Part shown: positions 1-64,000 of the stretch, piece after piece
Layout of the letters: every line of letters starts with the position of its first letter
How positions within the stretch are numbered: position 1 is the stretch's first letter
NCBI RefSeq assembly: GCF_033100135.1
Contig: NZ_CP136920.1
Coordinates: forward strand, 62,001-126,000
Reading direction: 5' to 3'
Source of the DNA: Rubellicoccus peritrichatus
GTDB lineage: Bacteria; Verrucomicrobiota; Verrucomicrobiia; Opitutales; Cerasicoccaceae
DNA length: 64,000 bases
Translations under genes and position numbers: made by a program
Notes under the pieces: model-generated
The model's input: only the letters and a program-made list of their open reading frames with translations
Database searches by the model: none
What the model was told of the DNA's origin: nothing

Positions 1-3000
1 ATTCGGGAGAACCCGAGCCAGCGTAGTATCGATACGCGCACTTATCCCATCAACATAACTTGGCTTGAGATATGCCGCCGGTTGTTCTTGCACTTGGTAG
101 ATCGCATCTTGCCGGGCTAGAGTGTATTTCTCAGCGAAGTTTACTGGCGATGTGGAATGAACGCGCGACCACATTTGCACGGAGTCAATCAGTCCGGGAA
201 AGCGGGTATCTGGATCGAGCACATCACTGTTGATTGAGCCAATACCGACATGGAATGAACGCGTATCTAAATTCTTATTACCCAGACCGGATCCATGGCC
301 ACCATTCGAAGTCAGCCAGATGTTTTCAGTTGGTTCATAGAGATGTAGCAAGGTCTTGTCGTCGCCATCCCCATTGCGGTGACGCTCGAACATGATAAAG
401 TAATTCTTACCTTCTTCCAAAAAGATATCAGGGCGGCCTGATGAGTCATTCATTGCATAGATGACATCGTTGCTTCCCCAATTGGAAGAATGAAAGAAGA
501 GTGTATTCTTCCACTCTCCTGCGACATCCAAACGGCGAACACCAAAGTCGAAGTCATAAAGTGCAGAGAAGGCGACGTAGTGAGCGTCCTCATTCGGTAG
601 TGTGTCATTCAGCCGAATCCAGCAGGTCGTCACATAAGAGCCATCTCGAATGCGATCTTCCATCCGGCCAGTCGTGACTCGGTTTCTTAGATGAGGATTA
701 TCCGAAGCAACCCAGGCTATGTTCGCATCCAAACTATGGTTGCTGTAAGGTGCCAAACCAACATTGGACCAACCATTGGAATCTGTCATTTCTGCATCGG
801 CGGAAGGGCCGTTCATCCCGTGATTGAGCACCAGGGTTCCAGAGCCCGCTTCCAGTTCATAATGAATTCCCTGGTCTTCATCATCAGGGAATGCTGCTGG
901 CCCCAGAACGCTAGGGGGCTCTACGGTGAAGTAGTTGGATGTGGCAACGTCGGCAATCCCATTGGCAAGTTCATAACTTAGCACAACGTCCTCAGACCAG
1001 ATCGATAAATCCTCGGCATCGCCGGACTGCGAACCATTGTTAAAGTCGATGTATCTACCGTAACTGCCTGAAAGGATAGCTTTGAAACCCGGTACTAAAA
1101 AGAAGAAATTTTCATAACTCTCGTCCTCAAAATCGTTATCCCAATACCAATCGGCTAATTCATAGACCACAGCGTAACCGCCACTGGGTCCTTGAATCAG
1201 AGGGTTGGTTAACCGGCTTATCGATGCGTTGATGTCATCAGCCACCGTCTCCAACTCTTCGACGGAAAATGTTTCAAGCAAGACGTTCAGTGTTTGCGAA
1301 TCGTAATCGTATCCGCCCGATTTTTGATAAGCATAGTCCCGAGGATAATAGCCACCGACCAAATCGTCTCCCAAAATATCCCGAATGTTTTGGAGCTCAG
1401 CTTCGGTCAAGTAGGGGCGCGCCTTATCGATTGCCGAAATGACAGTCCATTGCATACTTACTCGTGGTTGATGGTGATATTCCTGGACATAAGCATCGAG
1501 TAGGTCCATCACATAGGGTTTGATATCGACACCCGAAAGTCGACCCAATGCCCTTACTGCGCCAAGGCGCACCCACCAGCTGTATTCGTAGTCAACGTAG
1601 GGAAGGATTGCATCGATGTTATCACGTATGATGTCGACAGGTACGACAACCATCGCCCAGGTCGCAGCATCTAGCTCCCAGTGGTCCGAATCCGGGTCGC
1701 GTAGAATATCCAGCACGTAGGGAGCCATGCGGCGATAGTCATCTTCGTCATATTTAAAGTCCGCGAAATCAGAGATGAAGAATCCGCGAAGCCCGGTAAT
1801 CGCTTTCAGTCCGGCGGTACGCACACGCGCATCATCACTCAAGATAGATTCAATGACGAGGTCGACTGCTGGGTCGGTCAGATCGTTGTCAGGATCGCCG
1901 TCGGAGTTCAAAGGACTCAGGTTGTCGTTGGTTGGGGATTCCCCCAAAGCAATCGAAGCGGCATAGCGAACCTTGGGGTGCCAGTGGTGCATGTGCTTGC
2001 GAATGTCATCGAAATCATTGTTTTTGACTAGATCGCCCATCCAGGTGCTGTAATCGCTGTCGCCATAACCACCGGCGGGTTCGACATCGAAGTATTCATG
2101 GTGCTTCGGTATGACTTCGGGAATAGCCCGAATAACGCTATGCACAGTTGGCGGTGCGCCGGTCATTCGCAGCTTATTTCGTGCAGCAACGTAATTCAGG
2201 CTGATGAGTGCACCCCAACTGGAGTTATTATAGCGGGTCGATTGGTAGGACGGCAGCATGGTGAACGTACCATTGTAGCTGCGACAAAGCTCCAGATACC
2301 AACGCATTTCATCCATGGCAAAGCGGTAGGCATCTTCGCGCTCCGGTGGGATCAATCCGCTAGAGATCGCACGCCAGAGCACATTGCCGAAGTTACCGCC
2401 ATGACCATATTCAAATTCACTGCCATTCAGGCCGTCCTGAGCCGCAATCAACTTAGCCGCAGACGCATAGGGCTCATTGAGAAGTGCCAGGGCTGCGGCA
2501 ACGGTCGACGCTTTACCATTCACCGCGCTCCCATTGTCCGGGCGATGATCTCCGTAACTCGGTGCGCCGATGCCGGCAGTTTGATAAAAGTATCGTAATG
2601 ACTTTTCGTAGTCAGCATCCGTCATCGTCACACCACATTCGCGCGCCAGGGTAACGCCCATAAAGACCTGTGTTCCGACGGCATTGACCAGGCCACTGCC
2701 TGTGTAAGTAGGTTTCACATATCCGGTCAGTTCATTGCCGAATCCATGCCCCCAGCCGCCTACTGACTCGGTTTCAAAAGCATGATTCACTGCGGATTGC
2801 AAATGCGGTAAAGCGGCAGTGTCTCCCGTGCGCAAATAATACTCTCCGAGCGAAATCGAACTCAGAGACGCATACCAGTTGTTTCGATTGCTGCCAGGAC
2901 TGTTTTGGTTGGCTGGCGTGGTAGTCGCTAAGTCCTGGCATGCTGTTCGAACCGCATCGAGGTGCGCTTCTTCCCCGGTTGCCATAAGAAAAAGCATGGC

Positions 3001-3525
3001 AAAGTTACCCTTAACACTGCCCCAACGTAGCCAGGAATTAATCTGCCTGGTATATTCGTTTGCTGCGTTCTCAACAATCAGGTCAGACTTCGGGCAGCTC
3101 TGTGGCCAAGTCGCACTGTAGGCGGTATTCATAATTGCCAGTTGTATCGTGATATCCTGGCGACTGCCCCCGCGATCGACATCGAAAACAATTTCTCCAT
3201 TGCCCGCCTCCGAGTCGGTAATCGCATTTCCTAAAGCCGGGCGGGGATCATATCCAATACCATCACTCAAGGTCCTTCTCGTGCTGGTCGAAAGCGGCGT
3301 TCCGTTAACGCCATAGATTTTGTCTCCCACTTCGATCAGTCCATTGGCTGGACCATCCGATTTTACCTCGGTGACCTCGATGTAGTCATCGCTATCATCC
3401 CACTTGGCAAAAAATCCCGTCGGCCCTACCTGAAAGGCAGGAAAGCTGACTGCATTTGCAAGGCAGATGGAAAGCATTATTCCGACAAAGGAACATACAA
3501 AATATCTATACAAATCCTTTCCCAA
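1..3525 (-). CDS. DUF6288-like PDZ/HEAT/LamG secreted protein, 3' end outside the window
   Basis: The reading frame is open from about 3525 to the left edge (1175 codons), so the C-terminus is missing. The N-terminus is a signal peptide ending in CLANA. A PDZ-like domain follows at about residues 30-115 (GDKIYGVNGTPL), then a long all-helical region, HEAT-like helical repeats at about 500-650 (HPKVRYAASIALGE, DARVRTAGLKAITGL), and a LamG/concanavalin-like region from about residue 880. PDZ followed by an alpha-helical toroid resembles the DUF6288 proteins of Planctomycetes and Verrucomicrobia; that family name is from memory. I chose TTG at 3525 because AGGAAA lies 7 bases upstream and a full signal peptide results; TTG 3513 and ATG near 3477 are alternatives. 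The role is unknown, but the neighbourhood suggests work on extracellular polysaccharide or glycoprotein. Confidence 0.7.
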   Translation of the reverse strand, partial: MGKDLYRYFVCSFVGIMLSICLANAVSFPAFQVGPTGFFAKWDDSDDYIEVTEVKSDGPANGLIEVGDKIYGVNGTPLSTSTRRTLSDGIGYDPRPALGNAITDSEAGNGEIVFDVDRGGSRQDITIQLAIMNTAYSATWPQSCPKSDLIVENAANEYTRQINSWLRWGSVKGNFAMLFLMATGEEAHLDAVRTACQDLATTTPANQNSPGSNRNNWYASLSSISLGEYYLRTGDTAALPHLQSAVNHAFETESVGGWGHGFGNELTGYVKPTYTGSGLVNAVGTQVFMGVTLARECGVTMTDADYEKSLRYFYQTAGIGAPSYGDHRPDNGSAVNGKASTVAAALALLNEPYASAAKLIAAQDGLNGSEFEYGHGGNFGNVLWRAISSGLIPPEREDAYRFAMDEMRWYLELCRSYNGTFTMLPSYQSTRYNNSSWGALISLNYVAARNKLRMTGAPPTVHSVIRAIPEVIPKHHEYFDVEPAGGYGDSDYSTWMGDLVKNNDFDDIRKHMHHWHPKVRYAASIALGESPTNDNLSPLNSDGDPDNDLTDPAVDLVIESILSDDARVRTAGLKAITGLRGFFISDFADFKYDEDDYRRMAPYVLDILRDPDSDHWELDAATWAMVVVPVDIIRDNIDAILPYVDYEYSWWVRLGAVRALGRLSGVDIKPYVMDLLDAYVQEYHHQPRVSMQWTVISAIDKARPYLTEAELQNIRDILGDDLVGGYYPRDYAYQKSGGYDYDSQTLNVLLETFSVEELETVADDINASISRLTNPLIQGPSGGYAVVYELADWYWDNDFEDESYENFFFLVPGFKAILSGSYGRYIDFNNGSQSGDAEDLSIWSEDVVLSYELANGIADVATSNYFTVEPPSVLGPAAFPDDEDQGIHYELEAGSGTLVLNHGMNGPSADAEMTDSNGWSNVGLAPYSNHSLDANIAWVASDNPHLRNRVTTGRMEDRIRDGSYVTTCWIRLNDTLPNEDAHYVAFSALYDFDFGVRRLDVAGEWKNTLFFHSSNWGSNDVIYAMNDSSGRPDIFLEEGKNYFIMFERHRNGDGDDKTLLHLYEPTENIWLTSNGGHGSGLGNKNLDTRSFHVGIGSINSDVLDPDTRFPGLIDSVQMWSRVHSTSPVNFAEKYTLARQDAIYQVQEQPAAYLKPSYVDGISARIDTTLARVLPN

Positions 3526-3997
3526 AATTAGTTTTCCTGAAAAGAAAAGAATCGCGCAATACTTCCTCAGCAGCTTATATGTTATAAGATAAAAGTTGTA
3601 TGATTTTGCGATATACATCGACAGTATCTGAATTAGTATTTTCAAGTAGCTAATAGTCTCTCCAAGATGAAACTCACAACTCCACTAGTAGGCCAACAAT
3701 CCCATTAAGATAAAGCCTCCCGGTCAATTCAACTAGGCTCTCGCAACTGTTTTTAGTGAAGTTTTTATTAACATTAAGATGACATTAAGATGCTTGTATT
3801 AATGGCTTTATACTACCCCAATATGGCCATTTTGCCCTGATCAGCCGCATACAAAAAAGCCATGGTTTGTGATAAACCATGGCTTCGTTACTCTTGAGTT
3901 TTATTTTGCTCAATGCATGATCAAAGTATTTTAAGTACAAGCCGCCACGCTCTAAAGCGATAAGCTTCACATGGGAACGGCTCTCCTACCCTCAGCC
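3526..3997. other. Intergenic region, AT-rich, with one terminator
   Basis: No credible gene. The right part holds the terminator of the esterase gene (3853-3885). The left part must hold the promoter of the DUF6288 gene; I see no clear -35/-10 pair. The short minus-strand reading frames here have no ribosome site and no recognisable product. Confidence 0.6.
3853..3885 (-). terminator. Intrinsic terminator after the modular esterase gene
   Basis: The arms AGCCATGGTTT (3858-3868) and AAACCATGGCT (3874-3884) form an 11-bp perfect stem around a 5-base loop. On the minus strand the stem is followed by six T. It lies about 110 bases after the stop codon at 3998. Confidence 0.85.
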
Positions 3998-6900
3998 TTA
4001 CTGCTCTGCAGATAACCTGACAAAACGTGCTCCAGTATCCGGTATCGGTGTTCGATCAACGACTTCAATTCGAACGGTTCCATCACCATTATCAACTGGA
4101 GTACCCTGCACCGTATAGGTGGGGCCGGAGTTCCAGGTAACCAGATCATCCGACACTTCAACTTTGACCGTCACGGTACCCAAATCATTAATCTGATCAA
4201 AAACCAGCTTCAGATAGTCACCATTATTGTCGTTCATAGTCGACATCTGCGGCAATGCGGCAGGAGCGTTATTATTGACATTTGGATCGAGCATTAAAAT
4301 GTATTCGAGTAAATTTGAGATCGAATCACCATCCGGGTCACTACTACTCAGAGCATCATCTCCAGACAACCCATTATTCGTCGCAAACGTTTCGTAGGCA
4401 TCTGCCGAGCCCGACTCAAAAGAATCAGCAATCAGTATATTGTCGATTGATACAGTAATTGCGAACCCTGAATCCAGGCGCATGCGGAAGTCCTTCGGTG
4501 TGCCCGTAAAACCGCCTTCCATCGCAATATTATCCAAGGCAAGGCTCTGCCCAATCCAGACTGAAGCCGACAGGGGCGAGACTGAGTGGCTGCCACCATC
4601 CGGCCCGGTGTAAGTCTCAGCACTGGCAGAACGATTCACATACCAGGTCCATGTCATCATGGTACCATCGGCAGTATAATCGCCAAACTGAGTGCTATTG
4701 ATCCTCACCTTGAACTCATCGGTGCCACTTCCGCGAACATTGAGCCTCGCAGCATGCGAACTATGAGCCCCACCGGTTCCGTAATCCACGACGGAACCGT
4801 AGTTTCCGATTTCAAGATAGTAGAGGCTCGAGAATGTCGTTGGATTAACGACCCCCATGTCGAAGGTTACTTTGATAAGCTCAGTACCATCAGGAAAGAG
4901 ATTGAGAATGGTAAACCCGGCATCATCATCAGCGCTTGTAGTACCGCTTCTTACATTCCGCAAGGCACCATCTTGGATTGAAAAAGTACCGCCATCCGAC
5001 TCGGCACTAATGTCTTCAAAGAACCGCGTGTTATCAGACGCATCGATGTAATCTCCAACGGTATTGAATAAAGCGAAGTCCTGAAAAAACAGACTGTCAC
5101 CAGCGACCACTGAAGACTCACTCACCGTAATATTTATATCTGCGAACCCAACCTGGTCGGAATCATCTGCAGACAGGCGCATCACATAGACACCAGGGTC
5201 TTCGAAGTCGACCATGGTAGTCAATGCCATCGGACTCTGTATATTGGCAATCGACGGTCCGCTGACCTGAGACCACAATGTCGTCACTGTTGAGCCGTCA
5301 GGCATTCCATCGTCGGTGAAAGAACCACTGACCTGTGTTTGATTGACTGGAAGATTCAGGGTGATATCCGAATCAACTGTGACCACGGGCTTTAGATTTT
5401 GGCTGCCTGAACCAGACTCACGAAAAAGTGCCGAATCCGGAATTCGTGTTTTATCAAGACTGCCACCTTCATAAAAAACATTGAGCGCCTGGCCGCCCGA
5501 AGCTTCAAAGAATTCAACACGGATGGAATGCTTGCCTGCTTTTAGGTCTATCACACCTTCCGCCTCCACAACACCATGCAAGCCATCGTTATCGACAACC
5601 TTAGTGTCGCCGATATAAAGAGCACTGCCATCATCCGAGCTGGTATAGAAAGTATATAGTGCAGACTCCGGAACCTCGACAAAGCCCTCGAAAACCATCC
5701 CAAAATGATGGACGGAATTATCGGTGTTGATAATGAAGTTTTCAATCGGCCCTGCAATACTTGGTGTCAAACTGGAGAAATCCGGCAACACCTGCCATGC
5801 CACAAAAGGATCCGAATCATTAACAAATCCTTGAAATGTCAGACCATTCTCAGTGCTTGCAGGCGCATCTGGATCACGAACATCCGTTACAGTTACGAAC
5901 ACAGTCGCCGTGCTCGGCGCATCCCCGTCAGTAATGGTATAATCGAAAGAATCGTCACCCACGAAGTTAAGCGCGGGCGTATAGCGAATTTTGTCGCCTT
6001 CCTGAACGGCAACACCGGAACTTGGTGTTCCCACATTCGTTATCGCAATTGAGGATGGTGCCGCGTCATAATCAAAATCATTGTCCAATACAGAGACCAA
6101 AACGGCCGTCTCCTCCCTCGTCGTAGCCGAGTCATCATCTGCTGCTACTGGCGAGTTCTGATTCGGATCAGGCGTTTCGAACATCTCCTCAATAAGCAAA
6201 TCGTCAAGCACCACAGTCATCATAGCGGAGGACGGAAACCTTACCCTGAAGTTGGGCAAGGTAGGAAAGCTTCCCTTTGCCTTAATATTATCGATAACCA
6301 GAACGCCATCAATCCAAAGGGACTGTCTCCGGTTCAGAAGTGTGCGATTGGTCCCATCAGGGCCCAGATATGCCTTGGGCGAGCCCGTGAAGTTCACATA
6401 CCACTCCATGTGGCTCGTCGAACCATCGGAAGTCATTGCCGGTGCACTGGTTCCATTCAACCGAGGCGCAAATCCGCTGCCTGATGTCCTGACTTCCATC
6501 CGCACACCGAGATCGGCATTGGACCCGTTGCTATTGTAATCTGTTACGGTGGGATAATCTCCAAACTCAAAGTAAAACAAAAGCCCACTTCCACTGGTGT
6601 GATCAAGCCCAAGATCGAAAGACGCCTTGAGCATTGTCGGTGGCCCGGAAAATCCTGTGGTCCAGGTCAGGCCGGCGCCGGCACTGTTCCCTTCCCGAAC
6701 GATCTGTAACTGACCGGAACCATTCACTGACCATGTTCCGCCACCAGGCTCCGCACTGATGTCGGTAAATTCCCAGTCCCCCGGTTCCGGGTTCTGATAG
6801 TAGACGAGATCGGTCGTCGAATTAAAATCCTGGGAGAACAAACCACTGATTGCTGGTGCCGCAATATCCGAGACAAGAATACGGATATCATCACTACCGG

Positions 6901-8581
6901 CCAATGCGCCATCATCTGCCTCGAGGCGCAGAACGTATTCGCCCAAAGCGTCAAAGGTCACAGTGGTGTCGACTGCTGTCGCATCACCAAAAGTAACAGA
7001 ACCCGGACCACTGACCTTGGACCATTGATAGGTCTGGTTACCTGGGTCAGGAAGCTGGTCATCCGTCACTGTCGCCGTGAGCGTGGTGGACATGGTTGAG
7101 TCATACAGAATCCGGGCGACTCCCGTATCCACAACCGGTGCCAGGTTATCCGCATCATTGAGCGCCTTGGTCCGAACCCAAAACTCTTCCGTCGTGCGGT
7201 TGTTCGCAGCATCAATGGCAATGATTTGAATCACATTCAAGTCACGCTCCAAAGGAATATCCGAAACGCTCCAGTTCGTTGTCCCGGTTGCAACCCCACT
7301 GGCTGGACCGCGGTTATTCTTCCAACGCACTTCAACGACACCAACGTTGTCCGATGCGGTTCCCGATAAGGAAATAGAATCGTAAGTGTGTTGAAAGACT
7401 TCGGTTCCCGATGTCGGAGTCGTAAAAGTAACTTGTGGCAGTTCGGTTTCCACTCCTTCAGGCAGGTAGCGTACTTTGATATTGTCACGGAACTTTAAGA
7501 CACCACCATTTCCGGTATTGTAGCTCGTCCCGACTGCTTCAATCACAATGATGTTCTCACCCTGCAAGAGTGGTATACCACTCACACTCCAATTGTCTGT
7601 TCCCGTCGCAGTGCCGGTGGCTTCTTCTTCATCCGGACCATACCGGCGCCAGTTAACCTCAGTCACAGCAGTTGTTCCATCCCCAAGCGTTCCGGACAAA
7701 TCGATGGTCGATTCCGTTGTCAGGTAATTCAAGTCAGTCGTCGGTGTCTCAATCCTGACATATGGATGATGAGACTCTACAGGCAATTGCCCCAAACGCT
7801 GCGCCATCATCCATTCGTAATAACCCGGAGTACCAAACCCAGCTCCTGAAACTCCATGGCCTCCTGTCTTGTATTGAGTCAGGATCGGTTTGCCGCCAAA
7901 CCGCATGACATGTAGATCATAGGATTCCGTGCCTTTATAACTGATTCCATCATTTTCCGCAGTGATGGCCCAGATGGGTTTATCTCGAAAAGGGTAAGCT
8001 TCTTTCGGTTGCCCAAATCCAACGCTTGGCCCTATCGCTGCAAAGATATCGGGAAACCAGGTCGCATAATAGAAGGCACCAGCCCCACCCATGGAAATAC
8101 CGGTTAGATAGATGCGGTCCGTATCCACATGGTAATCATTAGTCAGCTCATCCAGCAGCACCACAAAGGTATCAACGACTCTGGATGAAGTCCAGTTACC
8201 GGTTCCGGATTCCCCATCAATGACCACCTGAGGTGCGAAAACAAATGACTTTTGATAACTCTGGTTGGCATTATTCGTCCACTTGCCCGTGGCAGGATCA
8301 CGCTGAATACCATTCTTGGAACCATCGGGCAGTCCCTTTTCTCCCTGCCCATGCAAGTTAACGATCAACGGGTACTCGGTTGTCGTGTCGTCCGGGTCAT
8401 ATCCATCAGGAATCCAAAGAATATAGGGCATGGCAACATCCCCCTGATACAATCCACTGATCCACTCCCCTGCCCCACGGATAGTCAGGACCGGGATGAG
8501 AAACATAGCTTGAAGAATTAATAAACGGGATAGTGATCGCTTCATATTTTTCTTAATAAAATTAAACATCCTTGCACTCAT
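3998..8581 (-). CDS. Secreted modular esterase (alpha/beta hydrolase with Ig, PKD, cadherin-like and PA14 modules)
   Basis: A 1527-residue extracellular enzyme. After a signal segment (MKRSLSRLLILQAMF, residues 13-27) comes a feruloyl/acetyl-esterase-like alpha/beta hydrolase at about 40-265 with nucleophile S163 in GISMGG and likely D211 and H242 completing the triad. Then follow two Ig-like modules (275-370, 385-472), a PKD-like module (480-572), an unnamed module (580-803), a cadherin-like module (808-900), a PA14 module (910-1055, often carbohydrate-binding), another PKD-like module (1066-1153), a second copy of the unnamed module (1163-1389) and a Ca-binding-type DPDGDSISNLLEY stretch near 1415. 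The start codon overlaps the stop of the upstream esterase gene (TAATG), so translation is probably coupled. Inferred role: deacylation of a complex polysaccharide while bound to it. Confidence 0.85.
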   Translation of the reverse strand: MSARMFNFIKKNMKRSLSRLLILQAMFLIPVLTIRGAGEWISGLYQGDVAMPYILWIPDGYDPDDTTTEYPLIVNLHGQGEKGLPDGSKNGIQRDPATGKWTNNANQSYQKSFVFAPQVVIDGESGTGNWTSSRVVDTFVVLLDELTNDYHVDTDRIYLTGISMGGAGAFYYATWFPDIFAAIGPSVGFGQPKEAYPFRDKPIWAITAENDGISYKGTESYDLHVMRFGGKPILTQYKTGGHGVSGAGFGTPGYYEWMMAQRLGQLPVESHHPYVRIETPTTDLNYLTTESTIDLSGTLGDGTTAVTEVNWRRYGPDEEEATGTATGTDNWSVSGIPLLQGENIIVIEAVGTSYNTGNGGVLKFRDNIKVRYLPEGVETELPQVTFTTPTSGTEVFQHTYDSISLSGTASDNVGVVEVRWKNNRGPASGVATGTTNWSVSDIPLERDLNVIQIIAIDAANNRTTEEFWVRTKALNDADNLAPVVDTGVARILYDSTMSTTLTATVTDDQLPDPGNQTYQWSKVSGPGSVTFGDATAVDTTVTFDALGEYVLRLEADDGALAGSDDIRILVSDIAAPAISGLFSQDFNSTTDLVYYQNPEPGDWEFTDISAEPGGGTWSVNGSGQLQIVREGNSAGAGLTWTTGFSGPPTMLKASFDLGLDHTSGSGLLFYFEFGDYPTVTDYNSNGSNADLGVRMEVRTSGSGFAPRLNGTSAPAMTSDGSTSHMEWYVNFTGSPKAYLGPDGTNRTLLNRRQSLWIDGVLVIDNIKAKGSFPTLPNFRVRFPSSAMMTVVLDDLLIEEMFETPDPNQNSPVAADDDSATTREETAVLVSVLDNDFDYDAAPSSIAITNVGTPSSGVAVQEGDKIRYTPALNFVGDDSFDYTITDGDAPSTATVFVTVTDVRDPDAPASTENGLTFQGFVNDSDPFVAWQVLPDFSSLTPSIAGPIENFIINTDNSVHHFGMVFEGFVEVPESALYTFYTSSDDGSALYIGDTKVVDNDGLHGVVEAEGVIDLKAGKHSIRVEFFEASGGQALNVFYEGGSLDKTRIPDSALFRESGSGSQNLKPVVTVDSDITLNLPVNQTQVSGSFTDDGMPDGSTVTTLWSQVSGPSIANIQSPMALTTMVDFEDPGVYVMRLSADDSDQVGFADINITVSESSVVAGDSLFFQDFALFNTVGDYIDASDNTRFFEDISAESDGGTFSIQDGALRNVRSGTTSADDDAGFTILNLFPDGTELIKVTFDMGVVNPTTFSSLYYLEIGNYGSVVDYGTGGAHSSHAARLNVRGSGTDEFKVRINSTQFGDYTADGTMMTWTWYVNRSASAETYTGPDGGSHSVSPLSASVWIGQSLALDNIAMEGGFTGTPKDFRMRLDSGFAITVSIDNILIADSFESGSADAYETFATNNGLSGDDALSSSDPDGDSISNLLEYILMLDPNVNNNAPAALPQMSTMNDNNGDYLKLVFDQINDLGTVTVKVEVSDDLVTWNSGPTYTVQGTPVDNGDGTVRIEVVDRTPIPDTGARFVRLSAEQ
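4415..5095 (-). other. Unnamed repeated module, copy 2 (residues 1163-1389 of the modular esterase)
   Basis: The protein segment starts with FFQDF, contains EDISAESDGGTFSI, YYLEIGNYGSVVDYG, WYVNRS and TGPDGG, and ends DNILIADSFE. It aligns by eye with residues 580-803 of the same protein and with the C-terminus of the beta-helix protein encoded at 11965-15558. Confidence 0.7.
6173..6844 (-). other. Unnamed repeated module, copy 1 (residues 580-803 of the modular esterase)
   Basis: The protein segment starts FSQDF, contains TDISAEPGGGTWSV, YFEFGDYPTVTDY, WYVNFTGS and LGPDG, and ends DDLLIEEMFE. The shared pattern is an opening QDF, a DISAE..GG.WSV block, a Y.E.G.Y..V.DY block, WYVN followed by GPDG, then FR.R and DDLLI near the end. 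I do not recognise it as a named family. Confidence 0.7.
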
Positions 8582-10056
8582 TAGCTGCTACTTCGAAATG
8601 GCGATGCAGGCAGATTTGCCTGATTGACGAGGTTCACTTCGGGATTTCCTTCCCATGCATAACGAACAGCAACAGGAGACGTAATCTCGGAGCTGGAAAC
8701 AATGACAGTATTGTTTTCGATCCTGGCGTCTGCGGAAACAAACTGACCATCCTGACCAGCAACGGCGAATGCCTTGGGCGCCATTCCGTCAATGGTTTTC
8801 AAACCACCTTCTGCGTAGTCAAAAGAGACAACCACTTCGTTGCCTTTTATGTCACATGCTGAGAAAAGCGGACCAGTCGCTGGTCCCTTGACGTCGATTC
8901 CATAAACATCATGCAGAGCAATCCGCGCCAGACGTTCGCCCACATCCTTCTTGTTCTTTGGATGAAGATCGTTGGCCTCCCCGATGTCGATGGTTACAGC
9001 CATACCCGTATTAGGCAATTCAAGTGTCTTAAATTGTGATTCCCTAAGCTCCGCCCACTGACTTCCCTTTGGGCCCGATTGCTTCTCCCGATAGTTCGGC
9101 AATTGCACAAACAGAAATGGCAAATCCTGCCGCCCCCATGCGCTACGCCAGCTCTCTATCAAGGTTGGAAAAAGCACCGCATACTGACTGGCTTGTTTCA
9201 CATTGGATTCTCCCTGATACCAGATCACTCCCCGCAGGCCAAAAAACACCAAAGGGCGAATCATATTATCATAAAGCACACCTGGTATGCGTTGTGTCCC
9301 TTTCGGCTCCTGTCCTGCTGCTATCTGTTTGCTCGCTTTTCTCAAATTCCCAGAGCGAGTCTTCGCCAGATATCCGAGTTGTGGATGTCCTTCAAATGCT
9401 TCCGGCGCCGTCCATGGCGCCGCCGCAGTGCCTCCCCAACTCGATCCGATCAAACCGACCGGCACATCCAGTGACTCATGAAGTTGCTTTCCAAAGTAAT
9501 AAGCGATAGCAGAGAATTCAGCAGCAGAATCCGGCTGACACACTTCCCATTTTCCTTCCAGTGATGGCTCGCCCTCGACACTTGCGTTCTGAGCGACAGT
9601 GAAAAAGCGGATCTCAGTGTTGTCTGCCGCTGCAATCACCGACTTGGCATTAGCGGATTTCTTCAAAGGCCAGTGCATGTTTGACTGGCCGGAACAAAGC
9701 CACACTTCGCCCACCAGAATGTCTCCAACACTCAAACGCTCATTGCCAGACGCAATCTCCAGTGCAATGGGTCCACCGTCTCGCAAAGCAGGGAGTTCAC
9801 ATTGCCATTTCCCATCCTGCCCGACTGTGGCAGTCGCTTTTTCCGGCCCCAGCTTCAGCATGATAGAAGCACCAGGACTGCCACTCCCCCACAGCCTGAC
9901 AGGAAGCCCCTGTTGCAAAACCATTCCATCCGAAATGACTGCCGCTAAACGAAGCTCTGCAGCAGCATTTGCAGATAATGTAGCCGCGGGCATTGCTAAA
10001 ATCATGAATAGAGCCAACAGGCCCCAACATCCAACGGGATCCAATATACGTTTCAT
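8581..10056 (-). CDS. Sialate O-acetylesterase-family (SGNH-type) esterase, secreted
   Basis: A 491-residue enzyme with a signal peptide (residues 1-33). Family motifs are visible: CSGQSNM with nucleophile S125, VIWYQGESN at 278-285, and DLHP with D363 and H365 as the other catalytic residues. Members remove acetyl groups from sialic acids or, in CE6-type enzymes, from plant and algal polysaccharides. The length and the small beta-sandwich segment before the GQSNM motif fit the family. The downstream modular esterase gene begins inside this gene's stop codon (TAATG), so the two esterases are probably made together. Substrate is inferred only: the neighbouring sulfatase and beta-helix protein point to a sulfated, acetylated polysaccharide. 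Confidence 0.88.
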   Translation of the reverse strand: MKRILDPVGCWGLLALFMILAMPAATLSANAAAELRLAAVISDGMVLQQGLPVRLWGSGSPGASIMLKLGPEKATATVGQDGKWQCELPALRDGGPIALEIASGNERLSVGDILVGEVWLCSGQSNMHWPLKKSANAKSVIAAADNTEIRFFTVAQNASVEGEPSLEGKWEVCQPDSAAEFSAIAYYFGKQLHESLDVPVGLIGSSWGGTAAAPWTAPEAFEGHPQLGYLAKTRSGNLRKASKQIAAGQEPKGTQRIPGVLYDNMIRPLVFFGLRGVIWYQGESNVKQASQYAVLFPTLIESWRSAWGRQDLPFLFVQLPNYREKQSGPKGSQWAELRESQFKTLELPNTGMAVTIDIGEANDLHPKNKKDVGERLARIALHDVYGIDVKGPATGPLFSACDIKGNEVVVSFDYAEGGLKTIDGMAPKAFAVAGQDGQFVSADARIENNTVIVSSSEITSPVAVRYAWEGNPEVNLVNQANLPASPFRSSS

Positions 10057-10148
10057 GAGTGGTGGAGGAACAAAGGGCGCGTTACCTACGATTCAATCCT
10101 CAGATTGAGCCCCAATTGCTGGATGCATGCTTTCAGGGCTGCATATAA

Positions 10149-10164
10149 ATGTCAAGTATTACGT
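10149..10164 (-). promoter_or_regulatory. Candidate operator joined to a -35 box, upstream of the acetylesterase
   Basis: On the minus strand ACGTAATACTT runs directly into TTGACA (10150-10155), a consensus -35 element; a -10 at the expected distance (AAGCAT) is weak. Location is about 95 bases before the start codon. The arrangement would suit an activator touching the polymerase. Inference from sequence only. Confidence 0.35.
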
Positions 10165-10287
10165 TTGCGCTATTATTGAATTACAGATTTGCTTCATTTA
10201 AGAATAAAAAAGCACCACAAGAGGTAAAAATTATGCTAATAGATGCATAAATCGCTTTTTCATACAACAGACGATATTCTTTTGATA

Positions 10288-10298
10288 AAGTATTACGT
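10288..10298 (-). promoter_or_regulatory. Second exact copy of the ACGTAATACTT motif
   Basis: Identical 11-mer to the one at 10154-10164, 134 bases further upstream of the acetylesterase start. Related copies lie upstream of the beta-helix gene (15700-15710) and at 15912-15922. Confidence 0.35.
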
Positions 10299-10526
10299 GT
10301 GTTCAAAAATAAGAAAATCATGCCAAGGCTCTATAAATGATTTGGATCAAATTCCCAGATTGGCCAGGAATTGTTTGAGCCTCAATGAGCCTGCAACCTG
10401 TTCCATCCACCCAAACAGCTAAGCCCACCATGGAACAGAAATATTACCCCAACGATCATAGCAGACTCTTGAGGTCCAATCTGAATGGAGTCACTGACAG
10501 CCTACCTCAGCGAGGAACCATGCTAG

Positions 10527-11891
10527 TCAATTCTTAAGTCCTCTTTCCCGAAGGACAGCCTCAAGGGGATCCTGCGGACATCCATGCGGTTTCGCCATTT
10601 GCTCAGCCACCCAATCATCCATAATCCCTCTGCACTTCTGTACGATCTCACTATGCTCATGAGCAATATTCCGGGTCTGATAGGGATCATCCAGCATATC
10701 ATAAAGCTCTTCCGATTCCCAGTTGTTGAATTCCCATGAATCGTAATTCCTGATATACAAGTGGGTTTTCGTCCGAACTGCACGCTGGACAGTATAGAGG
10801 CCGCTATCCCAGACCAAAAACTCCCTGCCCTCATCATCCTCGCTCATGACATTTTTCTTATAGGACTTCCCATCCCACTCCTTCGGTAGAGGCATGTCCA
10901 ACAGGTCGCAGATGGTTGGAGCATAATCGACATTGTACATGAAGGCACTGGAGCATGAATCCGGCACGGTCAGACCAGGCCAACGAATGATCAATGGTAT
11001 CCGATGAATGCACTCGTCCACATTCACATGATCGGAGTAAATCCCATGCTCCCCAAAAGAATCACCATGGTCACTTGAAATAATGATGACTGCCTCATCA
11101 AGCACGCCTTGCCGATCTAGCTCGTCAAGCACCTCCTTAATATGCGAATCGACATATGAGATGGATGTGTCGTATCCAGTGATCAGCTTCTCAAAATCCT
11201 GACGATTGGATATCGACCCTGGCATCAGCGGATAAGTGCTTTCATCATTCTTAAACTGACCATGGGGCGTGAATGGACCAGTAAGGCCCTGTTGTGCTGC
11301 TATCGCATCATCATCGGGCCAGGACTGCGTAACGGGATAATCATCAAAACGCTCCGCCAGGGAAGCATCCATTTTGTAACAACGATGCGTATCCCAGTAA
11401 TTAATATGCAGGTAATAATCCTCCCGCGTGGCATGCTCCTGAAGCCATGGAAGCACCTTCGCATTGACCTCTTCAGCGGTCTCAGCCCCGCACTTCATGT
11501 TTGGCGAGTGAAACTCACTCCAACCACACATAAACCATGTGGCATAATGTCGGTCTGCAAAATTAGAAAAGCACACCGGATCATAGCCGTTTGCCTTTAA
11601 CTGTCGTGGAAACATTTCGCTGTCAGGATACGGCCCACCGTAGGCCTGCGCATTGATATTGAATTGCGCACCCGCACCGTGATTGGAAAGCATACCATTG
11701 CGAATACCAAAGCGCCCCGACATCAGACATGACCGGGAAGGAACACAAGGCGAGCTTGCACAATAGTAACGATCAAAACGGACACCATCCTGAGCGATGC
11801 TGTCTATGGTTGGCGATGTTGGACGGTCATAACCATAGCAACCCAAATGATCAGGCCGCAGGCTATCGATGTCGAAGTAGATAATTCTCAT
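10527..11891 (-). CDS. Cys-type sulfatase (alkaline phosphatase superfamily)
   Basis: A 454-residue sulfatase. The signature is C49-V-P-S-R in SSPCVPSRSCLMSGR, where the cysteine must be converted to formylglycine for activity. The metal-binding N-terminus MRIIYFDIDSLRPDHLGCYG and the later SSDHGDSFGEHG are also typical. No signal peptide is visible, so either it acts in the cytoplasm on imported oligosaccharides or the start is further upstream. It follows the beta-helix gene by 73 bases on the same strand and could be cotranscribed. No recognisable maturase (anSME or FGE) lies next to it; the FGE-like protein at 33099-34055 lacks the catalytic cysteines. Likely role: removing sulfate esters from a marine polysaccharide. 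Confidence 0.92.
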   Translation of the reverse strand: MRIIYFDIDSLRPDHLGCYGYDRPTSPTIDSIAQDGVRFDRYYCASSPCVPSRSCLMSGRFGIRNGMLSNHGAGAQFNINAQAYGGPYPDSEMFPRQLKANGYDPVCFSNFADRHYATWFMCGWSEFHSPNMKCGAETAEEVNAKVLPWLQEHATREDYYLHINYWDTHRCYKMDASLAERFDDYPVTQSWPDDDAIAAQQGLTGPFTPHGQFKNDESTYPLMPGSISNRQDFEKLITGYDTSISYVDSHIKEVLDELDRQGVLDEAVIIISSDHGDSFGEHGIYSDHVNVDECIHRIPLIIRWPGLTVPDSCSSAFMYNVDYAPTICDLLDMPLPKEWDGKSYKKNVMSEDDEGREFLVWDSGLYTVQRAVRTKTHLYIRNYDSWEFNNWESEELYDMLDDPYQTRNIAHEHSEIVQKCRGIMDDWVAEQMAKPHGCPQDPLEAVLRERGLKN

Positions 11892-11964
11892 AAACCCTTT
11901 GTATTCATTTCATACTTACGACACCGAAGCCTGTATGCAACCGAAACGGCCTCATCACAAACGA

Positions 11965-14900
11965 TCAAAAAACATCCTTGATTACCAGGTCATCAAAAGA
12001 TGCCGTCACACTATTACTTGAGGAAAAACGAACCCTGAAGTCATTGATCGCAGTACCACTGAAACTGCCTTGAGTGATGTCATTGAAGAGCAACTGACCT
12101 TCAAGCCAGATATCACTTCTATCAGCGGCGAGCGACTGCTGCTGACCATTGGGATCGGTGTAGTTCACGGACGAACCACTTCTGTTAACGTACCAATCCA
12201 GCTTGCCCCAGCTACCATCAGCAAGATACATAGCGGAGTTAGTACTGGCGATGCGGAGCTTGAATTCACCCGCACCATCACCCTTGACTTCAAGACGCTG
12301 ATAAATGGATGAGTAAGAACCGCCGCTACCATAGTTGGTCACACTGGACCAGTTACCGAGCTCAATGACAAAGAGCTCATTCCAAACATTCCCGACATTA
12401 CTAAGAGCCATATCGACGGAAAAGTGCAGCAAATCAGGGTCGCCGAGAACATCATCCGTAACCCGTGCAAGGCCGGCGTCATTACTTGAACCGGAGCTCG
12501 TTCCACGGACAATTTGCAGAGCTCCATCGACAACACTCCAATTACCGCCATTAGACTCAGCACTGATGTCATCCAACTTTCCAAGAGCCAGGCTGCCCGA
12601 ACCAACATAACTGGCCACATTCGACGATGAATCAAAGTTCTGACTGAACACTGCCGCACTTGAAACCGTCACCATAAAGCTGACAGAACCCGTGTTGTAA
12701 CCATCACTAACAATCAGAGTAACCGTCGCACTACCAAGGCCACCGTTTGACTGGATCGTCATCGTGCGATTTAAACCTGTGCCGGAGATAACCACATCCG
12801 ATGCATCAACAACTGAAGGGTCGCTTGAAACTGCCCATACGCTCAAGTCACCTGCAACGCTGTCACTATCGGAGAGCGTAATGGCGATAGCCCCCGAGCC
12901 GGCCCCCAAGCCCAGAGCAAGATTGGAGACAGCCCCTATGGTCGGATGCCCGCCAGCTGAACCGAATCCTGTTTTTTCACGAAAAATAACTCCTCCAATG
13001 TTTGGCTGGCCATCCGGAGTTGTCGTAAAGAATTCGAGATCCATACGACCAGCTGCATCTGTGAATGTATTTTCCAATCTGCCAATCTCAGAGGAATTAT
13101 CTTTGATATTAATACTATCAATCGCACCGGAATTGTATTCCAGCAGACTTGAAGTCAACTCCTCGCCAACACCTTCACGATAGCCAGTATAAGTCACATC
13201 GTAAAAACTGTTGGGGTCCAACCCAGTAAGTACAAACACACAAGGATTCTCATAGGGATTCCGAATACGCAATCCAACTCGCGTCACTTCAGAAGGAAAC
13301 TCATCAATAACCCGCCCGGCGGCATTCTTATATGACTTATAGTGCTCCGAATAACCTCCGTTGATATTCTCGATAAGCATACTCCAACCTGAGGTTGCAC
13401 CATTAATGTCATACAGCGTCGTTGTTGTCGGATTACCTGCAGTGCGTAAACCCTGACTGTCATTTGCCAGGTCCGTCCAGTCCGGCAAGTTAGCCGCACC
13501 GTAACGATGCATATTCACCTTAACCTCTTTGGAAACTGTGATGTTAGGCTCGGAGACAAGTATGGTTCGATAAACCGCCTCAGCCACATTACCGGCAACA
13601 TCCGTAACCGGCAGCTCATACCGAATGATATATTGCCCGGGAACATTAACGTTGATCGGCGCACCAACCCAGGTCACCTGAACTTGATCCGTCATGTCGC
13701 CATCGACATTATCAATCGCGATAAAGCCAGGATCAACAAAGGCACTTCCCTCGAGAACACTCATGTCCCCACCCGTCAATGTGATCACGGGAGCTTCATA
13801 ATCTGCAGTGCCACTTTGATTTGCCGGATTATAAGTTAAGCCCATTCCACGATAATTGTAAAACGTATCCGACTTCAGTCGAAGATCCAAAGGAGGCATA
13901 TCTCGGCCATTCCAGGTCAACTGCTGCCAATAAGCGGGGGAATTATTCGGGTCGTTATTCCCGGCATTATCAGCGATGCATTCAAAGAACTTCGTCTGAC
14001 CATTTGTATCCCAATAGTAGACAATGTCCCCAGTCTTGTATTCAATAGCTTCGCCGTTCCTCGCAACAGTTCCATAGGTAGGCGCCCACCGAACAATGGC
14101 ACGATAATCAATATCATCAGCAAAACCTGAATTCTGAAATTTGATGATCGGCGTTTCAACAAAAGTATTGTTCTGACTGGAAACATTACTGCCGTTTCCG
14201 CTGGAAACTTCATAAGTCGGCAGCTCAGGGTTAAACAGATTCCCCTCAAGTGAAATACTAGCCTGACTATTGGAAATATTCAGCCCGGCAAGCGGCTGTG
14301 ACAACCCGGGATCAGAATCCATCGTATGGGGAAAAGTTATGTGGCCATAGACGTTGTTCGTGAATTCGTAAGGAGCAATCCCATCACTGCCCTCAATGAT
14401 ACTGATCCGGAAACGCCCCATGCCAACATAGTTATTGTCAAAGATGACCTTCTTGCTCGCATCAGGAAATGTCCGGCCCGACTCCGTCTCACGCCACCGA
14501 ATAGTCTGCATGTTGTGCTTTCCACCAACAAAAATATTATCACGAACCGTGACACCACCCTCAACATGCGAGAACTGATGGGTACCATTCTGGAACACAA
14601 AGAAAGGATCTCGATACGTCGTAGCGGTTCCGACAATGATGTTATTCTCGATAATCGAGTTTTCAGCCAAATTGTCCGTCTGGATTGCTTCCGTGCCTGC
14701 AAAGACAATAATATTGTTACGCAAAATCAGTTCGGTGATATCCTGACCAAGTGCCGACGTACTGTATGAAACATACATGCCTTCACCATTGGTAAATCCG
14801 GAAAAGGTATCCTGAACATCGACAACGACACGTTCCGGCACTGCGGGATTATCGGTCTTCAAATTAAAACCGGCAAAGCCACCACCCCACGCTGCGACGT

Positions 14901-15558
14901 AATCCACCTTACAAGTAACAAAACCATAAGCCCTGACACAATTAGGGTTGGTTGGACCGTAAAGAATACCGGACCAGCGTTGATTTCCCCAAAAACCATA
15001 CTTCTCATAAAAATCACCCGTGTCAAAATCCTGACCTCCATTGTGACCAAGAAAATCCGGATGACCTGTCTGCGCAGCCGGATCATACTTACCCGTGAGA
15101 TGAAAATGTTCGAAGTTCGCGATTTCAAATGTGCGATACTGCGAGGATACTTGAACATCTCCCCAACGCACTTGGCCACCGAGGTTGGTGATCACTGTCG
15201 GTTGCTGAGCCGTGTTGGTGCAATTCGTACCATTAATATAGATTCGACCATAAACACCCTGCCATATATGGATCTTCTTGCCCAATCCCACACTGACTTC
15301 GCTCGCACTCAAATATATACTGTCGTAAGCAGCATCCTTCTCAAAAATAAGTAAGTCTCCTTCATTCACCGTTGGCCAAAAAGCTGCATCAGCAACAGTA
15401 GCATGACGGTTCGTGGTTGTATCCGGATCAGCAAACGCCGCCTGCGCCAGAAGCAAAAGGCCGATAACAAGCTGTAACATCAAACTGAGTGAAGGCTTGG
15501 TATTGCCCAGGCACAGCCTGTTGCAATGAGAATATGTGGGGTAGTTTCGCAATCTCAT
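11965..15558 (-). CDS. Secreted parallel beta-helix protein with DUF5011-like and lectin-like modules
   Basis: A 1197-residue protein with a signal peptide (hydrophobic LMLQLVIGLLLLAQAAFA at about 26-43). Residues 45-470 contain recurring N-rich rungs (ILRNNIIVFAGTEA, IIENNIIVG) typical of right-handed beta-helices such as polysaccharide lyases and glycosidases; I cannot assign a catalytic residue. A DUF5011-type Ig module (VITLTGGDMSVLEGSAFVD, VDGDMTDQV) follows at about 590-675, then a beta-rich module at about 680-864 that resembles the C-terminus of the SGNH protein at 20464-21879, a cadherin-like module (865-968), and at 969-1197 a third copy of the unnamed module found twice in the modular esterase. 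Likely the depolymerising or binding component of the locus. Confidence 0.8.
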   Translation of the reverse strand: MRLRNYPTYSHCNRLCLGNTKPSLSLMLQLVIGLLLLAQAAFADPDTTTNRHATVADAAFWPTVNEGDLLIFEKDAAYDSIYLSASEVSVGLGKKIHIWQGVYGRIYINGTNCTNTAQQPTVITNLGGQVRWGDVQVSSQYRTFEIANFEHFHLTGKYDPAAQTGHPDFLGHNGGQDFDTGDFYEKYGFWGNQRWSGILYGPTNPNCVRAYGFVTCKVDYVAAWGGGFAGFNLKTDNPAVPERVVVDVQDTFSGFTNGEGMYVSYSTSALGQDITELILRNNIIVFAGTEAIQTDNLAENSIIENNIIVGTATTYRDPFFVFQNGTHQFSHVEGGVTVRDNIFVGGKHNMQTIRWRETESGRTFPDASKKVIFDNNYVGMGRFRISIIEGSDGIAPYEFTNNVYGHITFPHTMDSDPGLSQPLAGLNISNSQASISLEGNLFNPELPTYEVSSGNGSNVSSQNNTFVETPIIKFQNSGFADDIDYRAIVRWAPTYGTVARNGEAIEYKTGDIVYYWDTNGQTKFFECIADNAGNNDPNNSPAYWQQLTWNGRDMPPLDLRLKSDTFYNYRGMGLTYNPANQSGTADYEAPVITLTGGDMSVLEGSAFVDPGFIAIDNVDGDMTDQVQVTWVGAPINVNVPGQYIIRYELPVTDVAGNVAEAVYRTILVSEPNITVSKEVKVNMHRYGAANLPDWTDLANDSQGLRTAGNPTTTTLYDINGATSGWSMLIENINGGYSEHYKSYKNAAGRVIDEFPSEVTRVGLRIRNPYENPCVFVLTGLDPNSFYDVTYTGYREGVGEELTSSLLEYNSGAIDSINIKDNSSEIGRLENTFTDAAGRMDLEFFTTTPDGQPNIGGVIFREKTGFGSAGGHPTIGAVSNLALGLGAGSGAIAITLSDSDSVAGDLSVWAVSSDPSVVDASDVVISGTGLNRTMTIQSNGGLGSATVTLIVSDGYNTGSVSFMVTVSSAAVFSQNFDSSSNVASYVGSGSLALGKLDDISAESNGGNWSVVDGALQIVRGTSSGSSNDAGLARVTDDVLGDPDLLHFSVDMALSNVGNVWNELFVIELGNWSSVTNYGSGGSYSSIYQRLEVKGDGAGEFKLRIASTNSAMYLADGSWGKLDWYVNRSGSSVNYTDPNGQQQSLAADRSDIWLEGQLLFNDITQGSFSGTAINDFRVRFSSSNSVTASFDDLVIKDVF
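11968..12654 (-). other. Unnamed repeated module, copy 3 (C-terminus of the beta-helix protein)
   Basis: Residues 969-1197: starts FSQNF, contains DDISAESNGGNWSV, ELGNWSSVTNYG, WYVNRSGS and DPNG, then NDFRVRF, and ends DDLVIKDVF. Same motif order as the copies at 6173-6844 and 4415-5095. Confidence 0.7.
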
Positions 15559-15699
15559 AGTTTTATTTCTCTGGGGTTATACTGGGGCCTCTACCCTTGT
15601 CCGCCCTATCCACCAAGACCAGCACCACTGCGAAAGCACTGAAGCCCTCTGGAGGCAAAACGAATTACTTGAGGTATAAGATAATTGAAGCACCAAACT

Positions 15700-15710
15700 A
15701 ACTATTACGT
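15700..15710 (-). promoter_or_regulatory. CGTAATA motif upstream of the beta-helix gene
   Basis: Reads ACGTAATAGTT on the minus strand, 10 of 11 bases identical to the two copies near 10.2 kb, about 142 bases before the start codon at 15558. Confidence 0.3.
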
Positions 15711-15911
15711 ATTCTTCAAAATACTAATAGGTCAAGACTTTTAAAACATTATCAATTCAAAAAATGACCTCAACAGAAGAACTAATCATTCTAAAAGGAG
15801 TTGAAAAATCATCGCTGAAAAGAGTTATTTCCTTTATTTATATAGCATAAAACAGCAAATCCCATACTCTCAAACCTCGATGGGAGAGTTTTTTCGCTAT
15901 TGACAAAAATC

Positions 15912-15922
15912 AGATATTACGA
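15912..15922 (-). promoter_or_regulatory. Degenerate CGTAATA motif between the divergent genes
   Basis: Reads TCGTAATATCT on the minus strand. It lies about 106 bases before the plus-strand gene at 16028 and could serve either direction. Weaker match than the other three. Confidence 0.2.
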
Positions 15923-16027
15923 TTGCTTCAACAAACCAAAGAAACTCAGCTCAACACAAACTGAGCATACGGAAACACCCAAACCACATTGGGCTGATTC
16001 CAAATAAAACAACCCTTGATTAGCCCA

Positions 16028-19000
16028 ATGCCTCATTCGTCCCCCAATACCAGCGCTAGTCTCTTCCAAAAAACAGGCAACAGGCAACAGCGGCAAACCA
16101 TCAGCCCAAACGGATTCAGCCTCATCATTGCCATAACCCTGATGGCACTCACCTTCCTCGTCCTGATTGGATTATCAACATCCGCATTAACGCATTTGAG
16201 CGTCACTCGCAACCAGAGTAACATAACCCAAGCCAGGCAAAATGCACTCCTAGGGCTGCAAGTAGCGATGGGACAACTACAAGTCGCAGCAGGTCCCGAT
16301 CAACGCATCACAGCACCTGCCGACCTGGCCGGCGCCAGCGATGACCTAAAAAATTACATCGGCGTTTGGGACACAACAAATCCAACAGCAGCACCCACAT
16401 GGCTGGTCTCTGGCGGATTTAACCCAACGACAAACAGCCCAGGCTGGAACGCATCAGGCGAAGCAAAGAGTACAAACGATATTCTCCTTGTTGGCAAAAA
16501 TTCTGTTAACGCAAGTATCGACACAAACGGCAGCGGCCTACCAGACGACATCATAACGGCTCCAAAGGAAATGATCATTTCTGATGGTATTGATACCGGA
16601 GCCTTCGCCTATTGGATTGGTGATGAAAGCCAAAAAGCCCGTGTCAATTTATTCTCACAGGGTAGCGGCTGGGAAGGCATCGATCAAAACCTCCAAGCCA
16701 CAATGGATTTTAATACCCTAACCCAACAGGGACTCGATGAACTCGCAGGACTGGAATCCATCGACATTAGTGAGCCAGGAAAAATCGCACGTAGCTATGA
16801 GCTAAGCGACATAAGTGCTGGAACCGGTGTTGATGAACCAACCCTAGGCCAATACTTCCACTCCCTTACATTTCATTCAACGGGCATACCAACTAATGTT
16901 GTGAATGGTGGTCTCAAAAAGGACCTATCGCTGGCTTTTGAAATGGATGAAGACGATTTTCGAGACTCCGAATTTGCGGCCGGATCTTCCGACAGCTACA
17001 CGAACATCATTGATAGCCCGAACTACGAAGTGGAATTCCTTTTCAAAGAACCCGCAAATGGAGGCGATATCCGCGGGCCAACCTGGGAGTTACTACGCAA
17101 CCACTATCGCCTCTACAAAAAGGTTGCCGACGCCAACGACGCACCAGTTATCACAGCACGCCCTTCCTATCCCAACACACTGGAACAACAAAACCAGTCA
17201 GGAAACAGTGGAGACAAGTCTTACATCTACCAAATGTCAAAAGGAGGATCAGGAACTGTAGACCCTTTTATTGCTGATCAGATACATGGAGCCGACGTTG
17301 CGTATCCATCAGAGCAACAAATAATGCCATTAGTTCAAAGGGTGATGTTCTTCCTCACACTAAAAAATATCAACGGCAATCTGAACATTGTGCTAAAGCC
17401 TTTTGTCGTCCTGTGGAATCCGTATAATGTCAGCCTCGAGTTCGACGCAATGCGTGTCACTGCACGCAGTGTGGATTTCCAAATAAATGTCACAGTGAAG
17501 GAAAGTGAATTTGGGCCAGTAAAAACGATTACAGAAATTGATGCGAATAATAATCCGATAACACGAGAGCTAAGAGGCAACGGTACGCTACAAAGTTACT
17601 TCGAGAAGAAACTGGGAGCGAGCAATCAGTATTTCCAATTGGTTATCAAAAAAGACACAGGATCCAATTTCTCAGCGCCATTAAGCCTGGAGCCTGGAGA
17701 AATCCAAATATACTCTGCGGCAAACAGCACGCCGCAGCCCATCTCAACGTTCACGCTAATCATGAACGAAGGTTTTAACTTTGCTGGTGGTTTCTCAATG
17801 GATGAATTCCCATATGGCGAGTATACAGGAAACAGAATTCGCACCATAAATGAATTAGACTCTGGCCTTATTCCGATGTCCTCGATTGATGCGGATGACT
17901 GGATAGAAACAGGTATTCGCACAGCCTATGATGGTGGAAGATACTTCCGTATTGATACCACTTACGTAGAAAGCGAAAGCCTCCCTGCTGCCATTGACAA
18001 TGCGTCACAGAGAGCACAAAGCAACAAAGAGGATCGAACAAACTATAAGCATTTCTCAATGCAAACTGACAATGTTTACGAATTTCATCATCAGAACAAC
18101 CTTGGTAGTGTATTCGATCCTTCGGGAGCTGATGCCGGCAACAATTCAGGCCATGGTGTTTCTGCCTCTCTGCTCAAGAATGACCCGCAATATGAAGAGC
18201 CTTTTGTTTCTTTCGATCATTACCTGAAACCCATTGCCGATGATCATCGCCCTATTTCCACAGGCGGATGGACCAACCCAAGGGCCATGTTCACATCGCT
18301 TCAGGGCTCTGATGGAGATGTCCTTGATGAATCATCATTTGGTGGATTCAACACAGTGATATCAGCTCCGGCAACATTCGAGCAGCATATGCCACAGGAT
18401 GACACATTTGGACGTGGTTACTGGGGAAGAACAGATGAATCCCAGGAAGGGTCAACTCACATAACCATGTTCGACCTACCAACTACGCCTCCCCTTTCAC
18501 TAGCCGATTTCAGACATGCTGATATTTTCTCATTTTATCGCACACCAGCATATGCGATTGGAAACTCACGAGCAAACCCATTCATATCACGCGATAAGCG
18601 CTGGGAGAAGCTCGTTTATGTCTCCACACCAGACCTCTCTCTGCTAGCGAATGAAGCTCTCTTTGATGATTACTTTCTTTCAGGTATTACGCCCGAATTT
18701 AACAATGCTTCTTCCAACTATTCAGACAAACGATCCGTTGCAAAAGTAATAGAAGATTACTCAAACGAAGATAGTGACCTATTCTCAATCAATCCGCGCA
18801 TGGCGTTTGCAGAAGAGCGTACGCTATCCGACGTAACTGACACCCTACTGAGTGGCAACGAACTGGATGCGACGGCCTATCAGCGTTCAGCCACATACAT
18901 AGACATTCTCGGTGCATTCAATGTCAACTCAACCAACGTGAATGCGTGGAAAACACTGTTGGCCAGCATGAAGAAAACGCAAATGTCAGTGATCAATTCG

Positions 19001-19720
19001 GATGGCAGTCTTTCGCTCTTAACCGATGGCACATCACCTGACACAAACAACCCCTTCAATAATGCCATATGGGGGCGAGTGCAAAATCCGCTAACCAATG
19101 TAACTAATGGATCCAGCACAGGATGGCGCGGATGGGAAAACCTTGATGACAATCAACTCGACGACCTTGCGACTGAAATTGTTAATCAAGTGAAGTTACG
19201 TGGACCCTTCATGTCGATGGCGGACTTCGTTAATCGCTCACTTGAGAATGATGAAACTGGCATCGCCGGTGCACTTCAGGCAGCCATCGACACCGCTAAT
19301 ATTAACGCTGATGTTTTAAATGTCGTAGGCTCGCAAACTGAATACACTGGATTTGACTTATCAGATACAGATCCAAACAAACGAAATTTCGTCGATGTGG
19401 AGCACTCATACGGTCAATCAGGTGATGGTGTTCCTGGATTCATGACACAGGGCGATTTACTCGCTCCGATAGCACCGGTGCTGACCGTTCGTTCTGACAC
19501 TTTTAAAATTCGGAGCTACGGAGAATCCATAAACCCAATAACTGGGAAAACGGATGGGAAAGCCTGGTGCGAAGCAATCGTTCAACGCATTCCTGACTAC
19601 ATCGACCCAACACTCAATGGAGGCGAAGCGCCCTGGAACGCGCCTACTGGCATAAACGATACTCTCGGCCGCAGCTTTGTCGTAAAATCAATTCGCTGGC
19701 TTAACGAAAATGAAATTTAG
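16028..19720 (+). CDS. Verru_Chthon cassette protein A-like, prepilin-type transmembrane protein
   Basis: A 1230-residue protein with a prepilin-type N-terminus: NGFSLIIAITLMALTFLVLIG at about residues 29-49 preceded by a polar leader, as in PilX-like minor pilins. Overall size and this start match the very long Verru_Chthon cassette protein A family described in Verrucomicrobia. The remaining roughly 1150 residues have no domain I can name. The usual B, C and D partners (short pseudopilins) are absent; the next gene overlaps by 11 bases and encodes an unrelated small secreted protein. ATG 16028 is chosen; a TTG at 16016 would add four residues. Neither has a clear ribosome site. Likely part of a type II secretion or pilus-like surface structure. 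Confidence 0.75.
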   Translation: MPHSSPNTSASLFQKTGNRQQRQTISPNGFSLIIAITLMALTFLVLIGLSTSALTHLSVTRNQSNITQARQNALLGLQVAMGQLQVAAGPDQRITAPADLAGASDDLKNYIGVWDTTNPTAAPTWLVSGGFNPTTNSPGWNASGEAKSTNDILLVGKNSVNASIDTNGSGLPDDIITAPKEMIISDGIDTGAFAYWIGDESQKARVNLFSQGSGWEGIDQNLQATMDFNTLTQQGLDELAGLESIDISEPGKIARSYELSDISAGTGVDEPTLGQYFHSLTFHSTGIPTNVVNGGLKKDLSLAFEMDEDDFRDSEFAAGSSDSYTNIIDSPNYEVEFLFKEPANGGDIRGPTWELLRNHYRLYKKVADANDAPVITARPSYPNTLEQQNQSGNSGDKSYIYQMSKGGSGTVDPFIADQIHGADVAYPSEQQIMPLVQRVMFFLTLKNINGNLNIVLKPFVVLWNPYNVSLEFDAMRVTARSVDFQINVTVKESEFGPVKTITEIDANNNPITRELRGNGTLQSYFEKKLGASNQYFQLVIKKDTGSNFSAPLSLEPGEIQIYSAANSTPQPISTFTLIMNEGFNFAGGFSMDEFPYGEYTGNRIRTINELDSGLIPMSSIDADDWIETGIRTAYDGGRYFRIDTTYVESESLPAAIDNASQRAQSNKEDRTNYKHFSMQTDNVYEFHHQNNLGSVFDPSGADAGNNSGHGVSASLLKNDPQYEEPFVSFDHYLKPIADDHRPISTGGWTNPRAMFTSLQGSDGDVLDESSFGGFNTVISAPATFEQHMPQDDTFGRGYWGRTDESQEGSTHITMFDLPTTPPLSLADFRHADIFSFYRTPAYAIGNSRANPFISRDKRWEKLVYVSTPDLSLLANEALFDDYFLSGITPEFNNASSNYSDKRSVAKVIEDYSNEDSDLFSINPRMAFAEERTLSDVTDTLLSGNELDATAYQRSATYIDILGAFNVNSTNVNAWKTLLASMKKTQMSVINSDGSLSLLTDGTSPDTNNPFNNAIWGRVQNPLTNVTNGSSTGWRGWENLDDNQLDDLATEIVNQVKLRGPFMSMADFVNRSLENDETGIAGALQAAIDTANINADVLNVVGSQTEYTGFDLSDTDPNKRNFVDVEHSYGQSGDGVPGFMTQGDLLAPIAPVLTVRSDTFKIRSYGESINPITGKTDGKAWCEAIVQRIPDYIDPTLNGGEAPWNAPTGINDTLGRSFVVKSIRWLNENEI

Positions 19721-20426
19721 CATCTCTACAGCCCTGGTATGCGCATTAGTCAGCCTTCACTCTATAGTGATGGCTCAAACCGCTGACCAAAGTAATAATA
19801 TCCATTTAACCTACAGCGCCATCGCATGGGATAAACCAATCCATGGTAAGCTTTTTATTCAAAAGGATGGTGAATACACTCCGCTCAATCTCAATGCATC
19901 CAATCGCACGACAAAGCGCTACTATACTGGACCAAACCCGTTGATCTTCTACGGAAAATCATCCAACCCTGATGGCACGACTCAGTTTAAACCGATTGCC
20001 GAGGCGACCATTCCCAAAGGAGTCAAACAAGCGCTGTTGATTTTCATGGATGAGCCCGAAGAAACATCGAGCACAGGCAATCAGTATAAAGTCATTACAC
20101 TCGATGACAGCGAATCCGTATTTCCGAGAAACAGCTATCGATTCATGAACTGGACAGGAGAAAAAGTAGCTGGCAAGCTGGGAGATCGAGTGTTCTCGCT
20201 GACACCCCGTTCCACCGAAACAGTTATGGCAAAGGAAAGCGAAAGGAATCTCCTCCCTTTCCAGTTGGTGGAACTAAAAGACAATACGCACTCTAGAATT
20301 TATTCAAAAACGTGGCACTTCCAACCAAACACCAGAAAACTAGTCATACTGATGCCACCTCAAGAAGGCAAAATGGAGAAAATAACCACCAAAATCATTT
20401 CCGATTACATATCCCCAGCATCATGA
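19710..20426 (+). CDS. Secreted protein of unknown function, coupled to the prepilin-like gene
   Basis: A 238-residue protein with a clear signal peptide (MKFSISTALVCALVSLHSIVMAQ). Mature sequence is polar and predicted beta-rich (HLTYSAIAWDKPIHGKLFI, KVITLDDSESVF). No family recognised. Its start codon overlaps the last 11 bases of the preceding gene (ATGAAATTTAG), which makes translational coupling and a joint function with the Verru_Chthon-A-like protein likely. Confidence 0.8.
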   Translation: MKFSISTALVCALVSLHSIVMAQTADQSNNIHLTYSAIAWDKPIHGKLFIQKDGEYTPLNLNASNRTTKRYYTGPNPLIFYGKSSNPDGTTQFKPIAEATIPKGVKQALLIFMDEPEETSSTGNQYKVITLDDSESVFPRNSYRFMNWTGEKVAGKLGDRVFSLTPRSTETVMAKESERNLLPFQLVELKDNTHSRIYSKTWHFQPNTRKLVILMPPQEGKMEKITTKIISDYISPAS

Positions 20427-20463
20427 TGTTGCCAACCATCTTAATCCAAGAAAACCAATTCTA

Positions 20464-21879
20464 ATGATCAAGAAAACCATGTCTCAAAAGAACATTAATA
20501 AAAAACTAAAACTCGGGGCAATCGCAACCTGCATTGCACTGGGAGGAACAGCCCTTACGATGGCTGATGACGAAAAGATTCTTTTCGTTGGTAACAGTTA
20601 CACGGACTACAATGTCCTCTCCGGACAAGTCGAAGCCATGATTGAAACAGGAGGTGATGATGCCGTCACCAAGCGTCAGACCAAAGGCGGCTTCTCCTGG
20701 AAGAAACACTGGGATGCTGGAGAGGCGCAGAAACGCATTGAGAATGAAGAAGAATGGGACTTCATCGTTTTGCAGAATCATAGCCGCAGTTCCCTGGATA
20801 AGCGGGATAGTTTCGACGAGTATGGTCAGAAATTCATCGACCTGGTTAAAGATACCGATGCAGAACCAGTCCTCTACATGACCTGGTCCCGCAAGCATTT
20901 GCCCGAGGAACAAGCAGTCATCACCGAGGCATACAGCTCGCTCGGAGACAGGAACGATATCAAGGTCGCTCCAGTTGGTCTGGCGTTTGAGAGTTGGATG
21001 AAAGAACATCCAGCCGTACCTTTGCATGTCCATGATAACAGCCATCCTTCACCGGAAGGTTCCTATCTGGCAGCATGCGTAATATATGCTACCCTTACGG
21101 GAAAATCTCCTGTTGGCATGCCCAATGTCATCGAAGGAGCCAACTGGGTGACTGGTGGGCAGCACCTTGCCTTTATTGATCCTGCACGCGCTGCACAACT
21201 TCAGGAAACAGCCTGGAAAACAGTACAGGCTTATAACCCTAAAAGTCATGCATCTGATGAGCCTCTAAGGATTGCGGCAGCGGCACCAGTCGCAGCAGCG
21301 CCTCAATCAAGTGCAAACGACATCAAGATCAACTTTGGCGGTAAAGCGGCCCCAGGATGGAACAAGGTCGGTAGTCAGGTGGGACAACCCATTCCCCTGG
21401 TAAACTCAGGCGGACAACCAACCGGTGCCACAATTCAGGTTACGGATGCTTTCGAATCCTATGAGAATCCCAATGTCGTCAAGGCACCTCTAACCGGAGC
21501 TGCTGCAGCTTTTGAGGGAGCCAAAGCCGCAACACTATTCACTAATCGCGCAAAAGGGAATCCAACAGGAGCAATCCAAGTCTCAAAACTGGACCCCTCC
21601 AAAACTTATACCTTCCAGATTTGGGCCTCACGTGCTGCGAGTGGAAAACGCTGGGGCAAATACATCGTCACAGGCGCTGCTCCACAAACACAGTTCCTGG
21701 CTGCAGGTGGAGATTATGACGCAACAGGAAATGTAGCAGAAGTGCTAACCTTCGCTAACATTCAGCCTGACGCCAATGGAAATGTAACGCTCACCGTTGA
21801 GTTCCCTGCTGAGGGCGATCCAAAGATTAACATCGGTGACTTTACCTATTTAACCGGGATGATTGTAAGTGCATCGTAG
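20464..21879 (+). CDS. Secreted SGNH/GDSL hydrolase with C-terminal beta-rich module
   Basis: A 471-residue protein: signal segment at about 15-34, then an SGNH domain (36-255) with FVGNSYT (nucleophile S45), LQNHS (N105) and DNSHPSPEG (D191 and H194). The next roughly 190 residues start NDIKINFGGKAAPGWNKVG and resemble a lectin-like or fibronectin-like module (LDPSKTYTFQIWASR, EGDPKINIGDF); a related module sits in the beta-helix protein. SGNH enzymes of this sort remove acyl groups from carbohydrates. It follows the secreted unknown by 37 bases and is closed by two hairpin terminators, so it ends the 16.0-21.9 kb transcription unit. Substrate unknown. Confidence 0.82.
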   Translation: MIKKTMSQKNINKKLKLGAIATCIALGGTALTMADDEKILFVGNSYTDYNVLSGQVEAMIETGGDDAVTKRQTKGGFSWKKHWDAGEAQKRIENEEEWDFIVLQNHSRSSLDKRDSFDEYGQKFIDLVKDTDAEPVLYMTWSRKHLPEEQAVITEAYSSLGDRNDIKVAPVGLAFESWMKEHPAVPLHVHDNSHPSPEGSYLAACVIYATLTGKSPVGMPNVIEGANWVTGGQHLAFIDPARAAQLQETAWKTVQAYNPKSHASDEPLRIAAAAPVAAAPQSSANDIKINFGGKAAPGWNKVGSQVGQPIPLVNSGGQPTGATIQVTDAFESYENPNVVKAPLTGAAAAFEGAKAATLFTNRAKGNPTGAIQVSKLDPSKTYTFQIWASRAASGKRWGKYIVTGAAPQTQFLAAGGDYDATGNVAEVLTFANIQPDANGNVTLTVEFPAEGDPKINIGDFTYLTGMIVSAS

Positions 21880-21893
21880 GTGATGCCAACAGG

Positions 21894-21927
21894 GGGCTTT
21901 CAATTCCTCAAATTGAAAGCTCTTTTA
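21894..21927 (+). terminator. Intrinsic terminator, first of two after the SGNH gene
   Basis: GGGCTTTCAATT and AATTGAAAGCTC pair (one G-T) around a short loop, followed by TTTTA. Confidence 0.75.
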
Positions 21928-21977
21928 CTAACATTCAACGGCATGTGATCTAAAATGCATCGCATGTAACCGGTAAT

Positions 21978-22012
21978 ATGCCGCATGTAATCAATACATG
22001 CGGCATTTTTTT
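21978..22012 (+). terminator. Intrinsic terminator, second of two
   Basis: Perfect 12-bp stem ATGCCGCATGTA / TACATGCGGCAT with a 5-base loop and seven T. It isolates the following ebo operon. Confidence 0.88.
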
Positions 22013-22147
22013 ACTCCAACCCTCAGTCCCAATGGCTAATCCTAATGAACGCCCCAAAAGCACCCATTAACTTAATCCTAACTTAATGATCGTGAAGAAG
22101 ATGTTAAACAAATCAGGATAAACACTTTTATCGGAGACATCATCGGC

Positions 22148-23428
22148 TTGCGAAACTATAGCTTATGGGCATTAATCAATGCAGTCATGAGCCTCTCATG
22201 CCTATATCGACTCTTAAAAGTAATAATGAACGCATCCTTCTTTCACCGAATAACGAGTATAAGTCTGCTGCTTTTCCTCTCCTCATCGTTGCAAACCAAT
22301 GGTGAAAATAACAGCCCAGAAAAGTCAAAGCCGGTGGACATTTCGCTTCGCAACGAAGTTGAGAATGCGATCCATCAGAGCCTAACCGTCCTTTCCAAGT
22401 CTCAGCAATTTGACGGATACTGGTCAACCAGTGACTACCCGGGACTGACAGCGCTGATTCTCAAAGCATACTTAAAAACACCCGTGGATTCGGAGAAATG
22501 GGCAAACTCTGAAACCGTAGCCGATAGCGTTGCCTTCATATTATCTACGGTTCAAGAGGATGGCGGTATTTACTCAAGAGGACTCCAATCCTACAACACG
22601 GCCATTTCGCTCATGGCATTGAATGCCTACAACACCCCACTCACTTCTGAAAAGCCAAAGATCGATGATGTGGATATGGATGCAATCATCTCGAAAGCAC
22701 GAGCATTTCTTGTCGACCAGCAGCAAATATTCGAAAGCGGTGATAATCTGCCATACTCAGGTGGCATTGGCTACGGCAACAGCTATAAACACTCAGATCT
22801 TTCGAATACTTCACTCGCTATCCAAGCACTAAAGGAGACTCGAAAAATCGTTGAGAGCGATCAAATGGATGCGGATCTGGATTGGGAAGCTGCAATCAAA
22901 TTTGTCGAAAACACTCAGAATCTACCAGAGGTGAATCATCAGCCATGGGCTAGTGATGATCCGGCCAACCGTGGCGGTTTTGTATATTTTCCCGGCGACA
23001 GTAAAGCGGGAGCGATGAAACTCAAGTCCGGCAGAACAGCCCTGAGATCCTACGGTAGTATGAGCTATGCAGGATTGATGAGTTTTCTCTATGCAGGCTT
23101 GGAGCCCGACGATGAACGTGTTGTCGCAGCCGTTGATTGGTTGCAGAAAAATTATACGTTGGATGAAAATCCGGGCATGGGTCAGGAAGGCCTCTATTAC
23201 TATTATTACACTATGGCCAAGGCACTGGATGCCTATGGCTCGGATACTCTTGTCCTGGAGGACGGAACCGAAATTGACTGGCGCAAAAACCTGGCCAAAC
23301 GATTGATTTCCCTGCAAAAGCATCCCGGTTATTGGGTCAACGAAAACGGCCGTTGGATGGAAAGCGATCCCAACATCGTAACCGCTTATTCGCTTTTGGC
23401 TTTAGAAATTCTGTATCCTGGCCTATAA
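22148..23428 (+). CDS. Secreted prenyltransferase/squalene-cyclase-fold repeat protein
   Basis: About 426 residues with several helical repeats of the squalene-cyclase/prenyltransferase toroid: SQQFDGYWSTSDYPGLTALI, EDGGIYSRGLQSYNTAISLMA, and GMSYAGLM-like and YYYYYTMAKALDAYG segments. The DxDD motif of true triterpene cyclases is not seen, so it may be a binding or structural relative. A signal peptide begins at the ATG at 22226 (MNASFFHRITSISLLLFLSSS), which may be the real start; TTG 22148 has GGAG 11 bases upstream. It stands 21 bases before the small gene that opens the ebo cluster and is likely part of that operon. A periplasmic toroid protein suits a cluster thought to move metabolites to the periplasm. 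Confidence 0.75.
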   Translation: MRNYSLWALINAVMSLSCLYRLLKVIMNASFFHRITSISLLLFLSSSLQTNGENNSPEKSKPVDISLRNEVENAIHQSLTVLSKSQQFDGYWSTSDYPGLTALILKAYLKTPVDSEKWANSETVADSVAFILSTVQEDGGIYSRGLQSYNTAISLMALNAYNTPLTSEKPKIDDVDMDAIISKARAFLVDQQQIFESGDNLPYSGGIGYGNSYKHSDLSNTSLAIQALKETRKIVESDQMDADLDWEAAIKFVENTQNLPEVNHQPWASDDPANRGGFVYFPGDSKAGAMKLKSGRTALRSYGSMSYAGLMSFLYAGLEPDDERVVAAVDWLQKNYTLDENPGMGQEGLYYYYYTMAKALDAYGSDTLVLEDGTEIDWRKNLAKRLISLQKHPGYWVNENGRWMESDPNIVTAYSLLALEILYPGL

Positions 23429-23449
23429 GCCAAGCAAACAGATTACCCT

Positions 23450-23710
23450 ATGCCCAACAATGAAACGAACCTCGTAGACCTCGGTTTTTTGGACGCACGC
23501 TGCAAACTTATTGATATTGCTGCGTTCATGGACAGAATCGAGCGGAGCGGCCAGACCGACGATTACCGCTACCAGGCTTTGCTGAAAGCCCTGACTGCAC
23601 TTCAATCCAAGAACCGGGCTGAAGCTGTTTTGAACAGCCTGAGTGATCCGACCAGTAAACCCGTCGAAGAAGCCACTGCGGGCCCGGCAGCAGGAGCGTG
23701 GAAAGGCTAA
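23450..23710 (+). CDS. Small ebo-cluster protein of unknown function
   Basis: 86 residues, soluble, with a conserved-looking helical core (LGFLDARCKLIDIAAFMDRIER) and a variable tail. It occupies the place where eboA stands in other ebo clusters but is much shorter than EboA proteins as I know them; I cannot say whether it is a reduced EboA or a different protein. It ends 6 bases before eboB. Confidence 0.7.
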   Translation: MPNNETNLVDLGFLDARCKLIDIAAFMDRIERSGQTDDYRYQALLKALTALQSKNRAEAVLNSLSDPTSKPVEEATAGPAAGAWKG

Positions 23711-23716
23711 GCGTCT

Positions 23717-24526
23717 ATGAGATACATTGAGCCACACGCCCATATGGTCAGCCGGACCACGGACGATTATCAGTCTCTGGTTCTAGCTGGATGCAAAGCA
23801 GTCTGTGAACCCGCATTCTGGGCAGGTTTTGATCGCAGTTCAGCCCAGGGATTTTACGATTACTTCTGTCAACTGACGGAATATGAACCAAGACGCGCTG
23901 CAAAGTTTCACCTGAAGCATTACAGCTGGATTTGTATCAACCCTAAGGAAGCGGAAGATCCAGAGTTTGCCCGGGAAGTCATCGCGTTGATTCCTGAGTT
24001 TCTGAAGAAAGACAATGTTCTCGGCGTTGGCGAAATCGGTTTGAATAAGAACAGCGTTAACGAAGTCAAAATTTTCGAAGAACAGGTTCAGCTCGCGGTG
24101 GATCACAATCAATTGATTCTGGTCCACACACCTCACCTTGAAGATAAATTCAAAGGAACCCGTCTCATTATTGATATGCTTCAACGCCATCCGGGTGTCG
24201 ATCCCGGGCGTGTATTGATTGATCATGTTGAAGAGCATACCGTGAAGATGGTGTTGGACCTTGGCTTCTGGGCAGGCATCACACTTTACCCGGAATCGAA
24301 ATGCACACCTCCCCGTGCAGTTGATATGCTGGAACAATACGGCTCAACAGATCGCATCTGGATGAACTCCGCCTGCGACTGGGGAGTTAGTGACCCTCTC
24401 GCTTTGCCTAAGGCTATTTTTGAACTAAGAAAGAGAGGATTTGACGATGACACCATCGACCGCTTCGTCTACCGTAATCCCGTTAACTTTCTCAAACAGT
24501 GCCCCAAGTTTAGACTCACTATTTAG
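23717..24526 (+). CDS. eboB: TatD-family metal hydrolase EboB
   Basis: 269 residues with TatD-type metal motifs: EPHAHM at the N-terminus (HxH), VGEIGLNK, LVHTPH and IDHVEE, and a late NSACDWG replacing the usual Asp motif. The sequence and gene neighbours match EboB of the ebo (metabolite traffic) cluster, known from cyanobacterial scytonemin work and other bacteria. The exact reaction is not known. Next gene starts 6 bases downstream. Confidence 0.85.
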   Translation: MRYIEPHAHMVSRTTDDYQSLVLAGCKAVCEPAFWAGFDRSSAQGFYDYFCQLTEYEPRRAAKFHLKHYSWICINPKEAEDPEFAREVIALIPEFLKKDNVLGVGEIGLNKNSVNEVKIFEEQVQLAVDHNQLILVHTPHLEDKFKGTRLIIDMLQRHPGVDPGRVLIDHVEEHTVKMVLDLGFWAGITLYPESKCTPPRAVDMLEQYGSTDRIWMNSACDWGVSDPLALPKAIFELRKRGFDDDTIDRFVYRNPVNFLKQCPKFRLTI

Positions 24527-24532
24527 AACAGG

Positions 24533-25720
24533 ATGCGCCTCGCTCACGATTCACATCTGGCTTATTGCACCAACATCCACCGAGGCGAGGATTGGAAAGA
24601 AACCTTTGCAGGACTAGAGCGCTATACCCTTGAAGTGAGGCAGCAGGTTTGCCCTGCCGACTCACCTTACGCCATTGGCCTGCGCCTCAGTGCGAAAGCA
24701 GCAAAAGAGCTCAGCGATCCGACCACTCTACTCCAATTTCAGCGCTGGCTTGAAAAGCACAACTGCTACGTTTTTACAATCAACGGTTTTCCTTACGGAA
24801 GTTTTCATGACACGCGGGTAAAGGAGCAGGTTTACGCTCCGGATTGGCAGACAACCGAGCGTCTGCATTATACCAATCAGCTCTTTGAAATACTTGCTCA
24901 GCTATTACCATCCGGTGTCAGTGGCAGCGTTAGCACTGTACCGTGCTCTTTTAAAGATTTCATTGATAATAGCGCACAGGTCGATGCCATAAGGAAAAAC
25001 CTCATCAGCTGTGTAGATCATATTGCCAAGCTCAGTGAGCGGCATGGCTGTGACCTACATCTCGGGCTCGAACCGGAACCACTTGGCTTCCTTGAGACAA
25101 CTGAGGAAGCTCTGAACTTTTTTGAAACAATCCATCGGGCTGCACCTAACTCCGATTTGATCAGGCAACATCTGGGTATCAACTACGATACTTGTCACAT
25201 GGCGATCCAGTATGAAGAGCCCAGAGTCAGCTTAAATCTTCTCAGAGCCCATGATATTCGCCTAAGCAAGCTGCACCTGAGTTCTGCCCTGAAAGTAAAA
25301 CCGACCCCGACCGTTCAGACTCGCCTGGCCGATTTCATTGATACGGTTTACTTGCATCAAGTTGTCGCGAGATCCTCAGATGGCAACCTAACCCGCTATA
25401 CAGACCTCGACCAAGCTCTTGACTCAGCTCGTGATCAGACAGAAGCCGATGAAGAGTGGCGCATACATTTTCATGTGCCTCTTCATACGAAACCTGATGG
25501 TGAATTACGAACCACCAAAGATCATTTACTCGGAGTACTTGATGCTTTGGCAGAGGACCCGTCCATGTGTTCACATTTGGAGTTTGAGACCTATACATGG
25601 GAAGTGCTGCCGGCAGCAATGAAAACGCCAAATGTAGTAAGCCAATTAACAGCAGAGTATGATTGGTGCTTAAATGCCCTGGCTGAACGCGGGTTGAATC
25701 AATACAGTATTCCGGAATGA
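24533..25720 (+). CDS. eboE: Metabolite traffic protein EboE (xylose-isomerase-like TIM barrel)
   Basis: 395 residues. The N-terminal sequence HLAYCTNIHRGEDWKETFAG and later INGFPYGSFH and HLGLEPEPLGFLETTEE fit the EboE family, a TIM barrel related to sugar isomerases. It probably binds a small metabolite or metal using the conserved His and Glu residues (CDLHLGLEPEP, YDTCHMA). Its stop overlaps the start of eboC by four bases (ATGA). Confidence 0.88.
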   Translation: MRLAHDSHLAYCTNIHRGEDWKETFAGLERYTLEVRQQVCPADSPYAIGLRLSAKAAKELSDPTTLLQFQRWLEKHNCYVFTINGFPYGSFHDTRVKEQVYAPDWQTTERLHYTNQLFEILAQLLPSGVSGSVSTVPCSFKDFIDNSAQVDAIRKNLISCVDHIAKLSERHGCDLHLGLEPEPLGFLETTEEALNFFETIHRAAPNSDLIRQHLGINYDTCHMAIQYEEPRVSLNLLRAHDIRLSKLHLSSALKVKPTPTVQTRLADFIDTVYLHQVVARSSDGNLTRYTDLDQALDSARDQTEADEEWRIHFHVPLHTKPDGELRTTKDHLLGVLDALAEDPSMCSHLEFETYTWEVLPAAMKTPNVVSQLTAEYDWCLNALAERGLNQYSIPE

Positions 25721-26574
25721 ACGTCTTTGAGGTTCATTTGCGACTGGCACGGGCGTCGAACCTGCCAACAGTTTGGTCTAATGTCCTTTGTGCGGCAATC
25801 CTGGTCGGCGTCACTGACCCTCAAACGCTAACGCTCCTCTTTATTGCAAGCAGCATGCTTTACACAGGGGGCATGTACTTGAATGACTGGTGTGATGCCG
25901 CCTTTGATTCCAAACATCGACCAGAGCGTCCCATCCCCTCAAACCAAATCTCCAGGAATGCAGTATTGGCATGCTCTGTTGGCTGGCTGGGCGGAGGCTT
26001 TCTTTTGGGGCTTCTTCTAAATCCCCAAGCAATCATATGGGCAGCCGCTCTTGTTGTTTTTATCGTGTGGTACGACATTAACCACAAACAAAACAGAATG
26101 AGCCCACTCATCATGGCCGCGTGCCGTGCCAGCCTCTATCCATGGACAGCCACGATATGTATTGGACACACCCCTGCCATCGTCTGGCTTTCTGCGGGGG
26201 CCATATTCTGCTATGTCGTTGGGCTCAGTTATGTCGCCCGTGGGATAAAGAGCTCAAAAGCCTTATTGATCGCATCACTCATTGCCCTCTCTGTACCCGT
26301 TATACTTTACCTCCCTGCACCCTTTATTCAGACAGATACCTGGATTTGGCTGACCATGGCCATTTTCATTCTCTGGACGATTTACAGTCTGCTTGGACTC
26401 TGGCGGAAGCCACCAAATATCGATTTTACGATCAGCGGCTTGCTTGCTGGCATAATATGGGTTGATTTACATTCAGTCGCAACAATGGGATCATTTGATC
26501 TCGTAATCGGATTTATCTTTCTCGCATTTTTCATCATGACGATTCTGATGCAAAGAAGAATACCTGCGACCTGA
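25717..26574 (+). CDS. eboC: UbiA-like membrane prenyltransferase EboC
   Basis: 285 residues, about eight or nine hydrophobic segments. The first Asp-rich motif NDWCDAAFD (for prenyl diphosphate and Mg) followed by RPERPIPS, and a second region WYDINHKQNRMSPL, are typical of the UbiA superfamily. It is the membrane component of the ebo cluster. Start overlaps eboE by four bases, and eboD begins two bases after its stop. Confidence 0.88.
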   Translation: MNVFEVHLRLARASNLPTVWSNVLCAAILVGVTDPQTLTLLFIASSMLYTGGMYLNDWCDAAFDSKHRPERPIPSNQISRNAVLACSVGWLGGGFLLGLLLNPQAIIWAAALVVFIVWYDINHKQNRMSPLIMAACRASLYPWTATICIGHTPAIVWLSAGAIFCYVVGLSYVARGIKSSKALLIASLIALSVPVILYLPAPFIQTDTWIWLTMAIFILWTIYSLLGLWRKPPNIDFTISGLLAGIIWVDLHSVATMGSFDLVIGFIFLAFFIMTILMQRRIPAT

Positions 26575-26576
26575 AT

Positions 26577-27764
26577 ATGATGAAAGCCCGACAGATCGAA
26601 AAACAACTCCTGGTGCCCTATCAGCACCGTGTCTATTTCACTCAGGACGTCTTCGAACCAGAGAACACTTTGCTGGCTTCGTTATTAACCGAATCAACAG
26701 AAGGGGAAGCAACGCGGGTCTATGTTGCAGTAGATGAGCAATTGAGAGAACACGACTCGGCTTTTCAAGACAAGGTCCACGCTTACTTCAATAACTTTCG
26801 AGAAAAGATCGATTGCTGCGGTTACTCAGAATATCCAGGTGGCGAAATTCTGAAAAATGACCTGCGATACCTGAAGGATCTTTACCATGAAATTGAGCAA
26901 GCAAAGCTCTGCCGGCACTCTTACCTGATCGGTATTGGCGGTGGCGCACTTCTCGACATGACAGGCTTTGCCGCTGCCACTGCACATCGCGGCATACGCC
27001 ATCTACGTCTGCCCACGACTTCCCTAAGTCAAGGCGATGGCGGAGTCGGAGTTAAGAATGGCGTCAACTATCTGGGGAAAAAGAATTTCATCGGAACATT
27101 CATGCCTCCACATGCCGTCGTAAATGATCTTAACTTTCTAAAAACACTCTCAAATAATCAAATGCGAGACGGCTACATTGAAGCGGTCAAAGTTGCATTA
27201 ATTCGAGACGGCGCGTTTTTTGACTTAATCGAAAGCCGGGCAGAGCTGCTGATAAATCGGGATCCCGATACCATATCCTGGATCATCGAAAAGTCAGCTC
27301 AACATCATGTCGACCATATTGCCCAAAGTGGCGACCCCTTCGAATTAAAATCCGCGCGACCATTAGACTTTGGGCACTGGGTGGCTCATAAGCTCGAAAC
27401 CATGAGCGCCTTCAAAATAAGTCATGGCGAAGCCGTCGCTATCGGGATGGCAGTTGACGTGCTTTATTCACAAAAGATCGGGCATCTAGCCAAAAAGCAG
27501 GCCAGCCGCATCATTAACCTCATTGAACAACTCGGTTTCAAAACCTACAGTCCCGAGCTACTCACTGTATCAGAACAAGGGCGCAATCTGATACTTGAAG
27601 GCTTGGATGAATTCAGGGAACACCTTGGTGGCCAACTCACAATATCGCTTCTCAATGATATTGGTGACTCTTTTGAAACTCACGAAATGATTCCAAAGGT
27701 CATTCTCGAATGCATAGAAGGACTGAGAGATAGAAACGCATCGAGACCACATCCAGAATCATGA
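26577..27764 (+). CDS. eboD: 3-dehydroquinate-synthase-like protein EboD
   Basis: 395 residues of the DHQ synthase / sugar phosphate cyclase family: NAD-binding GIGGGALLDMTGFAAAT, PTTSLSQGDGGVGVKNGVN and metal-binding EAVKVALI, FGHWVAHKLE and SHGEAVAIGM. Such enzymes cyclise seven-carbon sugar phosphates. In this cluster it is EboD and not aroB, judged by the neighbours. It overlaps eboF by four bases. Confidence 0.87.
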   Translation: MMKARQIEKQLLVPYQHRVYFTQDVFEPENTLLASLLTESTEGEATRVYVAVDEQLREHDSAFQDKVHAYFNNFREKIDCCGYSEYPGGEILKNDLRYLKDLYHEIEQAKLCRHSYLIGIGGGALLDMTGFAAATAHRGIRHLRLPTTSLSQGDGGVGVKNGVNYLGKKNFIGTFMPPHAVVNDLNFLKTLSNNQMRDGYIEAVKVALIRDGAFFDLIESRAELLINRDPDTISWIIEKSAQHHVDHIAQSGDPFELKSARPLDFGHWVAHKLETMSAFKISHGEAVAIGMAVDVLYSQKIGHLAKKQASRIINLIEQLGFKTYSPELLTVSEQGRNLILEGLDEFREHLGGQLTISLLNDIGDSFETHEMIPKVILECIEGLRDRNASRPHPES

Positions 27765-29131
27765 AGCGAAGTGCAATCATCAATGTTGTCGGCCTGACTC
27801 GTTCGTTGATCGGAGCACACACTCCTGCAATCAAAGGTTTTCTCGAAAAGCACTCCTGCCAGGTAATCAAACCTGCTTTTCCTGCAGTCACCTGCACCGC
27901 CCAGTCAACCTACTTAACAGGAAAGCAGCCAAATGAGCACGGCATCGTGGGTAATGCCTGGTATGACCGAGAATACGACGAACTACGCTTCTGGAAACAA
28001 TCCAATCGTCTGGTACAACAACCTAAACTCTGGGAAGACATCCGTGAAGAGGTGCCTGAGTTCACCTGCGCCAAACTTTTCTGGTGGTACAATATGTATT
28101 CTTCCGCCGACTACTCCATCACCCCCCGCCCAATGTATCCGGCCGATGGACGAAAGGTATTTGACATCTACACACAACCCATGGGGCTACGGGAAAGTAT
28201 CAAGCAGGATCTCGGCGAATTCCCCTTCCCCTATTTCTGGGGACCGATGGCAGGCATAGAGTCATCTGCATGGATTGCCAAATCTGCCCAATGGGTAGAG
28301 ACCAAATACCAGCCGACCTTGAACCTGATTTATCTGCCTCATCTCGATTATAATCTGCAAAGGCTCGGACCAAACCATCCGGACATTGCGAAGGATTTAA
28401 AAGAAATAGATCGAGTCGTCGGCGAACTGCTTGATTTCTTCACTGCCCATGACATAGAGGTCACGCTCCTTTCAGAATATGGCATCACTGAAGTTGATCA
28501 GCCAATTCATCTCAACCGGGTGTTTCGTAAAAACGGCTGGATAACGATCAAAGACGAACTGGGGCTGGAGCAATTGGATTTCGGAGCAAGCAAGGTCTTT
28601 GCTCTCGCAGATCATCAGGTCGCGCACATCTACGTGAACGACAAATCAATCCTTTCCCAAGTCCGCCAGCAAATCGAACAAACCGATGGTGTCGATCAAG
28701 TATTGGACGCAGAGGCAAAGACGAAATATGGTATCGACCATTCTCGTGCCGGGGACCTCATCGCAATCGCAAAGCCACATGCATGGTTTACATACTATTA
28801 CTGGGAAGACGACGCGCTTGCCCCTGATTTTGCGCGCTGTGTCGACATTCACCGCAAAGCAGGCTATGACCCAGTCGAACTTTTCATAGATCCAAAACTT
28901 AGCTTGCCAAAGCTGAAAGTAGCAAAGTTTCTCCTGAAGAAAAAACTGGGCTTTCGAGCACTCATGGATGTCATCCCTCTTGATGCATCTTTGGTTCGCG
29001 GTTCCCATGGCCGCATTCCTGAAAACGAAAATGACTGGCCTGTCTTAATCGGGCCTCAAGTCTCCGAGGGCAATCAACCAATCAATGCCACCAAGGTTTA
29101 TTCAAAGCTGAAGGCAAGTATCCTCAGCTAG
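27761..29131 (+). CDS. eboF: Alkaline-phosphatase/nucleotide-pyrophosphatase-family protein EboF
   Basis: 456 residues. PAFPAVTCTAQSTYLTGKQP carries the nucleophile Thr region of the phosphodiesterase/pyrophosphatase branch, and HGIVGNAWYD, LPHLDYNLQRLGPNHP, SEYGI and ADHQVAHIY supply metal ligands. It is the last gene of the ebo operon. Its TAG stop is half of a CTAG palindrome whose complement is the stop of the facing histidine kinase gene. Confidence 0.85.
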   Translation: MKRSAIINVVGLTRSLIGAHTPAIKGFLEKHSCQVIKPAFPAVTCTAQSTYLTGKQPNEHGIVGNAWYDREYDELRFWKQSNRLVQQPKLWEDIREEVPEFTCAKLFWWYNMYSSADYSITPRPMYPADGRKVFDIYTQPMGLRESIKQDLGEFPFPYFWGPMAGIESSAWIAKSAQWVETKYQPTLNLIYLPHLDYNLQRLGPNHPDIAKDLKEIDRVVGELLDFFTAHDIEVTLLSEYGITEVDQPIHLNRVFRKNGWITIKDELGLEQLDFGASKVFALADHQVAHIYVNDKSILSQVRQQIEQTDGVDQVLDAEAKTKYGIDHSRAGDLIAIAKPHAWFTYYYWEDDALAPDFARCVDIHRKAGYDPVELFIDPKLSLPKLKVAKFLLKKKLGFRALMDVIPLDASLVRGSHGRIPENENDWPVLIGPQVSEGNQPINATKVYSKLKASILS

Positions 29132-30558
29132 GCTGCCTGAGGCAGCGTAAAGATAAAGACACTGCCGCGGTCTTTCTCACTCACTACGGTCAGGTCGCCA
29201 CCATGCGCCACTGCAATCGCTTTGCTGATCGCAAGGCCGAGCCCACTCCCCTTTGATTTTTTCTCACCTTTGCCACTGCGATAAAAGCGATCAAATATAA
29301 AAGGAATGCTCATATCATCAATCCCGCTTCCATTATCTCGAACGACAATGGCCTGAGTCGCATCACTCTGCTGCACCGAAACCTCTACTGCAGATCCGGT
29401 TGGAGTATGTTGAATCGCATTACTAACCAAATTGATAATAACCTGGCGAATCTTCGTCGCATCCCCAAGGGCTTTCAAAGGCTTGGTTTCCACACTGAGT
29501 TTGACTTCTCTCTGATCCGCAATAGGCCGTAATATTTCAACTGTTTCCGAAGTCAATTGATCCAGCGGGACAGATTTCATTTCAAGCGTAGCAGTGCCGG
29601 AATTGATCTCTGCAAGCTGCAAAAGCGATTCAATCAGACTCCTCATATGGCGAGCAGTCGTCTGACATGTTGTCATACTATCGACATAGTCTTCCAGACT
29701 ACGCTCTTTCTCCAAAGCCCAGCTCAGCTCATTTAGAATAATGGTCAACGGTGTGCGAATCTCATGCGACGCATCGGCAGTGACCTGCATCTGGCGCTTC
29801 AAGGCACCTTCCAGCCGATCGAATGTTTCATTCAAAGTATCCCCCAACTGACCAAGCTCGTTGCTTTCATTACCCAAATCAATCCGCTCCGACAGATCAC
29901 CATCTGCGATTACCCGCGCCGTCTTGCTCATTGCATGAATCGGACGCATCGCCCTGGTATTGAAATACCATCCGAGCAAAATCGAGCTGATGAAAGCGAC
30001 AACGCCAACACCTATCAGCTGATTCCTGAATCCAGCAAGGGAAGCTTCAAAGGAAACGATTGAGCATCCAATAACAATAACATTTCCCTTGCGGTTACTA
30101 TAAATCATTTCCCTTCGATCGCCAATCGTTCTGGCAAAGGGGCGAAGCTGGTCCCGATCCACCTTGGGGCGCTCGAATATGTCCGGCGCATTTGGAGTTT
30201 TCAGCAAAAGCCCTTCACTTCGGGACCAACATAGAGCATAAAAACCCTCATCCCTCAAGTGCTGCAATTCGCGTTCTGCTATCTGCTCATTCCCTTTCAA
30301 TCGTCCACCATCTGAGGGAATTATTCGCCAATCGGCTGTCAGGTCATTGGCCTTGCTTCGACTGCCTGGTCTCGGAGGGACAAAATAATGCCCCGTCAGT
30401 TGCATCATCGGGAGCGCCAACTCGTTATCCAGGTTTTCAAACCGCACATGCTTCTCATACCGATAAAATCCACCCAACAAAGTGACGATCAGTATCACAA
30501 TAATCAGCATGTGCCACAGCTGCAGCCTCCAGCGAATACTGTTAAGGGTCTGAAACAT
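29128..30558 (-). CDS. Membrane sensor histidine kinase (orphan)
   Basis: 476 residues: transmembrane helices at about 16-32 and 180-199 enclose a periplasmic domain of about 145 residues, then HAMP (200-253), HisKA with H265 in ADASHEIRTPLT and HATPase (NLVSNAIQHTP, DNGSGI, GSGLGLAISKA). No response regulator gene is adjacent, although kinases of this OmpR type usually have one upstream. It converges on eboF with a 4-base overlap. Signal unknown. Confidence 0.9.
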   Translation of the reverse strand: MFQTLNSIRWRLQLWHMLIIVILIVTLLGGFYRYEKHVRFENLDNELALPMMQLTGHYFVPPRPGSRSKANDLTADWRIIPSDGGRLKGNEQIAERELQHLRDEGFYALCWSRSEGLLLKTPNAPDIFERPKVDRDQLRPFARTIGDRREMIYSNRKGNVIVIGCSIVSFEASLAGFRNQLIGVGVVAFISSILLGWYFNTRAMRPIHAMSKTARVIADGDLSERIDLGNESNELGQLGDTLNETFDRLEGALKRQMQVTADASHEIRTPLTIILNELSWALEKERSLEDYVDSMTTCQTTARHMRSLIESLLQLAEINSGTATLEMKSVPLDQLTSETVEILRPIADQREVKLSVETKPLKALGDATKIRQVIINLVSNAIQHTPTGSAVEVSVQQSDATQAIVVRDNGSGIDDMSIPFIFDRFYRSGKGEKKSKGSGLGLAISKAIAVAHGGDLTVVSEKDRGSVFIFTLPQAA

Positions 30559-30753
30559 AACTAGTGGATATTCTGCACTCTACCAAACATTAATGAGAAT
30601 CCTATAGCATTGAAGCCCTGGGTTCCCAGCTTATTCATCTACGGCACACAGGTATTCTGTCCTCAAACTTCCTCTTGTGAATTTTTGTGCCTCTTTGTGG
30701 CTAAAAATAGACTTGGAAGATGGGCTGGGATTGCATGTTGTCATTGCATTACG

Positions 30754-31515
30754 ATGTCAGAGACAGAGACTTATTACGACCTTGCAGTAAAGAGCGCGCA
30801 CGCCGCCGGAGCCATTCTTAGGAAAGGTGCCGGCCTAAGGCACGTCAACATGCAGGATAGCAAAGACGTGAAGCTGAAGGCGGATGTTGAATCCGAAAAG
30901 CTGATCCGGGAGCTCCTGAGTCCGACTGGCCTGCCAATCGTTGGTGAGGAAGAAGGTGGTGACGAATCACTGCCCCAGAGCGATGAGCTCTATTGGGTCG
31001 TGGACCCGCTGGACGGAACATACAATTACCTTCGTGGCACGCCCTTGTGCTGTGTTTCCATTGGCCTGATGCGTGGCTGGGAGCCCGTCCTCGGTGTCAT
31101 TTACAACTTCAACAATGACGAAACCTACTCGGCCATGGCCGATGGTCTATTGTTGATCAACAAGGAACCCATCGCACCTGAGTGGCCGGAGAATATCGAT
31201 CACGCATCCCTCGTAACCGGCTTTCCCGCCGGTCGCGATTACTCGACCGAAGCGTTGACTGCCTTTGTGACCGATATCCAGCGCTTTCAGAAAATCCGCA
31301 TGATCGGCAGCGCGGCTCTGGCCATCGCCTATGTTGCTTCCGGTAAAGCAGATGCCTACTGCGAAGAATCCATTCGCCTCTGGGATATCGCAGGAGGACT
31401 CGCCCTGGCCAAAGCATCCGGCGCCCACTACTCTATCAAGCCAAGCGCCACTCCGGACAAAGCCTTTTCCTGCAACATCTGGATCACCGGCCGGAAAGAA
31501 TGGCTACCGGCCTGA
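30754..31515 (+). CDS. Inositol-monophosphatase-family phosphatase
   Basis: 253 residues. Metal and substrate motifs are present: VGEEEGGDE, WVVDPLDGTYNYLRG and LWDIAGGLALAKASG. Members dephosphorylate inositol phosphate, PAP or sugar phosphates; substrate here is unassigned. An upstream in-frame extension to 30610 exists but its sequence is Cys- and Trp-rich, looks non-coding and overlaps a dispersed TTTTTGTGCCTCTTTGTGGC repeat, so ATG 30754 is chosen. Confidence 0.88.
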   Translation: MSETETYYDLAVKSAHAAGAILRKGAGLRHVNMQDSKDVKLKADVESEKLIRELLSPTGLPIVGEEEGGDESLPQSDELYWVVDPLDGTYNYLRGTPLCCVSIGLMRGWEPVLGVIYNFNNDETYSAMADGLLLINKEPIAPEWPENIDHASLVTGFPAGRDYSTEALTAFVTDIQRFQKIRMIGSAALAIAYVASGKADAYCEESIRLWDIAGGLALAKASGAHYSIKPSATPDKAFSCNIWITGRKEWLPA

Positions 31516-31575
31516 AGGGCGTCAGGAACCGTCAGCTAGAGAAGCTCTAAACCTAAGAAGGTGCCAAAGCATTGG

Positions 31576-32055
31576 TTATCCCGGCTGGTCCTGCTCGTAT
31601 TCTGTGATGGCATCCCCAACTTTGATTGCTCCATCTGATAGAATCTGAGCTCTCAAGCCGCCTTTGTGAACCAAGCCCTTTAATGTCTCTCGATAGGTCT
31701 GCTTGGCTAAGTAATTACAGGGCTCGCATAGCCTGATCCCTTTGACTTTCACTTCTCCAATTTGAAATGCTTTATCGACCAGACGGTTAAGATCGACTCC
31801 TACAGTGACTAAATTTCGGCGTGCATCCTTCGCCTCGAAGTCCAGGCCAGTCTCTTCTACGAACTCATCAATTTTCTCTTTCTCAATCAGGGTCAGTTCA
31901 AAGTCCGGTTTGTGAGGCTCTGGCGTAAACGTGCCTTTCTTTGTAAAATAGCGGTCGCCTTCCAAGCCACGCCCGGCAATCGCATTCACTTGCCGCAGCG
32001 AGCACATTGGCTCGTCTGGCGACTTTGAAATTAGAATTTCTGTAATGGTTCCCAT
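31576..32055 (-). CDS. MOSC-domain protein
   Basis: 159 residues with MOSC features: AIAGRGLEGDRYF near the N-terminus, FELTLIEKEKI, RRNLVTVGVDLN and a conserved cysteine in RLCEPCNYL. MOSC proteins bind sulfur or molybdenum cofactor species; as a stand-alone domain it may deliver sulfur or detoxify N-hydroxylated compounds. Nothing nearby belongs to Moco metabolism. It is the last member of the minus-strand accessory run. Confidence 0.87.
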   Translation of the reverse strand: MGTITEILISKSPDEPMCSLRQVNAIAGRGLEGDRYFTKKGTFTPEPHKPDFELTLIEKEKIDEFVEETGLDFEAKDARRNLVTVGVDLNRLVDKAFQIGEVKVKGIRLCEPCNYLAKQTYRETLKGLVHKGGLRAQILSDGAIKVGDAITEYEQDQPG

Positions 32056-32129
32056 GGGTGTTTATTTTTTGTAGAACGTAAAGAACGAGCCCGGCTTCAG
32101 CCGTTGTCCCGATCCGACTGGTTAGGTCT

Positions 32130-32576
32130 TTAGTTTTGTGGATGCCATGGGGCCTCGAATTCTTGATCTGCATCAACAACTGACTGCAGTAGCTTAGGGT
32201 AATCGATCTTCTCTCTATTTCCTTGCACGAGCCATTCATTTATATTCTGGAGAGCTTCTATTCTGTAGTTTTCAGCATCTTGGATATTGCCCAGATGCTC
32301 TTCAACCATAGCCAACCGGGTTTGGTCAAATGCAAGGCTCTGAAGCTTCCAGAAGGCTGAAATATCTTCTATTGGCGCTTCCTTTGTTTCCTGTATTCCT
32401 GTTTCGAGTGCAGCTTTAGCTCTCTGTGGGTCACCTGTCTTATATTCCAGGAAAAGCGAATATTGCCGTTTCACATATTCAGATTCGCCAGCCATGGGGT
32501 CATCTTCGTTTTCTTTTGCACATCCAAAGAGGATGATTCCAAGGCCAATCAAGATGAATATGTTAATGGTTTTCAT
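32130..32576 (-). CDS. Small lipoprotein, helical
   Basis: 148 residues. Lipobox LFGC with Cys19 after a short hydrophobic stretch. The mature part is helical and acidic (RAKAALETGIQETKEA, EEHLGNIQDAENYR), resembling a TPR-like hairpin. No family recognised. It sits between the DUF2185 gene and the MOSC gene on the same strand. Confidence 0.75.
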   Translation of the reverse strand: MKTINIFILIGLGIILFGCAKENEDDPMAGESEYVKRQYSLFLEYKTGDPQRAKAALETGIQETKEAPIEDISAFWKLQSLAFDQTRLAMVEEHLGNIQDAENYRIEALQNINEWLVQGNREKIDYPKLLQSVVDADQEFEAPWHPQN

Positions 32577-32620
32577 TTTCTTACTAAACGATGAGTTGTC
32601 CTCACACGACTTGTTCTATC

Positions 32621-32989
32621 TTATTCTTTAATTTCTTCTAATCGTGATGCATTAGAATTTCGAGCAAAACTCGACCCAGCTTCAGACTCCAATAAAGGAA
32701 TAATCTCTGGATCATAGTTGCATATTGTGTTCACTGAATAAAGTCCACCATTCCATTGGTCGTCCACATACTCTTGGCTTTCATCGCCTGACAAAAAACG
32801 CCAACCGCTATAAGATGGATCGTCAGGCTCTTCTCTATACATGTAGCCGACTTTACAGCCATCAATAAGGATTCGATCAGTAGCAAAACAGTAGCCCATG
32901 TAACTTATTTTTTCTTTTGGAATTAAAAATGGTTTCTTCGTCTTATCTCCGAGACGATGGGCTTCTATCATTTGCTCTTCTTTATTCAT
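32621..32989 (-). CDS. DUF2185 / Imm33-like immunity protein, orphan
   Basis: 122 residues. ISYMGYCFATDRILIDG, KVGYMYREEPDDPSYSGWRF, SGDESQEY and NTICNYDPEIIPLLES are the hallmark blocks of DUF2185, predicted by polymorphic-toxin surveys to include immunity proteins. No toxin gene stands next to it; the nearest is the Rhs gene 5 kb upstream on the same strand, which has its own candidate immunity gene. Confidence 0.85.
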   Translation of the reverse strand: MNKEEQMIEAHRLGDKTKKPFLIPKEKISYMGYCFATDRILIDGCKVGYMYREEPDDPSYSGWRFLSGDESQEYVDDQWNGGLYSVNTICNYDPEIIPLLESEAGSSFARNSNASRLEEIKE

Positions 32990-33098
32990 TTTTCAAGAGA
33001 ACGTAGAGAGTAACCGTATTTTGCATTTAGGCGCAGCAAAAGTATCGGCTATCTCGACCGGTTCGCGCCATCCTAACGATCGGCAATGTTAATAGTCT

Positions 33099-34055
33099 CT
33101 AGCGATTACTTCTGCGGCGCATTGCAACGAGCAAAGCGACCGAGCAAATAAAGAGTGCGGTCGTGCCAGGCTCGGGGACACTGGCGACTCGGAATCCAAC
33201 AAAGTCGGCATCACTGTCAGGCAAGAAGGCAACGAAGGCTTCCGAGTTGATGCTTAAGGTGGTGTTATCAAAGGCACCTCCACGGACCAGACGATTCTTC
33301 GTGGGCGAATCATTGGCACCATCCTCTGAGCTCTCGATTAATTCCCAGATGTTTCCCGACATGCCCATGGCTCCGTAGGCGCTCAGGCCACCAGCCAGGT
33401 TCACGTCTGCAGGGTTTGTTTGACCGCCATAAACAGCAGTGTTGGCCGAAGTTCCGCTCGCGACTGCGACAGGAAGTGTATTGCTCCCGGTAGCATAGTC
33501 CCAGTAGTTGGCGGTCACTCCATCGTTCTGGTGGAACGCTGCCTTATACCATTCGTCTTCGCTGGGTAGAAAGTAGTAGGCATCCTTGTGTCGATATCCA
33601 TTGGTGCCAGTGAACGCCCCAGTCGTTGCCTGATCACTGACATCCCACAGGCTCATGCTCCAGCCGCCGCTGTAGATCAAATCGTAGGCTGCCTGATAAC
33701 CCTTGCTCGTATTCAAGAAATTCACGAGTGCGGCCGCCTCATACCAGGTGATATCGGCCGCAGGCTGATTTCCAGTGTGAGCTCCTGCCGTCACATTGGC
33801 CAATCCCAGGTTTGTCGCCTTGTTGATGATGTCCTGCGAAATCTCGTAGGTGGCCATCCGGAAGTCGTAGTCAACCCCACCGTAGTCGGTTGAGGAGAAC
33901 ACACCGCCTCCTGCTCCGTTATCGTGACCATTGCCTGCATTGTTTATTGTGACGAAGTCGATGGTGAAGGCGTTGGCACCAGACCCAAAAGTGTCGGCAA
34001 GAGCAATTCCGGTGCAAAGGAGTAGACTGGTCGCAAGCACTAGTGGTTTTAGCAT
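33099..34055 (-). CDS. FGE/SUMF1-like protein with PEP-CTERM anchor
   Basis: 318 residues with a signal peptide (MLKPLVLATSLLLCTGIALA). The body is a formylglycine-generating-enzyme-like fold: DYDFRMATYEIS, ITWYEAAALVNFLNT, YFLPSEDEWYKAAF, GMSGNIWELIES and RLVRGGAFDN. In active FGE the RGG block is followed by catalytic cysteines; none is present here, so it is probably not a sulfatase activator. The C-terminus VPEPGTTALFICS..RRR is a PEP-CTERM exosortase signal. A longer reading frame to 34190 exists but the signal peptide fixes ATG 34055. Surface protein of unknown role. Confidence 0.85.
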   Translation of the reverse strand: MLKPLVLATSLLLCTGIALADTFGSGANAFTIDFVTINNAGNGHDNGAGGGVFSSTDYGGVDYDFRMATYEISQDIINKATNLGLANVTAGAHTGNQPAADITWYEAAALVNFLNTSKGYQAAYDLIYSGGWSMSLWDVSDQATTGAFTGTNGYRHKDAYYFLPSEDEWYKAAFHQNDGVTANYWDYATGSNTLPVAVASGTSANTAVYGGQTNPADVNLAGGLSAYGAMGMSGNIWELIESSEDGANDSPTKNRLVRGGAFDNTTLSINSEAFVAFLPDSDADFVGFRVASVPEPGTTALFICSVALLVAMRRRSNR

Positions 34056-34269
34056 ATATAAAAAGATAGAGCCATCTCTTGCGGATTGAAAGATAATTGT
34101 CGAGTGAGCACACTTGCCTTCAGGCGAGTGCGATGTCTCTAGAATTCTTGATATGTTTTTCAACCACAAACAGGCACAGGAATTCACCAAACAAATTCAA
34201 AGTCTCCAGACTTCTCCTTGTTTTTGTGGATTCCCATCACTGATTTTGACTGATTATACTAACCCTTGC

Positions 34270-34905
34270 TCACTCATGCTCCAAGAGCATCTCATTGATT
34301 TTCTCAACTAGGTTTTTCTCAAATACAGGCACATTCACTGCAAATGTACCGTCGGGACTGCTACTGGAACCATAGGCACCTTCGATGCCTGAAAGCCGTA
34401 TTACTTTTCCATCAATCACTAAACTGGGATATTCGGTGACCCCGAAATCCAAAGCCTCCTGTCGGTGCCCCCCGGAGCTAACATTGACGAACCCGTACCA
34501 ATATCCATGCTTGGTCAGCAAGTCGCCCCAGGTGTAGATGGTATTGCCTGATCTGTCTGTAATCGAATCCGTTTTATGATCGTAGACGATTTCGATTTTA
34601 ACATTCCGCTTCAATTGTTCGAGATGTGCTCTTTCCCGTAACTTAGCATCCGAAACAAGCGGAAAAGCCAGAATTTTCCTTTTCGAACCTTGAGAGAGGT
34701 TTGCGATAGGCAGTGTGTATTCCCTTCCATTATCGGTTCTTAAAATATCTACTTCGTCTTCCCTTCGCTCTAAAATCTGACATTCAATCGACCTGCCCTT
34801 GGTATCTGTAAGAGTGATTTTGGAACTACTCGAACCACCTTGCTTGCAGGCAGCGAGAGCGAAAAAGATACAAGAGATTATGACTAATAAAATTGGGTTT
34901 TTCAT
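34270..34905 (-). CDS. Lipoprotein with SLA1-homology-like domain
   Basis: 211 residues. Lipobox ALAAC (Cys about 20). Residues 30-80 (ITLTDTKGRSIECQIL, YTLPIANLSQGSK) resemble the SHD1 domain common in Planctomycetes and Verrucomicrobia secreted proteins. The second half (KIEIVYDHKTDSITDRSGN, EYPSLVIDGKVI) looks thioredoxin-like but lacks a CxxC motif. Function unknown. Confidence 0.75.
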   Translation of the reverse strand: MKNPILLVIISCIFFALAACKQGGSSSSKITLTDTKGRSIECQILERREDEVDILRTDNGREYTLPIANLSQGSKRKILAFPLVSDAKLRERAHLEQLKRNVKIEIVYDHKTDSITDRSGNTIYTWGDLLTKHGYWYGFVNVSSGGHRQEALDFGVTEYPSLVIDGKVIRLSGIEGAYGSSSSPDGTFAVNVPVFEKNLVEKINEMLLEHE

Positions 34906-34982
34906 TTTCTGATAACATTAGAGCCAGCAACCATGGTTGCATTCGACAAGAGCTGTGTAATTCATAGGCATTCGCATAGCAA

Positions 34983-35279
34983 GTTCAGTCGTGCACTCCA
35001 GCCGGATGTTTTACGCCTCAAGATATCAACGAGGCTGGGTTCAACGGCAAATCCACTGGATGGAGAGACGAAGCGCAACAGCGCGGAGATGGTGCACCGC
35101 AGGTGTGCCCGAAGGGATACTCACGCGGGTGCCCTTTGGGCAGAATGAGCAGCAAACCGTTTGGCAATGCACTCTGATGATAAGTCTTAAGTTGCAAAGC
35201 GCGCCCGCTTGGACTGAAAAGCTGAGTTCGCGTTTTTAAATATGGCACCAAACGTGCCAGGGTTCTGCCGTTGGACTTA
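34983..35279. repeat. Long direct repeat, copy 1 (297 bp)
   Basis: Matches 37542-37749 nearly base for base at both ends; this copy has about 100 extra bases in its middle (roughly 35063-35167). Inside lie inverted ends GTTCAACGGCA (35039-35049) and TGCCGTTGGAC (35266-35276), matching the RYYYAAC ... GTTRRRY pattern of integron attC sites. No gene is seen in it. Confidence 0.8.
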
Positions 35280-35322
35280 GTAACACTTATATTCAAGGCA
35301 CAAACATTGGCGGTTGGAGGCT

Positions 35323-37416
35323 TTATCTATGGCCGAATTGCGGCAAAGGTTCAAAATTCCACCAAGCGGAAGATTCTGTATCCCAAAATACAAATGTATT
35401 CTGAGTCGCGTCGAAGGCAAAGCCTTCCCCGAGCGTGTCAGACATCCAAAACCAAGACTGGACATTAGCTAGAAAGAGCCAGGCGCTACGAATACTATTA
35501 TCTTCAACGTTTGCATAAACCCAACCATAATCGAGATGGAAAATCCAATCAGGCCCAGTCATGTTGTATAATCCAAACCAATCGCTCCAATACCAATCAT
35601 TTCCAAGTTCGATTACCCCTTCGTATAAGTAGAAATTAGCCAAATCAAATTCAAAGGTAGCATGCACGCTCATATTTGAGTATATAAAAAATTCTTTAGG
35701 CGAATCCAAACCATCAAGATCTCCGCTCCAGCCAGAAAAGACATAACCGCGATCTGCAAGCGCATATACTCTACCATACTCTCCATAAATGTATGCATCT
35801 CTTTCAAATGGGAATAGACTGACAAATCCACCTTTCGTCGAGCTCATGCTCAAAGTATAGCTGACTCTTACCGTTGCTTGTATCGAGTCTACGCTTAGCC
35901 CATCAGGACTAGTTATACAAACCCAGTAGTCACTTGTTACAATTGGACTCACTTTCAAGGTCGACTCGCTAGCGCCATCAATCGGCGCTGAAGTATCACC
36001 ATTACGCCCCAAGAACCACTGATAGCTGGCGGCATTGTCAGCCTCTACTTTCAAGGTAGTGCTCTCACCACTGATAATGTATGAGGATGAGGGATGCTCA
36101 GTAATAACTGGTAGTATCCCGAAATTGGCTTTTAAGGATATATCGCTATCAATCACTAAGTCTTGTGCATAGTAATCTGCTGTGACATCTCCACTCCAAC
36201 CGAGAAAGAGATAATCGCTGTCTGCTGTTGCATAGACAGTGACGGTATCCCCAAGCTCATATTCCGTCTTTTCAGACAATATGGTGAAGCTTCCACCCCC
36301 TGTTGAGCTTACAGATAAGGTGTAGGGAGGCAATATTGTCAGGATTTTTGATTGATACCCCTGCCATGATGGCACCGTAAAACCTGCTGCATCACTATAA
36401 AAATATATCGTTGGACTATCAGATGATTTGAAGAATACATTCTGACCGAAGTCTGTAGGTGCATCGCCCTCAAAAAGAATGCTGATGGCCGCAGATCTAT
36501 AGAAGGCATAATCACTGATACTAGTTAAGCTTTGAGGAAGCGTAATTTGGGCAAGTCCACTACGGTAAAAAGCACTATTGCCTATACTGGCAAGATTTTC
36601 AGGAAATGTAATATCATTAAGAGACGAAGTATTATAAAAAGCCGCCCTGTCAATCCTCTCAAGGCTATCAGGAAGCGTAACATTCGTAAGTGATCTGCAA
36701 TCGCGGAATGCCGAATCATCGATACTGATTACGCCATCAGGAACAACGACTTCTGCGAGTGAGAAGCATTCATAAAATGCGTAATTACCAATGTTCTCAA
36801 TTCCCTCTGGGAGAGTGATGCTCTCAAGCGAACTACAAGTTTCGAAAGTGGCATAACCGATACTAGTCACCCCATCAGGAATTTCAATATTGGTGAATGA
36901 CTCACAATGCCGAAATGCCGCGATCCCTATACTGGTAAGGCTCTCTGGAAATGTAAGATTCTCAAGCGATGAACAAAAAGAGAAAGCCGCGATCCCTATA
37001 CTTTCCAGACTCTGTGGAAGCTCAAGACTTTTGAGTGATATACAATTAAGGAAAGCATTATCGCTTATGCTCTTGAGTCCTTTTGGAAGTGTGACAGTTG
37101 TTAATGAATAACACCCCCAGAAGGTGTAGGTGCCCATACTCGTTACGCTTTCGGGGATAATAATGCTGGTAAGTGATGCGCATTCATAGAAGGCCCTATC
37201 GCCTATTCTCGTTACAGGCTTATCTTCTATATGAGTGGGAATGACCAAGTCACCACTGGCGGAATCGTCGCAATCACTGATAGTGATCTCACCATCAGCG
37301 ACTTCGTAGATGAGCGCAATGCCATTACTTGTAATGTAATCGGCTGCATTGACAGTTAAAAACTGAGACAGGAAGGCGAATGAAAAAAGGAAGATATAGT
37401 TTCGATGCTGTTTCAT
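35323..37416 (-). CDS. BspA-type leucine-rich repeat surface protein
   Basis: 697 residues with a signal peptide (MKQHRNYIFLFSFAFLSQFLTVNA). Residues about 60-320 are tandem 23-residue LRR_5 repeats (SIGDRAFYECASLTSIIIPES type). InlB-like bacterial repeats follow (GGSFTILSEKTEYELGDTVTVYA; FSGWSGDLDGLDS), separated by an Ig-like segment. The C-terminal 90 residues are Trp-rich (WYWSDWFGLYNMTGPDWIFHL). BspA-like proteins are surface adhesins or ligand binders. Long direct repeats flank the gene (34983-35279 and 37542-37749), as if it had been inserted or duplicated as a cassette. Confidence 0.85.
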   Translation of the reverse strand: MKQHRNYIFLFSFAFLSQFLTVNAADYITSNGIALIYEVADGEITISDCDDSASGDLVIPTHIEDKPVTRIGDRAFYECASLTSIIIPESVTSMGTYTFWGCYSLTTVTLPKGLKSISDNAFLNCISLKSLELPQSLESIGIAAFSFCSSLENLTFPESLTSIGIAAFRHCESFTNIEIPDGVTSIGYATFETCSSLESITLPEGIENIGNYAFYECFSLAEVVVPDGVISIDDSAFRDCRSLTNVTLPDSLERIDRAAFYNTSSLNDITFPENLASIGNSAFYRSGLAQITLPQSLTSISDYAFYRSAAISILFEGDAPTDFGQNVFFKSSDSPTIYFYSDAAGFTVPSWQGYQSKILTILPPYTLSVSSTGGGSFTILSEKTEYELGDTVTVYATADSDYLFLGWSGDVTADYYAQDLVIDSDISLKANFGILPVITEHPSSSYIISGESTTLKVEADNAASYQWFLGRNGDTSAPIDGASESTLKVSPIVTSDYWVCITSPDGLSVDSIQATVRVSYTLSMSSTKGGFVSLFPFERDAYIYGEYGRVYALADRGYVFSGWSGDLDGLDSPKEFFIYSNMSVHATFEFDLANFYLYEGVIELGNDWYWSDWFGLYNMTGPDWIFHLDYGWVYANVEDNSIRSAWLFLANVQSWFWMSDTLGEGFAFDATQNTFVFWDTESSAWWNFEPLPQFGHR

Positions 37417-37541
37417 TTAGGCGTAAACCACTAGTCAAATCAGCTGGCCAAGCAGTTATCAAATAATTTCTCAAAGAATGTAGCACGATCAGGATTTGCA
37501 TTCGTGAGAATTTGTGTAATGGATAATTAATCACATTGCGG

Positions 37542-37749
37542 GTTCAGTCGTGCACTCTAGCCGGATGTTTTAAGCCTCAAGATATCGACGAGGTTGGGTT
37601 CAACGGCAAATCCACTGGATGGGGAGGGGCCGTGTGGCGAGGCACTCTGATGATAGGTCTTATGTTGCAAAGCGCTTCCTCTTGGACTGAGAAGCTGAGT
37701 TCGCGTTTTTAATATGGCATCACGCGTGCTAGGGTTCTGCCGTTGGACT
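37542..37749. repeat. Long direct repeat, copy 2 (208 bp)
   Basis: Counterpart of 34983-35279. GTTCAACGGCA is at 37598-37608 and TGCCGTTGGAC at 37738-37748, 150 bp apart; the central segment is short and different from copy 1. It lies between the LRR gene and the immunity candidate. Confidence 0.8.
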
Positions 37750-37784
37750 TTGGTTGGCTCGTAGGTTGATTCTTGATTTCTTAA

Positions 37785-38117
37785 TTAATAGCATTCTTTA
37801 GGAATCCTATTCTCAAGCTCATGTTTGGCTACATATTCACTCAATATTGCGTCATCAAAACCAAAAGCTCCTGACGATATCCATACACTGTAATAACTTG
37901 CTAGATTTGCATCTATACAATCAGTAGTTTCTAAACGATCTAAGTAATCAACAACAGTAATCAATATTCCATTTACGATTCTATCTGATTCAGTGAGACT
38001 ACTTCGGTCGGAGAAATTATTGAATTTGGAAACTTTCAACAAGTTCACTAAATCCGCTGCTTTCTTTTGTTCCACCATCCAACACACAAAAGCAACTTTG
38101 TTTCTAATTTTTACCAT
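37785..38117 (-). CDS. Candidate immunity protein for the Rhs toxin
   Basis: 110 residues, soluble, mostly helical, with no family that I recognise (KKAADLVNLLKVSKFNNF, NGILITVVDYLDRLE). It starts 8 bases after the Rhs stop on the same strand and shares the low G+C of the Rhs tip (37861-37920 has 22 G or C in 60). Position and composition are those of a toxin-immunity pair; immunity function is inferred. Confidence 0.75.
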   Translation of the reverse strand: MVKIRNKVAFVCWMVEQKKAADLVNLLKVSKFNNFSDRSSLTESDRIVNGILITVVDYLDRLETTDCIDANLASYYSVWISSGAFGFDDAILSEYVAKHELENRIPKECY

Positions 38118-38125
38118 ACTCTGAA

Positions 38126-41100
38126 TTAATTACTCGATCTCGATGTCTTTAAAAATACTCGGTCAGTTCCCTCTATCACTTCTTCAATTTCAGTGAAACC
38201 TAACTGATGCCTTATCTTAAATGCTGGAGTTGCGTCAAGCCCTCGCAGCTTATATACATCGAAATTGTCTAATTTCAAATTTCCTGAGATAGACCTGACA
38301 TTTCCAAACTCTTCAATTGCCAATTCAAAAAATCGAGTGCCTACGCCAGATTTCTTGAGATCTGACTTCACTACGTTGATAAATAAATCTTTTGATGCGG
38401 GGTCGAAAGTAGCCGTAAACACACCAGTTGCAAAATTACTTCTACTTAAGAAATCGATATGAACAGTATTTTCAAATCTTCTAGTAATAAACTCTGCATC
38501 ATTTGGTAATCTACTTATAGCTGACTTCGTTCCCTGTGGCATGACACCAAATCCCATTTGCGGGGTGAGTTGGATGTCGAAGAAGCGGATGGGTTCATCG
38601 AATAGATTTCTTGCGCCGCTGAAGTTCAGGCTTGGAACGCGAGGGGCGGCGAATCGTAAACCGGAGGCAGCTTTGCCGAGGGGAGCAGCTTCGAAGGCGG
38701 CAAAGGCGAAGTTGAAGGTCCCGGAAATCGGTCTGCCGTTTTCAAAGTCCCGTGCTCCAAAGTAGCCGCCGCTAAAACCGGGGGCGACATGCATGGCCAG
38801 AGTTAATGCTGGGTATCGATCACCGGCCGCAGTGCGATTGCGACCAAATGAATCGAGCCCCCGGATAGCTCTGAACATGAGATGACCAATGAAGCCACGC
38901 TGGGCAGTTTCGGCCAGGTAATCAGGGCCCAAGTCGTTAACAACCGTACTGGTATCCGCAAAGGAGCCGATGTTATTGAACGAAAACGTATCGAGTGTTT
39001 CGATGTAACTAGTGGGGCCTCCGCCACCTCCGCCGCCACCGCCGTGGCCACCGGGAGCGTTGTGACCTGAGCCATTCCCACTACCATTGCCATTACCATT
39101 ACCCGGGGTCGTAACCACACCGCTAGAGTTTCCACCGCCGTCTGTGATGATCGTGACCGAGGTCAAACCCCTTACATCGACGGCATTCGGAGTGTTGTTG
39201 CCGACGAAGCCGTAGAGGTTGGTGCCCCCGGCGAAGCCGATGGGGTCGCGATTGATGAAGCGGCCCATTTGCGGGTTGTAATAACGGTAGCCGTAATAGT
39301 ACATCCCGGTTTCGGCATCGTAATAATTGGTGGAGAAGCGGAAGCCGCTGCGACCCAACATTGGCTGATGGGTGGTCGGAGGATTCGCATTCGGATCAAT
39401 CACGGCGTAGCGCTCGGCCAGCATCTCGCCAAAAGGAGAATACTCATATGTCGCGGCGACATCGCCGCTGGTGTCGCTCCAGCCGACGAGGTTGCCGTTG
39501 CCATCGTACTGGGCGAAGTAATGGCGCTCCGTCCCGGTTGTATTGTCGACCATGGCGTAAAGCCCGCCGGCGCCACCAGCGCCGCCGTCTGTCCCGGAAA
39601 GATCGAGGCCCCAGTAATAACGCTTGATGATGGCGTTGCCAGCGAGCGCGTCGAGCTCGGCGATCAGGTTCCAACCGTCATAGACGAACAATGTCGAATG
39701 AGTAGGCGTTAAGGGAAATGACGAACCATCGTGATGGTAGACTTTCTTACTGAAGCGGCGGCCTAAATAATCGTAGCCGAACTCAAGCTTGCGTTGAGGA
39801 ACTCCGACGCTGTGAGCAACCGCTCGGGTCTCCATCGTGATGAGGCGATTTTCCGAATCATAAGTGTAAAACCAGCGGCCATCGCTTTGCAGATTGCCAT
39901 CGTCATCGTAAGTGATCGTTTCCGGGGTTTCCGGGATGAACTGATGACCGGCGGGTGAAGCCGGAGCCACCGTGTTCAAGTCCTTGTCCGTGGCAAAAAC
40001 GGATAGCGTGGCATACATCGAGCCGGACCCGGTCGGAGCCGGTCGGTTATCCATCTCGATATCGGCATAGAAAAAGTTTTCATAGCGGCGGGCCGGCTGG
40101 AACTGCGTTGAGGAAGACTCGATCTGTTCAATCGTGACGTAGTTGTCCACATTGCTCCCCGTCGTTGCCTTCAGCGTGATGCGATCCACACTATAGGGCG
40201 AAGTTGCTGAAGCCAAACCACTGGCAGAGACCTTACCCGACACGACGCGCTGGGTCAGCTGGTTGGCCACATTGTTGGTGAAGGCATCACCATTCATCGA
40301 TGTTCGGTTGCCCGCATTGTCGTAGGCAAAGTCCCAGACCCGCCCCCGGATGGCGAAGTCCTGATCCGTGATCGAGTTGGCAAAATGCTCAACCACATCC
40401 GTCACCTCACTGCGGTCATTGTAGCCGTTGGTCCGCAACAGCCCAAGTCGCGGATAATCCTCAAAGTGTTTGCCCGTGCCATAGCCCGAAGTCCGGCGCC
40501 CTGGTTTATCATACTGATAATCAAAGCGCGACAGGTTGACATTCGAGCCGTTCTTGTGCTGAACAAAGCTCAGCAAATTACGCGTCGGCTCATAGCCGTA
40601 GTTGATCGTCTGATAAGTGGTGCCGATGCCGTTGGTCACAGTGAGCTGGTCCAGCAGGGTCGAATCCGTGCGGTAGTTGTAGTCGGACTTGGCGGTGAAG
40701 CCGGTTTTGGAACCCGCGATGGTATCAATCCGTCCGCTACTGGCCTCATACTCATAAACCTGACGGTAGCTGTTGGTCGACTGCACATTGAGCGTATCAT
40801 GAAAAGACAAGGCACGATACCGGCCCTTGACCGTTGAGATACTGTCCACCTCATACTGCCGGTTGAGGTAGCGAACACTGCCGAACTCAGGGGCCAGACG
40901 CTCCCACAGGAGGCTCAGGTCGCCATCCAGATCATAGCCAAACCCGCGCACGCCAGAGGCATCATCCACCGTCTCTGGCAGGCCGAGGCGATTGTAGGCG
41001 GAGAATGTGATGTCCGGCGTGGAAGCACTGGCGTAATTGACATTGGTCAAATCGCCCGTGTCCGCATCATAAACATAGGTGATGTCATGACCCGTGCGGG

Positions 41101-44100
41101 CCGGAGTGATCTTTTTGATTCGTCCGCTGTCAAAGGTGGTGGTGGTCTTTTTACCAAGGGGGTCTTCGACCTCGTAGGGAACGCCCGTGGCCATATCGAT
41201 GGTCCAGGTCGTTGTCCCGGCCGTGCCAACAGATGCCGGCCAGGTGGCACCCGTCCAGCCGCTGCCCTCCTTGTAGGTTTTCATCGTCGTGCGATCACCG
41301 ATGGCGTTGTAGCCGATCTCGACCGGGTAGCTGTTACCACCCCAGCGGCGCTCCAACTGACCAAAGTCATTGTAGGATAAATAACTGTATTGTCCGAGTG
41401 GGTCCTTGACCGAGGCCAGACGGCCCGTGTCCGTCTCGTAGGTGTAAGCCACGATGTCGCCGGCAGCGTTTTCCTCCTCCATGACCTGAAGGTGGTTGCT
41501 GTGATAGCGGATGTAGGATGAACCGGTGCGAGGATCGACCGTCTCCTTCAAATTGCCAAGGTCATCATACTTGTAGCTGTAAACCAGATTATCCATCGTC
41601 CGGTTTTCGACCAGACGGCCGTTGAGCAGCTTGGCGATGCCATTCTGGGTGGCGTCGGGGTAATTGGTCGTGATATCGACTCGTTTGTTGGCCGCGTCTA
41701 TGTTTGAGGTCGTGACGATGGAATGGCCGTTGATATCCGTCTGCCAGACTTCAGAGTTGAGCCCGGGATCAAAGGGATGCACACGCGTGGTTGTCTTGCG
41801 GATTTCCTTCGTCAGTGTGCTGTTCAGCTTGGGCCGGGTGGTCTCGGTGGCATAATGACGGATCACGTCAACATCCTTGTAAAAGCCATAGTCAAAGATG
41901 CGGACGCGGTCCGTGCCATTGTCATCATCGGCCAGGTTACCATTGACGTCGAAGCTGACGATCTGGAGGTTACCCATGTAGCCGTAACCGTAAAGGGTCG
42001 CATTGGTCGCCGTGGGTGTCACCACCGCCAGCTGGCCCTTGTCATTGTAATTATAAGTCGTGGTCAACTCAGTCGGTGTTCCCGGCTCCGGATTGGGGGC
42101 AGGCGTCTTCTCAGTAACCAGACGTCCCATCCAGTCGTAAATCTGCTCCACCTTGCGCAGGGGCTCGGCATCCGGGTAGGTGCTGGTTTTGAGATAACCA
42201 TCCGTCTGTATGGTGTAGGTAAAGCTGGAGTCTGGCAGAGATGTCCCCTTGAGCCATTTGTTCATGCCGTTGATGTGGCGGAAGAGATTGCGCGTCGTGC
42301 CGTCATCGTAGGTGATCTCCTGATTCCGACCACCGAGCGGATAATCGATGGTGGTGGTCAGGCCGATGCCGTTGGTTGAGGAGATCAAGCGCCCGGCCGG
42401 ATCGTAAATCTCGGTCGCAGTGGTGGTCTGCGAACCCGCCGTCGTCGTAATGGTGCGCTTACCGCCAAAGCCGGAAGTGGCAATGGTATCATAAGCAATC
42501 GTGGTGACGACATCCGCCTGGTTGCCGTAGGTGGCATTGGTCACGCCCTTGCGCCGAATCTCAGTCACCCGGTCGAGGGCATCGTAATCATACTCGGTCA
42601 CACTGCCATCCGTCGCGGTGTATTTGCTGAGGCGGTCACGGACATCATAATCATAGTATTCAAAAAGCAAAGTGGAGTGTTCGGTCTCGGTCAACTGCCC
42701 CCGCTCGTTATAAGTGTGCTTCTTCCAGCCCGCTTCCTCCCAGGCGGAGGCCGTGGTAAAGACACTGGTAAACTCATACAGGACGCGCCCTTTCTCATCA
42801 ATACGCAGCTCCTGCACAGTCGATTTTCCAGGCACCAGACGAATGTCCTCAATGTCATTCCCTTTCCAGGCTGATTCATGAACCCCGGCGGCCAGACCCA
42901 GATCCGGATCAACCCCGTGAATGTAATACTCAACCGTATCCTCGCCCGTGGCAGAATTGCTAAACGCATTCCCGCTAATCGTCCCAGCCTTGGCCGTAAA
43001 GGAAATCTGTGAACCATCCGGGTTGCAGATAACTCGAGGACGCCCGTTGAGGTGCAACACTGCCGGCTTTTCTGTTTCGTAAAGAATGGTCTCCGAGATG
43101 ACAGGCGCCGTTGGAGGCGCTCCCGCGTATTCGCTAACTGTCGTCCGACGTGTTTCAATGGTTGTTCCATCTAAGGTAATAGTATTTTCTGCATTACCGA
43201 ACTGGGTACGAGAAGATTTCGTGCCTGCAGTCCAAGTGCTGATCTCTCCAGGGGCATACTCATATTTCAATTCATCCCATTCGATCTCAGTGACCTGTGC
43301 ACTGTTATTGGCATAACTGCTACCAACATCCACTGGACTGATCAAACCAGGAGTACCAGGTGCACCCAGCCAGGGACGCTCAATGTAACGCACCATACCA
43401 TATTTTTTAACATCTTTGTGGTACTCATAATTGACCCAATTACCGTCAGGGTAACGGATATCCCGCAGCTCCCCATAGCGGTATTCCTCGGCATCCAAAG
43501 TACTCTCGTAATAGCGATACTGTGTTGTAAGGTTCTCTCCACCACTGTCTACAGTCCGTTCAATCAGCTCTGGTCCCCAGTCCAAATCCTCGAACTTATG
43601 AACCGTGGTCACTTTATCTGTAGTGTTTGTTGCCTGCCAAACCTCCTTGGTTAATGTGGTGATGGTTCCCACCACGGAACGGCTGATCTTCTCATTATAA
43701 AGCCCGCCTCCTGTGGTATAGGTCCAGTAACCGCCAGTGATATTACGATAGAAGGTCGAAGTCTCTGACTGGATGACGTTTCCATTGCCATCATACTCAA
43801 TGAAGGTCACATCCAGATCATTTAAAGAACCATCAGGCCGATATATATCCCAACGCCTCAGCTCGGAACTGGCAGTAATATCCGGGTCAAACGGGAGTGA
43901 ACTTCCGACCGTATTCTCAAAAACACGAATCGTAATGTACTCATTACCTGAATCGATATAATTGGAAATATCCACCTTAGCCTCAGGAGTCAGAATCTGA
44001 CTGATAGAGGCGTCCGGATTGCGTAAGACTTCAATCGTGTCAGCAAAACGAGTCAGGGGTGGCGCATAAACAATGCTCTCATCCAAATCATCAAAGAGGT

Positions 44101-44803
44101 GATTAATGTAGTGAGCCTGGATGATGAGGCTACCCGCAGAATCGCCTGCTACCTGTTCGCCTAGTGCCATCTCCAAATAGACACCCGTATTTTTATGCCC
44201 AAAGTTGAGCCCACCGACGCCGTTAAAATCACCACCAAAATCAGAAGCGACTTGGGATAGAGTAGGCGTACGCAGCGCCGCCCCAGGGGTTGCACCCGCG
44301 CCAGCAGTTGAACCAAATGAGCTACGTGGCACCAGCTTAACATAAAAAGAGGTTGGACTCTGATGGTTCATACCCTGAAGCCAACCAGACATCCTATAAT
44401 CACCACTACCACCACGATAGGCTATTTCGTAATTGGGATCAAAAGACTTTAACTTGATACTTGGTTCGTAGGGTGGATCTACCCTAATTCTGTAGAATGT
44501 CTGCGCACTATGCCGCCATTCTGGGACCACCCTAAATTCGTATTCATGCCCAGCTTCCAAATACTCAATATTCTTGTCGACCACATGAGTGATCTCACTA
44601 AATTCGGGTTGAGTATTTGTAAGCTCAATCCATGAACTATCATCTACGCGTTTATAGATTACTTTGAATCGATCATCACTGCCATTCTTCCATATATCCG
44701 TAACGACGGACACCTTGACCTCGGCGGCGTGGGAGGATGAGACGGCATTGAAGAGGCCGGCCAGGATGAGGCCGGAGAGCGTGCAAAGTTTTAGGAAATT
44801 CAT
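38126..44803 (-). CDS. Rhs/YD-repeat polymorphic toxin with GNAT-like C-terminal tip
   Basis: 2225 residues with a signal peptide (LCTLSGLILAGLFNAVSSSHA). An N-terminal region of about 450 residues is followed by many YD repeats (YDYDALDRVTEI, YGYGYMGNLQIV, YSYKYDDLGNLKE) that build the Rhs shell. The core-end motif YYYGYRYYNPQMGRFINRDP and IGFAGG is near residue 1840. A Gly-rich linker (GNGNGNGSGNGSG, then poly-Gly) leads to a hydrophobic stretch and a final part of about 140 residues with GNAT-like order: LFINVVKSDLKKSGVGTRF, FELAIEEFG, SISGNLKLDN and KIRHQLGFTE. DNA composition drops sharply near 38.55 kb (38641-38700 has 40 G/C of 60; 38281-38340 has 23 of 60), as expected where a toxin tip has been exchanged. 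Its start overlaps the previous stop (TGATG). Confidence 0.88.
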   Translation of the reverse strand: MNFLKLCTLSGLILAGLFNAVSSSHAAEVKVSVVTDIWKNGSDDRFKVIYKRVDDSSWIELTNTQPEFSEITHVVDKNIEYLEAGHEYEFRVVPEWRHSAQTFYRIRVDPPYEPSIKLKSFDPNYEIAYRGGSGDYRMSGWLQGMNHQSPTSFYVKLVPRSSFGSTAGAGATPGAALRTPTLSQVASDFGGDFNGVGGLNFGHKNTGVYLEMALGEQVAGDSAGSLIIQAHYINHLFDDLDESIVYAPPLTRFADTIEVLRNPDASISQILTPEAKVDISNYIDSGNEYITIRVFENTVGSSLPFDPDITASSELRRWDIYRPDGSLNDLDVTFIEYDGNGNVIQSETSTFYRNITGGYWTYTTGGGLYNEKISRSVVGTITTLTKEVWQATNTTDKVTTVHKFEDLDWGPELIERTVDSGGENLTTQYRYYESTLDAEEYRYGELRDIRYPDGNWVNYEYHKDVKKYGMVRYIERPWLGAPGTPGLISPVDVGSSYANNSAQVTEIEWDELKYEYAPGEISTWTAGTKSSRTQFGNAENTITLDGTTIETRRTTVSEYAGAPPTAPVISETILYETEKPAVLHLNGRPRVICNPDGSQISFTAKAGTISGNAFSNSATGEDTVEYYIHGVDPDLGLAAGVHESAWKGNDIEDIRLVPGKSTVQELRIDEKGRVLYEFTSVFTTASAWEEAGWKKHTYNERGQLTETEHSTLLFEYYDYDVRDRLSKYTATDGSVTEYDYDALDRVTEIRRKGVTNATYGNQADVVTTIAYDTIATSGFGGKRTITTTAGSQTTTATEIYDPAGRLISSTNGIGLTTTIDYPLGGRNQEITYDDGTTRNLFRHINGMNKWLKGTSLPDSSFTYTIQTDGYLKTSTYPDAEPLRKVEQIYDWMGRLVTEKTPAPNPEPGTPTELTTTYNYNDKGQLAVVTPTATNATLYGYGYMGNLQIVSFDVNGNLADDDNGTDRVRIFDYGFYKDVDVIRHYATETTRPKLNSTLTKEIRKTTTRVHPFDPGLNSEVWQTDINGHSIVTTSNIDAANKRVDITTNYPDATQNGIAKLLNGRLVENRTMDNLVYSYKYDDLGNLKETVDPRTGSSYIRYHSNHLQVMEEENAAGDIVAYTYETDTGRLASVKDPLGQYSYLSYNDFGQLERRWGGNSYPVEIGYNAIGDRTTMKTYKEGSGWTGATWPASVGTAGTTTWTIDMATGVPYEVEDPLGKKTTTTFDSGRIKKITPARTGHDITYVYDADTGDLTNVNYASASTPDITFSAYNRLGLPETVDDASGVRGFGYDLDGDLSLLWERLAPEFGSVRYLNRQYEVDSISTVKGRYRALSFHDTLNVQSTNSYRQVYEYEASSGRIDTIAGSKTGFTAKSDYNYRTDSTLLDQLTVTNGIGTTYQTINYGYEPTRNLLSFVQHKNGSNVNLSRFDYQYDKPGRRTSGYGTGKHFEDYPRLGLLRTNGYNDRSEVTDVVEHFANSITDQDFAIRGRVWDFAYDNAGNRTSMNGDAFTNNVANQLTQRVVSGKVSASGLASATSPYSVDRITLKATTGSNVDNYVTIEQIESSSTQFQPARRYENFFYADIEMDNRPAPTGSGSMYATLSVFATDKDLNTVAPASPAGHQFIPETPETITYDDDGNLQSDGRWFYTYDSENRLITMETRAVAHSVGVPQRKLEFGYDYLGRRFSKKVYHHDGSSFPLTPTHSTLFVYDGWNLIAELDALAGNAIIKRYYWGLDLSGTDGGAGGAGGLYAMVDNTTGTERHYFAQYDGNGNLVGWSDTSGDVAATYEYSPFGEMLAERYAVIDPNANPPTTHQPMLGRSGFRFSTNYYDAETGMYYYGYRYYNPQMGRFINRDPIGFAGGTNLYGFVGNNTPNAVDVRGLTSVTIITDGGGNSSGVVTTPGNGNGNGSGNGSGHNAPGGHGGGGGGGGGPTSYIETLDTFSFNNIGSFADTSTVVNDLGPDYLAETAQRGFIGHLMFRAIRGLDSFGRNRTAAGDRYPALTLAMHVAPGFSGGYFGARDFENGRPISGTFNFAFAAFEAAPLGKAASGLRFAAPRVPSLNFSGARNLFDEPIRFFDIQLTPQMGFGVMPQGTKSAISRLPNDAEFITRRFENTVHIDFLSRSNFATGVFTATFDPASKDLFINVVKSDLKKSGVGTRFFELAIEEFGNVRSISGNLKLDNFDVYKLRGLDATPAFKIRHQLGFTEIEEVIEGTDRVFLKTSRSSN

Positions 44804-45471
44804 CAGTCTTCGAGTGGTGTGAGTACAGTGAGGCTCATTTGAGCGGAATTGGCGGTGTTGGCAGCCTGGGTTGGGTTGCTGCGGATATGAAACTCTTCGA
44901 TATTGGTATGCCCGTCGTTATCATCGTCCGTATCAGGGCTGGTCAGCGTCGTCAGGTTACCTGTTTGTGCGATTTCCCAGAAGTCCGGGAGGTCATCATT
45001 GTCGTCATCGATAATGTTTTCCGGTGCGAGAAAATCGAAGTCGAACATGTACTTCAGCTGTCCTGCATTGACTGCGGCAAAGTCATTGTCATCCGTGGTC
45101 ACCTCTGTCCAGGAATAGTAATGGCTTGGCGTCGGTGTGCCAAACCAGTCAAATTCCGCCAGACGATCATAAAAGGGAGTGGCGAGAAACTTGAGCTGGC
45201 CAACCGTCAATGCAGCGTAGTCATTGGTTGCTGCATTCGGATTGATGAAGTCATTCATGGAGATTTGCGCCCCACCCCATGGCCCCAGCTTTTCATTCAT
45301 TTCGGCAATCATCATGGCCGCCATGAACTTGGCCTGCCCAACATTGACGGCGGCGAAGTCATTGGTCGTGGTGGGAGCGAGGACATTACGCTCCGTCCAC
45401 CAGATCGGCTCAGCCGAGGCAATCGGCGCCCCGACCAGCAGACATAAAAGTCCAGTCAGTATGTGTCTCAT
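44803..45471 (-). CDS. Secreted Rhs-partner protein with FAAVNxGQxK repeats
   Basis: 222 residues with a signal peptide (MRHILTGLLCLLVGAPIASA). Three copies of a motif D-[FY]-A-A-[VL]-[NT]-x-G-Q-[AL]-K-[FY] occur (about residues 38-49, 84-95, 126-137). An Asp-rich, calcium-binding-type segment follows (DDDNDDLPDFWEIAQ, DTDDDNDGHTNIEEF). The stop overlaps the Rhs start (TGATG), so the two are translated together; a scaffold, chaperone or anchoring role for the Rhs protein is inferred. Confidence 0.8.
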   Translation of the reverse strand: MRHILTGLLCLLVGAPIASAEPIWWTERNVLAPTTTNDFAAVNVGQAKFMAAMMIAEMNEKLGPWGGAQISMNDFINPNAATNDYAALTVGQLKFLATPFYDRLAEFDWFGTPTPSHYYSWTEVTTDDNDFAAVNAGQLKYMFDFDFLAPENIIDDDNDDLPDFWEIAQTGNLTTLTSPDTDDDNDGHTNIEEFHIRSNPTQAANTANSAQMSLTVLTPLED

Positions 45472-45539
45472 AGGGAATACGATGAGTTTTTAAAGGATGG
45501 CGCAAAGGCCATCAGGCCCATGCTTTGCGAATGATACGA

Positions 45540-46298
45540 TTAGTTGGTCTCAATGTAAGAGCCCATGAAGAGGTCTCCACCGGGAGGGATGGTGAGTTCA
45601 CCATCGAACTTTCCCGTTCCAGCGACTTCTAACTTGTGCTGCGGATTAGTAGTCCCGATTCCAACCTCACCTTCACTGTCAACATGCATCTTTATTGAGT
45701 TATCAATTCGAAACTGAATATAAGCATCTTTGGAGCTGAAAATTGACCAATTATTATCAGCGTCACGAAGCCCAAAAAAGTTGCCATTACTCTGTCCCCA
45801 TAAAGAGCCATATCTAGTTCCTTCTTTATCAGATAACTCCAATTTAGTATCATTCGAGTTGTTACTATAATAACGTAAGCCTGCACTAGCATCCGTATTC
45901 AACTTTGCCGAAGTATTACCAAATAAGATCTGGCGATCAGTAATATTCAATCCAGTTGGGGTGAGCTTCATTTCTACAGTTGACCCCACTGAGAATTGAA
46001 CATCGGTCCCATAATCTGACCTCAAAAGCCAACTGCCTGTATACGACTTAAGGCCAAATTGAGTGCCATTACTATGAGCTTCAATTGAGCCAAGATTATT
46101 ATTAGGAGGCGTTGTTGAATCTTCCAGTTTCAGTACGTTAGAGGTAGAGTGATTACTTCTGACAGAGATCAAATTGCTGGAATTTGAAATCAGGTCGTAA
46201 TCACCAACAGAAACGGCACCTCCAAAAAGGGGAGAACAAGCCGTAGAGATTAATATCAGACTGCAAATCGTCCTGGATAGCTTTGTGTTGTTTTTCAT
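45540..46298 (-). CDS. Secreted tail-fibre-like protein (S74-chaperone-associated repeats)
   Basis: 252 residues, signal peptide (SRTICSLILISTACSPLFG). The C-terminal part GEVGIGTTNPQHKLEVAGTG is the repeat found before intramolecular-chaperone (peptidase S74) domains in phage tail fibres and surface adhesins; the chaperone itself is absent. Earlier segments (SNGTQFGLKSYTGSWLL, SNGNFFGLRDADNNWSIF) are two related repeats. Probably a trimeric beta-structured surface fibre. It starts one base after the upstream stop. Confidence 0.78.
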   Translation of the reverse strand: MKNNTKLSRTICSLILISTACSPLFGGAVSVGDYDLISNSSNLISVRSNHSTSNVLKLEDSTTPPNNNLGSIEAHSNGTQFGLKSYTGSWLLRSDYGTDVQFSVGSTVEMKLTPTGLNITDRQILFGNTSAKLNTDASAGLRYYSNNSNDTKLELSDKEGTRYGSLWGQSNGNFFGLRDADNNWSIFSSKDAYIQFRIDNSIKMHVDSEGEVGIGTTNPQHKLEVAGTGKFDGELTIPPGGDLFMGSYIETN

Positions 46299-46299
46299 T

Positions 46300-47355
46300 T
46301 TATCGTTCCTCTTTTGAAGTTGCTGCTAAAGTTAAATGTCCGACTGTGGTGATCATCTTAGTGCCAGGTTTGGCAATGATATCATCATAAGCATAATACC
46401 CGTCACCAGGTAGAAAGATCAGGATCTTGCCTTCACCACTGAGCTCAAGGGCCTGTTTCATCGAAGCCACCGGACCATTTTTGCCATTCACATGGACAGG
46501 AAAATGGCCATTGTTCCTGTCATTGCCATCTAGATTATCGACAAAGACTAATGACTCAATCGGTGCATCGAGCACTTCATCTGGAAGTCGGGCAAGTTTC
46601 TGGGCAAACAGATTTTCGCCGTATTCCCATGTCCCATTGGACTTAAAAAGCCGCCTCCAAGGTTTCCACTTCATATCGCGCAGCGTTTTCGCCTTAGCTA
46701 GATTGCTTTTATACTTTGCGCGCTCAGTATCTTCAACTGCCTCTTCCTCAACCGGATAGGTTCCAGCAAGCGAAGTAATGCTAACGTCATCCGTGGTGGA
46801 ACCGTAGAAGGTCAGTGGATCGGCCAGGGTCAACAGATCTCGGGGGAGATCGGTGAAGAGGCTTTGGCCGTTGACACTTACTCTCCAGCTTTGGGCGTCG
46901 GAGCTGAAAGTGATGGCGATGAAGTGACCGACTGTATCCGATGCTGGGACAAGTCCGTAAAGCCAGTCTCCGTCAGTTCCTTGATCGGGATCAAAGGCAG
47001 CAAGGGCCTCGCCTTCGGGCAAGGTGACGAGGGCCAGTGCAATGCCGGAGCCTTGCAGGAAGGTCTCGGCAGACTCCATCGGAGCGTCCTGGGCGCCCAG
47101 GACGAAGCTGAGCGTCAGGTCCGGCAGAGCGGACTCGCTAACACTCAGGGACTGATAGCTAGCGGGATTCGAGACGGCGATGAGGATATCTGGCGGGAGG
47201 ACCAGTGAATCAACTACGGATACGGTCTGACCCGAGGACTCACTTTGCGTTAAGGTGGATTCCTGAGACGGAATGGTTTCGGCCTGCAAACAGATCAATC
47301 CAATAGATGATAGCAGAAGGCCCTTAGTCTTTTTATGTATCAATTTCAAAGTCAT
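46300..47355 (-). CDS. Secreted LamG-like protein heading the Rhs operon
   Basis: 351 residues from ATG 47355, with a signal peptide (GLLLSSIGLICLQA). Residues about 55-200 look like a concanavalin/LamG sandwich (LTLSFVLGAQDAP, GHFIAITFSSDAQSWRVSVNG). The C-terminal part (LVFVDNLDGNDRNNGHFPV, GKILIFLPGDGYYAYDDII) resembles the first turns of a parallel beta-helix. The longer reading frame to 47565 runs through repeat DNA and is unlikely to be coding. First gene of a minus-strand group of five (47355 to 37785). Confidence 0.75.
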   Translation of the reverse strand: MTLKLIHKKTKGLLLSSIGLICLQAETIPSQESTLTQSESSGQTVSVVDSLVLPPDILIAVSNPASYQSLSVSESALPDLTLSFVLGAQDAPMESAETFLQGSGIALALVTLPEGEALAAFDPDQGTDGDWLYGLVPASDTVGHFIAITFSSDAQSWRVSVNGQSLFTDLPRDLLTLADPLTFYGSTTDDVSITSLAGTYPVEEEAVEDTERAKYKSNLAKAKTLRDMKWKPWRRLFKSNGTWEYGENLFAQKLARLPDEVLDAPIESLVFVDNLDGNDRNNGHFPVHVNGKNGPVASMKQALELSGEGKILIFLPGDGYYAYDDIIAKPGTKMITTVGHLTLAATSKEER

Positions 47356-47462
47356 AGGAGAGATGTAAGGCGAGAAAGAACCAGTACGTGGACTGTGCCA
47401 AGAAAAAAGTTCTATCTTTTTGTAAATATACCATGAAAGCGTGGATTTAACGGGTGATTTAT

Positions 47463-47590
47463 GGGCATGAGTAGGCAGGCTTATCGTGACGAAAGAGCGA
47501 ACCACAGAAAGCACAAAAGGCACAGAATCGTAAGAGACAACTGACCCTGATGAAGGATTAGCCACAAAAAGGCACTAAAAATCACAAAAA
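47463..47590. repeat. Intergenic direct repeat A
   Basis: About 128 bp, closely matching 47648-47776. Contains GCTTATCGTGACGAA, the quasi-periodic ACCACAGAAAGCACAAAAGG, and AGAGACAACTGA. Part of 47356-48244, which otherwise holds no gene. Confidence 0.8.
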
Positions 47591-47647
47591 ATCTACTCAT
47601 GTAAAGTCGACAGAATTCTCTTTGTGGATTTTTGTGGCTCAAAATCA

Positions 47648-47776
47648 TAGCAATGAACAGACGGGCTTATCGTGACGAATGGGTGAACCACAGAAGGCAC
47701 AAAAGACACAGAATTGTAAGAGACAACTGACTCTGATGAAGGATCAGCCACAAGAAGGCACTAAAAATCACAAAAA
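47648..47776. repeat. Intergenic direct repeat B
   Basis: Second copy of the repeat at 47463-47590, same orientation, 57 bases further on. The spacer contains TTTGTGGATTTTTGTGGCTC, an inverted relative of the GCCACAAAAAGGCAC segment inside the repeats. Confidence 0.8.
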
Positions 47777-47999
47777 GGCACTAATTCAAAAGATATAGAT
47801 CACTACGAAGAGCAGGAAGCCAACAACATTGATTCCAGTTTCGTAGTCTTTGTAGCAAAATCCATCATATTGATTTTGAATGTCCGTTGGCACTATGGCT
47901 GTTGATCTCGTAATTGGAAGATTGATATTCTGGCCTGTGAGTATGCCTTGGTCAATGTAAGGTCGGCTGCTTTAAAGGTTCCTTTGATTTGTTGGGCAC

Positions 48000-48030
48000 A
48001 AAAAAAACCACGGCTCGTGATGAGCCGTGG
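48000..48030 (-). terminator. Intrinsic terminator after the HU-like gene
   Basis: Stem CCACGGCTC (48008-48016) / GAGCCGTGG (48022-48030), 5-base loop, followed on the minus strand by eight T. It lies downstream of the 22-bp palindrome array, which is therefore probably in the transcribed 3' region. Confidence 0.88.
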
Positions 48031-48110
48031 CTTGGGTGTTTTTTGAGAAGGAGTGAGTCGATTCAGGCCGGATTAAGCCGAATGATTTTTCGGCTGGGCC
48101 TGTCTGGCAA

Positions 48111-48214
48111 TTGGGCGGTTCCCATTTTGGTCTTGGGCGGTTCCCAATAGTTCATTGGGCGGTTCCCAAGAGTTCGTTGGGCTGGGCCCAATTTCATATT
48201 TGGGTGACACCCAA
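48111..48214. repeat. Five-unit array of 15-bp palindromes with 22-bp period
   Basis: Units TTGGG-nnnnn-CCCAA start at 48111, 48133, 48155, 48177 and 48200. The central five bases are CGGTT three times, then CTGGG and TGACA; spacers of 7-8 bases differ. The first unit ends CCCAT. The arms are constant while the loops vary. Located between the HU-like gene and its terminator. Confidence 0.85.
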
Positions 48215-48244
48215 TTTCCATTGGCCTGCCTTTTCCGCTTTGCA

Positions 48245-48958
48245 TTATGCCGGAGTCCTCAATGTCACTTTAAGCTTTCCGCTGCGCAGTTCCTCGCCTC
48301 CGAATAGACGGGTGCGCAGCTCAACCTGGTATTGGGTGTCAGCGGTGAGCGTGTCCGGAACCAGAAAAACCGTGTCGGTTGCAGTGTTCTTCTGGATGTA
48401 AGCGACCTTGGTTTCGACATCGGTCAGCGCATCGATCAGGAAGAGGCCTTCATCGGCCTGAACTTGATCGAAGTCAAGCAACTTGCCCGTGATTTGACCA
48501 ATCATTCCAGGTGTCATCGTGGCATTGACAGAGCCAGAGGCGTTGTCGACATAACGTCTTAACTGCGGGCTTGCTTCCAGCACGGTATCCTTTTCAAGAA
48601 CGGCCGCAGTGCGCAGTTCGTCGATCAGGCCGCGGTCAGCGGTTGTGTTGAGGTTAAGCTCGTGCCTTGAGGCATCGTAACTGTCAACATCCCCGTCAAA
48701 GCGACCTTTGATACTTGGCCAGATATGGACGAGTCCGTTGATATTGATCCGCTGTCCATCGAGCAGCAAACTCTTTACAGCTCGAATGGCTTCGAGGAGG
48801 ACGGCGCGAACGTCGGCTTCCGTGATGGTGGAGCCTTGCTCCATCATGCGTTCGACGAGGCCGTCGAAGTCCTTACTCGCAATCGGTTTCGTGCGTGCGT
48901 AGAAATCTCCGGCATCTGCGGTGAGTTGATTTTCATAGAGGGCGTATTTAATAGCCAT
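48245..48958 (-). CDS. HU/IHF-like DNA-binding protein with C-terminal DUF4469-like domain
   Basis: 237 residues. MAIKYALYENQLTADAGDFYAR, then ITEADVRAVLLEAIRAVKSLLLDGQRININGLVHIWPSIKG, is the atypical HU-like domain (residues 1-125) seen in Bacteroidetes and Verrucomicrobia. The C-terminal 100 residues (GQITGKLLDFDQVQADEGLFLI, YQVELRTRLFGGEELRSGKL) fit the Ig-like DUF4469. Likely a nucleoid protein or a DNA-binding regulator. AAGGAAAC lies 12 bases before the start. A 60-codon frame starts in the stop codon (TAATG) but its sequence is unconvincing. Confidence 0.87.
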   Translation of the reverse strand: MAIKYALYENQLTADAGDFYARTKPIASKDFDGLVERMMEQGSTITEADVRAVLLEAIRAVKSLLLDGQRININGLVHIWPSIKGRFDGDVDSYDASRHELNLNTTADRGLIDELRTAAVLEKDTVLEASPQLRRYVDNASGSVNATMTPGMIGQITGKLLDFDQVQADEGLFLIDALTDVETKVAYIQKNTATDTVFLVPDTLTADTQYQVELRTRLFGGEELRSGKLKVTLRTPA

Positions 48959-49027
48959 GATGTTTTGTTTCCTTTCTGTTATTTAGTTTTAGTTAGTCCC
49001 GGGCGTTCATCGCCCGAGCGAACACCT

Positions 49028-49036
49028 ATTATAACA
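49028..49036 (-). promoter_or_regulatory. Extended -10 promoter of the HU-like gene
   Basis: TGTTATAAT on the minus strand, an extended -10 element, about 70 bases before the start codon at 48958. No good -35 is seen, which extended -10 promoters tolerate. Confidence 0.45.
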
Positions 49037-49181
49037 GACAGGGGAAGGCTTTACGCTTGATATATTGGCTGTCTTTGATCGCTTTGATCATTTGGATATA
49101 TTGGGTGCGTTTTTACGATTTATTTACAAATCGAGTGCCAGAATAAGGACGATCTTGATGATAAATCAGGCGGATTGATTC

Positions 49182-49335
49182 TCACGCCCGCTTCGCTCAA
49201 GACGCAAAGGCGCCAAGCTTTTAAACTGCCCTCCTTGCGCCCCCACTCCTTAATTGCGCTGACTTTCACCGATTGGATTTTGTCAATCAGATGAGCACTC
49301 CTATCAATCTGTGAAAATCTGTGTAATCTGCGGAT
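49182..49335. repeat. Dispersed quasi-periodic intergenic sequences
   Basis: Contains GCCCGCTTCGCTCAAGACGC and AAAGGCGCCAAGC (49187-49218), of which a close inverted copy is at 61470-61510, and AATCTGTGAAAATCTGTGTA plus ATCTGCGGATGA (49307-49337). The 48959-49477 interval otherwise holds only promoters. Confidence 0.6.
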
Positions 49336-49477
49336 GAACAAAAACCCGACATTTGATGATGAGGAAGATCACGATGAGGATGACGATTGAGGGAGGGAAT
49401 CAGCAGGAGCAAATCCGATCTAAATAGCATTGCGGGGAACGATGAGGGGCTTAGGCTGTCTGCATAAAAGGATCACT

Positions 49478-50590
49478 ATGAACTTTTTTCGTTTGCTAGC
49501 ACTTTCTCTATTCGCGTCCGGAATCAGCCTCGCTCATGGGCAAGGTGTCAAGACCGCGATCTTTGTTAATAATCTGGCGGGACAGGAGCTTGCGGCGAAA
49601 ACCGAGGCCTTTCAGGCCATGCTCGCCGGCAGACTGAACGGGCAAGGCTACTCAATCCTGAGCCAGCAGGAGATAGCGGATAGCCTGGAACAAGCCCCCG
49701 AAGACGAACGCAGCCCGGCCAACATGCTGGCCACTCAAACCAGCGCCCTGCGCCTGGCCCAGCTGTTGGGGGCTGATTACATTCTGGTCGCCAATCTGGT
49801 CTCACTCGGAGGTGAGAGAAGGCAATTTTCCGGCAATGGCATCCAAACGGACAACAACACGATCACCTTGCGGGTTGCCTACGGTTTACTCGAAAGCGCC
49901 CAGGGCGGCGGACTGGAGGGAGACTCGTTTGCCGTTTCCCAAACCATCCGCAATGATGGCAACTTAAAGGTCGAAGACTCAGACCTCATCAATGAGCTCC
50001 TTCAAGAGGCTGCCGTGCGAATAACACTCAACCTGACTCAGCCCGGTGTAGTTGAGAACCTCCCTCCGCCAGCCAGCAAGGCCGAGCCAGTAACTTTTAC
50101 CATTACAACTGTTCTGCAGGGAATTCGCCTGCCAAACGTCCTGGTCGGCCCGGACGGTCAAGTCCGCAAGACAGAACAGCAGTTCCCTGTAGAAGCCAAC
50201 GGGGTCGATGTTGAGCTGGACGGCGTCATCCAGGGCAGCGCACCGGGTGAGTTTGCGGCCATGCCCGGCATCCATCGCCTGCGCTTGATGCGGGACGGAT
50301 TCGTCACCTGGGACCGCAATGTTAATCTCTACGAAGGCTTTTCCCTGACTGCCGCCATGGACCTGACACCTGCCGGAGTCGCCCAATGGAAAGACCTGAC
50401 AGCCTTCCTTCAGGATTTACAGACCGAAGCCCAATTGACCGCCGCACGAGTCAAGGAAATCGAAGGCCGTGCCCAAATGCTTCGTCAGAGCGGTTTTCTG
50501 GTCAACACGACCGACGCTCCTGTTCTCAATATGTTTAACAGCCTCTGGGGACCACCTTTGTTAAATGGCGTTCCCTACGTTGAAGAATAA
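49478..50590 (+). CDS. Secreted LpoB/CsgG-like protein with PEGA-like domain
   Basis: 370 residues from ATG 49478 (AAAAGGAT 5 bases upstream) with a signal peptide ending LAHG. Residues 25-190 have the CsgG/LpoB-like layout (KTAIFVNNLAGQELAAKTEAF, AMLAGRLNGQGYSILSQQEI, LLGADYILVANLVSLGG, EAAVRITLNL). A PEGA-like module follows (VDVELDGVIQGSAPGEFAAM, GIHRLRLMRDGF). A late helical region ends the protein. First gene of a five-gene envelope operon; probably a periplasmic or outer-membrane scaffold. Confidence 0.78.
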   Translation: MNFFRLLALSLFASGISLAHGQGVKTAIFVNNLAGQELAAKTEAFQAMLAGRLNGQGYSILSQQEIADSLEQAPEDERSPANMLATQTSALRLAQLLGADYILVANLVSLGGERRQFSGNGIQTDNNTITLRVAYGLLESAQGGGLEGDSFAVSQTIRNDGNLKVEDSDLINELLQEAAVRITLNLTQPGVVENLPPPASKAEPVTFTITTVLQGIRLPNVLVGPDGQVRKTEQQFPVEANGVDVELDGVIQGSAPGEFAAMPGIHRLRLMRDGFVTWDRNVNLYEGFSLTAAMDLTPAGVAQWKDLTAFLQDLQTEAQLTAARVKEIEGRAQMLRQSGFLVNTTDAPVLNMFNSLWGPPLLNGVPYVEE

Positions 50591-50615
50591 GCACTTTCCC
50601 AAACCAGCAGCTTTT

Positions 50616-51494
50616 ATGAAACGAACCATACTCTTACCTGTCCTCTCCTGTCTTCTTATAGCCGGCGTTGCCCAGGCAGCGAAAAAAACCCTGGCTGTCT
50701 CTGCTGTTGTGGCACCGCCCGCCCTGCTGCAGGCAGTCAGCCAACAAGGCAGCAATCTGGCGCTCGGGCGGATCATGGACAGTCTGGATGTCCAGCTGCT
50801 GCAGGCCTTGAACGAGACGGCCAAATTTACGGTTGTCGAACGACAAAACCTGCAACCGATCATCGAAGAACAATCCTTTGGCGATAGCGGAAATGTCGAT
50901 ACGGACACAGCGGCAGGCCCTTTCCAACTAACAGGAGCCGACTATCTCCTCGTGGTTGGGATTGATGATTTTCAGGACTTCGTTGACCGGGCAACGTTTG
51001 ATGAGGTCAGTCGCGAAATTGAGCGACGTAATGTCCGCATCGCTGCCGTCGCCCGTATTTATGACACGACTTCCGGCGCTTTGAAGGATTCCGTCTCGGT
51101 CGAGCTTGATGAAATGGATACGCAGGAGTATTTCACATTCGGTCAACGAAGTGGCGATACGACAGAGGCCATCTACCGTACTATTGCCACGGTCATGGCA
51201 GACCAAATCGCCAACGGCCTGGCTGATTCACTTTATCCTCCACGTGTTCTGGCAAAAACCGGCAGACAAATCACCATCAACCGCGGTGAAGGCACCGGCA
51301 TTGAGCCCGGTCAAACCTGGATTGTCTTTGCCGTCGGCGAGGAACTCATCGATCCGGATACGGGTGAGAATCTTGGCCAGGAAGAGATCATGCTGGGGAG
51401 CGCTGAAATCGTGCGTGTCTCAGCACGAACCGCCCAGGCCATGCTTACCGATGACAATGGTGTGCAAAAGGGTCAGGTTATTCGGCCGCAATAA
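50616..51494 (+). CDS. CsgG/HfaB-like envelope protein
   Basis: 292 residues from ATG 50616, signal peptide LLPVLSCLLIAGVAQA. The CsgG-like core is visible: LDVQLLQALNETAKFTVVER, QNLQPIIEEQSFGDSG, LTGADYLLVVGIDDFQD and RIAAVARIYDTTSGAL. The last 70 residues (ITINRGEGTGIEPGQTWIVF, SAEIVRVSARTAQAML) form a small beta domain. No lipobox cysteine, unlike true CsgG. Gap of 25 bases to the previous gene and 22 to the next. Confidence 0.82.
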   Translation: MKRTILLPVLSCLLIAGVAQAAKKTLAVSAVVAPPALLQAVSQQGSNLALGRIMDSLDVQLLQALNETAKFTVVERQNLQPIIEEQSFGDSGNVDTDTAAGPFQLTGADYLLVVGIDDFQDFVDRATFDEVSREIERRNVRIAAVARIYDTTSGALKDSVSVELDEMDTQEYFTFGQRSGDTTEAIYRTIATVMADQIANGLADSLYPPRVLAKTGRQITINRGEGTGIEPGQTWIVFAVGEELIDPDTGENLGQEEIMLGSAEIVRVSARTAQAMLTDDNGVQKGQVIRPQ

Positions 51495-51516
51495 GCCATT
51501 TCGATAAAAGTCAGGT

Positions 51517-53001
51517 ATGAATTGTGACAAAGAGAGTCGCTCCAAACGGCTGTTCCTTTGTTTAATCATCGCCGCATTCGGCCTGTTATCGGCTTGTGCC
51601 AGCTATACGGATGAGACTCAGGCAATTCGATCCGCATGGGTTGCGGGAAATGATGTGCAGGCAGCCCGCCTGGCGAAAAGCGCATCCGAGGACAAGGAAA
51701 AGTCGGTCGATGCGATTGTCTTTCTGCTGGAAGAAGGTTCGGCCTGGCGTGCTGCGGAAGAATACAACGAAAGCGATTATGCCTTCCATCAAGCAAGTCA
51801 GAAGATTGCCGAATACGATGCGAAGGCAGAAATCCGACTTGCGGAATCTTTCACGGCGAACTTCACCAATCTGACCTACCTGCCCTATGTCGGCTACTCC
51901 TATGACAGAGTCATGCTGCACACCTACAAGGCGCTCAATGCGATGGCTGTCGATTCGATGGATAATGCCCGCGTCGAATTAAATCGTGCCCTCGAAGCGC
52001 AGCGTGATGCGGTCCGTGCCAATGCGGAACTGATTGAAGCCGCGCAGAAGGCATCGAAAGAATCAGCAGAGCAGGCAGCAAAACGCGAAAGCAATATCTA
52101 TAATGCCGAACGTGCCCAGAAAGACGCACGGTTCAACAACAACGTCAATGCAACCTACCGCTACCTCAACCAGTATCGTGTTTACTCTGACTACGTGAAC
52201 CCGTTCACCGTGTATCTCGATGGACTTTACTTCATGGCGCAAAGCACAGGTTTGTCCGACCTGGAGCGAGCCAGGAAATCCTTTGAGCGCGTCAAAGGCA
52301 TGGTGAACTATACCGAATTCGTCGAAGAAGATATTGCATTAGTCAATCGCGCCATCGGCGGTCAGACTCTCGAACCGACCACTTACGTCATTTTTGAAAC
52401 CGGCATGGCGCCGAGCCGTGAAGAAACCCGGATCGATATCCCGCTCTTCATTGTGTCACGGGAAGTCCCCTATTTTGGCGTCGCTTTTCCAAAGCTCAAG
52501 TTCAACGGCTCTTACATTCCGCGGCTGACCGTACGCGGCGGTAGTGAAATCCGCGAGACCAAGCTGGTTTGCAGTATGGACAGTGTCGTCGCCCAGGAGT
52601 TTGAAAACGAACTCCCGGCAATCATTACGCGAACCCTCATCTCCGCCGGAACCAAAGCTGCCGCCCAATACGGCATCTACGAAGCAACAAAAGATTCCGG
52701 CACATTGGGAACTTTAGCCATTATTGCAGGGACTATTTACCAAGCGGCCATGAACCAGGCCGATTTGCGCACATGGATTACTTTGCCCAAGCAGTTTCAG
52801 GTGGCCCGCTTGCCCACTCCCGAGGACAGGCGCCTGCAGATAACTCCGCAAGGCAGCCCAGGCACAATCGATCTCGACTTGCAACCCGGCATCATCAATG
52901 TGGTTTACATCAAGAGCAACAGTGCGCTTGATCCGCCAGATGCCTCACAATTTGTTCTAAAACACGAAAACAATAATAACCCAAGCCAACTCATCCAGTA
53001 A
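51517..53001 (+). CDS. COG3014-type lipoprotein
   Basis: 494 residues with lipobox LLSAC (Cys27). The N-terminal half is helical and TPR-like (LEEGSAWRAAEEYNESDYAF, DRVMLHTYKALNAMAVDSMD, ARVELNRALEAQRDAV). The C-terminal half is beta-rich (YVIFETGMAPSREETRIDIP, TWITLPKQFQVARLP). Order and size match COG3014 proteins, which occur next to YcfL and LpoB. Outer-membrane lipoprotein, function unsettled. Confidence 0.85.
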   Translation: MNCDKESRSKRLFLCLIIAAFGLLSACASYTDETQAIRSAWVAGNDVQAARLAKSASEDKEKSVDAIVFLLEEGSAWRAAEEYNESDYAFHQASQKIAEYDAKAEIRLAESFTANFTNLTYLPYVGYSYDRVMLHTYKALNAMAVDSMDNARVELNRALEAQRDAVRANAELIEAAQKASKESAEQAAKRESNIYNAERAQKDARFNNNVNATYRYLNQYRVYSDYVNPFTVYLDGLYFMAQSTGLSDLERARKSFERVKGMVNYTEFVEEDIALVNRAIGGQTLEPTTYVIFETGMAPSREETRIDIPLFIVSREVPYFGVAFPKLKFNGSYIPRLTVRGGSEIRETKLVCSMDSVVAQEFENELPAIITRTLISAGTKAAAQYGIYEATKDSGTLGTLAIIAGTIYQAAMNQADLRTWITLPKQFQVARLPTPEDRRLQITPQGSPGTIDLDLQPGIINVVYIKSNSALDPPDASQFVLKHENNNNPSQLIQ

Positions 53002-53010
53002 GACTACGAT

Positions 53011-53475
53011 ATGAAAAACCTATTCCTTCTAGCGTCTGCAGCCTGTCTATTCCTCACTGCGTGTAATTCCGTCAACACTGTCGAACGCGCAGAGCCGCAG
53101 TCTAATCCGAACCTGATCGCGATCAAGAAAGTCATTACCGATCCGGCATTGCAGAGCAAGGTCAGCGTCGTCGATGTAAACGAAGGCACTGTTTCCGACG
53201 ACCTCTTGAAGATCCAGGTCAAACTCGAAAACCTCACCTACGACCTTCAGCAGTTCAACTATCAGTTCATCTGGATCGACAAGGACGGATTTGCCGTGAC
53301 TTCACCAACTCCGATCTGGAAAGCCGGTCAAATCCAGGGGCGTGAAACAATTTTCATCAATGGCATCGCCCCCAACCCTCGAGTGGTGGATTTCCAAATG
53401 AAAGTTCTCGCCCGTCAGTCTTACAGCAGCGGCTTGCGTGATGTCCCAAGAGCGGGCCCGGCAGGCAAACACTAA
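53011..53475 (+). CDS. YcfL-family lipoprotein (DUF1425)
   Basis: 154 residues with lipobox LTAC (Cys18). The core VKLENLTYDLQQFNYQFIWI followed by DKDGFAV and ETIFINGIAPNPRVVDFQMK is typical of YcfL/DUF1425. In Escherichia coli ycfL stands next to lpoB as well, so the pairing is conserved across phyla. Confidence 0.87.
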   Translation: MKNLFLLASAACLFLTACNSVNTVERAEPQSNPNLIAIKKVITDPALQSKVSVVDVNEGTVSDDLLKIQVKLENLTYDLQQFNYQFIWIDKDGFAVTSPTPIWKAGQIQGRETIFINGIAPNPRVVDFQMKVLARQSYSSGLRDVPRAGPAGKH

Positions 53476-53524
53476 ATCCCAAATAATTTCACACTATATT
53501 TAAACCAACTCCTGAAAAACCTGT

Positions 53525-54142
53525 ATGAACAAGCTCCATAAATTTACCTTGATCGGCCTTGCCCCAGTGGCACTCATCCTTAGCGGCTGCGCAAGCGGTG
53601 GTGGTTCACGAAATGCATCCTACATCGACTCGGCCGGGCCTAACACCATCGTCAGCCTTGATCAAATCAACATCCAGGACTGGTCAAACGCGGCCGACCA
53701 GATGGTCCAGAGCATGCTTGATTCCGGTGTCCTGCAACGGGCTCCCGAACAACCAGCTATTCTGGTCATCAGCCGGATCACCAATAACACCACGCAGCAG
53801 GTCGATATTGACGAATTAACCAAAAAGATCCGTGTTGCGCTCAACCGCAGCGGCAAAGTGGTAACAACCACAACCTTCGGACCAGCAGGTCAAGTCGAGG
53901 ACCCGATTGCGCGCCAGACTGGTGAACTTGAACGTTTCCAGAGCGGTGACACTGCGACAATGCCGCTTCCCTACTTCAGCCTATCCGGCAAGCTGCTGGA
54001 AAATCGTGCACAAGCCGGGCGCACCAAGCAAGTCACCTACACCTTCCAACTTTCTTTGACCGAGATCAAAAACGGCCTCGCTGTCTGGGAAGACGAAGTG
54101 CAGATCACAAAGCAAGGCGAACGCGCAGCTGTCGGCTGGTAA
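53525..54142 (+). CDS. lpoB: Penicillin-binding protein activator LpoB-like lipoprotein
   Basis: 205 residues, lipobox LSGC (Cys23). The LpoB pattern is visible: DQINIQDWSNAADQMVQSML, PAILVISRITNNTTQQVDID, IRVALNRSGKVV, YFSLSGKLLENRAQ, TYTFQLSLTEIKNGLAVWED and final RAAVGW. In Gammaproteobacteria LpoB activates PBP1b from the outer membrane; whether it does so here is untested. Last gene of the operon, closed by a bidirectional terminator. Confidence 0.88.
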   Translation: MNKLHKFTLIGLAPVALILSGCASGGGSRNASYIDSAGPNTIVSLDQINIQDWSNAADQMVQSMLDSGVLQRAPEQPAILVISRITNNTTQQVDIDELTKKIRVALNRSGKVVTTTTFGPAGQVEDPIARQTGELERFQSGDTATMPLPYFSLSGKLLENRAQAGRTKQVTYTFQLSLTEIKNGLAVWEDEVQITKQGERAAVGW

Positions 54143-54167
54143 AATCAAAAAAAGAGATTTTCTACAC

Positions 54168-54201
54168 AAAAAAAGCCGCAGTTTCCACTGCGGCTTTTTT
54201 A
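54168..54201. terminator. Bidirectional terminator between lpoB and rplI
   Basis: Stem GCCGCAGT (54175-54182) / ACTGCGGC (54187-54194), loop TTCC, A tract on the left and T tract on the right, so it works for both convergent transcripts. Confidence 0.92.
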
Positions 54202-54222
54202 TTAAAATATAGAAACTAAATC

Positions 54223-54738
54223 TTATGATTTCGCTTCTTCTTCAGCTGGTGCTGCTTCGCCCTCTTCGGCTGGAAGATCGATTGGGTTTTCGGAAACCAC
54301 TTCCCACTCAAGCTCGAAAGTAATTTCGCTGTGGAGCTTCACCTTGGTGGTGTGCTTCCCAAGACTCTTAACTGGTGTGTAAAGGTTGATCTGCTTCTTA
54401 TCGAGCTCAACACCATCTTCCTTAAGACGAGCGATCAAATCATTTGAAGTAACGGAACCGAACATACGACCGCCTTCACCAGTTTTGACCGGAATTGCGA
54501 TGTGCAGGGTTTCGAGACGTGCCAGGACGCCTTGAGCATGTTCCAGCTCTTTGGCCTGACGGGCTGCCTTGCGTGCCTGCAACGCCTCAACATACTTTTT
54601 GTTGGCGCGGTTAACCGGCAAGGCAAGCTTGCGAGGAAGAAGGAAGTTACGAGCGTAACCAGCGCGAACGGATACCTGGTCGCCTTCGCCACCAAGATTG
54701 TCTACCGGCTGAGTCAAAAGAACGTTTGTCGTGGCCAT
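54223..54738 (-). CDS. rplI: Ribosomal protein bL9
   Basis: 171 residues. VLLTQPVDNLGGEGDQVSVR, then AGYARNFLLPRKLA, is the L9 signature; a long connecting helix and a C-terminal domain (GEGGRMFGSVTSNDLIARL) follow. It has an acidic, Ala-Glu-rich tail of about 20 residues beyond the usual end. It follows rplS by 32 bases, an unusual neighbour since rplI normally sits with rpsF, ssb and rpsR. Confidence 0.97.
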   Translation of the reverse strand: MATTNVLLTQPVDNLGGEGDQVSVRAGYARNFLLPRKLALPVNRANKKYVEALQARKAARQAKELEHAQGVLARLETLHIAIPVKTGEGGRMFGSVTSNDLIARLKEDGVELDKKQINLYTPVKSLGKHTTKVKLHSEITFELEWEVVSENPIDLPAEEGEAAPAEEEAKS

Positions 54739-54770
54739 GTTTTAAATAATTTGGATTTGCTCGGAGGCGT

Positions 54771-55139
54771 TTACTTATTCGCTGCTTCAAAAAGGCGCTT
54801 TTCCTTAACCTTGGTAGCGCGCTTGCCGATGCGATCGCGGAGATAATACATGCGGGCACGCATGGTAACAGATTCACGATCAACCTCGACCTTCTCGATG
54901 TTGGGTGAGTGAACAGGAAATACCCTTTCAACGCCTTCACCATAAGAAATACGGCGAACTGTGAATGTTTCCTGGATGCCGGAACCTTTACGGCAAATGA
55001 CGATACCAGCAAATACCTGGATACGCTCTTTATCACCTTCGCGAACGCGTGTGTGCACCTTCACGCCGTCACCGACCTTGAATTTTTCGCGGTCGGAAAC
55101 GAGTTGATCTTTGGTGAGGTCTTCGAGAACTGCTTGCAT
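54771..55139 (-). CDS. rplS: Ribosomal protein bL19
   Basis: 122 residues. FKVGDGVKVHTRVREGDKER, QVFAGIVICRKG, ETFTVRRISYGEGVERVFP and LRDRIGKRATKVKEKR are conserved L19 blocks. Follows trmD by 33 bases as in the standard operon. Confidence 0.97.
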   Translation of the reverse strand: MQAVLEDLTKDQLVSDREKFKVGDGVKVHTRVREGDKERIQVFAGIVICRKGSGIQETFTVRRISYGEGVERVFPVHSPNIEKVEVDRESVTMRARMYYLRDRIGKRATKVKEKRLFEAANK

Positions 55140-55172
55140 TGGAAATGAATGTATTTGCTAGAGACTATCCGC

Positions 55173-55862
55173 TTATTCTGGTTGTTTGTCTAATAAGTCG
55201 GGTCGTCTTTCGCGAGTTTTGTTAATCTGCTCTTCCTTTCTCCAGCGCTCAACAGCTTTGTGATCTCCGGAAAGCAGTATTTCTGGGACTGCTACTCCGC
55301 GGAACTCAGCCGGGCGCGTGAATTGAGGAAAGCCGAGCAAAGAATCGTGAAAGGAGTCCTGCGTCAAGGATTTTTCTTCACCTAAAACGCCAGGAATATA
55401 ACGACAGACACAATCAACCAAAACCAGGGCCGGTAAAGTGCCATTTGTCAGAACGTAATCTCCGATCGAAATCTCGCGATCAACCAGCATGTCACGCACT
55501 CTCTGGTCGATTCCATCATAATGCCCACTGATGAGGATAAGGTGCTTATGCTCCGCCAAATCGCGCACTAAAGGTGTCCCAAGCTGCTCACCATCAGGAC
55601 AAAGAAAGATAACCGTGGAATCCTCGGTTTTAAGCGATTCAATGGCATCAAAGAGCGGTTCGGGTTTGAGGAGCATTCCGGCCCCTCCTCCAAACGGTCT
55701 GTCGTCGACCGTATTATGCTTATCCTTGGACCAATCGCGCAAATTATGGATCTGAATCTCGACAGCGCCTGAACGTTGTGCACGCCCGATCATGCTTTCT
55801 GCCAGAACAGCATCAGCCATGGCTGGAAAAAGTGTGATTATGTCGATGCGCTTGAGAGACAT
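55173..55862 (-). CDS. trmD: tRNA (guanine-37-N1)-methyltransferase TrmD
   Basis: 229 residues. IDIITLFPAM, DRPFGGGAGMLLKPEPLFDA, LISGHYDGIDQRV, YVLTNGTLPALVLVD, IPGVLGEEKS, LLGFPQFTRPAEFRG and LLSGDHKAVERWR show the trefoil-knot SAM site and substrate loop. The start codon lies eight bases after the T tract of a terminator, and no Shine-Dalgarno sequence is visible. rimM is not present between rpsP and trmD. Confidence 0.96.
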   Translation of the reverse strand: MSLKRIDIITLFPAMADAVLAESMIGRAQRSGAVEIQIHNLRDWSKDKHNTVDDRPFGGGAGMLLKPEPLFDAIESLKTEDSTVIFLCPDGEQLGTPLVRDLAEHKHLILISGHYDGIDQRVRDMLVDREISIGDYVLTNGTLPALVLVDCVCRYIPGVLGEEKSLTQDSFHDSLLGFPQFTRPAEFRGVAVPEILLSGDHKAVERWRKEEQINKTRERRPDLLDKQPE

Positions 55863-55869
55863 TGCTATG

Positions 55870-55894
55870 AAAAAGGCTCCCGACGAAGGGAGCC
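55870..55894 (-). terminator. Hairpin terminator/attenuator between rpsP and trmD
   Basis: Stem GGCTCCC / GGGAGCC with a 6-base loop and five T in the minus direction, immediately before trmD. It may limit read-through from rpsP. Confidence 0.75.
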
Positions 55895-55923
55895 CTAAAT
55901 AAAATTATGCTAAACTGACGCGA

Positions 55924-56208
55924 TTAAGCTTCCGCAGGAACAGCGGCGGCTTCTGCTGCTTTCTCGCGGCGAATGCGATTAACCAGCGTCCGCGCGGTGT
56001 CAGTTGGGCGTGCGCCCTTGCTGTACCAGTAATCGTAACGCTCTAGATCAACGCGATGCTTGGGATCGCTACCTTGAGCTTTCGGGCTGTAATGACCGAG
56101 AACTTCAACGTGGCGGCCGTCGCGGCGGCATGTCGACTCAGCGACAACTACGCGGTAAACGGGACGGTGGGCAGCGCCTTTGCGCTGGAGACGAATTTTA
56201 AGTGCCAT
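55924..56208 (-). CDS. rpsP: Ribosomal protein bS16
   Basis: 94 residues. MALKIRLQRKGAAHRPVYRV, VVAESTCRRDGRHVEVLGHY and RYDYWYSKGARPTDTARTLV are the S16 pattern. The tail is Ala-Glu-rich. First gene of the rpsP-trmD-rplS-rplI run. Confidence 0.97.
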   Translation of the reverse strand: MALKIRLQRKGAAHRPVYRVVVAESTCRRDGRHVEVLGHYSPKAQGSDPKHRVDLERYDYWYSKGARPTDTARTLVNRIRREKAAEAAAVPAEA

Positions 56209-56409
56209 AATTGACTTCTACTTGTTGCTGGAAAGGGAAAAAGCGGAGGAGAAAAGCTCTTAAAAGGGACCGTGTCAAGCTTTTGAGACAAGGAATGTCG
56301 ATCCATATGTCATTTCTCATTTAATTAGTCTGTCATTTTTCATTTTGCGTGCAGCAATGGCAACGGCAAACACCCCACATCTTTGATGATTGAGCACAAT
56401 TACAGCAAC

Positions 56410-58938
56410 TCAAGCTTGCATCACTCTAGAGACGACATGACTCAATGTCGCAGTCCGGTAAGGCTTCCCGATAAATCCGCATAGACCGACATCCATCAAT
56501 TCATTAATGTCCTCATCGCGGCAAAAACCGGAAGAAAGCACAACTTTGACCTTTGGATCAATCTTCTGCATCTCAATAAAACAGTCTCTGCCACTCATAT
56601 GCGGCATAATCATGTCCAGCAGAACGAGATCAATGGTCTCGTGTTTGTCTTTAAACAGCTCAAGTGCAGCCTGCCCGTCATTGGCAAGAAGAACATCATA
56701 GCCCAAATGCTGGAGATAGTCTTCAGCTGTATGCTGCATGATCGGTTCGTCATCAACAACGAGGATACAGCCGGAACCATGAATTTCCTCGCTTTCAATG
56801 GTATTCTCGCTTGCGGAGACAAAAGTGTCAGCAAGAGGCAAAAGGATATGAAAGCATGTCCCTACCCCTACCTCACTGTAAACGGTGATTGCGCCATTAT
56901 GCTGCTTGATGGTTCCGAACACAATGGAGAGCCCCAGACCGGTCCCCTTCCCTTGCTCTTTGGTCGTAAAGAAAGGCTCAAAGATATGTCCGACAACGTC
57001 CATTGGCATGCCACAGCCAGTATCACTTACTTTTATCTGGATATGCTGTCCCGCCTTCAAATCGAACGGAGAATTGGCCTCACAATACGCAGGGTCGAGT
57101 GTGACAATCTCGGACTCAATGCCCAGGACACCACCATCTGGCATGGCATGAGATGCATTAACGCACAAATTGAGCAAAGCAGATTCCAATTGCGACGCAT
57201 CACAAATCACCGTGCTCATTTCAGCCTTAAGGTTCATCTTGATCTGAATTCGACGATCAATTGTGTTCTCCAATAAAGCCACGGTCGCATGGATTATCTC
57301 GTGAAGGTCAATGGGCTCCGAAGAGGGATTCTGTTTACGCGCAAAAACCAGAAGCTTTTGCGTCAAACCACTTGCTCGTTCGGTCGATTCCATAATCATG
57401 CGGTGGTAGCGCATGAGTTTGGTTTTATCGGAAAGGTGAAGCTTAAGCATTTCGGCAGCCGAAGTGATACAGGCCAACATGTTGTTGAAGTCATGGGCAA
57501 CCCCTCCTGCAAGTTGACCGATTGCCTCCATTTTCTGGCTCTGCTGCAACTGTTCCTGCAGCCCATATTCTTCCGTAATATCGCGAAAGACCAAAACAAC
57601 CCCCATGGTCTGGCCAGTATCCGAACGAATGGGAGCACCAGAATCCGCAACATGATACTCCGTACCGTCACGAGAAATCAGAATCATGTGTTCTGCCAGG
57701 CCAACGATTTCTCCGGTAGCCAGGACTTTCTCAACCGAACTCTCGGCCTTCTCCCGAGTCCGCCCATCAACAATATTCAGAATCTCGCTGAATGGCTTAG
57801 CCTTCGCCTCTTCAAAAGGGCATCCTGTCAGTCGTTCGGCGATTGGATTCATCCGAATAATTCTGCCATCAGTATCCGTAGCAATGACAGCATCGCCAAT
57901 GGAATCGAGTGTGATCCGGAGGTTCTCCTCGCTTTCCCTGCGATAAGCAATCTCCTCCTGCAACCTTTGTTTCTGAAGGAAATTCTCCTTAATCAAGTTG
58001 GCCAGTGAACCATACTCCGAGCGACTCTTCTGCAAACGATCCAATACCGAGGTATTCCCGCTTTCGAGTGCGATGGAAAGTGTCTTCAAAGGCCGTGAGA
58101 CAATATAGTAGAGGGCGAAAAGCGTCATCGTGATGACAAGCAAACAGACCAAGAGCAGATAGAGCCGCCCTTGAGTCAACTCCGTGATGATACGACCAGC
58201 AACAGGTAAGTCCTTATAAACACCAAGGGTTAAAACTTCGTTTCCTGCATAATCCTTATACTTTCGCTCAAGAAATACACTACCACTCCAACCTTCATCT
58301 TCAGCCTCAGAGATGTTGTTTGAATCCGTAACCAGAATAGTGGCTCCAGTTAAACTTTCCAGGGAATCGATGAATGCATCATTCCAGTAACGACCTGCGG
58401 CGAGATAGCCCAAATGCGGACCATCACGTTTGATGTCCGATTGTGGCTGCACGGGCGAATAATAGACCTCCTTAATCCCAAAATCATCAATCTCAAAGGC
58501 GGATTTAAACCAATCCCCTTGCGCACGATTCAAAACGATTTCATCCAGCTGCAAAGGCATGGCTTGAGTTTTTGGCAGGGGCTTCAAATCGGGATTCAGT
58601 GTTAGTGTGAGACGCTTTCCACTGGAGTCATAAATGCAGAAAAAATCCGCATTGTAAGTATACAAAACCTTATCGAACTGGTTTTGCACCCATTCAGGAT
58701 CGGGATTGTCAATCCAATCGACCAAATCCTGCCACCAGGAATAATCCCACACAAAAGTTCCCAGTTCAGAGCTCTTGAAAGCGACAATATTATCAAAAAC
58801 CTCTCCCTCTCGTTGCTCAAGGCCAAGCTCGGCCTCACCAATATCAGTTTGGGCCTTCTGACTGACAAACATGGCAATCAGAAAAAAGCCGGCAAGCAGG
58901 ATTGCCTGGACTATAAGTAACTGGATAAATACTTTCAT
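56410..58938 (-). CDS. Hybrid histidine kinase with CHASE4, PAS and receiver domains
   Basis: 842 residues: transmembrane helix 7-25, a CHASE4-like periplasmic sensor at about 45-255 (GTFVWDYSWWQDLVDWIDNP, NADFFCIYDSSGKR), second helix 258-280, a short HAMP-like linker, PAS (341-455), HisKA with H482 in GGVAHDFNNML, HATPase (DTGCGMPMDVVGHIFEPFFT, GKGTGLGLSIVFG) and a receiver with D775 (LVLLDMIMP). The attached receiver may be the output or a phosphate sink; no DNA-binding partner is adjacent. Single gene. Confidence 0.93.
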   Translation of the reverse strand: MKVFIQLLIVQAILLAGFFLIAMFVSQKAQTDIGEAELGLEQREGEVFDNIVAFKSSELGTFVWDYSWWQDLVDWIDNPDPEWVQNQFDKVLYTYNADFFCIYDSSGKRLTLTLNPDLKPLPKTQAMPLQLDEIVLNRAQGDWFKSAFEIDDFGIKEVYYSPVQPQSDIKRDGPHLGYLAAGRYWNDAFIDSLESLTGATILVTDSNNISEAEDEGWSGSVFLERKYKDYAGNEVLTLGVYKDLPVAGRIITELTQGRLYLLLVCLLVITMTLFALYYIVSRPLKTLSIALESGNTSVLDRLQKSRSEYGSLANLIKENFLQKQRLQEEIAYRRESEENLRITLDSIGDAVIATDTDGRIIRMNPIAERLTGCPFEEAKAKPFSEILNIVDGRTREKAESSVEKVLATGEIVGLAEHMILISRDGTEYHVADSGAPIRSDTGQTMGVVLVFRDITEEYGLQEQLQQSQKMEAIGQLAGGVAHDFNNMLACITSAAEMLKLHLSDKTKLMRYHRMIMESTERASGLTQKLLVFARKQNPSSEPIDLHEIIHATVALLENTIDRRIQIKMNLKAEMSTVICDASQLESALLNLCVNASHAMPDGGVLGIESEIVTLDPAYCEANSPFDLKAGQHIQIKVSDTGCGMPMDVVGHIFEPFFTTKEQGKGTGLGLSIVFGTIKQHNGAITVYSEVGVGTCFHILLPLADTFVSASENTIESEEIHGSGCILVVDDEPIMQHTAEDYLQHLGYDVLLANDGQAALELFKDKHETIDLVLLDMIMPHMSGRDCFIEMQKIDPKVKVVLSSGFCRDEDINELMDVGLCGFIGKPYRTATLSHVVSRVMQA

Positions 58939-59128
58939 TCAAAGAGTGGTGGTGGTCATGGAATGAGTTCAAATAAGATGCCCCAATACCATACACATAT
59001 TGTGCCACTTCGGAGAAAATGAAGATTAGATAAGCCTGCGAGTGAAAACTCTCCGGAAATGCGTATTTCCGTTTTCGTTTGAAAAAAAGCTTCTGTCAGG
59101 TTTGGGTGAGGGATTTAAGATTTTCCCA

Positions 59129-61204
59129 ATGAAACTTTACTGCGAGTCCAGATTCGTTTCCAAACGCCGCAAAACCAGCGAAGTAAAAGTTGGCAATGTC
59201 GGTGTTGGTGGAAACAACCCAATCCGTGTTCAGTCGATGACGACAAGCCTGACGCAGGATGTTGATGCCACCGTCAAACAATGCATCCGACTTGCCGAGG
59301 CAGGCTGTGAAGTCGTTCGGGTCACTGCCCCCAACAAGGCCGCAGCCCAGGCCTTAAAGGATATCCGGGCAAATTTCTCTGCCGCAGGCTTCAGCAATAC
59401 CCCACTCGTCGCAGATATTCACTTTTTGCCCAGTGCGGCCATGGTCGCGATTGAGCACGTAGAAAAAGTCCGGGTTAATCCTGGTAACTACGCCGATAAA
59501 AAGAAGTTTGCAGTCAAGGAATACAGTGACTCCGAGTACGACAGCGAATTGCAACGCCTACACGAAGCCTTCAGCCCGTTAGTCAAACGTGCCAAGGAAC
59601 TTGGACGTGCTCTGCGCATCGGCACGAATCATGGCAGTCTCTCGGACCGTCTAATGAACCGTTATGGCGACAGCCCACTTGGGATGGTCGAGAGCGCATT
59701 GGAATTCATCCGAATTGCGGAGGATCACAATTTCCACAACATCGTACTGTCGATGAAATCCAGCAATACAAAGGTCATGATTGCAGCATATCGTCTCGTC
59801 GTGGCTAAGATGCTGGAAGAAAACATGCACTATCCCCTGCACCTTGGAGTAACCGAAGCAGGAGATGGCGAAGATGCCCGCATCAAGAGCGCCATCGGTA
59901 TCGGTGGTCTGCTTTACGATGGCCTTGGGGACACGATTCGGGTCTCTCTGACTGAAGATCCCTGGCATGAAGTGCCAGTCGCATCCGACCTTGCCCGTCG
60001 CGCAGAAACCCTTTGGGCAAGCAACGAATCACTCGCTCCGCAATACCCACGTGAGGAAAGCGTCGATCCTTACGACTATCGCCACCGCAATATCGTCGAT
60101 ATATCATTCGGCCCGGAAACTCCAATCAATCCGCTGGAGCCGCCTCGCGTGATCACCCGCGTTTCGGATTCACTGGCGACAGGAGCTGAAACAATTATCC
60201 GGAAAGTTCGCGAAGCCAATGAGCAGCTCAAAGATGCAAGGCTCGAAGGGCTCATGCTCAAGCTTGATTCCAAGGAAAGCATTCAAGGCTTTAATCAAGT
60301 TGCAATCGGACTATCCAAAGAGGTCAAAGCCTTCGTTCTGGAAATTGCTGACAATCTCGAGCCAAAAGACCTGGATGATTTGAGTGGCTTGTCCGATCCC
60401 AAAGGCCCTCGCCTAGTCATATTACCAAAACTGACAGCCGATGACTCAGACAGACTGAAAGCCTGGGGCGAATTCTCAAAAAGCCACCAGGCCCTGCTCG
60501 CAGTTGACCTTCCAGCCATGGCCGTTGAAAGGCAAGCGGATGTCCTGAAGGCAATCGGTCCGGAGCATCTCATTTTCACCACCTCCAGTTCGTCGACAGG
60601 AGTGGCGGCGAATGATACGCATCCCGTTGGTGCCTACCGCGCGCTGGTCAACTCCCTCGACCATCTTGGTTTGAACGCACCCCTCTGGATTCGATGCGTT
60701 CCCGAATTCTCGATTAAAAACGAAGAAGGCTTTGGCCGGGCCCTGCTGGAAGCCTCCATGCAAGTCGGTAATATCTTCTGCGATGGAGCTGGTGATCTCA
60801 TCAGTGCTGAGAACTTCGACGATCCCGTCCGTGCAACAAATCTAGCTTACAACATTCTACAGGGCGCGCGCATGCGCACGGTTAAAACAGAATACGTCGC
60901 CTGCCCAAGCTGTGGACGCACCCTGTTTGACTTACAGGAAGTCACCAGCCGGATTAAGGAACGTACCGGGCATCTGAAAGGTGTCACCATTGCCGTCATG
61001 GGTTGTATTGTAAACGGTCCTGGCGAAATGGCAGATGCTGACTTTGGTTACGTCGGCGGAGCACCAGCCAAGATCAATCTGTATGTCGGTAAGGAATGTG
61101 TGCAGGTCAACATTCCGGAAGAGGAAGCTCTTGATCGTCTGGTGGATCTAATTACCGAGCACGGTAAATGGGTGGAACCGGCAGAAGAGCCGGTCGGCGT
61201 TTGA
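59129..61204 (+). CDS. ispG: (E)-4-hydroxy-3-methylbut-2-enyl-diphosphate synthase, long form
   Basis: 691 residues from ATG 59129. IspG/GcpE of the non-mevalonate isoprenoid pathway: TIM barrel with IRVQSMTTSLTQDV, DIHFLPSAA, KVRVNPGNYAD, RIGTNHGSLSDR and LHLGVTEAGDGEDARIKSAI, and a C-terminal 4Fe-4S domain with Cys592, Cys595 and Cys626 (CPSCGRTLFDL; MGCIVNGPGEM). About 250 extra residues between the two domains mark the long form found in plants, Chlamydiae and Bacteroidetes. An in-frame GTG at 59042 would add 29 residues of unlikely sequence. Confidence 0.95.
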   Translation: MKLYCESRFVSKRRKTSEVKVGNVGVGGNNPIRVQSMTTSLTQDVDATVKQCIRLAEAGCEVVRVTAPNKAAAQALKDIRANFSAAGFSNTPLVADIHFLPSAAMVAIEHVEKVRVNPGNYADKKKFAVKEYSDSEYDSELQRLHEAFSPLVKRAKELGRALRIGTNHGSLSDRLMNRYGDSPLGMVESALEFIRIAEDHNFHNIVLSMKSSNTKVMIAAYRLVVAKMLEENMHYPLHLGVTEAGDGEDARIKSAIGIGGLLYDGLGDTIRVSLTEDPWHEVPVASDLARRAETLWASNESLAPQYPREESVDPYDYRHRNIVDISFGPETPINPLEPPRVITRVSDSLATGAETIIRKVREANEQLKDARLEGLMLKLDSKESIQGFNQVAIGLSKEVKAFVLEIADNLEPKDLDDLSGLSDPKGPRLVILPKLTADDSDRLKAWGEFSKSHQALLAVDLPAMAVERQADVLKAIGPEHLIFTTSSSSTGVAANDTHPVGAYRALVNSLDHLGLNAPLWIRCVPEFSIKNEEGFGRALLEASMQVGNIFCDGAGDLISAENFDDPVRATNLAYNILQGARMRTVKTEYVACPSCGRTLFDLQEVTSRIKERTGHLKGVTIAVMGCIVNGPGEMADADFGYVGGAPAKINLYVGKECVQVNIPEEEALDRLVDLITEHGKWVEPAEEPVGV

Positions 61205-61291
61205 CACAAACGCGAGACGCTCGCTACCTCTACTTCGGCGAATTTCATCAGACATCTGATTTAAATTCTAAAAATAATTGCGTGACGCTAT

Positions 61292-61366
61292 TTTTTGACA
61301 GAATTTACGGAATTAACTGAATTAGCTTACTAAAAATTCCTTTAATTCCGTAAATTCTGTCAAAAA
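61292..61366. repeat. Perfect 25-bp inverted repeat with 25-base spacer
   Basis: Left arm 61292-61316 begins TTTTTGACAGAATTTACGG; right arm 61342-61366 is its exact complement. The spacer contains GAATTAGCTTAC. The arms belong to the GACAGAATTTACGGAATTAA type of quasi-periodic intergenic sequence. It could be a terminator for ispG or a mobile remnant. Confidence 0.9.
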
Positions 61367-61469
61367 TCTGCTGTGCGAACCAATGTAAAGGAGTAGATCC
61401 AATATGATGGCTACTAAATAAATGTCACATATCAAATAAAGTGGCGCAAAGAAGATAAGCTGCATTAAG

Positions 61470-61510
61470 CCTTAGCGTCTTTGCCGCTTGAGCGAAGCGG
61501 GCAGAGAGTT
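61470..61510 (-). repeat. Dispersed intergenic repeat, inverted copy of 49182-49220
   Basis: On the minus strand reads TGCCCGCTTCGCTCAAGCGG then CAAAGACGCTAAGG, differing from the copy at 49182 by only a few bases. Between ispG and rph. Confidence 0.7.
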
Positions 61511-61565
61511 TTTATCCTTAAGTTATTACCGAGATTTTTGAACCACAGTATTAAATCCCTCAAAT

Positions 61566-62303
61566 ATGTCTGAATCACCACGCCCTGAAGGTCGCTCACT
61601 TGATGCATTGCGCACGGTTACTTTTGAACCCGAAATCGCACCTCATGCTACGGGATCGGTCCTCGTCAGTTTTGGAAAGACGCGAGTCATCTGCGCTGCG
61701 ACGATTGAAAACAGAGTTCCCCGCTGGATGCGTGATCAGGGAGTCGAGGGTGGTTGGATCACAGCTGAGTATTCTATGCTACCCTACTCCACACTCGATC
61801 GTAAATCCAGGGACATATCCCGTGGAAAACTCGACGGACGCACCGTTGAGATTCAGCGACTGATCGGACGTTCCTTACGTGCTGCCGTCGATTTGAAAAA
61901 ACTTCCCGGCAAAACCCTCTGGTTGGACTGTGATGTGCTCCAAGCCGATGGTGGAACCCGGACCGCCTCCATCACCGGAGCCTGGGTGGCCGCAAGTCTT
62001 GCCGTCAAAAAGCTGATGGAAGCTGGTGAGTTGGAAGAAAATCCGATGGCGGACAATGTCGCCGCAGTCAGTGTTGGTGTCGTTGATGGAACCACGCGGT
62101 TGGACCTTGAGTATGTCGAAGACCGCGATGCTGACGTCGATTTCAACGTCGTCATGACCGGCGACGGGAAATTCGTCGAAGTTCAGGGAACAGGAGAAGA
62201 AGCCACTTTCAGCCGCGAAGAACTGGATGCTCTTCTTGAAGTCGCAGGCAAAGGCATCCGTGAAATCGTCGAAATGCAAAACGCTGTTATCAGCGAGAGC
62301 TGA
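61566..62303 (+). CDS. rph: Ribonuclease PH
   Basis: 245 residues. [99 protein letters not shown] and [20 protein letters not shown] are RNase PH motifs. Trims tRNA 3' ends by phosphorolysis. Confidence 0.97.
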
Positions 62304-62602
62304 GACAATTCAACTGAAGCAGCGAAAGCAGCTGCCATGATTAAGGACACACACGGCGATTCATTTCATATGTAAATGATTCGACCAAACGCTCACAATG
62401 GAACGTTAGACGCATACGAAGTAACGTCGTGCGCGTACGAAAAGCTTATTCAGTGAATTTTCCCAAAAGAAAATTCGTGATCAATAAGCAAAAAACAACC
62501 CACTCGCATACGCGATATTCTAAGTAATGCTAATAAAGGATTGCCATTATTCCCAGACACGCCCCAATAGCACGCTGTCATTAAGCTTTTCGACCCGAAC
62601 CT
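62304..62602. other. Intergenic region upstream of sucC
   Basis: No gene seen. Contains a hairpin GAATTTTC (62455-62462) / GAAAATTC (62469-62476) with no T tract, and presumably the sucCD promoter, which I cannot place. Confidence 0.5.
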
Positions 62603-63790
62603 ATGAATATCCACGAATATCAAGCCAAGGAATTGTTTGCCTCTTACGGCATTGCAACGCCAAAGGGTAAAGCGGCTCAAAAGCCAGAGGAATTTGAAGC
62701 GGCAATGGACGCTGCCGGAGATGGCGCCATTGTGGTCAAATCTCAAATACACGCCGGCGGCCGTGGCAAAGGCACGTTTACCGACGGATACAAAGGTGGT
62801 GTTAAAGTCGTCAAGACACGCGAGGAAGCACTGGCAGCCGCCAATGCAATGCTCGGGAATACTTTGGTCACGCACCAGACCGGCCCGGCAGGCCGTGAGG
62901 TCAAAACGGTTTACTTCACTGAAGCCAGTGAAATTCAGAAGGAATACTATCTTGCGATTCTGATCGACCGCGACACATCAAAACCGGTAATCATCGCCTC
63001 AACCGAAGGCGGTGTTGACATTGAAACGGTTGCCGAGGAAACACCCGAGAAGATCGCCAAAGTCATCATCGACCCGGGCCATGGCATACAGGCTTTTCAA
63101 ATGCGTACCATAGCATTCGCACTTGGCCTTGATTCAAAAGAACAGATGAAGCAGCTCGGAAAACTCCTCAGCAACCTTTATAAGTTTTTCTGGGAAAAGG
63201 ATTGCTCGATGGTGGAGATCAATCCGCTCATCACCACACCTGCAGGTGACATCATGGCGCTCGATGCCAAAGTGAACTTTGATGCCAACGCACTCTTCCG
63301 CCATCCGGAAATAGTTGAGCTGCGCGACCTTGGAGAAGAAGACCCCAAGGAAATCGAAGCATCCAAGTTTGATCTCAGTTACATCGCACTTGATGGCAAC
63401 ATCGCTTGTCTTGTCAACGGCGCTGGCTTAGCCATGGCCACCATGGATATTATCAAACACTTCGGTGGCAACCCTGCCAACTTCCTTGATGTCGGTGGTG
63501 GTGCCAGTGCCGAACAGGTTGAGGCCGCTTTCAAAATCATCCTGAGCGACCCGAACGTCAAAGGTATCCTCGTCAACATCTTCGGAGGCATCATGAGCTG
63601 TAAGACAATTGCCGACGGTATCATTGCTGCTGCAAAGAATGTCGACATCACGGTGCCACTCGTCGTTCGCCTTGAAGGCAACCACGTCGCAGAAGGTAAG
63701 AAAGCACTTGATGAAAGTGGACTTCCTTTGACCTCAGCAGACTCACTTGCTGACGCAGCCCAAAAGATCGTTGCACAGGTGCAGGGATAA
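62603..63790 (+). CDS. sucC: Succinate-CoA ligase, ADP-forming, beta subunit
   Basis: 395 residues. [36 protein letters not shown] (ATP-grasp), [52 protein letters not shown] and [18 protein letters not shown] are the SucC motifs. TCA-cycle enzyme making succinyl-CoA or the reverse. sucD starts 41 bases downstream. Confidence 0.97.
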
Positions 63791-63831
63791 AATAACCACG
63801 ACCCTATTAATTTTTAAAAGAAAGCTGTTTA

Positions 63832-64000
63832 ATGAGCATTCTCGTAAACAAAGAAACCCGTGTAGTGGGCCAGGGAATCACCGGTAAAGCCGGTAGCCTT
63901 CACGCGAAAAACAATATCGCTTACGGCACAAACTATGTCGCAGCCGTGACTCCAGGCAAAGGTGGGCAGAAGTTTGAAGACTCGCTGCCAATCTTTAACA
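63832..64000 (+). CDS. sucD: Succinate-CoA ligase alpha subunit, 3' end outside the window
   Basis: 56 codons before the right edge: MSILVNKETRVVGQGITGKA, then GYxVAAVTPGKGGQ-like NYVAAVTPGKGGQKF. The CoA-binding Rossmann start of SucD. The start has only a weak AAAAGAAAG ribosome site. Confidence 0.93.
   Translation, partial: MSILVNKETRVVGQGITGKAGSLHAKNNIAYGTNYVAAVTPGKGGQKFEDSLPIFN

Follow-up and report, generated by a model that had tools for sequence, protein, structure and literature searches.

Two large secreted proteins of Rubellicoccus peritrichatus, encoded in the 64,000-nucleotide window analysed here (contig NZ_CP136920.1, positions 62,001 to 126,000), contain a stretch of about 225 residues that a sequence-only reading described as one unnamed module used three times. 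The locus raises the question of whether these stretches are one domain, which proteins carry it and what it does for them. The features concerned are listed below by position in the window.

3998..8581, minus strand: open reading frame of a modular secreted esterase, 1527 aa
4415..5116, minus strand: module copy c2, residues 1156-1389 of the esterase
5123..5371, minus strand: K319L-like PKD domain, immediately ahead of c2 (E 5.2e-16)
5483..5710, minus strand: PA14 domain, the second recognised accessory domain of the esterase (Pfam E 1.6e-17)
5891..6157, minus strand: Big_9 bacterial Ig domain, between c1 and c2 (Pfam E 6.5e-15)
6176..6859, minus strand: module copy c1, residues 575-802 of the esterase
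7820..8437, minus strand: alpha/beta-hydrolase (esterase) domain (PDB sequence match, esterase 3doh, E 2.3e-21)
8581..10056, minus strand: neighbouring SASA carbohydrate esterase (E 1.7e-20)
10527..11891, minus strand: neighbouring sulfatase (E 6.2e-40)
11965..15558, minus strand: 1197-aa secreted protein with an N-terminal beta-helix-like region (recognised by eye), an Ig-like domain and c3
11968..12666, minus strand: module copy c3, the C-terminal 233 residues of the beta-helix-like protein, stopping at the stop codon
13555..13785, minus strand: Bact_surface_Ig-like domain (E 6.1e-11)

One module in three copies

The three copies are homologous. Pairwise identities are 36, 38 and 38% across 224-229 aligned residues, and BLASTP gives E values of 1.8e-40, 1.3e-41 and 1.4e-46 (126-142 bits) for the three pairs, compared with a top score of 24.6-30.8 bits from 1000 shuffles per copy pair. 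The view of one repeated module is thus confirmed, with coordinates that had been right to within a few residues and all three copies on the minus strand. Most of the motifs proposed as shared are present, but c2 has GGTFS where GG.WS was expected, and c3 has DPNG in place of GPDG and NY in place of DY.

In the esterase the order is alpha/beta-hydrolase, Ig-type domain, c1, Big_9, PA14, PKD, c2 and a C-terminal tail. PHB-depolymerase and ferulic acid esterase entries in the PDB match the hydrolase domain less strongly than 3doh. The N-terminal region of the beta-helix-like protein has a 47% identical counterpart in Pelagicoccus mobilis (L059) and is without a Pfam match; AlphaFold2 run from two sequences gave no usable fold for it (pLDDT 39.5), and a phmmer search against the PDB rendered weak, unrelated matches only (best E 0.14).

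Distribution and host proteins

Three is the number of copies in the window but not in the genome, where a profile search (E <= 1e-3) finds 21 copies in 12 proteins; c1 matches this profile, of which it is itself a part, with E 6.1e-115. Thirteen copies sit in eight esterase-type proteins, six in two giants of 2300-2500 aa, one in the beta-helix-like protein and one in a small protein with a PEP-CTERM-like tail. Hosts have between one and three copies, with Ig/PKD/cadherin-type linkers separating them, and the position varies between N-terminal, internal and C-terminal. The module is the very C-terminus in 7 of the 12 hosts, 140-240 residues come after the last module in the window esterase, L024, L025, L027 and L060_4168, and in L060_897 the module lies directly behind an N-terminal hydrophobic segment.

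The claim that the module always occurs in secreted enzymes does not hold. A large N-terminal part that is an enzyme or a possible enzyme is present in 11 of the 12 hosts, but only the eight esterase-type proteins are recognised as such. Neither Pfam nor PDB sequence searches identified a catalytic family in the giants or in the beta-helix-like region, so that for these proteins the term enzyme is inferred; for one giant, a phmmer search of its first 800 residues against the PDB gave weak, unrelated matches (best E 0.046). The remaining host (L028) and several relatives in other genomes (L034, L035, L097, L075, L115) consist of just the module and a PEP-CTERM-like tail, the tails being recognised by eye. 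The tail of L028 has no Pfam call and matches NCBIfam models below the cut-off only.

The whole-genome search for relatives covered Verrucomicrobiota. Scoring in the searches at order, phylum and class level was limited to 7, 10 or 19 candidates per genome, and counts from these searches are to be read as "at least". Profile-search E values for relatives that are independent of the query are 2.5e-33, 5.2e-32, 3.3e-25 and 3.9e-21; the matches with E 1e-58/1e-60 (G239/G223) and those in G344 were set aside as circular because these sequences were in the query. Distant relatives place the module C-terminal to a sulfatase (L100), on polysaccharide lyase 8 (PL8; L101 and L116), on a GH16-like protein (L070), on a pectate-lyase-like protein (L065) and on a CBM96-bearing protein (L037), where the sequence match behind the PL8 and GH16 links is confined to the last 80-100 residues of the profile. 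The genome-contig search gave three loci with query A4 and none with query A1. No relative was found among viral contigs, among plasmids (queries c3 and L034) or among phages (query the L060_897 copy).

Ten paralogous esterases are without the module. Eight of them were scanned with Pfam (all except L125 and L126); malectin exceeds the cut-off in three and CBM9_1 in one, and DUF1349 appears below the cut-off in four.

Family assignment and predicted fold

A match to a LamG or CBM family in Pfam, the result named beforehand as speaking against a new module, did not appear for any of the 21 own-genome copies at E <= 1, nor for any of 13 diverse copies searched against the Pfam LamG and CBM models at the same threshold. 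No NCBIfam family and, in profile searches, no PDB sequence claims the module, and no publication that names it, judged by the title and the opening of the abstract, was found in the open-licence part of PMC. One copy matches Pfam PA14 at 12.4 bits (cut-off 24). A profile match to RsgI3 (6qe7; E 0.0031) covers 35 residues and was set aside as local.

Lipocalin_4 (PF13648) matches 5 of the 21 own-genome copies at E <= 1 (best 9.3e-5) and 1 of the 13 diverse copies (E 0.53). Three of the matching copies score 11.6-13.9 bits locally, over 32-43 residues, where the gathering cut-off is 22.4; the best copy is estimated near 24 bits on the same scale and may graze it. Because AlphaFold2 predicts a sandwich, the match may be a local strand resemblance.

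The AlphaFold2 model of c3 (pLDDT 88.4, pTM 0.88) has the concanavalin A-like lectin/glucanase fold, a two-sheet all-beta sandwich or jelly roll, and the proposed comparison with known folds therefore ends in a predicted lectin/LamG-type sandwich. Foldseek gives 179 PDB matches at E <= 1e-3, and VIA-align gives Z 13.4-18.1 over 173-192 residues among the best 50 matches listed. The closest VIA-align match is BT_1020 sialidase 413-614 (Z 18.1, 2.6 A over 176 residues). Vibrio cholerae sialidase 51-241, the N-terminal CBM40 domain, has Z 15.8 at 2.9 A over 178 residues with 13% identity, and many other lectins are similar. The sialidase lectin domains resemble the module in fold, in a size of about 200 residues and in being accessory domains on carbohydrate enzymes, but identity is 12-14%, no Pfam CBM matches and the module hosts are not sialidases by Pfam. 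On a likeness confined to predicted structure, the module would not be filed as CBM40.

The L-type lectins (Emp46p/Emp47p, Z 15.1-15.8; ERGIC-53, Z 13.9-14.9; VIP36) and the legume lectins share the fold at 5-10% identity, and calreticulin, VIP36 and legume lectins have Z 13.4-14.2. Laminin_G_3/LamG (PF13385) is described as the same fold class, but no copy matches it at E <= 1. A Laminin_G_3 protein adjoins one module cluster (L026:4703-5602).

The best Foldseek match (E 3.2e-8) is the C-terminal domain of the phage phi24B_21 carbohydrate esterase (6yp6). This domain too is joined to an esterase, but in a phage protein and at 13% identity (VIA-align Z 15.4 at 3.4 A). The X122 domains of Teredinibacter turnerae (8q28, 8q29, 8q2a) are also jelly-roll accessory domains on large secreted proteins, with Foldseek E 3e-7 and 11-14% identity; no X122 chain appeared at E <= 10 in the PDB-sequence profile searches, where HMMER filters may drop weak matches. 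According to passages of PMC10916295, X122 hosts are redox proteins and a clear activity or binding was not found for X122. The module family is new, but it belongs to a familiar kind and adds no new type of system.

Divergence of the copies

In the phylogenetic tree c2 falls together with the one module that the esterase orthologues of two Cerasicoccus genomes carry (L089/L092; support 100/100), and c3 falls together with its Cerasicoccus counterparts (support 99/93). Each thus clusters with the module of the same protein in another genus and the split is therefore old, in agreement with the old divergence first assumed. The first modules of the esterases form no clean orthologue group. A single clade of c1 and c2 was rejected (p-AU 0.002), the pair having been picked after the tree was seen, as were all groups in the AU tests. 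The tree leaves out L061, a duplicate of the same stretch as L092, and the partial copies in L059 and L101.

Adjacent, otherwise unrelated genes in three gene clusters have C-terminal modules that pair together and not with their orthologues. This sequence pattern suggests homogenisation and a shared target.

Function of the module

The module is probably a non-catalytic, lectin-like binding module that holds secreted esterases and other probable glycan attackers on glycan. Each of the one to three copies in a secreted protein would add weak glycan affinity, and by avidity the copies together would hold the enzyme to its target, insoluble or bound to a surface, during the action of the N-terminal domain. 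The arrangement is that of a CBM in the CAZy sense, with the module contiguous with PL8 (L101/L116), the GH16-like protein (L070), the sulfatase (L100) and the esterases.

Sulfated glycans had been suggested for binding assays. Of eight module loci, four have a sulfatase within 15 kb, compared with 20% of random points, which is not significant (p 0.058; 52 genome rows for the Pfam sulfatase, two of them one gene, gave 51 positions). With a median net charge of -16 in 49 copies, the modules are strongly acidic, which fits badly with such a ligand, and a sulfated glycan is not supported.

An explanation that appears unlikely, yet draws on several observations, is docking: the binding partner of the module would be a protein, or the surface or exopolymer matrix of the producer itself, and the module would hold enzymes at the cell, with no part in substrate recognition. 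The stand-alone proteins with PEP-CTERM-like tails, the frequent C-terminal position and the pairing of neighbours' terminal modules, expected if both meet one partner, would all agree with docking; PMC1569441 links PEP-CTERM sorting with exopolysaccharide. However, in the small proteins the tail is present in addition to the module, which is therefore not the anchor there, and family models match the tail of L028 below the cut-off at best. N-terminal and internal copies exist, a common glycan target would homogenise terminal modules just as well, and the top structural matches are mostly carbohydrate-recognition domains.

A speculative and rather improbable reading is that the terminal module is a shared address tag, kept matched by gene conversion across neighbouring unrelated enzymes of one locus that meet the same glycan or surface partner. 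Inner modules would then diverge for other ligands, and free forms of the lectin, namely the small proteins that carry PEP-CTERM-like tails, would coat the matrix.

That the module is itself an enzyme of the concanavalin A-like fold, either a lyase or a glycosidase, is very unlikely. The Foldseek matches include PL7 alginate lyases and a GH131 protein, and Y169 (98%), N161 (100%) and R54 (95%), residue types that some lyases use, are kept in the 42 core copies. Y169, however, lies in a hairpin ahead of the GPDG motif and may be structural. D225 is the sole acidic residue kept in at least 90% of these copies (D33 is at 88%), so there is no catalytic carboxylate pair, and up to three copies beside a separate esterase domain, together with the stand-alone form, fit an accessory role. 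Least credible is a role in secretion or sorting as a C-terminal signal, comparable to the C-terminal domains of type IX secretion: the module ends at the exact C-terminus in the seven hosts mentioned, but the long extensions behind it in five other proteins, its place after the hydrophobic segment in L060_897 and the separate tail of the small proteins all disagree.

Implications

Marine Verrucomicrobiota have large secreted proteins with nameless accessory parts. A binding module of the kind preferred here, in a family of 21 copies with a predicted lectin-type fold and hosts from esterases to PL8, offers a handle on what such proteins recognise. If binding is shown, the module would found a new family of binding modules, and the matching of terminal modules within a locus would tell which enzymes share a target.

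The module and its fold

The module occurs three times in the window, in two proteins of the minus strand, listed here with their neighbours:

3998-8581, minus strand: modular esterase, 1527 aa, module present twice (c1 and c2)
Minus strand, 1197 aa: protein with an N-terminal region beta-helix-like by reading and one module (c3) at the extreme C-terminus
Same stretch, minus strand: SASA carbohydrate esterase and sulfatase

The kinship of the copies proposed in the sequence-only reading is borne out by identities of 36-38% across 224-229 aligned residues (E 1e-40 to 1e-46), with pairwise scores of 126-142 bits compared with 31 bits for the best shuffles.

An AlphaFold2 model of c3 (input c3 and eight further sequences; pLDDT 88.4, pTM 0.88) is almost entirely beta. 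Foldseek matched this model to 179 PDB chains at E <= 1e-3. Best placed are a phage carbohydrate esterase, through its C-terminal domain, and X122 domains; lectins and sialidases come next, along with further binding domains that share this fold. VIA-align gave Z 18.1 for BT_1020 residues 413-614 and 15.8 for the N-terminal part of the sialidase from V. cholerae; L-type and legume lectins scored 13.4-15.8. Because of the Foldseek matches and Z scores far over the best values of 7-8 typical for models without a clear match, the module is predicted to be a concanavalin A-like lectin/glucanase sandwich.

A match to a LamG or CBM family of Pfam was looked for and not found, and no family worth naming in the NCBIfam and PDB sequence libraries matches the module. 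Pfam Lipocalin_4 matches locally in 5 of the 21 copies in the R. peritrichatus genome (best E 9.3e-5); three of these five reach 11.6-13.9 bits, where the cut-off is 22.4, a value that the best copy may approach. The module is a genuine accessory domain, uncatalogued, enriched in the lineage and of well-known fold.

Host proteins and distribution

The genome, a single contig of 5.8 Mb, holds 21 copies in 12 proteins when searched with a profile from the three window copies (E <= 1e-3).

Module-bearing proteins of R. peritrichatus
Esterase-type hosts: 8 proteins, 13 copies
Giants, 2300-2500 aa: 2 proteins, 3 copies each
Beta-helix-like protein: 1 protein, 1 copy
270-aa protein: 1 copy, little beyond one divergent module and a PEP-CTERM-like tail

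The esterase label denotes similarity to the window's esterase domain in seven of the eight hosts and 56% identity to L023_6758 in the eighth (L026_5766); among the module-bearing hosts scanned, a Pfam esterase-type domain is above cut-off in the window protein only. The module forms the exact C-terminus of 7 of the 12 hosts. All 12 have a 12-residue segment near the N-terminus with a mean hydropathy of at least 1.9, as expected for exported proteins, judged by hydropathy.

Searches of other genomes, in draws that overlap, found the module in at least 21 of 273 genomes of the order (E <= 1e-5), at least 17 of 387 of the phylum (E <= 1e-6) and at least 12 of 146 of the class of G344, a genome that was itself part of the query. 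In the order search E fell below 1e-50 in five genomes, every one from the same family as R. peritrichatus. Plasmids, phages and viral contigs gave no match. The genome search placed G069 and G094 in this family. Since its locus L031 is contained letter for letter in locus L060 of Cerasicoccus arenae, G069 is that species or nearly so; a stretch of G094 is likewise contained in C. frondis locus L061. The third named genome with the module, Pelagicoccus mobilis, has a counterpart of the beta-helix-like protein (47% identical across the N-terminal region) with three modules, two of them complete and one interrupted, set among repeats that by eye resemble the same Ig-like domain.

Some distant relatives were recognised solely via the C-terminal 80-100 residues of the module. 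Outside the family it also stands alone ahead of PEP-CTERM-like tails and in fusions:

L100: sulfatase
L101, L116: polysaccharide lyase 8
L070: GH16-like protein
L065: pectate-lyase-like protein
L037: CBM96-bearing protein

The window's esterase domain has matches at 17 places in the R. peritrichatus genome; 7 lie in module-bearing proteins (L026_5766 is absent from these 17). Sulfatase family PF00884 has 52 rows there. None of the 10 module-free paralogues examined contains the module. Among the eight scanned with Pfam, malectin (three) and CBM9_1 (one) are above cut-off, so the accessory slot is also filled by known sugar-binding domains; DUF1349 is found in four, below cut-off. The secreted esterases of this genome form a large family whose accessory domains are exchangeable. 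A repeated stretch of about 150 residues beginning GNWN, seen by eye in L117, L118, L120, L121, L123, L124 and L125, gave nothing above the Pfam cut-off in the paralogues scanned (L125 lies outside that scan) and is possibly another uncatalogued accessory domain. Identity between two tandem esterase paralogues (L022:3533-8263 and 8859-13541) is 70% overall, falls to 45% at the N-terminus and rises to 92% in a 150-residue segment around position 1200; this uneven similarity suggests conversion within the accessory part.

Beside module-bearing clusters lies a large gene whose N-terminus resembles a pseudopilin:

Window 16016-19720 and 19710-20426: large gene and follower
L026:18185-19501: large gene
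L023:18785-19501 with L024:1-3135: large gene, by eye; follower L024:3104-3820

The likeness to Verru_Chthon cassette protein A (TIGR02600) is weak and far below cut-off, with E 6.5e-7 for the L026 gene and 0.0057 for the window gene, which also matches GspK (E 0.0083); L024:1-3135 has no NCBIfam match. The follower in the window and L024 encodes 238-239 aa. Near the C. frondis esterase orthologue, a minus-strand pair in like order (L061:9147-12602, 1152 aa; 8317-9150, 278 aa) resembles the window pair by eye only and has no NCBIfam match. Elsewhere in the window, 38126-44803 (minus strand) encodes a 2225-aa RHS-repeat protein (PF05593, E 1.3e-25).

Proposed role

Most likely, the module would hold secreted enzymes on glycan non-catalytically, and several weak sites would add up in holding the enzyme. 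Its role is probably a well-known one. F7, Q9, F11, Y20, I34, W43, R54, R68, G104, N161, Y169, W187 and D225 are among the residues kept in at least 90% of 42 core copies; only one residue kept at this level is acidic, which makes two-carboxylate catalysis by the module unlikely. R211, R213 and K128, kept in 76-86% of these copies, have side chains that would point outward given the alternation in the strand table, and are candidate contacts for acidic sugars, although the acidity of the modules as a whole (median net charge -16) counts against this. The proposed link to sulfated glycans gained no support, given this acidity and a non-significant occurrence of sulfatases near module loci. For X122, of the same fold class, binding is reported not to have been found (PMC10916295); this precedent is the main warning against assuming glycan binding.

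History of the copies

A tree of 49 copies places c2 with the sole module that esterase orthologues of two Cerasicoccus genomes carry (support 100/100) and c3 with the module of the beta-helix-like counterparts in those genomes (99/93), so the copies split earlier than the genera. No close partner was found for c1, and c1 and c2 as one clade were rejected (p-AU 0.002), a pair chosen with the tree in view. The old divergence proposed from the sequence therefore holds.

A giant adjoins an esterase in three clusters, two paralogous in R. peritrichatus (A and B) and one in genome G117. The inner modules of the giants cluster by position across the three loci (100/100 and 100/99), and the first modules of the esterases fall in one group of seven that includes other esterases. 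At the terminal position, by contrast, the giant's module pairs with that of the esterase in the same cluster. Grouping the terminal modules of the three giants (p-AU 7e-5) or of the three esterases (p-AU 1.5e-6) was rejected, the groups having been picked after the tree was seen. Giant-esterase identity of these modules is 77% in cluster B, 68% in G117 and 65% in cluster A, compared with 60-63% between orthologues; the excess is clear for B and small for A. The DUF1349-like 200 residues preceding them are 65-66% identical within clusters, 58-63% between giants and 64-68% between esterases, with no consistent within-cluster excess. We infer that the terminal modules may have been matched through local gene conversion, which would fit a common target of giant and esterase. 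These matched terminal modules are the part most deserving specialist attention.
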